A stretch of 39,609 bases of DNA from Cryomorphaceae bacterium (lineage in GTDB: Bacteria > Bacteroidota > Bacteroidia > Flavobacteriales_D > Cryomorphaceae): contig PXBH01000128.1 in NCBI GenBank assembly GCA_003565555.1, positions 1 to 39,609 on the forward strand. Direction: 5' to 3'. Below the pieces are notes generated by a model. The model did no database searches and was not told where the DNA came from. It saw nothing but the letters and a program-made list of their open reading frames with translations. This document shows, piece by piece, positions 1 to 39,609 of this stretch. Position 1 is the stretch's first letter, and every line of letters begins with the position of its first letter. Position numbers and translations under genes: made by a program.

Positions 1-2
1 GA

Positions 3-188
3 TCGCTTACCGACAGCTTTCGCAAAAGCGGATTCGGCATCGGCAATACTTACATAGGAAAGTTTCCTTCCTTCCGAATCGATTACATTTTCCACGACAA
101 TGACCTCGACTCGGCGGAGTACACCACCCATCCCGAAGAAACGAGCGACCACCACGCCGTGAGTGCGCGCATCTTTATCGGTACTTGA
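3..188 (+). CDS. Endonuclease/exonuclease/phosphatase family protein, C-terminal fragment
   Basis: The window opens inside a gene, and about 61 residues of its C-terminus are visible before the TGA at 186-188. The readable part contains FRIDYIF followed later by SDHHAVSARIF. These match the last two conserved blocks of the EEP (exonuclease III / DNase I-like) fold: the RIDYIF strand, and the Ser-Asp-His motif whose His is catalytic. Proteins of this fold hydrolyse phosphodiester or phosphomonoester bonds in nucleic acids, lipids or phosphoinositides, and the substrate cannot be told from the tail. The gene is convergent with hemF, with only six bases between the two stop codons. Family assignment is fairly secure; specificity is unknown. 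Confidence 0.72.
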   Translation, partial: SLTDSFRKSGFGIGNTYIGKFPSFRIDYIFHDNDLDSAEYTTHPEETSDHHAVSARIFIGT

Positions 189-194
189 GCGCCC

Positions 195-1133
195 TCACTT
201 CTGTCCTGCGGTCCAATCCCTGCCCTTCCTGAGCATGGCGAGTGTATCGGCTTCGGGGCTTCCCGGGGCGGGAGTATGGTCGTACTCCCAGGAAGCGAGT
301 GCGGGCAGGCTCATAAGGATGCTCTCCGTACGCCCGTTTCCGAACAGGCCGAAACGCGTGCCGCGGTCATACACCAGGTTAAACTCCACGTAGCGTCCGC
401 GGCGAATGAGCTGCCATTTTTTCTCATTTTCCGTAAAGGGCAGGTGCCTGTTCTCACGGATAAGCTCCGTGTACACGTCGTGAAAAAGCCGGCCGACAGC
501 GAGACAAAAAGCCAAAAGATCAGGCTTGGTATGGGTCTCATCCGCCACCAGTCGGTCGTAAAATATGCCTCCGACGCCGCGTGTTTCTCCTCGGTGAGGA
601 ATGAAGAAGTAATCATCTGCCCACTGCTTGAATCGCGGGTAGTACGCAGGGTCAAAACGGTCACAGACCGCCTTTACCTTTTCGTGAAAAAATCTTGCCT
701 GCGCGGGATTCACGTAATGCGGAGTGAGGTCAATACCGCCGCCGAACCAATAGGTACCTCCCGTGGTCTCGAAATAGCGGATGTTCATGTGGATGATGGG
801 CACATGCGGACTGTGCGGGTGCATAACGATGCTCACACCGGTGGCAAAAAACGGAGAGACTTCGGCACCTATGCCCGCGGCCATTTCCTCGGTGAGTGTA
901 CCCTCTACCCCGGAGAAATTGACGCCTGCTTTCTCGAGGACGTCCCCGTTTCGCATAATGCGGGTCAGACCTCCGCCCCCGCCCTTGTGCTCCCAGGCCT
1001 CGCGGGTGAATTTCCCCGCGCCGTCAGCGGTTTCAATCCTTGTACAAATTTCTTCCTGAATGCCGCGGAAAGCCGCGGCGATCTCGTCCCTGCCGGGAAC
1101 CTCAGTTGATGCGTTTGATTTTATAGTCGTCAT
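195..1133 (-). CDS. hemF: Oxygen-dependent coproporphyrinogen III oxidase HemF
   Basis: HemF oxidatively decarboxylates coproporphyrinogen III to protoporphyrinogen IX in the cytoplasm, using O2, in haem biosynthesis. The 312-residue product has the usual family length. It carries the recognisable blocks: the glycine-rich KGGGGGLTRIMRNG near residue 50, YWFGGGIDLTPHYV mid-protein, FFIPHRGETRGVGGIFYD, and the C-terminal GRYVEFNLVYDRGTRFGL and SILMSLPALASWEY. The start codon lies 32 bases inside the upstream LysM-domain gene, which argues for co-transcription and translational coupling in a guaA-LysM-hemF unit. The use of HemF rather than only HemN implies an aerobic or facultative organism. 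Identity is very secure. Confidence 0.97.
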   Translation of the reverse strand: MTTIKSNASTEVPGRDEIAAAFRGIQEEICTRIETADGAGKFTREAWEHKGGGGGLTRIMRNGDVLEKAGVNFSGVEGTLTEEMAAGIGAEVSPFFATGVSIVMHPHSPHVPIIHMNIRYFETTGGTYWFGGGIDLTPHYVNPAQARFFHEKVKAVCDRFDPAYYPRFKQWADDYFFIPHRGETRGVGGIFYDRLVADETHTKPDLLAFCLAVGRLFHDVYTELIRENRHLPFTENEKKWQLIRRGRYVEFNLVYDRGTRFGLFGNGRTESILMSLPALASWEYDHTPAPGSPEADTLAMLRKGRDWTAGQK

Positions 1134-2919
1134 ACCCGATTATCAGCACACTTTTGTTTTCATGGTCACGGCCGTCAGGGGTGTGTCCGAAGCGGTATGC
1201 GCCCATCACGCCTTCGGTATCACGTGCACCTGCCGGCTCGGTGAAGTTAAGGCCGTATTGCATGAGGTATTGTCCGAAAACCATGGCGAGGTCATAGCCT
1301 TGAAACCCGTATGCATGCTTCGACGGTTCGCTGTTGTAGCGATCCCTGAATTCCTCCAGAAAGGCAATGACGGGCTCCGCACTGTAATCCACATAATTGG
1401 GCACAACGAGGCGCAAGTTAAGGCGGTTTTTGTAATCCGTGTCGATATTGTCGTAATTAATCCAGCGGTCCAGGCCGTAGACTTGCAGCGGATAGCCCTC
1501 GCGCTCCAGTGCGGTGAATACGGTGAACATATCGCTCACAAAAGCCAATTCGTTTGAGGGTACCACCAAGACATTCAGGGTATCTTTTTTCAGCAGCCGA
1601 CTTGCACCGTTTCCGTTCAGGAGTGCTTTGGTCACCGAAGCCAGCGAATCGCGCAAAGCATTGGGAAATGACGCCGTCGCTTCATTATAGGTCTTTTTGA
1701 GCATTTTGCGGGCAGGCCAATCTCGGGGGCTTTCGCTGTTGACCATAAGCACGTTGTCCTTCGCATGGTTCAGGGCCAGATAATGGGCCAAGTAGCGCAG
1801 CATGGTCTCCCTTGTGGCTGTGGCACGGAAGAGGAAGGGATTGTCACTAAATATTTCTTTTGAAAAAGCATTGGGCGAAACCAAGCGAAAACCGTGCTGC
1901 TGCGAGGCTTCGCTGACCAGCGCCAAACTGTTTTTGTGCATGGGTCCGATGACCAAATCAAGTTCCGAGAAGTCAATGGCTTTCAGAAGTTCTTTCACTG
2001 CCACTACATCTTCACCCACATCGTAAACCGTGATTTCAGCTTGGAGCCCGAGCCGCTCCAGTGAATCAGCCGCCACCCTCACCCCGCGGTAGAATTCTAA
2101 TGCAATCTCCGTGAGAATGTAGAGATCCTCTCCCGCTTCGATCGATTCGGCAATACTGTCATTGTGGTGCAGCTCGAAGGGCAGCATAAGGGCAATCCGG
2201 TACTTTTGTTTTCGGGCCTCCGTTTCCGTGACAGCCCGGCCAACTTCGGCTCCCGCCCGTTCGGCAAGGAAGGACTCGTTGTACACGGGAACCGTAATCC
2301 AAGCGCCTTCTGCCATATTTTCGAGTATGCCGGGGTTGGCTTCGGCCAAAGAATCTGTAGATATTCCGTACTGTTTGGCAATGCTGTAGGGCGTCTCCCC
2401 TTTGGCTGCCCGATGCACCGTAAATGTGTCGTTACGCGCGGGCTCCAGATAGGCTTGCGCCACGGAGAGGCTCCGCTGCACCGGCACACGCAATACCGAG
2501 CCTGTGCTCAGCACAAGGACTTCCTCCGGGTTGAGTTCCGCAAGATCATTGACGGTGACACCGTATGACTTGGCAATGCCGAAGAGTGTTTCCTTGCGCT
2601 GCACCGTATGAAGGAGGTACTTGCCATCGGTCTTCACATCGCTTTTTCTGGCGGCGCGTCGATTTACGGCCGCTTTCGGGATCAAGATCTCCCGGCCTAT
2701 TTCGAGGCCTTCACCGAGATTTTCATTGGCTTCTTTCAGCGATTCGATACTGACGGAGTAGGCGCGGCTTATGCCGAAGAGCGTATTGCCGGGCTCCACG
2801 GTGTACACCATGTATTCCTTGCCGTCCTCGACGCGGACGGGCAGCTCTTGTGCGCAGAGCCCTTTCGGCAAAACAGCCGCCAGAAGCAGGAGGGGCAATA
2901 TGCAGCGCAGTTTTTTCAT
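1102..2919 (-). CDS. LysM-domain protein fused to a type 1 periplasmic-binding-like domain
   Basis: This is an exported protein of about 605 residues. A signal peptide ([18 protein letters not shown]) is followed by three LysM peptidoglycan-binding repeats at roughly residues 35-80, 100-145 and 165-215, each with the TLFGIA/TPYSIAK core. Residues about 240-600 resemble the type 1 periplasmic-binding fold ([11 protein letters not shown] at its start, then [26 protein letters not shown] and [15 protein letters not shown]). I placed the start at 2919 because that ATG overlaps the guaA stop as ATGA; an ATG six bases upstream (2925) is possible. The gene overlaps hemF by 32 bases. By analogy with E. 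coli LpoA, whose C-terminal half has the same fold and activates a peptidoglycan synthase, a cell-wall regulatory role is plausible; that is inference. No transport partners are adjacent. Confidence 0.82.
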
Positions 2920-4448
2920 TCCCATTCGATGGTTGCCGGCGGTTTGGAGCTGATGTCATAGACCACGCGGTTCACTCCTTTCACCCGATTGATAATGGTA
3001 TTGGATATTTTGGCAAGCAGCGCGTAAGGCAGGTGGCACCAGTCAGCGGTCATACCGTCGGTGCTGGTCACGGCGCGCAGGGCCACTGCTTTTTCATAGG
3101 TACGTTCGTCACCCATCACTCCCACGCTCTGCACGGGCAGCAGGATGGCTCCCGCCTGCCATACATTTTCATATTCGCCGGATTCCCTCAAATGGTCTAT
3201 AAATATGCGGTCCACTTCTTGCAACAACCGTACCTTTTCCTCCGTCACATCGCCCAGGATCCTGATGGCGAGCCCCGGCCCGGGAAAGGGGTGACGCCCC
3301 AGAATGGTCGGGTCGATTTCCAGTTCGGCGCCCACCCTGCGCACCTCATCTTTGAAGAGGGCGCGAAGAGGTTCGACCACCTTGAGTTTCATAAAATCGG
3401 GCAACCCGCCCACATTGTGGTGGCTCTTGATGGTGGCTGAAGGTCCCTTAACGGAAACCGATTCGATCACATCGGGGTAGATGGTGCCCTGCGCCAGCCA
3501 CTTCACATCGCTCACCTCATGGGCGGCATCATCGAAGACCTCGATAAATACGCGGCCTATGGCTTTTCGCTTGGCCTCGGGATCGGTGATCCCTGTCAGG
3601 GCGTCGTAAAACCGTTGCTTCGCGTCAACACCGCGAACATTGAGCCCCATATCCTTGTAGCTGTGGAGCACCTCATCATATTCGTGCTTGCGCAAAAGGC
3701 CGTTGTCCACAAAAATGCAGTAAAGCTGCCTGCCGATCGCTTTGTGTAAAAGCACGGCGGCTACACTGGAATCTACGCCGCCGCTCAGTCCGAGAATCAC
3801 GCGGTCTGTGCCGATTTGCGCACGCAGTTCTTCCACGGTCATTTCCACGAAGCTCTCGGGAGTCCATGTACCCGAACATCCGCAGATATCGGTCACGAAA
3901 TTCTGCAAGAGTTGCATGCCGTCTGTACTGTGGTACACTTCCGGATGAAATTGAATGCCGTAGGTCTCCTCTCCTTCAAAGGCGTAACCCGCCACGTCCA
4001 CATCGGATGTAGAGGCGGTAATGCGGGTGCCCTCGGGAAGGCTGTAGATGGTATCGCCGTGGCTCATCCACACTTGAGAGCCCACGGGAATGTCTTTCAT
4101 CAGCCTGCAGGAAGCGTCTGCGCTCCGGAGGTTGGCGCGGCCGTATTCGCGCTTGTCACTTCTGCGCACTTCACCGCCCGTGCTAACGTGGGCCATATAC
4201 TGGGCACCGTAGCAGACACCGAGCAGCGGCATTTTTTTTCGAAAAAGTGATAAATCAGGTCGCGGCGCCTCAGGGTCATGGACAGAAAAAGGACTGCCCG
4301 AAAGAATGACGCCTTTGATTTGCGGTCCGATTTCGGGCACGGCATTGTAGGGGTGAATTTCGCAATATACGTTGAGCTCCCGCACGCGCCTCGCTATAAG
4401 CTGCGTGTATTGGGAGCCGAAGTCGAGAATCAATACGGTTTCCTGCAT
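2916..4448 (-). CDS. guaA: GMP synthase (glutamine-hydrolysing) GuaA
   Basis: GuaA converts XMP to GMP with ATP and glutamine, the last step of guanine nucleotide synthesis. The 510-residue protein begins [16 protein letters not shown]. Its class I glutamine amidotransferase domain has the nucleophile elbow [11 protein letters not shown] and the His/Glu of [10 protein letters not shown]. The ATP pyrophosphatase P-loop [12 protein letters not shown] follows. The C-terminal dimerisation domain ends [13 protein letters not shown], a signature ending for the family. Reading could extend to 4568, but those extra 40 residues are not family-like, and a TATCTTTG promoter box lies just upstream of 4448, so 4448 is chosen. 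The stop overlaps the next gene as ATGA. Confidence 0.98.
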
Positions 4449-4452
4449 GGCG

Positions 4453-4460
4453 CAAAGATA
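4453..4460 (-). promoter_or_regulatory. Bacteroidota -7 promoter box for guaA, near-leaderless
   Basis: On the minus strand the sequence TATCTTTGCGCCATG places a perfect TAnnTTTG box four bases before the guaA start codon. Transcription would then begin at or within a few bases of the ATG. No clear -33 TTTG is seen at the usual spacing. The same box-to-ATG layout occurs at surE. Confidence 0.6.
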
Positions 4461-4603
4461 GCACGGCCGAGGTGAGTGGTGCACATGCGGGAAGGGAGTT
4501 TCACCCGGGTTTTTCAACAAGGAGCGTCGAAAATATTCCGTCCTGCGCGGGAGGCGGTAATGCGACATGTATTAATTTGGCTGAAAACTAAATACGGGCA
4601 AGC

Positions 4604-7546
4604 ATGAAAAAGTCTCTTGCAAACTCTGTGAAGGATGTACCGTTATTGGTACGTGAGGCGCGCGCGGGAGCGGTGGCTGAAGTCCGCGATTTGCTTAAAA
4701 AACTGGACGGCGAAGCGGCTGCGGTGATAATCGGGAGCCCCGAACATGATGAAGCAGCCGACACAGCTGATGTCGTGATCGCCGCGCACGGAGAGCTCCC
4801 CCTTCCGGGAAAAATATACACAGCACCTCAGGGCAAGCGTCTCAGTATGCGCGGCTCCTCAATTGTGCTGAGCGAAAATGCCGAAGATCACGGCGATGAC
4901 CCGTTTCCGCTGCAGGAGATCCTTGAAAAATGCGACGGGCCCGGCATAATGCTCACGGACCGGGAGTACCGTGTGGTATGGCGCAATGAGAAATTTGCGC
5001 AGCACCACCTTTCGGAAATCGGAACCGAACTGCGCAAAGGAGACAGCATTCTTCCGAATGAAGAGGGTGGGTTGCGCGAAGCGACAAAGCAGCGCTATGA
5101 CTTTGTTTTTTCCGGAAAGGAGCACACCGAGAAAATCCGTCAAGATGCAGCGCAGGGCAAGGGCCCCGCTTACACCATGCACTACAAGCCCGTGTATGAC
5201 GGGGAGGGCCGCTGCTGCGGTGCCGCGGTAACGATGACTGAGACGGCCGGCGGCAAGGGATCGGAAACTGCGCCCGGACGCGGGGAGAGACTGTACAGAA
5301 AACTTTTTGAGAACGGAGGGGAGGCTGCAGCAGTTTTGGGCCCCGACGGCAGGCCCCGATTTGTTTCAGAATCCGTGAAGCAAGTATTGGGCTACACCGT
5401 TGAGGAAGCGCTGCGATTAGAGCTCTTCGAAGCGCTGCACCCGGAAGATACCGAAAAGGCAAAGAAAGTGATTGAGGAGGCCCTTGCGAATCCGGGGGTA
5501 ACACTGAAGGGCGGCGTACTCCGAATACGTGTAAAATCAGGTAGCTACAGATATTTTGATGCCAAAATCACCAATATGCTCCACGACCCTGATGTAAGAG
5601 GGATTGTGGACAACTTCAGGGATGTAACCGAAATTGTAGAGGCTTCCGGGGAAACCGCATTTGAAAGAAGAAACCGAGAGGCCCTCATCAACAATACCGA
5701 GGATCTCATCTGGAGTATTGACAAGAATTACTGCCTGGTCGCCGCCAACGACGCCATGAAAGCAACCATGCAAGTAGTGACGGGTAAAGAATTGAGAACA
5801 GGTGATGACCTCTTAGATGAAGCAATATTTACGGAGGATCAGCGCACTTATTGGCGCGCGATCTACGACAGAAGTTTATCCGGGGAGACCGTAAAGGTAA
5901 ACACCTCCGGGATGGACGGGGATAAAGGATCTGCCGTGGTATACGACGCCGTGCTCACGCCTATCAAACACGGAGAAGCCGTGGTGGGGGTAGCGTGCTA
6001 CGCACACGATGTAAGTGAGCGCAAACGCAGAGAAAAGCTGCTGAAGGAGCGAACCGAGTTTATCGAGACTACCGTCAACAATTTGCCGATCGGTATTGCC
6101 GTAAACGAGACGGGGAGCGGGGTCACTACACTTATGAATGAGCGTTTTACCGACATATACGGATGGTCACGGGAGGCGCTGAGCGGTGTGGATCGATTTT
6201 TCAAGAACGTATATCCCGACGAAGCCCGAAGAAAAGAAATAAAAACCCGCGTACTTGCCGACATCGCCTCGGGCGACATCAAACGCATGGTGTGGCGGGG
6301 GGTGAAAATCACCACCTCCTCCGGAGAACAGCGGTACATCAATGCGCAAAACATTCCCCTGCCTGAGCAGGGATTAATGATTTCCACGGTTTTGGATGTT
6401 ACGGACGAGTACACTTCAAACCGTGTACTGAAAGAAACCAACGACCGCTATGAGCTGCTGATGAAATCAAGCTTTGAAACCACATGGGACTATGACGTAA
6501 GGACGGGATTGATTTATTGGGGGGCGGGAATGGAATCAAATTTCGGACACCGGTTTAACGATGCTGCTTCAAGTGTTGAGGATTGGGCGGACCTGGTACA
6601 TCCCGCAGACAGAGATAAAGCGGTTTCCGATTTTAAAAAAGCTGTTTCGGACGGCAAGTCACAGCGCTGGGCAGGAGATTACCGCATGGTCAAGAGTGAC
6701 GGAAGCTACGCCGAGGTGAGAGATCGGGGCTATATCCTGCGCGATCATGAGGGGCATGCCATTCGGGTGGTCGGCGCCGTTCAAGACTTCACCGCAGAAA
6801 AGGTCTACAAGCGAAACCTGCAGAGACTGAACAGCGAATTGCAGAAGCACGCCGAAGAACTCGCCGTCTCCAATGCCGACCTTGAACAATTTGCTTACGT
6901 GGCATCACATGATCTTCAGGAGCCTCTGCGCATGATCACCGGTTTTCTGACCCAAATCGAAAAGAAATACGCTCCCTTGCTGGACGACCGAGGAAGGCAG
7001 TATATCAATTTTGCGACGGACGGGGCAGCGCGGATGCGTCAAATAATTCTCGACTTGCTCGAGTATTCCCGGGTGGGCAGGACTGAAGCCGCGGCGCAAG
7101 ACACAGACATGAACGCGTGCCTCGAGGAGGCTGAAAAAATCCTCGCGGGCAGTATCCGCGAATCGGGAGCCCTGATCACATCGGCCGACTTGCCCTATAT
7201 CAAAGCCGTACCGGGAGAGATCCGGCAAATGTTTCAAAACCTGCTGGACAACGCCATCAAATACAGCAAAGAAGGTGAAGAGCCGAGGATCGAAATCGGC
7301 GCGAAAGAACTGAGTGATCATTTTGAAATTTCCGTGAAGGACAACGGAATCGGAATTGACCCGATTTATTTTGACAAGATCTTTTCAGTTTTTCAAAGGC
7401 TTCACCTTCAGTCTGAATACTCCGGAACGGGCATCGGGCTGGCCATTTGTAAAAGAATAGCGGAAAAACACGGGGGCAGGATCTACGTGCAATCCGGAGA
7501 AGGCAGCGGAAGCACATTTTGTTTTACCGTCAGCAAAAACCTTTGA
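4604..7546 (+). CDS. Multi-PAS sensor histidine kinase with CheB-like N-terminal remnant
   Basis: This is a 980-residue, apparently soluble sensor kinase with no transmembrane segment. Residues about 20-95 resemble a shortened CheB methylesterase domain (AGAVAEVRDLLKKL, then GKIYTAPQGKRLSM, compared with the family's VYxAPxGxHL strand) but lack the catalytic Ser and His context. Five PAS-like domains follow at roughly 105-220, 230-345, 350-475, 480-605 and 610-740. The HisKA domain contains ASHDLQEPLR with phospho-acceptor His769. The HATPase domain has the N box NLLDNAIKYSKEG, the G1 box DNGIGID and the G2 box GTGIGLAICKRIAEKHGG, so the kinase core looks intact. It heads a three-gene signalling cluster with the two receiver proteins downstream. 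The sensed signal is unknown. Confidence 0.9.
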   Translation: MKKSLANSVKDVPLLVREARAGAVAEVRDLLKKLDGEAAAVIIGSPEHDEAADTADVVIAAHGELPLPGKIYTAPQGKRLSMRGSSIVLSENAEDHGDDPFPLQEILEKCDGPGIMLTDREYRVVWRNEKFAQHHLSEIGTELRKGDSILPNEEGGLREATKQRYDFVFSGKEHTEKIRQDAAQGKGPAYTMHYKPVYDGEGRCCGAAVTMTETAGGKGSETAPGRGERLYRKLFENGGEAAAVLGPDGRPRFVSESVKQVLGYTVEEALRLELFEALHPEDTEKAKKVIEEALANPGVTLKGGVLRIRVKSGSYRYFDAKITNMLHDPDVRGIVDNFRDVTEIVEASGETAFERRNREALINNTEDLIWSIDKNYCLVAANDAMKATMQVVTGKELRTGDDLLDEAIFTEDQRTYWRAIYDRSLSGETVKVNTSGMDGDKGSAVVYDAVLTPIKHGEAVVGVACYAHDVSERKRREKLLKERTEFIETTVNNLPIGIAVNETGSGVTTLMNERFTDIYGWSREALSGVDRFFKNVYPDEARRKEIKTRVLADIASGDIKRMVWRGVKITTSSGEQRYINAQNIPLPEQGLMISTVLDVTDEYTSNRVLKETNDRYELLMKSSFETTWDYDVRTGLIYWGAGMESNFGHRFNDAASSVEDWADLVHPADRDKAVSDFKKAVSDGKSQRWAGDYRMVKSDGSYAEVRDRGYILRDHEGHAIRVVGAVQDFTAEKVYKRNLQRLNSELQKHAEELAVSNADLEQFAYVASHDLQEPLRMITGFLTQIEKKYAPLLDDRGRQYINFATDGAARMRQIILDLLEYSRVGRTEAAAQDTDMNACLEEAEKILAGSIRESGALITSADLPYIKAVPGEIRQMFQNLLDNAIKYSKEGEEPRIEIGAKELSDHFEISVKDNGIGIDPIYFDKIFSVFQRLHLQSEYSGTGIGLAICKRIAEKHGGRIYVQSGEGSGSTFCFTVSKNL

Positions 7547-7622
7547 GGACCTGCGGGAAAAATATTTCCGGAATACGAGGTACGCACTTAAGATTAGAAA
7601 ATTATGATTTTTTTTCGCAATC

Positions 7623-7652
7623 TTTGAACCGCAGAGGCAACCGTTAAAATTG
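7623..7652 (+). promoter_or_regulatory. Candidate Bacteroidota promoter for the response-regulator pair
   Basis: A -33-like TTTG at 7623-7626 is followed after 18 bases by TAAAATTG at 7645-7652, one mismatch from TAnnTTTG. A start about five bases downstream gives a leader of roughly 35 bases to the response-regulator ATG at 7694. This would let the two receiver genes be expressed apart from the kinase. Confidence 0.42.
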
Positions 7653-7693
7653 TTTTCACCCGGCAGCTCCCGCCTGACAATATCAATCAGATT

Positions 7694-8143
7694 ATGAATC
7701 CTATACGCATCTTACTTATCGAAGACAATGAGGGGGATATTCTTCTCACCATCGAAGCCCTGACAGAAGGAAGAATTGTAAACGAGGTGGATGTGGTGAA
7801 GGACGGAGGAGCCGCACTGGATTTTCTGAGAAAAAAGGGAGAATACGCAAGGTCGAAAACCCCGGACTTGATTTTGCTCGATGTAAACCTGCCGAAAAAA
7901 GACGGGCATGAGGTATTGCAAAGCATCAAGGACGACCCTGCGCTGAAGACGATACCCGTCATTATGCTGACCACATCATCAGCGGCTTCAGATATACTCA
8001 AGGCTTATAAGAATCACGCCAACTGCTATATTACCAAGCCTGTAGAAGTGGATGACTTTATATCGACAGTGGCAGGCATCGAGAATTTTTGGGTTTCTAT
8101 CGTGAAATTGCCGCCCCGGGGGCAAAATGAAGCCATGGAATGA
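7694..8143 (+). CDS. Single-domain response regulator (Rcp1/CheY-like)
   Basis: A 149-residue stand-alone receiver domain. The acidic pocket is visible as LLIEDNEGD (Glu10/Asp11), the phospho-acceptor Asp63 lies in LILLDVNLPKKDG, with conserved Thr93 (VIMLTT) and Lys115 (YITKPV). The NEGD start, the long alpha1-beta2 region and the KGEYARSKTPDLILLD block are typical of the Rcp1 family, which pairs with phytochrome-like and multi-PAS kinases. There is no DNA-binding output, so it acts by protein contact or as a phospho-shuttle. Its stop overlaps the start of the next gene as ATGA (8140-8143), indicating translational coupling. The kinase upstream is the likely donor; that pairing is inference from position. 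Confidence 0.92.
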   Translation: MNPIRILLIEDNEGDILLTIEALTEGRIVNEVDVVKDGGAALDFLRKKGEYARSKTPDLILLDVNLPKKDGHEVLQSIKDDPALKTIPVIMLTTSSAASDILKAYKNHANCYITKPVEVDDFISTVAGIENFWVSIVKLPPRGQNEAME

Positions 8144-9921
8144 CTCAAGCGCAAAAACTGCCCTCGGCTATACTCGTCGTTGAAGACAACGACGGAGATT
8201 TTTTCCTGATCGCCGACCATCTTTCAGAAGCAGTTCCCGGGGCGGAGCTCCGTCGCGCGTTGACTTACCGGGAAGCGGAAGAAGCAATCGCTAATCACAA
8301 ATTTGACCTCATCTTTCTGGATCTTGCACTGCCCGATCGCGAAGGGAAATCCCTGGTGCGCGATATCATCACCATGGCAGGCAAAACTCCCGTGGTGGTA
8401 CTCACCGGGCTGAGCGACAAAAATTTCGGACCGAAGGCCATAGGGCTCGGTGCAACCGATTACATCGAAAAATCTGAAATCTCTGCCCCGTTCCTGCTAA
8501 AGACCATCACCTATACCCTGGAGCGAAAAAAAATTGTATCACGGCTCGAAGAATCAGAGCGTGAATATCGGCTTCTTTTCGACCTCAGCCCTATTCCCAT
8601 GTGGGTGTATGACCTGGAGACTTTGGCTTTTCTCAGGGTGAACCGCGCGGCGGCGGACCATTACGGATTCAGCGAATCGGAATTTTTGAAAATGACCCTG
8701 CGCGACATTCGCCCCGAATCCGAAATTCCGCGGCTCGAAAAGGTGACAGAGCGTCTGAAAACAAAAGACAGTTGGCAGGGCAGATCGGAGTACCTCCACC
8801 GCAAGAAAAACGGTGAAGTCATTGAAGTCCTTGTCGAAGGTTCATCCTTTGTCTATAACGGGAAAAAGGCTGAGTTGATCCACGCCATAGACATTACGGA
8901 GAAAAAGCGAAATGAACGTGCACTGGAACGGGCCTTCAGCAGACTCAAAAAAGCCGAAAGCATCGGTATGCTGGGCTATTGGGAAAGGGATTTGGAAACA
9001 GATAAGTTGTTCTGGTCTGACGAATTTTACCAAATAACAGGCATCGAAAAGACAGCCGAACCGCCGGATTTTGAGGCCTTTCTCCGATTGATTCACAATG
9101 AGGACATGGCGACCTTCATTTCCGGGTACCGATCGCTGCGCACGGGGCTGCACACCATGGATATCGAGCACCGCATTTCTTGTCCCGACGGCAGGACCAA
9201 ATTCGTGCGACAAAAGGGAAACGCCGTAAAAACTGCCGACGGAAAAGCGGTGCGTATCGAAGGGATCATCCAAGACATCACCGACCGAAAAGCCGACGAA
9301 CTCAAACTCCTGCTGAGAGAGTCGGTGATCGCCAACATGAAGGAGGCTGTAATGATCACAGAATGCAATGCCTATGAGCCCGCACAGGACCGTGCGGTTT
9401 TCGTCAACAACGCATTCTCCGAGATTACGGGTTACATGCCGGAAGACATCTTGGGAAGGAGTTCCGAGATTCTCTTCACGGGAGATGAAGATGCGCTTGC
9501 CTTGGAAAAATACCGAAACGCCAACAAGAGCCTCAAACCGCTCGCCCTTGAGTTTTCCACTGTACGGCGTTCGGGAGAAGATTACTGGATGAGTTTTTCG
9601 ATGGTCCCGGTGCCCAACTCGGACGGGGAGTATACCCACCGGCTTATTATCATGCGGGATATCACCGAGCGAAGGGAATATTTAAACCTTCTGAAACGGC
9701 AAAACAAACGCCTCAAAGAAATCGCCTTTACCCAATCCCACATCGTACGTGCTCCCCTTTCACGGCTCATGGGATTGGTCAATGTTTTGCTGAGCACCGA
9801 TAAGGAAGATCCCGACTTAGAAATAATGCTGGGAAATGTCGGCACTTCGGCGCAAGAGCTGGATGAAGTTATCAAAAATATCGTGGACAAAGCCGTCTCT
9901 GATGAACAGAAAACAGCTTAA
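8140..9921 (+). CDS. Receiver - triple PAS - DHp protein without an ATPase domain
   Basis: A 593-residue signalling protein. Residues 8-125 form a receiver domain with Asp16, phospho-acceptor Asp61 (LIFLDLALPDREG), Thr89 and Lys111-like positions. PAS-type domains follow at about 137-255, 265-385 and 390-515, each ending in a DIT motif (IDITEKK, QDITDRK, RDITERR). The last 74 residues form a dimerisation/His-phosphotransfer helix pair with FTQSHIVRAPLSRLMG, placing a candidate phospho-acceptor His at about 534. This is the Bacteroidota HisKA variant SH(I/V)VRAP. The protein then stops, with no N, G1 or G2 ATP-binding boxes and no continuation in another frame before 10000. It may act as a phosphorelay intermediate or as a partner of the full kinase upstream. 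Domain calls are firm; the role is inferred. Confidence 0.88.
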   Translation: MTQAQKLPSAILVVEDNDGDFFLIADHLSEAVPGAELRRALTYREAEEAIANHKFDLIFLDLALPDREGKSLVRDIITMAGKTPVVVLTGLSDKNFGPKAIGLGATDYIEKSEISAPFLLKTITYTLERKKIVSRLEESEREYRLLFDLSPIPMWVYDLETLAFLRVNRAAADHYGFSESEFLKMTLRDIRPESEIPRLEKVTERLKTKDSWQGRSEYLHRKKNGEVIEVLVEGSSFVYNGKKAELIHAIDITEKKRNERALERAFSRLKKAESIGMLGYWERDLETDKLFWSDEFYQITGIEKTAEPPDFEAFLRLIHNEDMATFISGYRSLRTGLHTMDIEHRISCPDGRTKFVRQKGNAVKTADGKAVRIEGIIQDITDRKADELKLLLRESVIANMKEAVMITECNAYEPAQDRAVFVNNAFSEITGYMPEDILGRSSEILFTGDEDALALEKYRNANKSLKPLALEFSTVRRSGEDYWMSFSMVPVPNSDGEYTHRLIIMRDITERREYLNLLKRQNKRLKEIAFTQSHIVRAPLSRLMGLVNVLLSTDKEDPDLEIMLGNVGTSAQELDEVIKNIVDKAVSDEQKTA

Positions 9922-10038
9922 TCAGCATCGATAAGCAGAAAATCCGCGCATCGCATTGCAAGGTTGCGTTATTATACTACTCCAGTGAGGCCGCAACCCA
10001 TCGGTAACTTTGCGTGCCGAAAAAAATCGTTTAAATAC

Positions 10039-10046
10039 TACCTTTG
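10039..10046 (+). promoter_or_regulatory. Bacteroidota -7 promoter box for the lipoprotein gene
   Basis: TACCTTTG is a perfect TAnnTTTG match 40 bases before the lipoprotein ATG at 10086. A second perfect match, TAACTTTG, lies at 10005-10012. Either would exclude or discourage an ATG-like reading start at 10044, supporting 10086 as the true start. No -33 element is clear. Confidence 0.5.
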
Positions 10047-10085
10047 ACCCCGAACCCAAACATATCTCTCCTCTTTCCGACCGGC

Positions 10086-10958
10086 ATGAAAACGAAATTG
10101 AAACCCCTTATCCCCTTGCTTGCAGCGGCGGCCATGCTGGCTGCTTCATGCACAGACGACGAAACGCGCAACCGTCTGGATGCGCTGTCCTCAGAAAATG
10201 AGCAGCTGAAAACCGAATTGAGCAATAAGGATTCTGCACTCACTGTCTTTGAGGAGAGCTTTACGGCCATCCAACGCAATCTCGCGCTGATTTCTGAACG
10301 CGAAGTGGCCATTCAGTTAAAATCCGGTGAGCTCCAAATGAGCGATGACGCCAGAGATGAAATCACCAAAGACATTCAAGCCATTAACAACTTGCTCGAG
10401 GAAAACAAAAAGACGATCAGCCACCTGAGCAAGAAGGTTTCGGATTACGGAACGGAGGTTTCAGGCTTTGAAAAACTCGTTGATCAGCTTCAATCGGATA
10501 TTCGCTCCAAAGAGGAGCATATCAGCTTTATGAAAGAAAATCTGACCGCTGCCAACTTCACCATCGAGATTTTGAATGAAATGCTGGACTCGGCAGAATT
10601 CAGAAACGAGGTACAATCGAGCCTGCTCAAAATTACTACTGACGAACTTTACACGGGGTATTATGCTTTAGGATCTTACAAAGAACTTGAACGCAATGAT
10701 GTTTTGACCAAAGCGGGGAGCATTGCGGGCATTGCCGGGAGTAAACAACTCAAAGAAGATTTCAACAAAGATTATTTTGAAGCAATCAATACCATGGAGA
10801 CCCGGAGTATTCCGCTCCGCGCCAAAAAGGTCGAAATCGTGACCAACCACCCCAGCAACTCTTATACCATTGACGGGGATGACAGCAAAACCTTGCGCAT
10901 CACTGATATTGAGCGTTTTTGGTCGAGTACAAAGTACTTGGTTGTTATCACTGACTGA
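10086..10958 (+). CDS. Predicted coiled-coil lipoprotein of unknown function
   Basis: The 290-residue product starts with a lipoprotein signal (MKTKLKPLIP, a hydrophobic Leu/Ala stretch, lipobox LAASC with Cys22), so it should be lipid-anchored in the envelope. Residues about 28-175 are rich in Glu, Lys, Gln and Leu with heptad-like spacing (SSENEQLKTELSNKDSAL, EENKKTISHLSKKV), suggesting a long coiled coil. The C-terminal 110 residues look globular and end in TDIERFWSSTKYLVVITD. I do not recognise a named family, though such Bacteroidota coiled-coil lipoproteins are often labelled only as hypothetical. It appears monocistronic, with its own promoter box and 285 bases before the next start. 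Confidence 0.75.
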   Translation: MKTKLKPLIPLLAAAAMLAASCTDDETRNRLDALSSENEQLKTELSNKDSALTVFEESFTAIQRNLALISEREVAIQLKSGELQMSDDARDEITKDIQAINNLLEENKKTISHLSKKVSDYGTEVSGFEKLVDQLQSDIRSKEEHISFMKENLTAANFTIEILNEMLDSAEFRNEVQSSLLKITTDELYTGYYALGSYKELERNDVLTKAGSIAGIAGSKQLKEDFNKDYFEAINTMETRSIPLRAKKVEIVTNHPSNSYTIDGDDSKTLRITDIERFWSSTKYLVVITD

Positions 10959-11178
10959 GGGAGATTCAGTATTTCACGAATTTCTAAATACATTTTAATC
11001 AATAAATTGACCGGAATCCGTGCGCAGACGCGCGCTGTTTACATTCCGTGTCAGGAGCGTAATATGTCCGCTCATCACAACGGAATAACGAAGAAAATTC
11101 GGGGGTTATTAACAATTGGGAATACAAGAAAAACGGAAGTTTAAACAGGCATTCCTGCCCGCTTTTTTAAATAATTTT

Positions 11179-11186
11179 TACATTTG
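11179..11186 (+). promoter_or_regulatory. Bacteroidota -7 promoter box for the metalloprotease gene
   Basis: TACATTTG is a perfect TAnnTTTG match. It overlaps the GTG at 11184 that would give a longer reading, so the downstream ATG at 11244, which begins a clean signal peptide, is the better start. The leader would be about 53 bases. No -33 TTTG is seen at standard spacing. Confidence 0.52.
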
Positions 11187-11243
11187 GTGGTTGTCAACTT
11201 AATTTCGGGTTTACATCCCGTTCACAGACTGAAAAAACAAAAA

Positions 11244-13388
11244 ATGAACAAAGGTTTACTGATCGGAGCTTTGGCTCTTTTGTTTTCGTTTACGCTCTCT
11301 GCACAAGAGGCGCACGTTCACGGACCGTGGTGCGCAGCAGACAAAGAACACCAAAAATTAAAGGACAAATACCCTTCCATCGAGGAGACCGAGCGTGCCT
11401 ACATGAAACAATTGGCGGAAATAATCCGCAATACTCCGCGCGAAGAAGGCGAAGTTCTGCGCATTCCTACCGTGGTTCACGTGCTCCACGAGCGCGGTCC
11501 GGAGAACATTTCGGATGCGCAAGTGTACCGTGCCATCCAGCTGATGAACGAGCACTTTCGTAAAATCGCTCCCGACACCACTGAAGTAATTCCGGAATTC
11601 AAAGACATCCACGCGGACGTGGGAGTGGAGTTTGTCTTGGCAAATAAGACCCCCAACGGTGAGTGCACCAACGGTATCAACCGCATAGCCACAGCATTTA
11701 CAGATGATGACCGAAGCGGGCGAACCAAATTCGAAGGTTGGCCGCGCCACGTCTACATGAATGTATGGGTGGTTCGCAACATCGGTGCGGACCCCACCGG
11801 TGTAGGTACTACCCTCGGATATGCCACCTTGCCCCCGGGCGTTGATGAACCGTTTTTGGCGTTTTTTGACGGAATTGTCATCCTGAGCACCGCCATGGGC
11901 GATATCGGAACAGCCAACCTCAATTATACGACAACGCTCACACACGAAGCAGGGCACTTTTTGAACCTGATTCACACTTGGGGACCCGGCGTGGTGGCCA
12001 CCGCCTGCGGAAACGACGGCTTGGCAGATACGCCCGAAACACCGGGCCGGTTCGGCTGTCCTACCCCTGCCCAGGCTACAATATGCAATGAAGGTGTGGT
12101 AGAAAATTACCAAAACTACATGGATTACAGCAGCTGTACCTTCATGTTTACAGAAGATCAAGCATCGCTCATGCGCGCTACGCTGGCGTCACCCGTGGCC
12201 GGTCGGTCATTTCTCGTGACGGACGCCGCGCATCAACTGGCGGGTATCGATAGCGATGATCCGGAAATCTGCGCGCCGCAAACCGACTTTTTTGCAAACC
12301 GTTACAGCTCATGCATCGGATCAAATATCCGCTTTACACCCAACATCGGCCGCGCTACCGCCGATACCTACCAGTGGTCATTTCCCGGCGGTGAGCCGAG
12401 CAGTTCGGAAGAAGAATCGCCCGTAGTGACTTACGCAGAGGCCGGGTGGAAAACCGTAACCCTCACAGCCGCCAATGAATCGGGGAGTGACACCAAAACC
12501 GAAGAGTTTGCAGTGTACATCCAGCCTGCCGAAAACCTCTCAGGTGAAGACATCGGCGGTCAATTCCTGATCAAGGAAAGCTTCTGGGATTTCACCCATA
12601 TCGGTGACGGCTTTACCATTGCACCGGCCAATGAAAATTCACTGGTATCGGGGGTGAACTGGGCGCATTCTCCCGTGGGATGCCTGGACCAGGGAAGTAT
12701 CAAGCTCAACCTTTTTGATACACCCACCCCGGAGCGCTACAGCTTTATGACCCCGCGGTACGACCTAAGTGATATGCCCGAAGGCTCTACCATGTCGTTT
12801 AAATATGCCTATGCCACCCAAGCCAACCTCGGACTCACTGACGTGCAGTTCAGGGTGTACATTACGGCCAACTGCGGTGCATCGCGAAGCCTGCGCTTTT
12901 CCCGCACCAACCAAACAGAGCTCGTGACCGGGGGTAACTTCGGAGGCATTCCCTTCGAGCCGGACGGTGACCCCTCCCTGTGGAAGACGGTAGTGATTCC
13001 CATCAACGAGTTCAGTGTAGACGGCATCCAATTTGAATTCGAGGTGATCGGCGACTTCGGTGCCAATAACTTCTTCATCGATAATATTACGATCGGTACG
13101 AGTACGGTATCTACGGATGACGAGAGTCCGCTGGGTGAGGTGAATCTCTTCCCCAACCCGGCGAAGGACTTTGCTCAGCTCGACCTGAACCTCAATGCTC
13201 CCTCGGAGGTAGGTGTCCGCATCTTCGACATCACCGGAAAGCAGGTGCAGCAAATTCAATCGCAAATGCTGCCCGGCGGAAAAAACACCCTCCGCATCAA
13301 CACAGGCAGCCTCGGTGCCGGAATGTACACCGTAAAAGTACTGGGCAACGGTATAGATCGGGCCCTGAAACTCGTCGTTCAGCCCTAA
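11244..13388 (+). CDS. Secreted M43 (pappalysin-like) zinc metalloprotease with PKD and T9SS sorting domains
   Basis: A secreted protease of 714 residues. A signal peptide (MNKGLLIGALALLFSFTLSAQ) leads into a catalytic domain whose zinc motif is HEAGHFLNLIH, the extended HExxHxxGxxH of metzincins, followed by the Met-turn-like YMDYSSCTFMFT. The spacing and the VVHVLHERGPENISDAQV start match family M43. Residues about 350-445 form a PKD-like beta domain (YQWSFPGGEPSS, TVTLTAANESG). A MAM- or jellyroll-like region follows. The last 80 residues (LFPNPAKDF, VRIFDITGKQV, GAGMYTVKV) are a type A type IX secretion sorting domain, so the protein should be exported through the T9SS and surface-attached or released. 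It is monocistronic, with a promoter box upstream and a strong terminator behind it. Confidence 0.93.
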   Translation: MNKGLLIGALALLFSFTLSAQEAHVHGPWCAADKEHQKLKDKYPSIEETERAYMKQLAEIIRNTPREEGEVLRIPTVVHVLHERGPENISDAQVYRAIQLMNEHFRKIAPDTTEVIPEFKDIHADVGVEFVLANKTPNGECTNGINRIATAFTDDDRSGRTKFEGWPRHVYMNVWVVRNIGADPTGVGTTLGYATLPPGVDEPFLAFFDGIVILSTAMGDIGTANLNYTTTLTHEAGHFLNLIHTWGPGVVATACGNDGLADTPETPGRFGCPTPAQATICNEGVVENYQNYMDYSSCTFMFTEDQASLMRATLASPVAGRSFLVTDAAHQLAGIDSDDPEICAPQTDFFANRYSSCIGSNIRFTPNIGRATADTYQWSFPGGEPSSSEEESPVVTYAEAGWKTVTLTAANESGSDTKTEEFAVYIQPAENLSGEDIGGQFLIKESFWDFTHIGDGFTIAPANENSLVSGVNWAHSPVGCLDQGSIKLNLFDTPTPERYSFMTPRYDLSDMPEGSTMSFKYAYATQANLGLTDVQFRVYITANCGASRSLRFSRTNQTELVTGGNFGGIPFEPDGDPSLWKTVVIPINEFSVDGIQFEFEVIGDFGANNFFIDNITIGTSTVSTDDESPLGEVNLFPNPAKDFAQLDLNLNAPSEVGVRIFDITGKQVQQIQSQMLPGGKNTLRINTGSLGAGMYTVKVLGNGIDRALKLVVQP

Positions 13389-13413
13389 GCGCGCAGCCTT
13401 CGCACTTTTCGAG

Positions 13414-13446
13414 ACCGGACCCTTATCGAGGGGTCCGGTTTTTTAT
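13414..13446 (+). terminator. Rho-independent terminator after the metalloprotease gene
   Basis: A perfect nine-pair stem, ACCGGACCC (13414-13422) with GGGTCCGGT (13431-13439), loop of eight bases, followed by a T-rich run to 13450. It lies 26 bases after the stop and isolates the protease from the AsmA-like gene. Confidence 0.9.
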
Positions 13447-13467
13447 TTTTCGCACCTCCGTTTTACG

Positions 13468-13475
13468 TATTTTTC
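13468..13475 (+). promoter_or_regulatory. Candidate -7 box directly upstream of the AsmA-like gene
   Basis: TATTTTTC matches TAnnTTTG at all but the last base and sits three bases before the GTG at 13479. This repeats the near-leaderless layout seen at guaA and surE. It supports 13479 as the start of the downstream gene despite its being GTG. Confidence 0.35.
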
Positions 13476-13478
13476 GGC

Positions 13479-15086
13479 GTGAAAAGAAAAAACGTTCTGA
13501 TCGGTTTGGCCATTGTTGCCGTTGTCCTTGCAGCCTACTTCGGTTTATCGGCGGCGGTGAACCGCTATGTGGAAAACAGGCTCCTCGGATGGGCCTCGGA
13601 AGCACTGATTGATGATGCCGAAATCAACTTCAGCAGCACGGAAGCGGGCGTACTGCGCGGTAAAATCCGCTTAGGTGAATTTGCATTGATGCGCAAGAGC
13701 GGCGACGACACGCTCTGGTCGGTTACCGCATCCGAAGTCGAACTGAGACTGAAGCCCCTGCTTTTTACATCAAAAGATGAGCACAGTTTCACCATTCGAC
13801 ACCTTGACCTCACCATGCCGCGTGTAGATATTCGGCGGGAAAATCCCGACTTCAACGTTTTTCGCAGCGCGGGTGAGAAAGCACAAAAAGCAGCGGAAAA
13901 CACCGAAATCAAGATAGACCGACTCTCTGTTCACTCCGGGCAATTGCACTATCTCAAAGGACGTCCGGGAGGCATCAGCGTCCGCTATTCTGCCACAGCT
14001 TCCGAAGCCCGGCTGCGCAAGGGCGACCTCAGTGCCGAAAGCTATAACTTCAGGTTGACAGACCTCGCATACACGGATGCTGAGGGTGTGTACCGCACCG
14101 AGGTTCGCTCAGCCATCATACGCCATAAAGCGCCCGAAGTGGAGCTGATCGGAATTAAAACAGGACCGGCCATCGACGCCGAAAGCTTCAAGGAGCGTTT
14201 TCCCTTCCGGAAATCTATGATCAGCGGAGAGACCGGGCGTGTGAGCGTATTCGGCCTGCGCGGAAACCTCAAGGACAGTCTGATGATCGGCACGGTGAAA
14301 ATTGACCGTCCCGTATGGAGCATTGAAAGAGACAACAGCCTCCCCCTCCCCGACCGCACCATGCCGATGCCTCAGGAAGCCCTTGCCGATCTCGGGATTC
14401 ATTTTCAGGCGGACAGCATTTTATTGGTGCGCGGGGCCCTCGATATACAGATTTCAGACACCCATCGAAAACTGCCCGCCTCGCTCCGTTTTCGGCAGGT
14501 CAATGCCGAAGTAACAGGTGTAGGCAATATCGACCGGAGCGCTCCGGCATTTACCGCAAGGGCCTATGGAGTTTTTGAAGATCAGACTGAAACAGCCCTT
14601 TACACAGAATACCGCTACGGCGCTGAACATCCTTGGAAACTTCGATTTACGGCGAATGAACTCAACCTCGTTCGTCTCACGCCCCTTCTCGAGGCTGCCG
14701 TACGTGTAGAAATTCAATCCGGAGAGATGAAATCTCTCGACTTGAAACTGGACGGAAACGGGGAGAAAACCGAGGGCCGCATTGACTTCATGTACGAAAA
14801 CTTGGTCTTTGACATCGCATCAAAAAATGAGAACAACTCCTCGAGGGCGGGACATTTTTTCAGCGAGACACTGGGAAAGCTGCTGTACCGAAAGTCGCAC
14901 GAGGCAGGCGACGGCTTGGAGACCGTGACTTTTCATACGGAACGGGATTCGCGGAAAGGATTTACCGGACAATGGACGGATGCGCTCCTCGAAGGTGCGA
15001 CGAGAACCGTGGTACGCATCGATCAAGACCGCGCCGCCGGCTTGGGTGAAAAGATCAAAGACATCTTCAGCAGATCCGATAAATAG
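13479..15086 (+). CDS. AsmA-like / DUF748-like inner-membrane-anchored protein
   Basis: A 535-residue protein with a GTG start, one N-terminal membrane anchor (about residues 5-26, IGLAIVAVVLAAYFGLSA) and a long periplasmic region. The start of that region, NRYVENRLLGWASEALIDD, and the pattern LTMPRVDIRRENPDFNVF are typical of AsmA/DUF748-like proteins. These build elongated beta-structured bridges related to the TamB/VPS13 repeating beta-groove proteins and are implicated in lipid transfer between membranes. The C-terminal region (FFSETLGKLLYRKS, GFTGQWTDALLEGATRTVV) is the usual closing part of the Bacteroidota versions. It has its own promoter-like box. The 3' end is five bases from the convergent transporter stop, with no terminator between. 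Assignment is by overall pattern and is moderate. Confidence 0.62.
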   Translation: MKRKNVLIGLAIVAVVLAAYFGLSAAVNRYVENRLLGWASEALIDDAEINFSSTEAGVLRGKIRLGEFALMRKSGDDTLWSVTASEVELRLKPLLFTSKDEHSFTIRHLDLTMPRVDIRRENPDFNVFRSAGEKAQKAAENTEIKIDRLSVHSGQLHYLKGRPGGISVRYSATASEARLRKGDLSAESYNFRLTDLAYTDAEGVYRTEVRSAIIRHKAPEVELIGIKTGPAIDAESFKERFPFRKSMISGETGRVSVFGLRGNLKDSLMIGTVKIDRPVWSIERDNSLPLPDRTMPMPQEALADLGIHFQADSILLVRGALDIQISDTHRKLPASLRFRQVNAEVTGVGNIDRSAPAFTARAYGVFEDQTETALYTEYRYGAEHPWKLRFTANELNLVRLTPLLEAAVRVEIQSGEMKSLDLKLDGNGEKTEGRIDFMYENLVFDIASKNENNSSRAGHFFSETLGKLLYRKSHEAGDGLETVTFHTERDSRKGFTGQWTDALLEGATRTVVRIDQDRAAGLGEKIKDIFSRSDK

Positions 15087-15091
15087 TTTCA

Positions 15092-16525
15092 TTAAAGTCC
15101 ATTGCGAACCTTCTCCGCGCGAGCTACGGCCACATAGAGCACCAATGCCGCAGCGATACCGTAACCGATGGGATCCAAACCAAGTGGCATAGGCACATCT
15201 GCAACAATGGTTATGAGGGTAAAACCGCCCCCTCCCGCCATGGCCGAGAGCGCAGCCGCAGCAGAAGGCCTGCGCGTATAAAGGCCGAAAAGCACGGGTA
15301 CAAACAGTCCTGCCACCATGAAGGCATAAGAATGGAGCATCAGTTCGAGCACCGCCTCCAAGCTGAGCGCCAAAAAAATGGCCAAAACTCCGAGCACAAA
15401 GGTGACCAGATAGCCAAGGCGCATCTCGATTTTTTCCGAAAAGGTAAAAAACTTGGTGAGCAGGTCTGAAAGGACATTCCCGCTGCATGCCATGAGGCAG
15501 CTGTCGGCCGTGGAAAGGATGGCGCTGAAATAGGCTGCCATCATGAGGCCCGTGAGTCCCGCGGGCAAGACGGTTCGCAAAAGAAGGGGAAGGCCCAGCT
15601 CCGGATCGAGTCCCTCCGCGGCGACGTAGCCCAAGTCGGCAAACATGCCTCCCTCGGCCCCCACGCGCGCAAACAGTCCGAGCATTACCCCCATAAATGC
15701 CATCAAAGGCCACTCAAAAAGTCCTGCGATATACCAAGCCTTTCGGGCTTCGCGCTCGCTGCGGGAGGCGTAAATGCGCTGATAGAGGGTCATGCCGATA
15801 AACCACACGGGTATGATGGTGAAGGACCAATTCAGCATCGTTTGCCAAGTGATATTGTCCAAGCGCAGCATCTCAGGGCCCACAACTGCGGAGATGCCTT
15901 CCCACCCGCCCACGGCGGTATAACCCAGGGGCAAACCGATGAAAATAAGTCCTGCCAAGAGGATGATCCACTGCACAGTATCGGTGTAAATCACCGCTTT
16001 CAGCCCGCCCATCACCGTGTAAATTACTGCGATGGCCCCCATGGCGATCAGGGCACCGTTGAGTGAGACACCGTCGAAGGTTGCGGAAGCAAGCTTGGCG
16101 CCCGCCAGCATTTGCGAGGCGGTAAAGCCCAAGTAGCCCACCGCGGAAATCACCGCTGCAGCGAGGGCAGTTTTGGCACCGTATACGGCGCCGAAGACTT
16201 CGGGAAAGGTGAAAAGGCTGATCTCGCGCCCCAGCTTAAATACCTTGGGAATCAGAAAAGCCGCTGCCAGCCAAGCTCCGATGAGCCCCGTAAAAAGCAT
16301 CCAGGAACCGCTGAGTCCCATGGTAAATCCGAGGCCGCCCAAGCCGATGGAGAAGCCTCCGCCCACATCGGTTGCCACCACCGAAAGACCGATATGCCAA
16401 GGCCCCACATCACCGCTTGCAATGTAGTAATCCGCCTTGCTCTTGTTGCGGCGAAGAAAATATACTCCCACACCCAGCATGGCAATAATGTAGACCAGAA
16501 ATATGACGACGTCGACGGTGTGCAT
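15092..16525 (-). CDS. Sodium:solute symporter family (SSS) transporter
   Basis: A polytopic membrane protein of about 477 residues with some thirteen hydrophobic segments. The N-terminus HTVDVVIFLVYIIAMLGVG followed by RNKSKADYYIASGD is the hallmark first helix and loop of the SSS family. GLSVVATDVGGGFSIGLGG is the conserved TM2 sodium-site region, and AAYFSAILSTADSCLMACSG matches the family's TM8 sodium-binding stretch with its SxxDS motif. The substrate (sugar, amino acid, carboxylate or other) cannot be predicted. An upstream ATG at 16564 would add 13 residues, but 16525 gives the usual family start. The gene stands alone between an AsmA-like gene (convergent) and the SLC13 transporter upstream on the same strand, 105 bases away. 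Confidence 0.9.
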   Translation of the reverse strand: MHTVDVVIFLVYIIAMLGVGVYFLRRNKSKADYYIASGDVGPWHIGLSVVATDVGGGFSIGLGGLGFTMGLSGSWMLFTGLIGAWLAAAFLIPKVFKLGREISLFTFPEVFGAVYGAKTALAAAVISAVGYLGFTASQMLAGAKLASATFDGVSLNGALIAMGAIAVIYTVMGGLKAVIYTDTVQWIILLAGLIFIGLPLGYTAVGGWEGISAVVGPEMLRLDNITWQTMLNWSFTIIPVWFIGMTLYQRIYASRSEREARKAWYIAGLFEWPLMAFMGVMLGLFARVGAEGGMFADLGYVAAEGLDPELGLPLLLRTVLPAGLTGLMMAAYFSAILSTADSCLMACSGNVLSDLLTKFFTFSEKIEMRLGYLVTFVLGVLAIFLALSLEAVLELMLHSYAFMVAGLFVPVLFGLYTRRPSAAAALSAMAGGGGFTLITIVADVPMPLGLDPIGYGIAAALVLYVAVARAEKVRNGL

Positions 16526-16629
16526 ATCCGTTTGGGCGGTCTGCAGGAAATGATGCCCGTGCACCTAAATAAATTCGCCCGAATTTGACCTTTCCGGCGA
16601 AGGTAGTACAATGAAAAAAGGTGGAGAAA

Positions 16630-18420
16630 TCAGAACGGAAAAAGGAGGGGAAGCAGAATGGTGGCCAATATCCAAAAGCCGATATTCAGGGCCGTACCCA
16701 CTTTGATGAAATCGAGAAATTTGTACCCGCCGGCGCTGAACACCATCGTATTGGTCTGATAGCCCACAGGAGTCATAAAGCTTGAGGAAGCAGCAAACAT
16801 CACTGCCATAATCAGGGGAAGCGGACTCACACCGAGGGCTTCTGCGGCGGCTATGGCAATGGGTGCCATCAGGGCAGCCGTAGCGTTGTTCGACATCATT
16901 TCCGTGAGTAAGGAGGTGGCGAAGTAGATACCCGAAAGAACGGCCACAGGGCCCCAAGGGCCCAATACACCGATGATTTCTCCGGCCAACCTGAGGTCCA
17001 GTCCGGTGTTCTTCATGGCTGTGCCGAGACATAGTGCCCCCGCCAGAAGAAATACAATGCGCCAACTTACCGCACCGTATGCCTCAGACATGGTAATGAC
17101 CCGTGTGAGGATCAAAAGAGTTACCCCGCCGATGGCTCCGGCCATAATATCTACGATATTGAAGGCGGCAAGCCCCACAACGCTTGCAATGACGGCCATC
17201 ACGACCACAAATTTCTTTCGTTTGAAATCCACCATGGGATCTTCAGAGAGCAGAACAAAGGGAGCATCCGCTCCGGCCTCCAATTTTTTCATCTCTTGAA
17301 TAAAGTGCTTCTTCACTTCAATGAGAATTACGTCTCCCGCCTGCATCGGAATGTCATAAAGCTCCGAATGCTTCACCACTTCGCGTGTGCGAATCGCCAG
17401 AGGTACGGCCCGAAACCTTCTGCGGAAATCGACCGTGCGCAGGTTTTTTCCCTCAAATTCAGAGTCGGCGGTGATAACCATCTCCAGAAGCGCCGAATTC
17501 TTTCCTTTCACATCTTCACCACCGATTCGCATGGACTCCTGAACATTAACACGGGCCTTACTTTTCAGACGCTTCATTTTGTCCATGCTGCAATTCACCT
17601 TCAATACATCCCCTGCCTGAAGACAAAAGTCGCCGGGGGGAAAGGTGTAGCGTATGCCGTTTCGGCGCACCTCAAGAATATCCATGGAAAACTCGCGAAC
17701 CAAATCGCTTTCCATAATGGTTTTACCCACATCCTCCGATCGGTCGAGTAGCTCAATCTCCGAGAGGTAGTCGCGTATCCCGAACTTACTGCCCAGGTCC
17801 TCATCGGTAGGGCGTTTCGGAAGCAAGCGTATACCGAAGAACAGCATGTACACCACCCCGATGAAGAACACAAAAATGCCGTATTTCAGGGGTTGAAAGA
17901 TATCGATCGGCGGCAGGCCTTCTTTCTCGGCAATACCGCTGACCAGAATGTTTGTGGATGTTCCGATGAGTGTACAGGTTCCCCCGAAAATGGATGCAAA
18001 TGAAAGCGGAATCAGCATCTTCGCGGGACTCCGACCGGAGGCATGGCCGATCTGAATGACAACGGGAATGAATACCGCCACCACGGGTGTGTTGTTGACA
18101 AAGGCCGACATCGCCGCGATGAGGACCATCATGAGGAGCATGCCCTTGTTAAAATTGTCCCGAAATATCGGTGCGAGTTTATGCGTGAGCATTTGAAGGG
18201 CGCCGGTCTTCAAGAGCGCTGCACTGAGAATAAACATGAAAACCACGGTGATCGTGGCCTTGTTGCTAAACCCCATCACCCCTTGCTCGGGTGTGACTAC
18301 TCCCGTGAATACCAGAACAGAAATAATGAGCAGGCCCACCACGTCCACAGACACCCTGTCCGTCACAAAGAGTACGACTGCGCCGATGATCACGGCTATG
18401 GTAATGAGTTCAGGGGACAA
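16630..18420 (-). CDS. SLC13/DASS family permease with two central TrkA-C domains
   Basis: A 596-residue inner-membrane anion transporter. Two membrane halves flank a cytoplasmic insert. The first half has FVNNTPVVAVFIPVV and the helical-hairpin stretch TCTLIGTSTNILVSG. The second has EMMSNNATAALMAPIAIA and SSSFMTPVGYQTNTMVFS. These paired SNT/NTP motifs are the sodium and substrate sites of the DASS fold. Residues about 215-290 and 305-390 are two TrkA-C (RCK_C) domains (FCLQAGDVLKVNCS, MQAGDVILIEVK), which usually bind a regulatory ligand. The substrate could be sulfate, a dicarboxylate or another anion and is not resolved. The architecture is common in Bacteroidota. A perfect -7 box lies just upstream. 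Confidence 0.9.
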   Translation of the reverse strand: MSPELITIAVIIGAVVLFVTDRVSVDVVGLLIISVLVFTGVVTPEQGVMGFSNKATITVVFMFILSAALLKTGALQMLTHKLAPIFRDNFNKGMLLMMVLIAAMSAFVNNTPVVAVFIPVVIQIGHASGRSPAKMLIPLSFASIFGGTCTLIGTSTNILVSGIAEKEGLPPIDIFQPLKYGIFVFFIGVVYMLFFGIRLLPKRPTDEDLGSKFGIRDYLSEIELLDRSEDVGKTIMESDLVREFSMDILEVRRNGIRYTFPPGDFCLQAGDVLKVNCSMDKMKRLKSKARVNVQESMRIGGEDVKGKNSALLEMVITADSEFEGKNLRTVDFRRRFRAVPLAIRTREVVKHSELYDIPMQAGDVILIEVKKHFIQEMKKLEAGADAPFVLLSEDPMVDFKRKKFVVVMAVIASVVGLAAFNIVDIMAGAIGGVTLLILTRVITMSEAYGAVSWRIVFLLAGALCLGTAMKNTGLDLRLAGEIIGVLGPWGPVAVLSGIYFATSLLTEMMSNNATAALMAPIAIAAAEALGVSPLPLIMAVMFAASSSFMTPVGYQTNTMVFSAGGYKFLDFIKVGTALNIGFWILATILLPLLFPF

Positions 18421-18441
18421 AGCTTCGCGTTAATTCAGGGT

Positions 18442-18449
18442 CAAAAATA
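18442..18449 (-). promoter_or_regulatory. Bacteroidota -7 promoter box for the SLC13 permease
   Basis: On the minus strand, TATTTTTG is a perfect TAnnTTTG match 21 bases before the permease start codon, giving a leader of about 15 bases. No -33 TTTG is evident. Confidence 0.5.
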
Positions 18450-18571
18450 TAATTAACTGCAGATCGGCCGCAGTTTTTATCCGAAACAGGCTCAAATATG
18501 CTACGCAAGCCAAAGACCGAAGGGTTCAGCAAACTATACGTTCAGTACTTACAATGGTTTTGCGGAAAATG

Positions 18572-18659
18572 AAAAGACCTGCCCCGAGAGGCAGGTCCTT
18601 TTTTTAACCAATCATTTCAAAAAAACGGGGAAACCACCCCCTTTGAAATAAGATGCTTA
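18572..18659 (-). ncRNA. Candidate structured RNA, copy 1 of a two-copy family
   Basis: Read on the minus strand, the unit has four parts in order. First is the palindromic TAAGCATCTTA (18659-18649). Second is a hairpin with outer arms TTTCAAA/TTTGAAA and inner GGGG/CCCC around a GTGGTT loop (18648-18615). Third is AAATGATTGGTTAA (18617-18604). Last is a GC-rich hairpin GACCTGCC/GGCAGGTC (18597-18576) with TTTTC behind it. The same order recurs in copy 2 about 230 bases away with different stem sequences. No coding gene covers it. The final hairpin also has a seven-T run on the plus strand, so it may work in both directions. Direction and boundaries are inferred. Confidence 0.5.
18576..18605 (+). 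terminator. GC-rich hairpin with T-run, possibly bidirectional
   Basis: The stem GACCTGCC (18576-18583) pairs with GGCAGGTC (18590-18597), and a run of seven Ts ends at 18605 on the plus strand. On the minus strand the hairpin is followed by TTTTCATTTT, so it can also close copy 1 of the repeated RNA-like unit. There is no obvious plus-strand gene upstream for it to terminate. Confidence 0.6.
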
Positions 18660-18793
18660 GCCACTGCAACGTGAATTACCGAGAAAGGTTACCGCTTTTG
18701 GTTTTTAATTTTGGCGGTGAAAGTTGCCGTGACTTGATCTATATCCTACTAAGACCGCAGAAAAACCTTTGAAGGTGGATGTCGAGACGGGCC

Positions 18794-18889
18794 AAAAAAA
18801 ATGACCCGCCTCGTTAGGCGGGTCACTTCTCAATTAACCAATCATTTAACCATTCGGGGTAACCACTCCCCGATACATTAAGATGCTTA
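18794..18889 (-). ncRNA. Candidate structured RNA, copy 2 of a two-copy family
   Basis: Read on the minus strand, the palindrome TAAGCATCTTA (18889-18879) is followed by a hairpin with outer TTAA/TTAA and inner TCGGGG/CCCCGA arms around an AGTGGTTA loop (18881-18846). AAATGATTGGTTAA (18847-18834) comes next, then a nine-pair terminator TGACCCGCC/GGCGGGTCA (18825-18802) with eight Us. The terminator is clearly oriented leftward, which fixes the strand. Compared with copy 1, the stems differ in sequence but still pair, while the loop and both linear motifs are identical. That pattern is expected of a functional RNA rather than of a chance repeat. A TATATTG sequence about 20 bases upstream could serve as a weak -7 box. 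Confidence 0.55.
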
Positions 18890-18979
18890 CTAATTAGGAT
18901 ACAATATACGTGCCGATAACCCTACCTCGAAGCGTTTATTTTTTAGATATCCTCTGTACCCTGTGAATAAAAGCAGTTT

Positions 18980-19008
18980 AAAAAAAGCCGAACCTCGCGG
19001 TTCGGCTT
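18980..19008 (-). terminator. Rho-independent terminator of dps
   Basis: A perfect ten-pair stem AAGCCGAACC (18985-18994) with GGTTCGGCTT (18999-19008), tetraloop TCGC, followed on the minus strand by a run of Us (plus-strand A 18980-18986). It lies about 22 bases after the dps stop codon. Confidence 0.9.
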
Positions 19009-19030
19009 GCGTTCAGGGGAGGGCTATGAA

Positions 19031-19522
19031 TCATTTGAGGAAAGACTGGAACATCCAGATTTTCTCCTCCGTGCGGATGATCATATTGCGCACCATAAAA
19101 TCAGTTCCGTAATCGTCAAGCTTCAAGGCCTGTTTAACCACCTCGGTCATGGACTTGATCATTGTCTTGTAGTCTTGTACAATCGCCGATATCATTTCCT
19201 CGGCTGTGTGGTCTGCATTGGTCTCTTTGATACCCGCCTTCTCAATGAATTCAGCCATGGTGCTCAACGGTTTAAAGCCGAGTACACGCACGCGTTCGGC
19301 AATTTCGTCGATGTTCTCGGCTCCGGCGAGGTACTCCTCTTCGAGCTTTTCGTGTACGTCATAGAAATCTCCGCCGACAACGTTCCAGTGGAAATTTCTG
19401 AGCTTTTGATAAACCACACTGTAATTGGCGAGCAATTTATTCAGGCTCACGATGAGGTCCAATGATTCTTCTTTATCCATTTGGGGATTTGCCAGTTTCG
19501 TTTCTGCAGTTTTGATATCCAT
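19031..19522 (-). CDS. dps: Dps family DNA-starvation/ferritin-like protein
   Basis: A 163-residue four-helix ferritin-like protein of typical Dps length. Dps dodecamers oxidise and store iron with H2O2 and protect DNA in oxidative stress or stationary phase. The inter-subunit ferroxidase signature is visible: KLRNFHWNVVGGDFYDVHEK, with the conserved His, Asp and His/Glu, followed by EEEYLAGAENIDEIAERVRVLG. The N-terminus is short and poorly basic, so DNA binding through an N-terminal tail is not evident. The gene is transcribed alone and ended by a strong terminator. The two repeated RNA-like units lie directly beyond that terminator on the same strand. Confidence 0.95.
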   Translation of the reverse strand: MDIKTAETKLANPQMDKEESLDLIVSLNKLLANYSVVYQKLRNFHWNVVGGDFYDVHEKLEEEYLAGAENIDEIAERVRVLGFKPLSTMAEFIEKAGIKETNADHTAEEMISAIVQDYKTMIKSMTEVVKQALKLDDYGTDFMVRNMIIRTEEKIWMFQSFLK

Positions 19523-19822
19523 GTGTTGTAGGTTTTTATCTGTTTACCTAATTTTTAACAATAACCAATCCGAAAAGTTGAATGGGGGCATCCGAGGTCC
19601 TCGGAGGCTGCGCGCTCTCGGTAACCATAGTTATCATACTCATTTACAGCAGTGATTCAGGTCACGGACACTTTGGCAGTAGTTCTGTCGCGCCGGGTTG
19701 CATGAAATAAGCTGTGACAAAAAGACCACACCTGTTGCAACCGGCCGCGGCCCGATCTTCCCACCGCTGCATGTCAATCTCCGACCGACATGTATGCCGG
19801 GAAAAGAGAAAGGGAAAGCGGT
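19523..19822. other. 300-base intergenic stretch between dps and the PLP decarboxylase
   Basis: This stretch should hold the dps promoter, but no TAnnTTTG match is visible on the minus strand. The AT-rich 19535-19570 part is the likeliest core. Toward 19823 I see no terminator for the decarboxylase and no credible small gene on either strand. Confidence 0.5.
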
Positions 19823-21262
19823 TTAGTGTTCGGCGGCCGCCTGAAGTGCCGTGCGCTCGGCTTCGGCGGCATCTGCCACAGCGTCAAAGAAACGGTCCAA
19901 ATCGGCTTCGGTAAGGTCCGGATTTAGCAGGACAAGCCGAATACTGAGCCCGGAATCGAGACGGCAGTAGTTGACCATGGCACTGCCTTCTCTGATGAGT
20001 CGGTAGCGGAGATTTTCGTTGAAGCGATCTGCATCGACACCCTCGGGAACTGCACATCTGAAATTGACATTGAGGGTCTGAGTAGGGAAAGTGAGCTCGA
20101 ACTGCGGGTCTGTTTCGGCGCGTCGGGTAGCATAGGCTGCCAGCTCACCGAGGCGTTCTATCCGTGCGGCATACCCGTCATCACCGTAGTACTTCCAAGC
20201 CATCCAGAGCTTGAGTACATCCACCCTTCGTCCGCATTGGAGAGAAGCCGGCCCCATATCGTAGTGGGAAGTATCGTTTTCGTGGTAGATGTAATCTGCA
20301 TCATGCGATTGGATCTCTCGGCGCATGATATTCGGGTCTTTCACAAGCAGTACCGAGCACACCAGCGGGATGTTCATGAGCTTGTGGGGATTCCACGAAA
20401 AGCTGTCGGCCCGATCGAGTCCCTTGAAGAGGGGTCGGTATCGCGGACTGAGAATGAGGCCCGCACACCACGAGCCGTCCACATGGTGCCAAAGCTTGTG
20501 CCTTTCGGCAAAATCAGATACCTCATCGATCGCATCAAAGGATCCTGTTTCGGTAGTGCCTGCGGTAGAGCACACCATAAAGGGCATCCTTCCGCGGGCA
20601 ATGGTTTCTTTCATCGCCTGTTCAAGCGCCGCGCCGCGCATACGGCCGTTTTCATCTACGGGAACTTTGACCACTGCCGCCGCACCGATACCGGTGGTAT
20701 TGGCGGCTTTCAGCATAGAAAAATGTGCCCGCTCGGAGACAAATACCGCCAGCTTGGGCAAGCCGGTAATTCCTTCCTCTTTTGCACCTTTAAAAATGCT
20801 GTTTCGCGCCAGGAGCATGGCCACGAGGTTGGTGTTACTTCCTCCCGTCATCATGCTGCCGGTACCGGTGGTCCAGCCGGTGTAGGAGCGCATTTTCTCC
20901 ACCACGGCCATTTCCATCAGGGTAGCCACGGGAGCCACCTCGTAGGTGTACATGGAAGTATTGGTAGCAGCGGTGACAATTTCACCTGCAAAGGCTGCAA
21001 GGTTGAATCCGCCGAAAAGCTGGTTTAGGTATGCCGGGTGGGCGGTGCGCACCGCATGGCGCAGATATTTTTCAGTTTCGGCGATCAGTGCATCCGTCCC
21101 GCCGCCCTTTCCGTCCAGACGGAGGTCAAGTTTGGCTTTGAGTACTTCGGGTCGTTGAAAATCAATCACAGGCTCAGCACCGGTGAGGGAGTCTTCAAGC
21201 CACGCGTCTACGCGATCGAGGATTTCGGAAAGAACTGCTTTTCTTGAGGATGGTTGCTCCAT
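19823..21262 (-). CDS. Group II PLP-dependent decarboxylase (GAD/CSAD-like)
   Basis: A 479-residue pyridoxal-phosphate enzyme. The Schiff-base lysine is in SFSWNPHKLMNIPL, and the cofactor-contacting His/Asp appear as LWHHVDGSWCAGL. HPAYLNQLFGGFNLAAFAGE, NTSMYTYEVAPVATLMEM and LQCGRRVDVLKLWMAWK closely follow the pattern of animal glutamate and cysteine-sulfinate decarboxylases rather than of bacterial GadA/B or lysine decarboxylases. Likely substrates are therefore glutamate, cysteine sulfinate or aspartate; the choice is not resolved. No antiporter or other pathway gene is adjacent. It has its own -7 box in the 57-base gap before the WG-repeat gene, so it need not be co-transcribed with it. 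Confidence 0.9.
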   Translation of the reverse strand: MEQPSSRKAVLSEILDRVDAWLEDSLTGAEPVIDFQRPEVLKAKLDLRLDGKGGGTDALIAETEKYLRHAVRTAHPAYLNQLFGGFNLAAFAGEIVTAATNTSMYTYEVAPVATLMEMAVVEKMRSYTGWTTGTGSMMTGGSNTNLVAMLLARNSIFKGAKEEGITGLPKLAVFVSERAHFSMLKAANTTGIGAAAVVKVPVDENGRMRGAALEQAMKETIARGRMPFMVCSTAGTTETGSFDAIDEVSDFAERHKLWHHVDGSWCAGLILSPRYRPLFKGLDRADSFSWNPHKLMNIPLVCSVLLVKDPNIMRREIQSHDADYIYHENDTSHYDMGPASLQCGRRVDVLKLWMAWKYYGDDGYAARIERLGELAAYATRRAETDPQFELTFPTQTLNVNFRCAVPEGVDADRFNENLRYRLIREGSAMVNYCRLDSGLSIRLVLLNPDLTEADLDRFFDAVADAAEAERTALQAAAEH

Positions 21263-21296
21263 AGGGCGCGTCGGGAAACCCCGATTTATCGGGCGG

Positions 21297-21304
21297 CAAA
21301 GTTA
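21297..21304 (-). promoter_or_regulatory. Bacteroidota -7 promoter box for the PLP decarboxylase
   Basis: On the minus strand, TAACTTTG is a perfect TAnnTTTG match 34 bases before the decarboxylase ATG. The short leader contains a small hairpin, CCCGA/TCGGG. No -33 element is clear. Confidence 0.52.
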
Positions 21305-21319
21305 AGATTCTTTTCTGAC

Positions 21320-23494
21320 TTAATCTTCGGCTTCTCGCCAAATGAGGCGACTCCGGCGGTAGTCGAAGTAGGCGAGCAGGCCTTCCGGGTCGGTAATGCG
21401 TACTACCTGATCATCGATTCTCTCAATATCAGCATAAAGCATGGGAAGCAACTCCTGCCCCCTGCCGTCAATAATTCCGGAAAGGGTATCCGTCGCAATA
21501 AACAAGGTGTCGAGACGCTCCAGCGCGGCATATTTGAATTCAGTGACAGCATCGTTTGCGGTATTGATAATTCCGTACTTCCCGCCCTTAGACACCACGG
21601 CCAAGCTATCGCGAAAAGGCCCGGCAAAATCGTATATATAAGGTATAGCCAAATTCACCGCCGAATCTGCATAGCCCCAAAGGTCTTTTTTTCTGACAGC
21701 CGTGAGCAAGGTGTCAGGTATACCGATACCGCTGAAAATTGCCGGCATCACCTTGCTGTCGGTTGTATCAATGACCCCTGCCTTCACTTCGCGGCCTATC
21801 TTCTGAAAGACCCGAGCCCGGCCGTTGCTGAAAATCGACTGCGCGGCAGCCTCATCGGTGTAGGCGTACTTGAAGGGAATCAGGGTGTCTCCGCGGGTGC
21901 CGATGAAGCCGTAGTTTCCGTCTGCGGCAGCGAGGCAGCGCCCCTCACTGAATTCGCCGAGGGCGTCAAAGACGAAGGGCGCCACCGTATCTCCGGTGAG
22001 GGAAACCAGTCCCCACTTCCCTCCCGCGCGCACCCGGCTCAAACCGTTTTCGCCGAAAGGCTCACAAAAATCATAGGCCAAAGCCGTGACGGCCTGACCG
22101 AGGGTATCGATGAAACCGCACTTGCCCTCCAAACGAACCTGAGCCCGCCCACGGTAGAAATCGGTGGCTGCTTCGAAACGGGGCGGAATGGCCATATCCC
22201 CGTTTCTGTCCAGATAGCCGAAGCGCCCCTCAGTTTCCACATAGAAAAACCCTTCGGAATAGGGGCCGAGCACCGTATGTCCGGGCGGGATGTGCCACTG
22301 CCCGAGGCGGTTGATCACCCCCTGCTTTCCGTCCACATCCACCACGGCAAATCCGCCGCTGAAGGGCAATCCGTCATCAAAGCGCAACTCGGTGAGCAAG
22401 CGTCCACGCTTGTCAATGTAAACGGCCTCATCGTCGAGGCCGGCCAGCGCCAGCTCTTCGCTGTAATTCTCTGTCCATTCGAAGGTATAAGGCACGCGAA
22501 CCCTGCCTTCCGCATCGCAAAAGCCCCACTTGCCGTCGTTTCGCACAGGGTAGAAAGCCGTCACAGCCAGATCGAAGTCTGAACGCAACTCATCGAAGAA
22601 AGGATAATCGGGGTACTTGAGGCTGAAGGCCGCTATGGCCCGGGGTGAGTTGTCACCGGATTCGAGGATGTAGAGTTTACGCCAGGCATCATCGGTGTAG
22701 CGGTTGTCAGGATGGTCGGTAATAAAGTTGCGGTATGCGGACGGGGTGCCTTCAAGAACGGACAGACGGTAGGCTTCGCTTTCCGCCTCGGACCGAAACG
22801 GGCTCTCCGGGTAGCGCCTTACGAAGTCGCGGTAATCCTCAGGGGTGCCGCTCGCGGTCTGCTCTTGAAAAAGCAGTCGGTCATAGATATCCCGGGCCTT
22901 TCCGGCTTGGTCTGCCTCGGGATACAGGTCCAAAAAAGCTTTCATGGCGGCAGCGGTGCCCTTCTGCTCCGCTTTCTCAAATGCGAGCGCATCACGCTCA
23001 GCTGCAGCCCTGTCGCGAAACCGCTCCGTATCGTGCGCTTCGATAAAGGCCTCGAGCGCCGCGATGCTTCCGTCGTGGAGGGCGCGAAGCAAAGCCAGAG
23101 AATCCACATGCTGTCTTTGCCGCGACAGGGCGATTGAGTCTACCCCGACCTCGGCATAGTCGCGGCGCAACTTATCCGCAGCCTCCGCATATGCGGCATC
23201 TGCTTTGCGCATGTACTTCAGCGCAGAGTCGAGGTCCGTAAAAGGATTGTCATCGCGGCCGTAAATCACGCTGAGCCCGTAGCCCGCGCCGGCGGGATAT
23301 TTATCAAGGGTCTTGTAAAAGCCTTCTTTCGCGGCGAAATAATTGTAGATCTCAAGCGCCTCGAATGCTTTGCGCAAGCGGCCGGGCAATCGGTCGGCTG
23401 CGTCGGCAAAAGCCAAGCACATGAGCGCCGCGACCGTTGCGACCGTGGCTTGTTTCATCTTGCGCAAGAAACCGATTTGGCGCTCTGCCGGCAT
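21320..23494 (-). CDS. WG-repeat protein with N-terminal helical repeat region
   Basis: An exported protein of about 724 residues. The hydrophobic segment ATVATVAALMCLAFADA is a signal peptide; the start is either the ATG at 23494, which overlaps the upstream stop as TGATG, or the ATG at 23458, which gives a conventional signal. Residues about 35-320 look like alpha-helical repeats (DLYPEADQAGKARDIYDRLL, DFVRRYPESPFRSEAES). From about 330 to the end there are ten or so WG beta repeats of about 40 residues with the core GKWGFCDAEGRVRVPYTFEW and variants GRFGYLDRNG, GNYGFIGTRG and GGKYGIINTA. WG repeats form beta structures of unclear function and are abundant in Bacteroidota. It is coupled to the TPR-like gene upstream. 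Confidence 0.88.
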   Translation of the reverse strand: MPAERQIGFLRKMKQATVATVAALMCLAFADAADRLPGRLRKAFEALEIYNYFAAKEGFYKTLDKYPAGAGYGLSVIYGRDDNPFTDLDSALKYMRKADAAYAEAADKLRRDYAEVGVDSIALSRQRQHVDSLALLRALHDGSIAALEAFIEAHDTERFRDRAAAERDALAFEKAEQKGTAAAMKAFLDLYPEADQAGKARDIYDRLLFQEQTASGTPEDYRDFVRRYPESPFRSEAESEAYRLSVLEGTPSAYRNFITDHPDNRYTDDAWRKLYILESGDNSPRAIAAFSLKYPDYPFFDELRSDFDLAVTAFYPVRNDGKWGFCDAEGRVRVPYTFEWTENYSEELALAGLDDEAVYIDKRGRLLTELRFDDGLPFSGGFAVVDVDGKQGVINRLGQWHIPPGHTVLGPYSEGFFYVETEGRFGYLDRNGDMAIPPRFEAATDFYRGRAQVRLEGKCGFIDTLGQAVTALAYDFCEPFGENGLSRVRAGGKWGLVSLTGDTVAPFVFDALGEFSEGRCLAAADGNYGFIGTRGDTLIPFKYAYTDEAAAQSIFSNGRARVFQKIGREVKAGVIDTTDSKVMPAIFSGIGIPDTLLTAVRKKDLWGYADSAVNLAIPYIYDFAGPFRDSLAVVSKGGKYGIINTANDAVTEFKYAALERLDTLFIATDTLSGIIDGRGQELLPMLYADIERIDDQVVRITDPEGLLAYFDYRRSRLIWREAED

Positions 23495-24237
23495 CACTTC
23501 ACCTTGCGGTAGAGCATGTCAAATTCGCTGTCGCCCGCGAGCGCCGGCGCAAGGAGATCCATGATTTCTGCGGCATCGCCGCGCCGTCCGTCGGCAATCA
23601 GGTACTCGGCATAAGCAATCCCTCCGTCGCGCAGCGTTTTCTTATCCAAAGGATTCAGTGCGGCTACGTCGGTCTCCCGCAGCAGGTCATCGGCTTGCTT
23701 GAAGGTCATATTGGCCTCCGTGACAGAGCGCATTTCCACTTGAGAAAGTCCGAGGAGATAATATGCCCCGACATTTTCGGGATCGAACTTGGTAACGGCG
23801 TCGTAAAAGCGCTTGGCACGGGAATATTTCCGGTCACTCATCTGTCCCGCCGCATCCCCGAGCGCTGTCTTCTTCAGCTCTTCAAAAAAGATATCATTCT
23901 CGCGAAAAAGGACGCCTTCGGGGTCTTTTTTTCGGTACTTCACCGCCCACTTCAGGGCATTTGCAAAGGCTTTCTCCGGGGTCCACTCATCGTGCATTTC
24001 TTCCGAGCGGCTTATTTCAAAGAAAGCTTTCGCCAAATAGAGGTAGGGCGCCGGGTCCTTTTTGGTATCCGACTTGCCCACATACCGCTCACTCTTGGAG
24101 ATGAGCTTGTCGTATTTCTCATCGATGTAAAGGGACCGAAGGTCGTCGTAATCCTTGTCCGTCTGGGTGGAAAGCATTGCGGGAAAAGTCAGCGTGAGGC
24201 CGATTACGGCGCATCCGAGGACGTATTTCATTGTCAT
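23494..24237 (-). CDS. Exported TPR-like protein of unknown function
   Basis: A 247-residue protein starting MTMKYVLGCAVIGLTLTFPA, a signal peptide; initiation could be at the second Met (24231). The rest is alpha-helical with TPR-like pairs, notably RAKRFYDAVTKFDPENVGAY followed by YLLGLSQVEMRSVTEAN, and an earlier YLYLAKAFFEISRS. Such proteins usually scaffold envelope complexes. It shares a start/stop overlap (TGATG) with the WG-repeat gene downstream, so the two are probably made together and may interact. The promoter is likely the TATCTTTG box at 24262-24269. I do not recognise a specific family. Confidence 0.7.
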   Translation of the reverse strand: MTMKYVLGCAVIGLTLTFPAMLSTQTDKDYDDLRSLYIDEKYDKLISKSERYVGKSDTKKDPAPYLYLAKAFFEISRSEEMHDEWTPEKAFANALKWAVKYRKKDPEGVLFRENDIFFEELKKTALGDAAGQMSDRKYSRAKRFYDAVTKFDPENVGAYYLLGLSQVEMRSVTEANMTFKQADDLLRETDVAALNPLDKKTLRDGGIAYAEYLIADGRRGDAAEIMDLLAPALAGDSEFDMLYRKVK

Positions 24238-24247
24238 GGGTTTGATT

Positions 24248-24269
24248 TACCTTTGCGCTATCAAAGATA
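24248..24269. promoter_or_regulatory. Two face-to-face -7 boxes between the TPR-like gene and trmD
   Basis: TACCTTTG reads rightward at 24248-24255 and TATCTTTG reads leftward at 24262-24269; both are perfect TAnnTTTG matches. The leftward box gives a leader of about 20 bases to the TPR-like gene. The rightward one would give about 80 bases to trmD. Their predicted start sites nearly coincide, so the two promoters should compete. Confidence 0.5.
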
Positions 24270-24339
24270 GTACCTAATTGTTCTGAGGGGGCCAATTTTC
24301 GGCAATTTTTCCGACATCCCCAACAACCCTCCGCCGCCC

Positions 24340-25038
24340 ATGCGCATCGATATCATCACGGGACTTCCCGCGCTTCTGGAAAGTCCGCTCAACGACAGCA
24401 TTGTAAAACGCTCGCAAACCAAAGGCATCGTAACGATTGCGGTGCACGACCTCCGCGATTACAGTGACAGCAAGCACCGTAACATCGACGACTACGCCTT
24501 CGGGGGCGGGGCGGGCATGGTGATGAGTCCCGAGCCCATAGCGCGGTGCATAGATGCCCTTTCGGAAAAAAGGCGGTATGACGCCGTGATCTATACCACC
24601 CCTGACGGTGCAACCTTCGACCAAAAGCGGGCCAACCGATTGAGTACAAAAGAAAACATCATCATCCTCTGCGGGCATTACAAAGGTGTAGACCAACGCA
24701 TCCGCGACAAGTACATCACCTCAGAGCTATCGATCGGCGACTACGTCCTCAGCGGAGGAGAACTGGCCGCCGCCGTGATCACCGATGCCGTGGTGCGCCT
24801 GCTGCCCGGGGTGCTCAATGATGAGACCTCCGCACTCACCGATACTTTTCAGGATGATCTCCTTGCACCGCCCGTGTACACCCGGCCCGCCGAATGGCGC
24901 GGGATGGAGGTGCCGCCCGTACTGATTTCCGGAAACGGACCCGCCATAGAGGAATGGCGCATGGAAAAAGCCATGGAAAGAACGAAAATACGGCGACCGG
25001 ACCTTTGGGAAAAATTTAATCAACAGGGCGATTCGTAA
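24340..25038 (+). CDS. trmD: tRNA (guanine37-N1)-methyltransferase TrmD
   Basis: TrmD transfers a methyl group from S-adenosylmethionine to G37 of tRNAs with a G at position 36, which prevents +1 frameshifting. The 232-residue protein starts [20 protein letters not shown]. It has the family blocks [15 protein letters not shown]-like (here [20 protein letters not shown]), [14 protein letters not shown] and the knot region [14 protein letters not shown]. The C-terminus with [19 protein letters not shown] is also diagnostic. It lies 94 bases upstream of rplS, the widely conserved bacterial neighbour, with a terminator after rplS. Identity is very secure. Confidence 0.98.
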
Positions 25039-25131
25039 AAGATTAACAGCGACGTATAGCGCATTTCAGGAAATACTTTCGTAATATTGCACCCCGAAAT
25101 TTCAGGCTTTTCACACAAATCATTGAGCGTC

Positions 25132-25497
25132 ATGGATGTTTTAAAAGAAATAAGCGCACAACTAAATTCCGCTCCCGAGCACCCCGAATTCAAAGCAGGT
25201 GACACGGTGACGGTACACTATAAAATCCGCGAAGGCGCCAAAGAGCGTATTCAGCAATTTCAAGGCGTTGTGATTCAGCGCCGCGGAAGCGGAGCTACGG
25301 AATCCTTTACCGTCCGAAAAATGTCGAGCGGCGTGGGCGTGGAGCGAATCATTCCCGTATGCTCTCCTTTCATAGAAAAAATTGAGGTCAATAAGCGCGG
25401 TCGCGTTCGTCGTGCCCGAATCTTCTACCTCCGCAACCTCAAAGGTAAGGCGGCACGTATCCGCGAGCGCAGATACGTCAAGACCGAGAAGAAATAA
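25132..25497 (+). CDS. rplS: 50S ribosomal protein L19
   Basis: A 121-residue ribosomal protein. L19 sits at the 30S-50S interface. The start [20 protein letters not shown] and the conserved [49 protein letters not shown] and [18 protein letters not shown] identify it without doubt. An upstream in-frame start at 25087 would add 15 non-homologous residues, so 25132 is preferred. It follows trmD, as in most bacteria, and is closed by a strong terminator. A TAATATTG sequence at 25082-25089 is a near match to the -7 box and could provide a separate promoter. Confidence 0.98.
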
Positions 25498-25522
25498 GGA
25501 GTATTCCGTCGTCGAAATTAAA

Positions 25523-25550
25523 ACCGGACACTTGATGTCCGGTTTTTTTT
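25523..25550 (+). terminator. Rho-independent terminator after rplS
   Basis: A perfect eight-pair stem ACCGGACA (25523-25530) with TGTCCGGT (25536-25543), loop CTTGA, then a run of eight Ts through 25550. It lies 25 bases after the rplS stop codon. Confidence 0.93.
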
Positions 25551-25712
25551 GCGTTTTGAAAAACAGGACGGCCCGGCACCGGTGAGGCGGCTTCGCTCGC
25601 GCAGCTGTTTCCGGGCACGGCAAAGGTCAACTGCTTAAAGCCGTGTACCTCTCGGTTTCTTTCATCCCCTGTCTCAGTACCTCCGTAGATTCAATGCGGG
25701 ACGGAGCAATCT

Positions 25713-26891
25713 TCAATCCTCGCGAAAAAAACCGATGGACCGCAGGTCAATGATGTGCACATCATTGTAGTAAAAATGAAGGATATCCGTGTAGGAGAAG
25801 CCCAATGCAGCCATGCGCATGGCCCCTTCCTGACTCAGTCCCGTACCGTGGCCGAATCCCCGTCCGGTAAAGTAAACAGAATCCGCATCGGATGTGAGGT
25901 CGAACCAGGTCGAATTCAGGCCGAAATCTTTGCGAATTTCCCTCAGCTCAATGCCGAAGGCAGGGTCAGCAAACCACTCGGTGCGCAGGGGCTGAACGAA
26001 ATGGAGCACTTGCCGACGGATGCTGTCATTGTCGGTGTCCAACTTGTGCCTGCGGCGGAGGTAGGTGAGCCATTCCTCCCTCGAGCGGGCGGAATCCCAG
26101 GCAAAATGATCACCCTCCAATGAAAAATCGTCCCTGCGGGGGGAAAGGTAGGGCAATGCACCCGACCACACAGCCGCGCTGGACACGGTATGTCCGCCGC
26201 TGTTGCTGTGAAATGCGGCAGTGATCAGGTTCATTTCACTGTCGGTGAGCACGAGTCCCTCCGTAGACCTGACAGCCTCGATGATAGCGGGCTCCCAGCG
26301 CGCTTTGCCGTGGTACACCTGGCAATCGGTGCGGTCATTCAGGTTGTACCCGTACTTGAGGTAGCGGCGGCGGTTGCTCAGAGCATAGGTGCGCGAGATC
26401 ACGGCCTGGGCCATGTAGTACTCGGCACCTTTTTCCTTCCCGCTCTCGGCTTCCACCACCCCGGCGATGTACTTTTCGAGGTTCACCCGGTTGATGAATT
26501 GCAGACTGCCTGCCGTCGAGGCGATGATGAGGTGATCGTCATACACGCGCTCCCGGCGGAGGGGCTTGAGGAGGTAGAGCCTGAAAACCCCGTCGCTGCG
26601 GGTACTTACGAGTTCCACATTTGTAAAGGTGCCGAGCACTTTTTCCGGAAGGCTTACTTCAGTCTTCGAACCTCGCTTTACGAAAGTAATCCGTTGACGC
26701 GGGTCCCGGGCAGCGATCTTCTTTCCGTCGGCCCATACGGCATAGTGCCCGAATTCGATGATAACTTGTGCCGATGTGGGCTCAAACTCGCCGAGGATGC
26801 CGATTTTGATTTCCTCAAAATCGGCCTGCTGCGCCCGGCAAATCGGCGCGAAAAAGAGGAGGAGCAAAAAGGTGCGGACCACAGTCGTCAT
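25713..26891 (-). CDS. SpoIID/LytB-domain protein
   Basis: An exported 392-residue protein with signal peptide MTTVVRTFLLLLFFAPICRAQ. Residues about 120-370 form the SpoIID/LytB domain: INRVNLEKYIAGVVEAESG, AQAVISRTYALSNRRRY, DCQVYHG, AAFHSNSGGHTVSSAAVW, and the closing GRGFGHGTGLSQEGAMRMA. The domain is known as a lytic transglycosylase acting on glycan strands lacking stem peptides in Bacillus SpoIID. The conserved early Glu, within VEAESG here, is the catalytic candidate. Gram-negative homologues probably act in peptidoglycan turnover. It follows lpxB on the same strand after a 159-base gap and may or may not belong to the surE-lpxB operon. Confidence 0.88.
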   Translation of the reverse strand: MTTVVRTFLLLLFFAPICRAQQADFEEIKIGILGEFEPTSAQVIIEFGHYAVWADGKKIAARDPRQRITFVKRGSKTEVSLPEKVLGTFTNVELVSTRSDGVFRLYLLKPLRRERVYDDHLIIASTAGSLQFINRVNLEKYIAGVVEAESGKEKGAEYYMAQAVISRTYALSNRRRYLKYGYNLNDRTDCQVYHGKARWEPAIIEAVRSTEGLVLTDSEMNLITAAFHSNSGGHTVSSAAVWSGALPYLSPRRDDFSLEGDHFAWDSARSREEWLTYLRRRHKLDTDNDSIRRQVLHFVQPLRTEWFADPAFGIELREIRKDFGLNSTWFDLTSDADSVYFTGRGFGHGTGLSQEGAMRMAALGFSYTDILHFYYNDVHIIDLRSIGFFRED

Positions 26892-27050
26892 TGCAACGAA
26901 GATATATGCGGCGGTATTGCCGGCGTTTCGGGAGCCGGAGAGTTTTCAACAGCGGGGATGGGTGAATCGGTACACTGCGAAGTCGTGCGATTCGTCATCT
27001 GTGCATCGCCCGGCAACCCTTGTTCGGTCGCAAGGGGACGAAGGGCCTCG

Positions 27051-28205
27051 CTACACCCCTTGCGGCACACCGAGCGCCGTGAGCATGAGCCGGGCGGTTT
27101 TCTCAGAGGCCCCTCCCCCGCCCAGCTTGCGGTAGAGGGCATCGTAATCGTGCAGCATGGTTTCTCGTGCGGGGCCGTCAGCGAATATCTCATCGGCGGC
27201 GCTGCGCAGGGTACGGGGGTTCATGTGGTGCTGAATGAGCTCACGCACCACCTCGCGGTCCATGATAAGATTGACCAGGGAGATGAACTTCACTTTGATC
27301 AGCAGGCGGGCAATTTGGTAAGAGATGCGACCGCCCTTGTAGCACACCACCTGCGGCACGCGAAACAGGGCCGCCTCCAAGGTGGCGGTTCCGCTGGTCA
27401 CAAGGGCAATCCTGCTGTAGTTGAGCACCTCATAGGTGGCGCCGAAAAGGATGCGCACCGCTGTTGATTCCGAAAGGTCGGGGCCGTCGCCGATGAGGCT
27501 CCTGTAGAAATCCTCCTCCAGAGCGGGTGCGCCGGCCACCACAATATTGACCCCTCCCATGCCCTCACAGGCGCGGAGCATCACGGGAAGCATGGCGGAA
27601 ATCTCCTGCTTGCGGCTCCCCGGCAGGAGGGCTACGATGGGCCGGTCGTCGAAGCCGTGGCGGGTGAGAAACTCCCCGCGGTCGGGTGCTTGGGCCTTGT
27701 ACTGCTCCACTGCATCGGCCAGGGGGTGGCCTACGTAATGCACGTCCACGTCAAACTCGGCGTAGAAATCTTTCTCGAAAGGAAGGATCACGTACATTTC
27801 ATCCACATAAGCCCGAACCTGCTTCACGCGGCCCTGCTTCCAGGCCCAAATCTGCGGAGAAATGTAGTAGAATACGCGGATGCCGTGCGCTTTGGCAAAC
27901 TTCGCCATGCGGAGGTTGAAACCCGGGTAGTCGATGAGGATGAGCACATCGGGAGCGAAAGCGAGGAGGTCTTTTTTGCAAAAATCAAAGTTGCGCTTGA
28001 TGGTGCGCAAATTGGCGATCACTTCCGCAAAGCCCATAAATGCAAGGTCGCGGTAATGCTTCACCCCCCTTGCGCCTGCTCCTTCCATGAGTTCCCCGCC
28101 CCAGGCACGGATGTCCGCATCGCGGTCGCCCTTGACGAGGTGCTTTACCAGATTGGCACCGTGGAGATCTCCCGAGGCTTCACCCGCTATGATGTAGTAC
28201 TTCAT
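27051..28205 (-). CDS. lpxB: Lipid-A-disaccharide synthase LpxB
   Basis: LpxB condenses UDP-2,3-diacylglucosamine with lipid X to form the disaccharide core of lipid A at the inner membrane. The 384-residue product starts MKYYIIAGEASGDLHGANLV. It carries ISPQIWAWKQGRVKQVR, VHYVGHPLADAV, VALLPGSRKQEI and VTSGTATLEAALFRVPQVVCY, all family landmarks of this GT-B glycosyltransferase. The start at 28205 leaves two bases after the upstream stop. It forms a tight unit with the small membrane-protein gene and surE, an arrangement seen in other Bacteroidota. Its presence shows an LPS-bearing outer membrane. Confidence 0.97.
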   Translation of the reverse strand: MKYYIIAGEASGDLHGANLVKHLVKGDRDADIRAWGGELMEGAGARGVKHYRDLAFMGFAEVIANLRTIKRNFDFCKKDLLAFAPDVLILIDYPGFNLRMAKFAKAHGIRVFYYISPQIWAWKQGRVKQVRAYVDEMYVILPFEKDFYAEFDVDVHYVGHPLADAVEQYKAQAPDRGEFLTRHGFDDRPIVALLPGSRKQEISAMLPVMLRACEGMGGVNIVVAGAPALEEDFYRSLIGDGPDLSESTAVRILFGATYEVLNYSRIALVTSGTATLEAALFRVPQVVCYKGGRISYQIARLLIKVKFISLVNLIMDREVVRELIQHHMNPRTLRSAADEIFADGPARETMLHDYDALYRKLGGGGASEKTARLMLTALGVPQGV

Positions 28206-28207
28206 GC

Positions 28208-28516
28208 TCAGTTCCAAAATCTGAAATACACCACAAAGGGAATGTAGAGGAAGACGGCGAGGAGGACACCGCGGGCCGTCTTATTCCGATTGGTACGGAT
28301 AAAGAAAAAGAAAGGGACAAGGTTGAAAACGAGGGAAAGCGTGATGATAGACGAGCGCCAAGTGGGGATGGCGAGAAAAATGTCATGGAGGAAATAATTG
28401 AAAGGCTTGGCAAAATACCAAGCCCAGCCTGCACCGTAGAGGAAGAAGCCGATCACGGGACTGAATGCACCGATGAGCACACCGAGTTTTTGGTTGTCGT
28501 ACTTTTTAACCTTCAT
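28208..28516 (-). CDS. Small membrane protein of the surE-lpxB operon, unknown function
   Basis: A 102-residue protein with three likely membrane segments: LGVLIGAFSPVIGFFLYGAG, SIITLSLVFNLVPFFFFI and GVLLAVFLYIPFVVYFRF. The chosen start at 28516 overlaps the last 11 bases of surE; an upstream ATG at 28546 would overlap further. The stop is two bases from the lpxB ATG, so translation is probably coupled through all three genes. The conserved-looking position between surE and lpxB suggests a role in lipid A or envelope assembly. That is inference, and I recognise no named family. Confidence 0.72.
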   Translation of the reverse strand: MKVKKYDNQKLGVLIGAFSPVIGFFLYGAGWAWYFAKPFNYFLHDIFLAIPTWRSSIITLSLVFNLVPFFFFIRTNRNKTARGVLLAVFLYIPFVVYFRFWN

Positions 28517-29306
28517 AATCCCAGCTGTTGAGCGTAGCCATAGCATGGTAAGCGGTGAGGTCGAATTGAACAGGCACCACAGATACGTAATTGTGTTCCA
28601 AGGCCCAGATGTCGGTGTCCTCCCCTTTGTCTTGGTTGTTCAGCTCGCCTGTGATCCAGTAGTAAGTATTCCCGGCCGGGTCTTCGCGCGGCACGAAGTC
28701 ATCTTCCCAGAAGGCCTGGCCTTGGCGGCAAACTTTGATGCCCCTGATGTCTTCCGGCTTGCCCTTGGGTATATTCACATTCAGGCAGGTATGTTCGGGG
28801 ATGCCGTGTTCGAGAGCATTGCGGATAATGGTACGCGCCACACCGCGTGCGGCGGTAAAGTCGGCATCCACGCCGTGATCGAGGAGGGAAAAACCGATGG
28901 AGGGGATATTCTCCACGGCGCCTTCCACCGCTGCCGACATGGTGCCCGAGTAGATCACATTGATGCTGTTATTGGCCCCGTGGTTGATTCCGCTGAGGAG
29001 GAGGTCGGGTCGGCGCTTGAGCACGCGGTACACCGCGAGCTTCACGCAGTCTACCGGGGTGCCCGAGCAGGCGAATTCGCGGACCTCCAAGGGGGCATTG
29101 CGCACCTCCGTGATGCGAAGAATATTGTTGACCGTGATGGCGTGGCCCATCCCGCTTTGGGGGCTGTCGGGCGCCACTACCCATACATCGCCGAATTCGC
29201 GGGCAGTTTCGATCAGGTTGCGGATACCCGGCGCGGTGATACCGTCGTCATTGGTCACGAGGATCAGGGGCCTTTCTTCGGTTTTCTTCTTCTTTTTTGC
29301 CGTCAT
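28506..29306 (-). CDS. surE: 5'/3'-nucleotidase SurE
   Basis: SurE is a metal-dependent nucleoside monophosphate phosphatase linked to stress and stationary-phase survival. The 266-residue product starts with a lysine-rich tag and then PLILVTNDDGITAPGIRNL, the defining Asp-Asp metal site. VVAPDSPQSGMGHAITV and LLSGINHGANNSINVIYSGT follow with the conserved Ser and Asn. The length is typical. It is the first gene of a surE - membrane protein - lpxB unit and has a perfect promoter box four bases before its ATG. Confidence 0.97.
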   Translation of the reverse strand: MTAKKKKKTEERPLILVTNDDGITAPGIRNLIETAREFGDVWVVAPDSPQSGMGHAITVNNILRITEVRNAPLEVREFACSGTPVDCVKLAVYRVLKRRPDLLLSGINHGANNSINVIYSGTMSAAVEGAVENIPSIGFSLLDHGVDADFTAARGVARTIIRNALEHGIPEHTCLNVNIPKGKPEDIRGIKVCRQGQAFWEDDFVPREDPAGNTYYWITGELNNQDKGEDTDIWALEHNYVSVVPVQFDLTAYHAMATLNSWDYEG

Positions 29307-29310
29307 GGCG

Positions 29311-29318
29311 CAAAGGTA
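29311..29318 (-). promoter_or_regulatory. Bacteroidota -7 promoter box for surE, near-leaderless
   Basis: The minus-strand sequence TACCTTTGCGCCATG places a perfect TAnnTTTG box four bases before the surE ATG. The eleven bases from TTTG to ATG (TTTGCGCCATG) are identical to those at guaA. A transcript would start at or near the start codon. Confidence 0.6.
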
Positions 29319-29692
29319 TGAAAAGCCGGGGGTGCGGAGCCGCGCGGTACGGTGGGAACCGCAAAGAAGGTACAGTCCTCCGGTTGCAATTTTCGCGCGG
29401 CCCTTTGCGGGAAACGGATACCGCCCGGCGCTCGGTCACGGAGCGGAGACGGGGCGAATGTTGACGGCCGTTCTCGGGTCCGTTTGCGGACCGGATAATT
29501 TTTTCAATAAAATACGGCATTCATTAACCACTGAATTACAGACGCCTGTAAGCTCCTTCGGCACATTCTGTCGAGGGGAATCCAAAAAAAGTGCGGCTTG
29601 CGTGACCCTTTTCGGGGCGAATCGGCACGTAATTGAACAGAAGGCGATAAAACAGCCTTTGCGACTCAAAATTAAAAACCAACACGACCACC
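29319..29692. other. Divergent intergenic region upstream of the motor/kinase locus
   Basis: About 370 bases separate the surE promoter from the rightward beta-barrel gene. It holds a short hairpin GGTCCG/CGGACC with a TTTG loop near 29480-29495, followed by an AT-rich patch (ATAATTTTTTCAATAAAATA) that may be the promoter core for the locus. No perfect TAnnTTTG box reads rightward here, so the locus may rely on an alternative sigma factor. No small gene is credible. Confidence 0.45.
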
Positions 29693-30499
29693 ATGAAAAA
29701 GATCAAACTTCTTTCGATGATGACAATGCTTATTTTGGCAGGCTCGGGACTCCGGGCGCAACTGTCGGTAATCCTGACCCCCGAGATCGGAATTCACTCC
29801 TCGAGGAGCAATCCCACGGGCGACCTCGATATCAGCGAGAGTTTTCAGGGGATGAGCGTAAACTATTCGGGAATATTCTCCTACCGAGGCGGCATTGGTG
29901 TAGGCCTGCAGTTTCAGGACAATTGGGGGCTGCTCACCGGTGTGGCCTTCAACCGCAAAGGAGGAAAGGTAACCGTAGAGACCCGTGACCCGAACAATCC
30001 CTTCGGAGTGCAACTCGAAGACGGCACCGTCACCACAGACGTGGGTGAGGTAACGGCCACCACTACGCACAATTGGCTTTCCGTGCCCATCCTCGCGCGG
30101 GCACAATTCGGGAAGGCCTTTAAAGTAGGACTCGCCGTAGGGCCTCAGTTCAACTTCGGCCTGGGAAAATACACCGAGACGGTGGAGTACAACCTCGAAA
30201 ATACGAACATCAATACCGATGAGGATAACTACGATTTCGGTGACAGCACGCGCGACATGTTGAAGCGAAACCACATCAGCCTTGTAATCCTGCCCTACGT
30301 ATCCTACGACCTGAACCCGAAGAGCAGTCTGCGGCTCAGCATGATGATCGAGCGGGGCTCCGATATGGTGAACGAGAACTTCGTAGTGGAGCGGCCTACC
30401 GGTCAGCGAAACGTGCGGGGTACCCTCCCCAACAATCAATTCGGTGTAATGCTCAGCTACGAGTACCGCTTCGACCTGAGCGCCGGGGTGAAATACTGA
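29693..30499 (+). CDS. Outer-membrane beta-barrel protein (PorT/OMP_b-brl-like)
   Basis: A 268-residue protein with signal peptide MKKIKLLSMMTMLILAGSG..AQ. The remainder alternates hydrophobic and polar residues in strands (GGIGVGLQFQDNWGLLTGVA, NWLSVPILARAQFGKAF, KVGLAVGPQFNFGLGKY, HISLVILPYVSYDLNPKSSL) and ends in FGVMLSYEYRFDLSAGVKY with a terminal aromatic, as outer-membrane barrels do. It resembles the PorT-type eight-stranded barrels common in Bacteroidota. It is the first gene of the rightward locus and lies 60 bases before the zinc-ribbon gene. In this context it could anchor the MotB-like subunit at the outer membrane; that is inference. Confidence 0.85.
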   Translation: MKKIKLLSMMTMLILAGSGLRAQLSVILTPEIGIHSSRSNPTGDLDISESFQGMSVNYSGIFSYRGGIGVGLQFQDNWGLLTGVAFNRKGGKVTVETRDPNNPFGVQLEDGTVTTDVGEVTATTTHNWLSVPILARAQFGKAFKVGLAVGPQFNFGLGKYTETVEYNLENTNINTDEDNYDFGDSTRDMLKRNHISLVILPYVSYDLNPKSSLRLSMMIERGSDMVNENFVVERPTGQRNVRGTLPNNQFGVMLSYEYRFDLSAGVKY

Positions 30500-30559
30500 T
30501 GCACCGGCGATGCACCGACCGATTCGGGCGAAAGCCCCCAAAACCCAAAACCGACCGAA

Positions 30560-30850
30560 ATGAAACTCTGCAGAAACTGCCGCACCATCAACAGCGACGA
30601 TGTAAAAGCATGCGTGAAATGCAAAATGCCTGATCAACTCACGGACTACAATCCCGAGAAGACGCAGGAGTGGAAGCAATCGATGATGACCCAAAACCGC
30701 GTGCAAACCCTGCAGAAAGTGTGCGGAAACTGCGGCACCACTGAGTACGGCACCGAAAAGCGCTGTGCGCGGTGCCACTTTCCGATCACGATCAAGCAGC
30801 TCGGTGAAACGTCGGGTGCACGCCCGGGAATCAATACTTCAAAGCCATGA
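30560..30850 (+). CDS. Double zinc-ribbon protein
   Basis: A 96-residue cytoplasmic-type protein with two Cys4 modules of identical spacing, CxxC-x10-CxxC. The first uses Cys4, Cys7, Cys18 and Cys21 (LCRNC to CVKC); the second uses Cys55, Cys58, Cys69 and Cys72 (VCGNC to CARC). Each should bind one zinc ion, as in rubredoxin-like zinc ribbons. The linker is Gln/Lys-rich and probably helical. The stop overlaps the MotB-like start as ATGA, so the two are co-translated. It has no signal peptide, so it should sit on the cytoplasmic face and could bridge the channel pair to the kinase or phosphatase. That role is a guess. Confidence 0.82.
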   Translation: MKLCRNCRTINSDDVKACVKCKMPDQLTDYNPEKTQEWKQSMMTQNRVQTLQKVCGNCGTTEYGTEKRCARCHFPITIKQLGETSGARPGINTSKP

Positions 30851-31695
30851 AAAACCGCAATGTAGAATTCTTCAACCTCTCCTTCCTCGACCTGCTGTCG
30901 GGGGCGCTGGCAGCGGTGATCTTCCTCTTCATCATCGTGCCCAAGGGTGAGCCCACGGTCTTTGACGAAACGGTCAGTGTATCGGTAGACACCACGGAGA
31001 TGAAACTCTTCGGTCACCTTCCGGAAACCCTCTTCGGCACCGAGCCCGGCGACAGCGTACTGGTGGTGATCAGCGCGTTCGTATCGACAAAAGCCGCTTC
31101 GGAGCAGCCGGTGCGCAAAGTGACACCCGAGGAACGCAAAAGACCTAAACCGACCAAAGTCGAAATACCGCGGGAGCAAAAACCGGCAGCACCCGAACCG
31201 CGTGAGGAGGCGAAACCCGAAGCGGCGCCTACGGTGGAGCCGAGCAAATTTACCGGTTCGAAACCGGATGTGCCCTGCATGGTTTCCATCGAGATGAAGT
31301 GGGGCAGCAAAAAGGACAATGTAGACCTTTTCGTTTGCAAGGACAACGACTGCGTATTCGGCGGACGGAGGTACCGAAGCTTCATAGGATACTGGGACAG
31401 CGGGAAGGCGCGCACGAGCCTCTTCGGCGGCGACCTCCGCACCAATCAGGAAGCGGTGAGACAGTTTGACGAGATCATCCCGGGTACCTACGATATCCTG
31501 GCGCAGTACAAAGACTCCTCAGACCCCAAAGACGAAGTGCCGATACGCTTACAGGTCTACACCAAGAACGAAGACGGCACGGAGCGCGGCAAGGAGCACT
31601 ACTTCAAGCTGCCGCTTGACCCGACCCAACGCACGAAAGTGGCCCAAGTGACCATAGGCCCCGACGGCGAACTCGAATTTCAAACTTTCAAATAA
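30847..31695 (+). CDS. MotB/ExbD-like single-pass protein with a periplasmic beta domain
   Basis: A 282-residue protein. The N-terminus MKNRNVEFFNLSFLDLLSGA followed by LAAVIFLFIIVPK is one membrane helix (about 11-31) with an acidic residue, Asp15, near its cytoplasmic start. This is the arrangement of the proton-carrying Asp in MotB, ExbD, TolR and ZorB. A Pro/Lys/Glu-rich linker (about 90-135, KRPKPTKVEIPREQKPAAPE) would span periplasm. The C-terminal domain (about 142-282) looks all-beta, with NVDLFVCKDNDCVFGG and EIIPGTYDILAQYKD. It resembles the DxDLxV strands of DUF2135-like sandwiches rather than an OmpA peptidoglycan-binding domain. The gene sits between the zinc-ribbon gene (ATGA overlap) and the MotA-like gene (18 bases). 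Confidence 0.75.
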   Translation: MKNRNVEFFNLSFLDLLSGALAAVIFLFIIVPKGEPTVFDETVSVSVDTTEMKLFGHLPETLFGTEPGDSVLVVISAFVSTKAASEQPVRKVTPEERKRPKPTKVEIPREQKPAAPEPREEAKPEAAPTVEPSKFTGSKPDVPCMVSIEMKWGSKKDNVDLFVCKDNDCVFGGRRYRSFIGYWDSGKARTSLFGGDLRTNQEAVRQFDEIIPGTYDILAQYKDSSDPKDEVPIRLQVYTKNEDGTERGKEHYFKLPLDPTQRTKVAQVTIGPDGELEFQTFK

Positions 31696-31713
31696 CCGAC
31701 AAATCCAAACGAT

Positions 31714-32502
31714 ATGACAACGATAACCGCCAAAAGCACCCTGCCGAAGAACACGATGGTTCGCATCGGAATCAGCATAGGCGTCGCAGCACTCCTGTGG
31801 CTCCTCCTCATCGTGCTGGCCAACCTCTTTTCCCGGCAGCCCGCCGCGCATCGGGTACTCACCCTCCTCGGGGGATCCTCTCTCGGATACATACAGTTCA
31901 TCTGCTATTCGATCACGGTATTTGCCCTGATCCAAATCAACGAGATGAGCCTCCACATGAAGGAACAGTTCAAAGGCTTCGACCTGAAACTCCTGCCCGA
32001 GGAAGACCAGCTCATCCTCACCCCCGAAGAGGTGGCCGACATCAAACTGAGCGTGATTGAAATCGAGAAGCGCGGCACGACCTACCTGATCACCCGCTTT
32101 ATTAAGCACGCCTGTACCCAGTATCGAAACAACCAATCGATCCCCGAAACCATTCAAATCCTCGACGGGCAGATCGGCAATGCCAAAGAGGAGATGGACG
32201 GGAACCTGAACATGGTGCGTTTCCTGATCAGCAGTGTGATGTCGATAGGCTTTATCGGCACCATTATCGGGCTGGCGTCCGCGATCGGGAATGCCCATTT
32301 GGCGAAGACCGACCACGGCCTCTCCGTACTCACCTCCTACCTGGCGGTGGCCTTTGACACCACCTTGGTGGCACTCCTGCTCGGCTTGGTGCTCAACTAC
32401 TTTTACCAGAAATACCTGGAAAAGATGGACGTGTTCTACGCGCAGAGCAAGAGCTATGTGATGGACAACCTGGTGAGTAGGATCTACCGCCACGCGGGAT
32501 AA
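31714..32502 (+). CDS. MotA/TolQ/ExbB-like proton channel protein
   Basis: A 262-residue inner-membrane protein. Hydrophobic segments lie at about 17-39, 50-75, 168-190 and 205-232. The last two carry the family signature: SIGFIGTIIGLASAIGNA, and AVAFDTTLVALLLGLVLNYF with YQKYLEKMD following. These line the ion path in MotA, ExbB and TolQ pentamers. The long cytoplasmic region between TM2 and TM3 (about 78-167) is Glu/Lys-rich. There is no extended C-terminal coiled tail as in Zorya ZorA. Paired with the MotB-like gene 18 bases upstream, it should form a five-plus-two rotary unit powered by ion flow; the family is clear and the physiological job is not. Confidence 0.88.
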   Translation: MTTITAKSTLPKNTMVRIGISIGVAALLWLLLIVLANLFSRQPAAHRVLTLLGGSSLGYIQFICYSITVFALIQINEMSLHMKEQFKGFDLKLLPEEDQLILTPEEVADIKLSVIEIEKRGTTYLITRFIKHACTQYRNNQSIPETIQILDGQIGNAKEEMDGNLNMVRFLISSVMSIGFIGTIIGLASAIGNAHLAKTDHGLSVLTSYLAVAFDTTLVALLLGLVLNYFYQKYLEKMDVFYAQSKSYVMDNLVSRIYRHAG

Positions 32503-32757
32503 TTCGTGTCCGCCGAAAAGCGATGAAGCTGTGGATTAAAAAATCACTTACAACCTGCCATCGGAATAAACCTGCAAGCCTGTTGAGTGATGGTTGCAGA
32601 AAACCGTCCGGTTGTGCGAATCTCCCGTCGTTTGATCAATTGCGCACCGCCTGATTTTTCAGCAGATCCTAATTCACAGCAGATGATTATCTTGTAAGCG
32701 AAGAAAGCGGCCCGGTCCGCAACATAAAAACTAACCCTCCCCGAAGACAACTGCCCG

Positions 32758-33504
32758 ATGAACCTCAGATACCAAAGTGTGAGCGAAACAGGATTGCGCC
32801 GAACCAACAATGAAGACGCTGTGCTCTACGCCGTGCCCGACAAGCCTTGGTTGGCGCAATCGCTGGGCACACTGGCGGCGGTATCGGACGGAATGGGCGG
32901 CCTGGAACGCGGCGAAAAGGCATCGGCGCTGGTGGTAGACACCCTGCGGCGGGACTATTTTCGCGGAGCAGGCACCCCTGCACAAAAGCTCCGAGAGGCG
33001 GCGGTAAAAGCCAACAATGCCGTGGCCATTGAAGCGCAGATATCAGGCAAGAAAATGGGTGCTACATGCACGGCCCTCGCCCTGTGCAGTGATCAGCTCC
33101 ACTACATGCACATCGGCGACAGCCGGGCCTACACCCTCACGGGAGGAAAATTTGAGCAAAAAACAACCGACCATACCGCAGCCAACGAAATGGCGCACTC
33201 CGGCGTGATGCGCCATACTGACCAAACCTTGCTCTTCAATCCCCATGCCCTCACGAGGGCGATGGGGGTTGAATTGTCAAGCACCTGCCGCGCGGACGTA
33301 TTCTCCGAACCGAACAACCTTCAAAAGGGTGACCGAATACTCCTCTGCTCCGACGGGCTCTACATACACGTGAGTGATGAAGAACTGGCGGCGCACATGC
33401 GCGGGAAGCAATCCATCAAGGAAATCAGCGACAAGTTGGTGAAATTGGTGCTGAAGCGCGGAGCTCACGACAATTTTTCCTTTATTTTCATTGAAGTAAC
33501 CTGA
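32758..33504 (+). CDS. PP2C-type Ser/Thr protein phosphatase
   Basis: A 248-residue metal-dependent phosphatase of the compact bacterial PP2C type. The metal-binding motifs are intact: GLRRTNNED (Asp20), VSDGMGG (Asp44), HIGDSRAY (120-123), LLCSDGLY (Asp199) and the closing HDNFSF (Asp238, Asn239). It has no membrane segment and should act in the cytoplasm, reversing phosphorylation by the kinase encoded two genes downstream. A 255-base gap separates it from the MotA-like gene with no terminator and no perfect -7 box, so it may be reached by read-through or by a weak internal promoter (TTATCTTG near 32688). Confidence 0.93.
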   Translation: MNLRYQSVSETGLRRTNNEDAVLYAVPDKPWLAQSLGTLAAVSDGMGGLERGEKASALVVDTLRRDYFRGAGTPAQKLREAAVKANNAVAIEAQISGKKMGATCTALALCSDQLHYMHIGDSRAYTLTGGKFEQKTTDHTAANEMAHSGVMRHTDQTLLFNPHALTRAMGVELSSTCRADVFSEPNNLQKGDRILLCSDGLYIHVSDEELAAHMRGKQSIKEISDKLVKLVLKRGAHDNFSFIFIEVT

Positions 33505-33565
33505 ACAACCCGGCCGGACCGGCTTCGCGCCTTCCGGAAATAAGCTGACCTGAACCTCACGACCG

Positions 33566-34150
33566 ATGAATCCCGCTCCATCACACCGAGACCACACGCG
33601 CCAAATCACGGTACTCCTTCATCAGTGGAAGGAAGGCAACGACCGAGCAATGGACAAGGTCATGTCACTGGTGTACGACCGCCTCAAGGAAATGGCCCAC
33701 CGCTACACCCTGCGCGAAGGCCCCGACCGCACGCTGAACACGACCGGATTGGTGCACGACGCCTACCTGAAAATATTGGGACAAAACTCGCGGGATTACG
33801 AAAACAGGTCGCACTTCTACGCCATCGTGTCCACCTGCATGCGGCGCGTGATCCTCGAAGTGGTGCGCAACCGGAACGCGGTAAAGCGCGGAAGCGGTGC
33901 CCGTAAGGTGCCCGTGCAGGAACACTTCCTCATCTCCGAGAGCGACGCCGATCAGATACTGAGCGTAAACGGCGCATTGGAGAAGCTGGCCGAATTTGAC
34001 CCGAAATTGGCACAAATCACCGAATACCGCTATTTCGGCGGGATGAAAAACGAAGAAATCGCGGAAGCCCTGGGCTGCTCGCTCTCTACCGTAAAGCGCG
34101 ATTGGCGACTGGCCAAGATGTGGCTTCAGGCAGAGCTGGGCGGCCTTTAA
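33566..34150 (+). CDS. ECF sigma factor of the kinase-associated (TIGR02999-like) group
   Basis: A 194-residue sigma-70 family protein. Region 2 is QWKEGNDRAMDKVMSLVYDR with RLKEMAHRYTLREGPDRTLN. TTGLVHDAYLKILGQ follows, the hallmark of the TIGR02999 (Sig-70_X6) subgroup. Region 4 is a helix-turn-helix in EYRYFGGMKNEEIAEALGCS and STVKRDWRLAKMWLQAEL. This subgroup is typically encoded next to Ser/Thr kinases and has no cognate anti-sigma factor, so activity is thought to be governed by phosphorylation. Here it lies between a PP2C phosphatase and a Ser/Thr kinase, which fits exactly. It may direct expression of this locus, since no housekeeping box precedes the locus; that is inference. Confidence 0.92.
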   Translation: MNPAPSHRDHTRQITVLLHQWKEGNDRAMDKVMSLVYDRLKEMAHRYTLREGPDRTLNTTGLVHDAYLKILGQNSRDYENRSHFYAIVSTCMRRVILEVVRNRNAVKRGSGARKVPVQEHFLISESDADQILSVNGALEKLAEFDPKLAQITEYRYFGGMKNEEIAEALGCSLSTVKRDWRLAKMWLQAELGGL

Positions 34151-34180
34151 TTTTTTCCGGAAGGACTAACACCGAGCCAC

Positions 34181-36805
34181 GTGGACAAAGAAATCTGGAT
34201 CGCCGTAAAAAAATACTACGCCCGCCTGCCGGAAATGACGGAAGCGGAGCGGGACGCGCTCATGGAGCGGCTGGAACGCGAGGAACCCGAGGCGGCCCGA
34301 ATTCTGACGAATCTGATGCGCGAAGGCGGCGATACGGCGTCCGACCTGGACAGCCCCGCCGTGAGCAAAATTCGCGAAAATGAACAGCCCGCGGACATGA
34401 TCGGGCGAAAGATCGGCAAGTACAAACTCACCTACCTCATCGGCATCGGCGGAATGGGGCGGGTGTACCTCGCGGATCGCACCGACCTTGAAGCCCATCA
34501 GCAGGTGGCGATAAAAATCATCAGCGCGGGCTATCTGACCGACGTGTACAAAAAGCGCTTTGACCGGGAGCGCAAGATCCTCTCCCGCCTCAACCACCCG
34601 CATATCACCCGCATATACGACGGAGGAATCTCGGAAGAGGGCACACCCTTCATCGTGATGGAATATGTGGAGGGGATGCCCGTCACGGAATATGTCACAG
34701 AAGAAAAGCTCTCCCTCGAATCCCGGCTCGAACTCTTCACAGACCTCTGCGAGGCCGTGGGCTATGCGCACCGCAACTTCGTGATGCACCGAGACCTGAA
34801 GCCCGGGAACATCTTGGTGAACCGCCACGGAATCGTGAAGGTGATCGACTTCGGCATTGCCAAAATTCTCGAAGAAGAAGATTCGGAAGAAGACCTTACG
34901 GTGATGGGCTACATACCGCTCACGCCGGCCTATGCCAGTCCGGAGCAGCTCACGGGCGGCGCGCTTACGGTGGCTTCCGACATTTACTCGCTCGGGGTGC
35001 TGCTCTACCAATTGGTGAGCGGCCACAAGCCCTTTCCGGGAAGTACGAAGTCGAACATCGCCCTTGCGGAACGGCTGCGCAACAACAGATCGCTCACGCG
35101 GCCGAGTGCGAAAATCGATCCCGCCATCACCGACGATGTGAAGGGCTGGCGAAAAAAGGTGCGCGGCGATCTGGACAACATCGTGCTCAAAGCCCTGAAG
35201 GAAAATCCCGAAGAGCGCTACGGAAGCGCGGAGCAGATGGCGGAAGACCTCCGCAGGTACAAGAACAACTACCCGGTATCGGCGCGCCCCGACAGCACGG
35301 TGTACCGACTGAAAAAATACGCCCAACGCAACACCTCCCTCGTAGTGTCGGGCGTGCTTCTTGTGCTCATCCTCGCCGCGGGGGTGGCTGCCGTGCTCAG
35401 GCAATCCGGCATAGCTCAGGAGGAGCGGAACCGCGCACAAGCGGAGGCCAAAAAGGCCAAGCAGGTCACGGAGTTCATCACCGACCTGTTTGACTACAGC
35501 GACCCGAACCGCACCAAAGGGGAAGTGATCACCTCCGAAAATCTCCTCAACCTCGGTTCGGAAAGGTTGCACGAGCTGGAAGATCAGCCGGCACTGCAGG
35601 CGGAGATGTACCGGGTGATCGGGGAACTTTACCAAAAGCAAAATCTTTACGATTCGGCAGATGCACACCTCCTGCGCGCGCTGAAACTCTTTAGGGGCGA
35701 GTACGGTGAAAACCATCACGAAGTGGCCCGAACGGCACTTCTGCTCAGTGCGCTGCACACATTTATGAACCGAAGCGCGTCAGCCATCGCCTATGCGGAG
35801 CAGGCATCCGCATACTTTTCGGAGCACCGGGACGACTACGGTTTGGAGTATGTGAAAGCACTCAATTACGAGGGGCGCGGCAAGAATCAAATGGGAGAAT
35901 ACGGCGCGGCCTTTGAAGTGCTCAATCGCGCCGCATCCTTTGCGGAAAATTGGCAAGACCCCACAGAAGCAGAATTGGTGACGATGGGCAGTGTGTACAA
36001 TGACTTGGCCGTGTCGCACCTCGAATCCGGAAGCCTCGAGCTATCCCGCTCCTTCCGGTTTAAGGCATTGAAGCAAATCATCAAGGCCCAAGGCGGGTAC
36101 AATCAGAACGTAGCAGCCATGTACAATAATCTGGGGCGCAGCTACTATGCGGAAGGCCGATACGACTCGGCGCAGTACTACAGCCGCAAGGCGCTGGAAG
36201 TTGACGAAAGAATTCACGGCGGGAAGCCCAGTTATTCCGCACAGTACGCCCATGCCGATTTGGCCAAAGCCTACATCGAAATGGGTGAACACGACCTCGC
36301 CTTGATCCACGCCCGAAAAAGCCTTGAAATGTCGGAAGGCCTTTACGGCAAAATGCATGTCAACACCTCCATCGGGATGAGTGCTTTGGCCGATGCCTTC
36401 ATCGCACTCGACCAAATCGACAGCGCTGAGAAATATCTGGAGGAAGCCACCTTGGCAATGAATACGTTTTACGAAAATAAGCATCCGATGGTGGCCTGGA
36501 ATTATTGGGACAAAGCCGAACGTTATCACCGAATCGGGCAGCGGGACAGGGCCATTGCAGTGAAGCAAAAATGCATGGAGATGTATGCCCTCCTCCTGCC
36601 GGACGAACACGCCGACATAGCCGAGGGCCACGACATTCTCGCGGGCTGGCTGCTCGAAGCAGGAAGGAAGGCAGAAGCACAGGAGGCGCTCCGAAAGAGC
36701 TTCGAGGCTCGGCAACATGCCTACGGGCCGGAGGATGAGCGCACGGGGCAGGCCCTCGAGCGCTTGAATGAGTTGGTATCGGAAGCGGATGACGGCGTCC
36801 GGTGA
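34181..36805 (+). CDS. Transmembrane Ser/Thr protein kinase with TPR tail
   Basis: An 874-residue Hanks-type kinase starting at a GTG. Residues 1-78 are a charged helical lead. The kinase domain spans about 81-363: glycine loop IGIGGMGRVYLAD, Lys112 in VAIKII, catalytic HRDLKPGNIL (Asp205), DFG Asp223, activation segment ending YASPEQLTGG, and SDIYSLGVLLYQLVSG. One membrane helix at about 386-407 (SLVVSGVLLVLILAAGVAAV) is followed by an extracytoplasmic region rich in TPR repeats to the end (RVIGELYQKQNLYDSADAHL, MYNNLGRSYYAEGRYDSAQY, RKALEVDERIHG). The sensor is therefore on the periplasmic side. It ends the rightward locus and should be opposed by the PP2C. All catalytic residues are present. 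Confidence 0.95.
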   Translation: MDKEIWIAVKKYYARLPEMTEAERDALMERLEREEPEAARILTNLMREGGDTASDLDSPAVSKIRENEQPADMIGRKIGKYKLTYLIGIGGMGRVYLADRTDLEAHQQVAIKIISAGYLTDVYKKRFDRERKILSRLNHPHITRIYDGGISEEGTPFIVMEYVEGMPVTEYVTEEKLSLESRLELFTDLCEAVGYAHRNFVMHRDLKPGNILVNRHGIVKVIDFGIAKILEEEDSEEDLTVMGYIPLTPAYASPEQLTGGALTVASDIYSLGVLLYQLVSGHKPFPGSTKSNIALAERLRNNRSLTRPSAKIDPAITDDVKGWRKKVRGDLDNIVLKALKENPEERYGSAEQMAEDLRRYKNNYPVSARPDSTVYRLKKYAQRNTSLVVSGVLLVLILAAGVAAVLRQSGIAQEERNRAQAEAKKAKQVTEFITDLFDYSDPNRTKGEVITSENLLNLGSERLHELEDQPALQAEMYRVIGELYQKQNLYDSADAHLLRALKLFRGEYGENHHEVARTALLLSALHTFMNRSASAIAYAEQASAYFSEHRDDYGLEYVKALNYEGRGKNQMGEYGAAFEVLNRAASFAENWQDPTEAELVTMGSVYNDLAVSHLESGSLELSRSFRFKALKQIIKAQGGYNQNVAAMYNNLGRSYYAEGRYDSAQYYSRKALEVDERIHGGKPSYSAQYAHADLAKAYIEMGEHDLALIHARKSLEMSEGLYGKMHVNTSIGMSALADAFIALDQIDSAEKYLEEATLAMNTFYENKHPMVAWNYWDKAERYHRIGQRDRAIAVKQKCMEMYALLLPDEHADIAEGHDILAGWLLEAGRKAEAQEALRKSFEARQHAYGPEDERTGQALERLNELVSEADDGVR

Positions 36806-36950
36806 CGGCGCACAGCACAAGCTCTGAGCTTGCAGGCACGGTCGGGAGCCGGCGGACGGCCATACAGATACACGTACGGAGGCACATGCCCTGTCCGGAA
36901 ATGTGGTAGGCGGAGCGTCAGATCGTCGGATTGAATTGATCAAGGCTGAA

Positions 36951-36958
36951 TATCTTTG
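36951..36958 (+). promoter_or_regulatory. Bacteroidota -7 promoter box for the DUF2200 gene
   Basis: TATCTTTG is a perfect TAnnTTTG match with ATTG 17 bases upstream as a weak -33 element. The leader to the ATG at 37001 is about 38 bases. A longer reading start at 36956 lies inside the box and is unlikely. Confidence 0.55.
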
Positions 36959-37000
36959 CCGGATCGACACGAGATTTCTAACCCCGAAAAACCGAACGGC

Positions 37001-37366
37001 ATGACAACAACTCCCGAACACGACAAACGCATGGCAGAAATGACCTTCGCCTCGGTGTACCCGCACTACCTCACCAAGGTGGAGCGCAAAGGCCGAACGA
37101 AAGAAGAATTGCACGAAGTGATCACGTGGCTTACGGGCTACGGCGAGGCCGACATCCGACGGTGCATTTCCGAAAAGTTGACTTTTAAGGAGTTTTTCGA
37201 ACAGGCTGTCCTCCACCCCAACGCGGGCATGATCAAAGGAATGATATGCGGGTACAGGATTGAGGATATCACCACTCCGATTACACAGCGGGTGCGGTAT
37301 TTGGATAAACTCGTTGATGAGTTGGCCAAGGGGCGAAAAACGGAGAAAATCAAGCGAACGAATTAG
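37001..37366 (+). CDS. DUF2200 family protein
   Basis: A 121-residue small cytoplasmic protein. FASVYPHYLTKVERKGRTKE, EVITWLTGYGEADIRRC, FFEQAVLHPNAGMIKGMICG and RIEDITTPITQRVRYLDKLV with DELAKGRKTEKI match the DUF2200 family along its whole length. The family is widespread in bacteria and has no established function; its members are usually stand-alone genes. Here it has its own promoter box, 195 bases after the kinase stop, so I do not count it as part of the motor/kinase locus. The Tyr/His/Lys-rich core looks like a compact helical domain, and no catalytic motif can be named. Confidence 0.85.
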   Translation: MTTTPEHDKRMAEMTFASVYPHYLTKVERKGRTKEELHEVITWLTGYGEADIRRCISEKLTFKEFFEQAVLHPNAGMIKGMICGYRIEDITTPITQRVRYLDKLVDELAKGRKTEKIKRTN

Positions 37367-37466
37367 TGTCTGTCCATCCCGTACGCCCCCCCTTCGGTCC
37401 GGAAACCGGCGATGAATTTGGCCGGTATTCAAATTCTCACTTAATTGCGCGTCAAAATGATATAGC

Positions 37467-38105
37467 ATGAATGCAGTGAAGAATTTTTTCAGGATCGGAC
37501 TTTTGGCTGCGGCATCTGCCGTTTTGAATGCGCCGACGGTTACGGCGCAACCGGAGGCTTTTGACCGTTTTGCGGAGAAGCAGTTTTACGGCAACCGCAT
37601 CCAAGCAGGATCAATTCTTCTCAACGGCAGTATACAAGCCACTGCTTTTGATAACCCCGATATCGAGGGCAGAGTGCATTCAGGAGGCTTTGGCTTGGGC
37701 ATCGCCCTCGCTGAATTTATTGTGGTTACGGCGAGTTATTCTCATGTAAAAACTGACTTTGCGACCGGGTTCGGCATCTCCGAACTCAGAACCAATGTTG
37801 TCCAAGCAGGTATTCGCTTCCTGCCGAATACACTCGCCGGCTTCGTGCAGCCATATATAGGACTCGAATACTTGCGCTCCACCCAAAAAAACTCAGAAAC
37901 AGCAGTTCTTCAGGGAGCGGTGATTCCTGCAGGATTCATTTTTTGGATATCTCACTTTATGGCTGTCACCGTGCAGCCTTTCAGCATCAGCATGTTGGGA
38001 AATACCGGGGACGACCGGGACTTCAATCCGCGGTTCGATTTCGATCTCGGTTTGACCAACCCTACCTTCGGCATCAGCTTTTTGATCAACGGGCAAAGAC
38101 CTTGA
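37467..38105 (+). CDS. Outer-membrane beta-barrel protein
   Basis: A 212-residue protein with signal peptide MNAVKNFFRIGLLAAASAVL, cleaved near TVTAQPEA. The mature part has amphipathic beta strands typical of small barrels: IQAGSILLNGSIQATAFD, GGFGLGIALAEFIVVTASYS, TNVVQAGIRFLPNTLAGFVQ, PYIGLEYLRSTQ and NPTFGISFLINGQRP at the end. It lacks the terminal aromatic residue common in barrels. No partner gene is adjacent, and it is not obviously part of the motor locus, which already has its own barrel gene. The family is uncertain beyond outer-membrane beta-barrel. A TTAATTG sequence about 25 bases upstream is a weak promoter candidate. Confidence 0.75.
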   Translation: MNAVKNFFRIGLLAAASAVLNAPTVTAQPEAFDRFAEKQFYGNRIQAGSILLNGSIQATAFDNPDIEGRVHSGGFGLGIALAEFIVVTASYSHVKTDFATGFGISELRTNVVQAGIRFLPNTLAGFVQPYIGLEYLRSTQKNSETAVLQGAVIPAGFIFWISHFMAVTVQPFSISMLGNTGDDRDFNPRFDFDLGLTNPTFGISFLINGQRP

Positions 38106-38649
38106 CGAAGCGCTGCGGCTCCCCTCCCGCTCACGGAAAGTGATTCGCACCGCCAAAGTCGAAGTGCTTTTCGTTGGAAAGTTCTCTTGAAAGGGTCGTT
38201 TAGTACGGCTCAAATGCCCTATTCGGGTGCTTTCACCCGGAGCAATCACCGTTGCTGCTCCTGAACGTAGACTGATTCTGACAAGGCACACACAAATCCG
38301 CCCTTTCAGCGCGATACATTTGTCGGCTTGACGCCTTTGTAATGGTTCGGTTAAAAACCGACTGCTTCCCGGGATGGTTCAGCTGAATACCGATTGTACC
38401 ATCCTCTGAAAAAGGGGTTGTGCATACATCCGGGATGCTACGGCCCGTACTCCGCGCTTCTTCCCTGACTTCCGCACAGCATTTCGATAGTTTACATAAC
38501 TAATTTAAAACCAGTTCTAAAAATTGGTGATATTGACTATTTTGGGTGATCATCGGAGAGGAAATACCCGAGTTTAATCTGGGAAATACAGGTATTCTGA
38601 ATTTGAACCTGTTTATTTTCAAATGATACCGCTCAACGGTATGTTTTTT

Positions 38650-38673
38650 CCACTTTGCCTTGATGCAAAGTGG
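38650..38673. repeat. Perfect hairpin in a candidate dispersed repeat
   Basis: CCACTTTGC (38650-38658) pairs perfectly with GCAAAGTGG (38665-38673) around CTTGAT. The sequence directly after it, AGCAAAAATCAAG, and the hairpin resemble an intergenic repeat type I associate with Bacteroidota genomes. Copy number cannot be tested here, since no second copy is in the window. Confidence 0.5.
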
Positions 38674-38820
38674 AGCAAAAATCAAGCGAATGCAAAGGCC
38701 CCGCCCCGGTTTTTGCAAAACGGTTCGGGCAGGCCCGCCCCGAATGGAGTTCGGTTCGGGCAAGAATTTTGGCGGTACTCAGGTCTTCCTGATCAACCTT
38801 TCGTCGGCCAAATCGGCCAT

Positions 38821-38904
38821 GATTTTCTGACCGAATTTCAAGCTGAATGGCTCGATTTTTCCATGAAAAAGAGAAACAAGTGGAGATAATTTTGTCAGAA
38901 AATC
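38821..38904. repeat. 11-base inverted repeat flanking a 62-base core
   Basis: GATTTTCTGAC (38821-38831) and GTCAGAAAATC (38894-38904) are perfect inverted copies. The layout would fit a very small non-autonomous element or a long-stem RNA. No target-site duplication is obvious at the edges. Confidence 0.42.
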
Positions 38905-39359
38905 CCTGTCCCCTTTTGGGGGAGCCCTATCGCTGTAGCATTCGCGGGCCGCGCACGGGGAATGGCGGAGATCTTTCGGGACGGACGGCGTTGCGGGGAT
39001 ATTTTTGACTTTATCAGCTGGTGAAATTTCCCAGGCGGCGCTGTGGCGGAAGGGCGTGACAGGGCCTGATATGACCTCCGAGATATTCTTTTGTTTGCTG
39101 ATGTAGATCAAAACAACCTCTGGTGCTTTGGGAGGATCGGCCTTGCAGATTTTTCTCAGAAATTTCGGCTTAAGTGAGCGTAATCGAAACCATGTCTGAA
39201 CCTGAGTTCGCTTGTTCTTCGGGATTCATATCGGCTATTGATAAGGGGGTTCAGAGAAATGAAGAAAATGCCGGAACTTGACCAAAGTACCGGAATTCTG
39301 TAGCAAAGACTTCTCCGAGCCTTGTCCATAAAATCCGATCTACTGCGTTCCATTTCCTT

Positions 39360-39377
39360 GCTTTAGCCCGCTAAAGC
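39360..39377. repeat. Perfect 8-pair palindrome
   Basis: GCTTTAGC (39360-39367) and GCTAAAGC (39370-39377) are separated by two bases. No T-run follows, so it is not a terminator. It could be an operator or part of an intergenic palindromic repeat. Confidence 0.45.
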
Positions 39378-39457
39378 TGCGAAAATGTGCCTTGTATATC
39401 GGTATTTTATGAACATATGAAAACCCCAATAACAATCGACCTCAGGTTCTGAGCTCA

Positions 39458-39494
39458 GCCGTCGGATTTTTCCTCAGAAAAATCCGCTAACGGC
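39458..39494. repeat. Long two-tier hairpin near the window end
   Basis: An inner stem CGGATTTTTC (39463-39472) with GAAAAATCCG (39477-39486) and loop CTCA is extended by GCCGT (39458-39462) with ACGGC (39490-39494) across a three-base bulge. No U-run follows on either strand. Fifteen pairs without a coding role suggest a structured RNA, or a repeat or attachment-type site. Confidence 0.5.
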
Positions 39495-39609
39495 GTTTGC
39501 GAGCCTGTCCCGCGGTTTTTGCGGGGTTTGGTTGAGATAGCGAGCGTAGCCTGAAATTTCGAGAAAAAGATGCACAGCCTTGAGTTATTCGGTCATTGTT
39601 GATTTTTTA

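Follow-up and report, generated by a model that had tools for sequence, protein, structure and literature searches.

Qrr genes are driven by sigma54. In Vibrio cholerae, the small RNAs (sRNAs) Qrr1-4 are inactivated by the sponge RNA QrrX (PMC9732341), and in Caulobacter the siblings SisA-D are blocked by the sponge CrfA (PMC12559287). In the Bacteroidota, whose base-pairing sRNAs are poorly known, the multicopy sRNAs FopS and GibS of Bacteroides thetaiotaomicron repress translation near the start codons of surface proteins (PMC11697453), and no obvious Hfq or ProQ is seen in Bacteroides (PMC7366714). The main text on FopS does not use the word sponge (PMC11697453), and a search of the open-access literature returned nothing specific on sponge RNAs in this phylum, nor any report of the sRNA family described below or of sRNAs from Cryomorpha or Cryomorphaceae.

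The locus that we analysed lies in a window of 39,609 nucleotides, the whole of the examined stretch of a Cryomorphaceae contig, and is compatible with a system of this kind. We consider it reasonably probable that sibling base-pairing sRNAs are here neutralised by a sponge RNA, which would itself be under the control of a dedicated, self-regulated ECF sigma factor. Qrr1-4 and QrrX share with our locus a set of siblings with one conserved pairing region and one dedicated RNA pairing there, and QrrX, like the RNA that we call anti-seed RNA, is a sponge under its own regulator; however, the sequences are unrelated, Qrr belongs to Vibrio, the sponge regulator is a LysR protein and not, as is likely here, an ECF sigma factor, and a single array of ours combines promoters of different types (PMC9732341). 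SisA-D likewise number four, each with a terminator and a weak hairpin, and have a single-stranded core in common; one of them lies behind a fixed gene, their promoters are unrelated and one sponge blocks all, but their sequence is unrelated, our siblings are mostly in tandem, and Hfq helps CrfA and SisA to pair (PMC12559287). FopS and GibS resemble our units in being multicopy Bacteroidota sRNAs with a single-stranded 5' region and a terminator, and differ in being dispersed, reported from Bacteroidaceae and expressed from housekeeping promoters (PMC11697453). The logic of sibling sRNAs and their sponge is already known; as far as we searched, what is new is the sequence and the phylum, in a system with mixed promoter classes and a sigma factor that seems devoted to the sponge.

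In the window, two RNA units of about 90 nt lie on the minus strand between dps and a transporter gene, each with an intrinsic terminator (Table 1). The first-pass annotation had placed two minus-strand units here with a common order of parts, and the sequence bears out both the positions and the order: TAAGCATCTTA, then a hairpin that encloses GTGGTT, followed by AAATGATTGGTTAA and a GC-rich terminator stem with a T-run. Its description of the units as structured RNA also holds, since the folding of both is much better than that of 200 dinucleotide-shuffled sequences (z -5.1 for unit 1 and -4.6 for unit 2). The stems of the two units differ yet pair, TCGGGG/CCCCGA in one against GGGG/CCCC plus TTTCAAA/TTTGAAA in the other. 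The dps gene is upstream of the array on the same strand, with its terminator-like sequence preceding unit 1, and a CitMHS/TrkA_C transporter gene follows downstream, again on the same strand. Transcription of unit 1 probably starts at G18890, one base ahead of the seed and one base earlier than first annotated; a G occupies position -1 of the seed in 18 of 21 copies of the family, unit 2 having a C, and the predicted 5' end with its leading base is (G)UAAGCAUC.

Table 1. Positions of the sRNA units, their parts and related features, numbered in the window unless a contig of the same genome (G000) is named.
Feature	Position	Strand	Remarks
sRNA unit 1 (G000b1)	18793..18890	-	about 97 nt; ends in the T-run 18800-18793
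Covariance model match, unit 1	18799-18889	-	E 1.5e-22; sequence among the model's own inputs
5' seed TAAGCATCTTA / UAAGCAUCUUA, unit 1	18879..18889	-	complementary to the anti-seed RNA of the same genome, contig C191
Hairpin UCGGGG-AGUGGUUA-CCCCGA, unit 1	18854..18873	-	folds; compensated stem changes across copies
Tail motif AAATGATTGGTTAA / AAAUGAUUGGUUAA, unit 1	18834..18847	-	candidate mRNA-pairing region
Intrinsic terminator, unit 1	18793..18826	-	GC-rich stem and T-run; from sequence and fold
Sigma54-type promoter-like element GGCACGTATATTG, unit 1	18902..18914	-	starts 25 nt before the seed
sRNA unit 2 (G000b2)	18572..18660	-	about 88 nt
Covariance model match, unit 2	18572-18659	-	E 5.7e-19; sequence among the model's own inputs
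5' seed TAAGCATCTTA / UAAGCAUCUUA, unit 2	18649..18659	-	from sequence and alignment
Hairpin UUUCAAA.GGGG-loop-CCCC...UUUGAAA, unit 2	18615..18648	-	folds; compensated stem changes across copies
Tail motif AAATGATTGGTTAA / AAAUGAUUGGUUAA, unit 2	18604..18617	-	from sequence and alignment
Intrinsic terminator, unit 2	18572..18600	-	GC-rich stem and T-run; from sequence and fold
ECF-type promoter-like element GTAACCTTTCTCGGTAATTCACGTT, unit 2	18668..18692	-	type found in 17/21 copies
dps	19031..19522	-	ferritin-like domain, PF00210, E 5e-25; upstream neighbour of the array
Second tandem sRNA pair	G000:C131 2863-2955, 3271-3365		ECF-like promoters on both; away from dps
Shorter RNA with the same 5' end	G000:C148:19109-19119	-	

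A relation to the flavo-1 or Bacteroidales-1 families, which the annotation had put forward for checking against Rfam, found no support. Rfam 15 gave no match at gathering thresholds over the whole window, and the ten matches at E<=1 within 18540-18960, all far below their cut-offs, include neither family; neither scan listed a FopS or GibS match, a result that holds in so far as the library copy includes the FopS consensus said to be deposited in Rfam. About 8 kb from the array, on the plus strand at 10044-10958, lies a lipoprotein gene that by eye resembles the gene following the array in G003-G007, which suggests that the genes in between were inserted in the lineage of the window.

We found evidence for a family of such units well beyond the window. 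A composite pattern matched four sites in the whole genome, two in the window and two on contig C131, and none when reversed, and covariance model R1, built from these four aligned copies and searched in 150 relatives, detected another 16 copies, spread over six other genomes (E 4e-19 to 1.5e-4); the units are therefore not a product of chance, and the further copies anticipated in related genomes do exist. The total is 21 copies, each about 90 nt long and no two identical, in seven of the eight genomes of the window's GTDB family, all of them drafts and mostly MAGs: four in G000, two each in G002, G003, G004 and G007, three in G005 and six in G006, where R1 recovered five and a pattern search followed by reading the sixth. 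R1 found none of the sRNA copies in G001 (81% complete), and no convincing copy was found elsewhere in the order. Matches in five non-family genomes (E 2.6e-4 to 7.8e-4), as well as a fifth match in the window's own genome (G000:C230, E 1.3e-4), were dropped as chance, having mainly the terminator stem in common with the family. The exact composite pattern occurs in one of the 150 relatives' genomes, the window's own, and neither in viral contigs nor in the genome_contigs collection, and a looser pattern retrieved six stretches in five records, one from Cryomorpha ignava QSSC 1-22, whose genus is placed in Cryomorphaceae of the Flavobacteriales, and the other four from MAGs. Across the order, a promoter-plus-seed pattern matched 24 of 399 genomes, 18 of them outside the family and about as frequent as in the reversed control. 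A Dps-like ORF directly precedes an array in 7/7 sRNA-carrying genomes, and wherever the retrieved DNA extends far enough, dps follows a decarboxylase and is followed by the array; the second pair of the window's genome, on C131, is transcribed towards a NUDIX gene.

Upstream of each unit, and beyond what had been annotated at first, lies a promoter-like element of its own, and all 21 copies carry one, at a constant spacing from the 5' motif that follows. An ECF-type element, NNAAC-N15-17-CGT, ends 9-12 nt before the motif in 17/21 copies (background 0.43%) and a sigma54-type element, GGYAYG-N-TTG, starts 25-29 nt before it in 5/21 (background 0.08%), G007_1 carrying both; the backgrounds were taken from random intergenic positions of G005, and these frequencies are descriptive, the motifs having been first noticed in the same copies. 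The sigma54-like copies are the dps-proximal ones of G000, G003, G005, G006 and G007, while the dps-proximal copy of G002 and of G004 is ECF-like. All eight family genomes contain a sigma54 gene. The sigma54 consensus is a -24/-12 element of the GG-N10-GC type, and among the five sigma54-like copies a C after TTG, as in the full consensus, occurs in G006_1 only. With a promoter-like element and an intrinsic terminator each, the units have the predicted make-up of independent transcription units, and the copies would be fired by different sigma factors, sigma54 on dps-proximal copies and an ECF factor on most.

The gene of a second ECF factor, ECF_B (C96), carries GTAAC-N17-CGTC upstream in 8/8 family genomes. 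Its promoter resembles the ECF-like promoters of the sRNAs without matching them, and we rejected ECF_B as the sigma factor of the sRNAs, whose promoters in most cases combine a spacer of 16 nt with CGTT or CGTA, against N17 and CGTC. Downstream of the ECF_B promoter, at about 1.8 kb, 7/8 genomes keep a second GTAAC-N17-CGTC site at a similar distance, which is likely another promoter of the same sigma factor. Separately, GGCACGTAATTTGACATTT at G000:C230, about 60 nt before position 17906 and upstream of the weak model match there, resembles the sigma54-type element of the first sRNA copies and may mark another small RNA.

That a conserved single-stranded motif might be an antisense site had been raised at the outset, and this idea gains direct support from a conserved RNA at another locus of the genome, which complements the 5' motif. 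This RNA came from a search for this complement in nine genomes, and consists of a hairpin, an unpaired UAAGAUGCUUAC and a terminator, upstream of and on the same strand as a gene for a YceI-domain lipoprotein and divergent from a DUF2141 gene. By searching the eight family genomes for YceI and then reading the upstream sequence, we found this anti-seed RNA in six of them, from three genera (G000, G001, G002, G004, G005 and G007). In G002 the site has one mismatch (TACGATGCTTAC), and in G005 the match is shorter (AAGATGCTAAC), one base off the full complement. G003 and G006, which both carry sRNAs and ECF_A, yielded no anti-seed RNA and no close YceI orthologue. Across the order, the anti-seed pattern matched 13 of 399 genomes, five from the family and eight others, these eight being at the level of the reversed control.

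Predicted duplexes between sRNA and anti-seed RNA of the same genome reach -25 to -40 kcal/mol (RNAduplex), and for 13/13 pairs none of 200 shuffles was as strong. The mean energy is -31.6 for same-genome against -29.2 for cross-genome pairs, so coevolution is not supported, since same-genome pairs are little stronger, as is expected if the site has simply been kept. A second contact, between the partner RNA and the sRNA tail, is equalled by 1-16 of 300 shuffles in G005 and G007 and by 11 of 300 for one G000 copy; for the remaining copies 31-140 of 300 shuffles are as strong, so that the contact is little or no better than chance there. At the level of sequence, the anti-seed RNA is a separate RNA complementary to the region that the siblings share, as a sponge would be. 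The siblings, two in the window and two more in the same genome, would be trans-acting, and the anti-seed RNA would inactivate every one of them by pairing at its 5' end.

The position of the anti-seed element admits another reading, in which it is the regulated leader of YceI, with sibling pairing beside the terminator altering read-through and YceI being the conserved target. The paired site does lie immediately ahead of the terminator stem, and in 6/6 genomes the T-run is followed by the YceI start on the same strand within 97-229 nt. However, a strong terminator with a T-run separates the element from YceI, which in 3/6 genomes has an exact TAnnTTTG 32-36 nt before its start, the housekeeping -7 element (PMC7366714); two of the six have the variant TAnnTTCG and G007 has none. 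Moreover, the long invariant 5' end of the siblings is complementary mainly to the anti-seed RNA. We regard the leader as unlikely, and prefer an anti-seed RNA that acts as a sponge.

Such a sponge would come with its own regulator. The anti-seed RNA is preceded by (G)GCAACC-N14/15-CGTC in the five genomes measured and in G002 (CAACC-N13-16-CGTC by pattern in 5/8 genomes, the sixth by reading), with GGCAACC in 5/6 and AGCAACC in G004. The window's genome encodes 12 sigma70-type proteins, and one ECF gene, which we call ECF_A (C44), carries the anti-seed promoter motif just before its start. Orthologues of ECF_A are present in all eight family genomes, each with GGCAACC-N13-16-CGTC upstream. 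In the 2,382,854 bases of G005 that were available (about 55% of the genome) the motif has three sites, of which two are intergenic, and these two belong to the ECF_A gene and the anti-seed RNA. By this promoter match the anti-seed RNA is placed in the predicted ECF_A regulon. At each of the three loci that we viewed, the end of the ECF_A gene is overlapped by an ORF containing a hydrophobic stretch, an arrangement typical of anti-sigma factors, and this ORF probably encodes a membrane anti-sigma partner, a role that we infer. Released from this partner, ECF_A would drive the anti-seed RNA and its own gene, so that one stress would turn the siblings on and another would turn them off. It is possible, albeit doubtful, that ECF_A controls essentially nothing beyond its own operon and a single sponge RNA, and that this stress response mainly erases the effect of the sRNA family. 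If this were true, the ECF_A pathway would have a purely RNA-level output, and the sRNA members would integrate sigma54 and another ECF signal.

Sequence conservation, mostly among MAGs, has in this case been enough to yield the siblings, the RNA that would pair with them and a sigma factor as candidate regulator of that RNA. The wiring of sRNA networks in Bacteroidota becomes testable in this way, and so does the question of whether sponge control arose independently once more. Cryomorpha ignava, if it corresponds to G006, offers a cultured organism with six copies and the sigma factor, in which no partner RNA was found.

The siblings' own targets may lie with the tail. In G005, over the same 55% or so of the genome, 26 of 1866 start regions contain 9-mers complementary to the tail UUGGUUAAAAUGAUUGGUUAAA, against 13.2 in simulated, position-specific regions, and 0/100 simulations had as many. 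Among control 22-mers, 0.15% of those away from gene starts (2721) and 5.8% of those from all intergenic DNA (2366) reach the z of the tail. The start regions of the candidate target genes carry the tail complement AACCAAUCAU, and several matches fall on the start codon (AACCAATCATG) of signal-peptide genes, the bias towards such genes among the matches being weak (15/26, Fisher p 0.04). Pairing of the tail with mRNAs is only suggested by these counts; it would occur at translation-initiation regions and block translation. The complement of the 5' seed showed no enrichment at start codons of G005. One 11-mer match to the seed complement, which precedes a G005 gene by 41 nt (C18:1478), may be due to chance. 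We read the seed as the handle by which the partner RNA would grip the siblings.

Repeated RNA motifs can also titrate a protein, which is the logic of CsrB. In our case the RNAs would titrate an RNA-binding protein through repeated UUGGUUA motifs, and the anti-seed RNA would do no more than free it. The number of copies is compatible with this idea, and so is the repetition of GGUUA, which an RNA can contain as many as three times, beginning in the hairpin loop; multicopy sRNAs that bind the RRM protein RbpB are known in Bacteroides (PMC11697453). On the other hand, G003_1 and G004_1 have another sequence in place of the loop motif, and G006_3 and G006_4 have lost most of the tail motifs, although all four retain the 5' end; the protein partner is hypothetical. 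We judge titration somewhat less probable than a YceI leader, and base-pairing siblings with a sponge remain our preferred reading.

The pattern of conservation along the RNA bears on the least probable alternatives. In the 20 aligned copies, columns 2-11 of the seed UAAGCAUCUUA are invariant, and terminators are present in the 20 copies read. The stem varies among CGGGG/CCCCG, CAGAG/CUCUG, CAGAA/UUCUG and CGGAG/CUUCG, with GUGUCG-UUCG-CGACAC in G003_1, so that per-copy folds substantiate the compensated changes claimed for the two units and extend them to several positions across copies; the innermost pair is an A-C mismatch in G004_2, G005_3 and G007_2. Covariation was read from these folds by counting pairs from the loop outward, over loops of 4 to 9 nt, and we claim no formal covariation score because the pair counts are not column-aligned and the loops vary. 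A 20-sequence model, R2, was built and left unused since its automatic structure lost the first hairpin. The first copy of the G003 array (G003:C11:35475) has a UUCG tetraloop instead of the usual loop, on a wholly different but paired stem.

A short conserved peptide had rightly been ranked as the weaker alternative: ATG ATT GGT TAA (M-I-G-stop) does lie within the tail of most copies, but changes in loop and stem length shift the frame between copies (six copies printed) and no frame runs through all of them, the motif is lost in G006_3 and G006_4, and three codons cannot account for an invariant 5' end or a covarying stem, which makes a coding function very improbable. Several copies that resemble each other, side by side and again at another locus, might also recall a non-autonomous mobile element or a repeat that regulates nothing, but this is just as improbable, given copies limited to one bacterial family, an array at dps in all seven carriers, flanks that are unrelated save for promoter-like elements at a fixed distance, and a complement conserved elsewhere.

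Finally, four shorter RNAs, one each in G000 and G001 and two in G004, share the 5' end and have a terminator but lack the hairpin. Two of these four pass the ECF-type promoter test, and together they may form another class of siblings that the same partner RNA would control.

Follow-up and report, generated by a model that had tools for sequence, protein, structure and literature searches.

The window, i.e. the whole stretch of 39,609 nucleotides analyzed here, contains a locus of seven genes, in which the subunits of a MotA/TolQ/ExbB-like motor are encoded together with a PP2C phosphatase, an ECF sigma factor and a transmembrane Ser/Thr kinase. The seven genes form a unit conserved across genus and family, and the sigma factor carries, judged by its sequence, a phospho-switch motif of the ECF43 type. 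We give an even chance to the reading that the locus is one functional unit, in which the phosphorylated sigma factor transcribes the motor operon while kinase and PP2C serve as the switch. Motors of the 5:2 type power flagella, the Ton and Tol systems, type IX secretion and Zorya. The locus bears on how the uncharacterized motors of this type are controlled: it is small and well delimited, and could serve to test whether phosphorylation governs an ion-driven motor.

Layout and conservation of the locus

An earlier note on this DNA had described seven open reading frames with their domains, which run in one direction without a terminator. This description was borne out: all genes are located on the plus strand (Table 1) and nothing terminator-like was detected on this strand between positions 29693 and 36805. 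The genes of the zinc ribbon protein and the MotB-like protein overlap by 4 bases and the kinase gene starts with GTG. The gap of 255 bases between the MotA-like and PP2C genes (32503–32757) was inspected for an unusual fold, but none was found (z -0.74), and its sequence is not kept between relatives.

Table 1. Features of the seven-gene locus and of the element preceding it.
Feature	Position	Strand	Evidence
Bipartite promoter-like element TGACCC-N17-CACGTA	29603–29631	+	conserved blocks before the barrel gene
Outer-membrane beta-barrel protein	29693–30499	+	OMP_b-brl_2, Pfam 3.3e-12
Double zinc ribbon protein, 96 aa, no TM	30560–30850	+	DZR 2.6e-5, eight Cys
MotB-like motor B subunit	30847–31695	+	hydropathy, invariant Asp15, hhalign
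MotA/TolQ/ExbB-like motor A subunit, 262 aa, 4 TM	31714–32502	+	PF01618, alignment, Foldseek
PP2C Ser/Thr phosphatase, Stp1-like	32758–33504	+	NCBIfam Stp1 3e-51, metal-site motifs
ECF sigma factor, TIGR02999 type, NTTG for DAED	33566–34150	+	TIGR02999, 189 bits
Transmembrane Hanks-type Ser/Thr kinase, C-terminal TPRs	34181–36805	+	Pfam, TM 387–405, alignment

The full order barrel, zinc ribbon, MotB-like, MotA-like, PP2C, ECF and kinase is kept in the congeneric genome G002, where it spans two contigs whose ends overlap by 121 identical bases where the PP2C gene begins. In genome G019, which belongs to a different family, the order MotA-PP2C-ECF-kinase is kept; here the contig begins at the MotA-like gene, and the comparison covers this gene and those downstream of it. 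MotA, PP2C and ECF proteins of the locus type exhibit identical presence/absence patterns, i.e. they occur in the same 3 of 60 relatives. The barrel gene keeps its position in G002, G519 and G466, and the eight cysteines of the zinc ribbon protein are kept in the same three genomes. With gene order and co-occurrence maintained both within the genus and between families, the arrangement is more than chance, in agreement with the earlier proposal.

A four-gene motor cassette and a PP2C-ECF-kinase cassette could nonetheless be unrelated neighbors, split at the gap. Indeed, both modules are found alone in the distant family f14, where two genomes carry the four-gene motor cassette and two other genomes the ECF-kinase pair, and the gap itself is 255 bases long here and unconserved. 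However, the same order is maintained across the gap in G002, as demonstrated by the 121-base overlap, and in G019 from another family; the components share one distribution over the 60 relatives, being present in the same three; and PP2C and kinase genes are found beside the locus type of MotA elsewhere. We therefore reject this explanation as very improbable. Separate modules, whose regular occurrence the earlier note had put forward as an argument against its own proposal, were thus found only further out, in the one family f14, indicating that the locus joins two modules able to exist separately.

Motor subunits, barrel and zinc ribbon

The MotA-like protein matches the MotA_ExbB profile PF01618 (6.2e-12, 45.8 bits; curated cut-off 22.9), and a Foldseek search with its predicted structure finds TolQ, ExbB, MotA and ZorA, the list being headed by TolQ/ExbB. 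According to hydropathy, the MotA-like protein possesses four TMs and the MotB-like protein a single one. Thr183 and Thr216/217 of the MotA-like protein are invariant in an alignment of seven sequences, and Asp15 in the TM of the MotB-like protein is invariant in four sequences and also present in vWA relatives. We take these residues to be the equivalents of the TolQ/ExbB pore positions. By profile, pore threonines and TM aspartate, the MotA-like protein is a predicted member of the MotA/TolQ/ExbB proton channel superfamily. None of the named NCBIfam subfamilies was reached (bits/cut-off): TolQ 18.5/221, ExbB 15.3/135, MotA 13.6/340 and ZorA 15.1/100.

A weak similarity to ZorA (PADLOC, 8e-5) and matches of the kinase to PD-T4-6 profiles, as expected of most Hanks kinases, could hint at a Zorya-like anti-phage motor with phospho-signaling. 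However, the ZorA score remains far below its cut-off, the long ZorA tail is absent from the MotA-like protein with its 262 residues, and no ZorC/D/E-like gene is present. Moreover, a search of viral contigs returned no relatives and no defense genes were called in the flanks examined. Membership in Zorya is therefore rejected, and we regard an anti-phage motor of this kind as extremely improbable.

The MotB-like protein comprises one TM helix with Asp15, a linker and a periplasmic beta-rich domain, and its TM helix is homologous to the B subunits of other motor-PP2C-kinase loci (hhalign, 5e-11). The label ‘MotB/ExbD-like’ given in the earlier note holds with respect to gene position, the single Asp-bearing TM helix and the partner protein, but no profile names the protein: searches against Pfam, NCBIfam and PDB-sequence profiles yielded no match, and hence no ExbD, TolR or MotB family name applies. 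As the model was poor (two usable sequences, mean pLDDT 45, best structural match with E 0.11), we do not claim a fold. For the zinc ribbon protein, the DZR score falls below the curated cut-off. Together, MotA-like and MotB-like proteins would form a proton-driven inner-membrane motor of the 5:2 type, which presumably rotates. The periplasmic beta domain of the MotB-like protein would act on, or sense, some target in the envelope, perhaps by direct contact with the linked barrel, and the zinc ribbon protein would be a cytoplasmic accessory.

Kinase, phosphatase and sigma factor as a candidate switch

The PP2C protein is recognized by the Pfam profile PP2C_2 (3e-16) in addition to Stp1, and its metal-site motifs DGMGG, GDSR, SDG and HDN are intact. 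The kinase was detected in profile searches by Pkinase (2.6e-47) and TPR_12 (6.5e-39), and its catalytic motifs VAIK, HRDLKPGN and DFG are intact in the alignment. The kinase domain, TM and TPRs named in the earlier note are thereby confirmed; the hydropathy-predicted position of the single TM makes a periplasmic location of the TPRs probable.

The sigma factor scored 189.4 bits with TIGR02999 (cut-off 126.15) and thus belongs to this family. At Asn58 to Gly61 within region sigma 2.2 (codons 33737–33748) it carries NTTG, where canonical ECFs have DAED, and the sequence NTTGLVH is invariant in the sigma factors of three genomes. In members of ECF43, the DAED site is phosphorylated; it reads STTA in EcfP and QTTA in EcfK, and the kinases are encoded by neighboring genes. 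With an uncharged Thr motif in place of DAED and a kinase gene adjacent, the sigma factor of the locus shows the sequence hallmarks of an ECF43-type phospho-switch, which is the sense in which the earlier note's link to phosphorylation can be upheld.

The same note had considered the sigma factor as the output of the system. The relation may be reversed, with the motor being what the sigma factor controls, since an element resembling an ECF promoter precedes the motor genes. This element consists of two invariant blocks of 10 and 9 bases, equally spaced in the window and in G002, the two sequences on which its conservation rests, and is located 90 and 86 nt before the barrel ATG, respectively. 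The block statistic was not reached in 400 shuffles. In contrast, the plain identity of the 29-mers (21/29) is unexceptional, as shuffles also reach 21, and it is the block structure alone that stands out. The element looks like an ECF promoter and is a candidate target of the ECF of the locus. When three genomes were searched with the exact element for a regulon, the other matches stayed at the level of a reversed-pattern control and none was shared between genomes; a regulon with a less strict motif might have escaped this search.

In the reading we prefer, the transmembrane kinase would use its TPRs to perceive a signal in the envelope and would phosphorylate the NTTG threonines of the sigma factor. 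The uncharged sigma factor, devoid of the acidic DAED, would be unable to bind RNA polymerase, and the phosphorylated form would transcribe the operon from the upstream element. As the sigma factor would thereby drive the motor operon, the phosphorylation switch would set the quantity of motor made, and PP2C would reset it. Alternatively, the motor could be the sensor, with ion flow or outer-membrane load being signaled via the kinase to the sigma factor, which in turn controls a regulon for envelope stress at other sites of the genome. The extracytoplasmic TPRs of the kinase and the linkage of the barrel to the locus would suit such a role, and phospho-ECFs of other bacteria indeed run regulons, namely for polymyxin resistance or T6SS. 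However, the sole upstream element conserved in two genomes precedes the motor genes themselves, and the control-level, unshared matches in the three genomes also speak against a regulon elsewhere, making this scenario improbable.

Wider occurrence and relation to known systems

MotA/MotB of the locus subfamily adjoin PP2C in 10 of the 12 loci found, a count that excludes cyanobacterial plasmid matches (longer MotA, CRISPR/defense-like surroundings, no annotated PP2C), and they are also located beside PP2C on a Rhizobium plasmid. The pairing therefore recurs. Kinases and FHA proteins are present in most of these motor-PP2C loci, and the association of motor, PP2C and kinase, as noted earlier for the window, is thus seen in other families and in Rhizobium. 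In the relatives from families f46 and f114, the loci also contain vWA proteins. Trees of MotA and PP2C have open or weak deep forks and are compatible with a single as well as with multiple origins of the motor-PP2C link.

The related motor-PP2C-kinase loci have no sigma factor, so that the pairing cannot in general serve sigma control. Kinase and PP2C might act directly on cytoplasmic parts of the motor, such as the MotA loop, the MotB N-terminus and the zinc ribbon, to start or stop it, with the sigma factor being a second, lineage-specific target. In f46, f100, f119, f114 and Rhizobium, MotA/MotB genes lie together with genes for PP2C, kinases and FHA proteins, which bind phosphothreonine, while a sigma factor is missing; this argues for direct control. 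However, no FHA protein was detected by profile search at the window locus, where the sigma factor already bears the phospho-motif, and we consider direct control unlikely, albeit a serious alternative to a switch acting through the sigma factor.

The data point to a widespread, apparently undescribed class of phosphate-controlled motor. Our joint reading, to which we assign slightly less than an even chance, is that undescribed, widespread 5:2 envelope motors are subject to Ser/Thr phosphorylation, in the present clade through a phospho-activated sigma factor making the motor operon. The class would share the same A/B pair, in which the periplasmic domain can be exchanged (vWA or a DVDLHV-type beta domain), and its coupling to PP2C, Hanks kinases and FHA or zinc-ribbon adaptors would be found in Alphaproteobacteria as well as in several Bacteroidota-group families. 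As motor, PP2C and kinase recur in distant lineages, such control would be no local oddity.

Linkage of kinase/zinc ribbon, PP2C and vWA proteins has been noted previously (PMC7159879). The window locus resembles these associations and the TerY-P triads in possessing PP2C, kinase and zinc ribbon, and vWA proteins occur in some relatives, but it differs by its membrane motor subunits and by the absence of vWA, for which a profile search of the nine proteins at 29693–38105 gave no match. With the 5:2 motors ExbBD, TolQR, MotAB, GldLM and ZorAB the window motor shares superfamily and fold of the A subunit, the pore Thr and the Asp of the B subunit, whereas the B subunit is different, phospho-signaling partners are present and the A subunit remains far under the curated cut-offs for TolQ, ExbB, MotA and ZorA. 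TolQ-like motors in which a one-TM vWA protein replaces TolR/ExbD (PMC12204202, 2025) are similar in their TolQ/MotA-like A subunit and in a B subunit composed of a TM helix, which bears the essential Asp, and a periplasmic domain that is not of the OmpA type, and vWA versions exist among the relatives of the window motor. However, the B subunit of the latter ends in a beta-rich domain rather than vWA, and the paper names no kinase, phosphatase or sigma factor. Finally, the ECF43 pairs EcfP-PknT and EcfK-PknS likewise combine a TT motif in place of DAED with an adjacent gene for a transmembrane kinase carrying an extracytoplasmic part, a likeness defined by motif and gene adjacency rather than by ECF group models; to this arrangement, the window locus adds a PP2C and a motor cassette.

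The seven-gene block and its conservation

ORF and profile analysis confirmed all seven ORFs of the earlier note, with their strand, overlaps and domain assignments: an outer-membrane barrel, a double zinc ribbon (ZnR), MotB-like and MotA-like proteins, a PP2C phosphatase, an ECF sigma factor and a Ser/Thr kinase (STK). No terminator-like site was found on the plus strand inside the block. The divergent upstream gene encodes a protein that we take, from its sequence, to be SurE-like.

Coordinates of the window features and of the compared loci (L numbers)
Stretch	Feature	Position	Strand
Window	Two PAS-type sensor genes	4604-9921	
Window	SurE-like gene, upstream of block	28506-29306	minus
Window	Upstream element	29603-29631	
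Window	Seven-gene block	29693-36805	plus
Window	DUF2200 gene, downstream of block	36956-37366	
Window	Small protein, probable outer-membrane, downstream of block	37467-38105	
L064 (G002)	Homologue of the small protein	6966-7598	
L075 (f14)	FHA/trypsin-PP2C-kinase cluster	7034-12084	
L076 (f14)	FHA/trypsin-PP2C-kinase cluster	6641-11503	
L060	B subunit	8565-9317	
L059	B subunit	8179-9045	
L044	B subunit	9070-10113	
L062	B subunit	7168-8010	
L091 (pRlBT01d)	Motor-PP2C-kinase cluster	2468-18507	
L092 (pANACY.03)	MotA-like cluster	6542-9121	
L093 (p1)	MotA-like cluster	6542-9142	

Among 150 relatives, close MotA homologues were detected only in the own genome (G000), in G002 of the same genus and in G019 from another family of the order; of 60 genomes searched for PP2C and ECF homologues (E up to 1e-15), precisely these three carried them. 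In G002, contig C251 ends with barrel-ZnR-MotB-MotA and contig C160 starts with PP2C-ECF-STK. Since these two contig ends overlap exactly over 121 bases, covering the PP2C start, the full order, whose conservation in Bacteroidota the earlier note had proposed to check, is kept; by the contig coordinates, 117 bases separate MotA from PP2C. The G019 contig begins at MotA and continues with PP2C-ECF-STK (gap of 138 bases); MotB was not found elsewhere in this genome, which is 81% complete. Both G002 and G019 are MAGs from one sample series. The G002 contig lacks a SurE homologue, the G002 kinase gene is followed by two unrelated minus-strand genes, and the window's flanking genes are not kept; therefore, the block is seven genes long rather than part of a general synteny. 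MotA, PP2C and ECF are all absent from G008 and G001 (the latter only 81% complete), congeners of carriers, which points to gain or loss of the locus as one unit. We consider the seven-gene locus a real unit with high confidence.

The small downstream protein shares 58% identity with the product of a G002 gene near the same locus, the intervening genes being different, and could belong to the same regulon. Elsewhere, the window encodes two consecutive long PAS-type sensor proteins (980 and 593 aa), the first ending in a histidine-kinase-like region and the second starting with a receiver-like region.

The motor pair

A motor-type channel is assigned with high confidence. TolQ, ExbB, MotA and ZorA chains topped the structure list for the MotA-like model (mean pLDDT 56), with no single E-value <0.001. 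Thr183 and Thr216/217, located where TolQ and ExbB have their pore threonines, are invariant in the alignment. The B subunit, called MotB-like by analogy, has a single TM helix (residues 13-31) with Asp15, followed by a linker and a C-terminal domain, which is named by no profile library searched and which the model tentatively predicts to be beta-rich. The N-terminal Asp helix is common to B subunits (f14/window type versus family f100, hhalign 5e-11), while the periplasmic part is exchanged: f46 and f114 have vWA, and f100, f119 and Rhizobium have a domain of the W..DVDLHV type. The domain of the window's protein resembles the latter weakly (hhalign 6.4e-5, probability 64%). The related loci L060, L059, L044 and L062 each encode a B subunit at the equivalent position, with the Asp helix and either a vWA or a DVDLHV-type domain, suggesting domain exchange on a motor shaft.

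Probable phospho-switch and candidate promoter

Kinase and PP2C retain their catalytic motifs. In EcfP of Vibrio parahaemolyticus, STTA replaces DAED and PknT phosphorylates its second Thr; the ECF43 consensus is QTTA (PMC8999054, PMC13147305). The window's TIGR02999 sigma factor carries NTTG (region 2.2 reads NTTGLVH in 3/3 genomes). Because of this TT match and the linked kinase gene, it should be inactive until phosphorylated. More distant f14 ECF proteins keep TT (NTTA, RTTD) and an adjacent kinase. We consider a phospho-switched sigma factor likely in the window.

Upstream of the barrel, G000 and G002 have diverged except for TGACCCTTTT-N11-GGCACGTAA, equally spaced in both and located 90 nt (G000) and 86 nt (G002) upstream of the start codon. 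The block statistic was 19, versus at most 17 in 400 shuffles; plain 29-mer identity was not unusual. The full pattern matches once in the window, with none expected. The usual promoter type in Bacteroidota is TTTG/TAnnTTTG; by shape and spacing, the element would rather suit an ECF promoter. If so, the sigma factor would activate the motor genes. No shared regulon sites emerged from a genome search. We put the odds that the sigma factor controls the motor operon at about even. A possible alternative is direct phosphorylation of the motor, which fits relatives without a sigma factor more naturally.

Separate modules and the wider pattern

The earlier note would have seen two unrelated neighbours if the modules regularly stood apart. 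In the more distant family f14, both occur separately: G466 and G519 (MotA 53%, MotB 42-43% identity) have barrel-ZnR-MotB-MotA without nearby PP2C, ECF or kinase, their PP2C lying elsewhere in FHA/trypsin-PP2C-STK clusters, and two other genomes, G232 and G351, pair an ECF gene with a kinase gene, with neither PP2C nor motor next to them. In the window's clade, however, the union is stable. The locus is therefore a union of two modules able to stand apart. In L075 and L076, the conserved FHA/trypsin-PP2C-kinase genes precede a LuxR/NarL-type response regulator and a TPR protein, linking kinase signalling with two-component-like genes; L075 additionally encodes an outer-membrane protein.

Searching 395 genomes of the class and 395 of the phylum with profiles added nine MotA relatives, two of them being those from f14. 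G182 and G395 (f46), G708 (f119) and G746 (f100) show MotA-MotB-FHA/trypsin-PP2C-ZnR-STK/FHA-STK; G750, G863 and G700 (f114) show MotA-FHA-PP2C-FHA protein-MotB(vWA), with two kinases adjoining MotA in G750 and G863 and the contig starting there in G700. PP2C adjoins the motor in 10 of 12 loci; the second profile was built with f46 sequences, so that f100 and f119 are near its make-up and f114 is more distant. A Rhizobium leguminosarum plasmid has PP2C-FHA-MotA-MotB plus further FHA, kinase and PP2C genes, providing an example in a cultured species. This cluster (pRlBT01d) is unannotated and reads PP2C-FHA-MotA-MotB-like-(1610-aa protein)-FHA-STK; the opposite strand carries a PP2C and another STK, which has a PDZ domain. 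Plasmids of Anabaena (pANACY.03) and Microcystis (p1) each encode a MotA-like protein of 466-470 aa, and two small hypothetical genes come next, identically ordered in both; viperin and type III-B CRISPR genes flank one cluster, and a methylase and helicase lie beside the other. It looks like a compact Zorya-like element.

Literature searches of open-licence papers found no published account of a motor-PP2C-kinase locus; the earlier note knew of no described system with the full gene set. TolQ-like motors whose sole partner is a one-TM protein with an essential Asp and a vWA domain have been reported (PMC12204202). The motor pairs found here look like relatives or analogues of these; that paper makes no mention of kinases or phosphatases.
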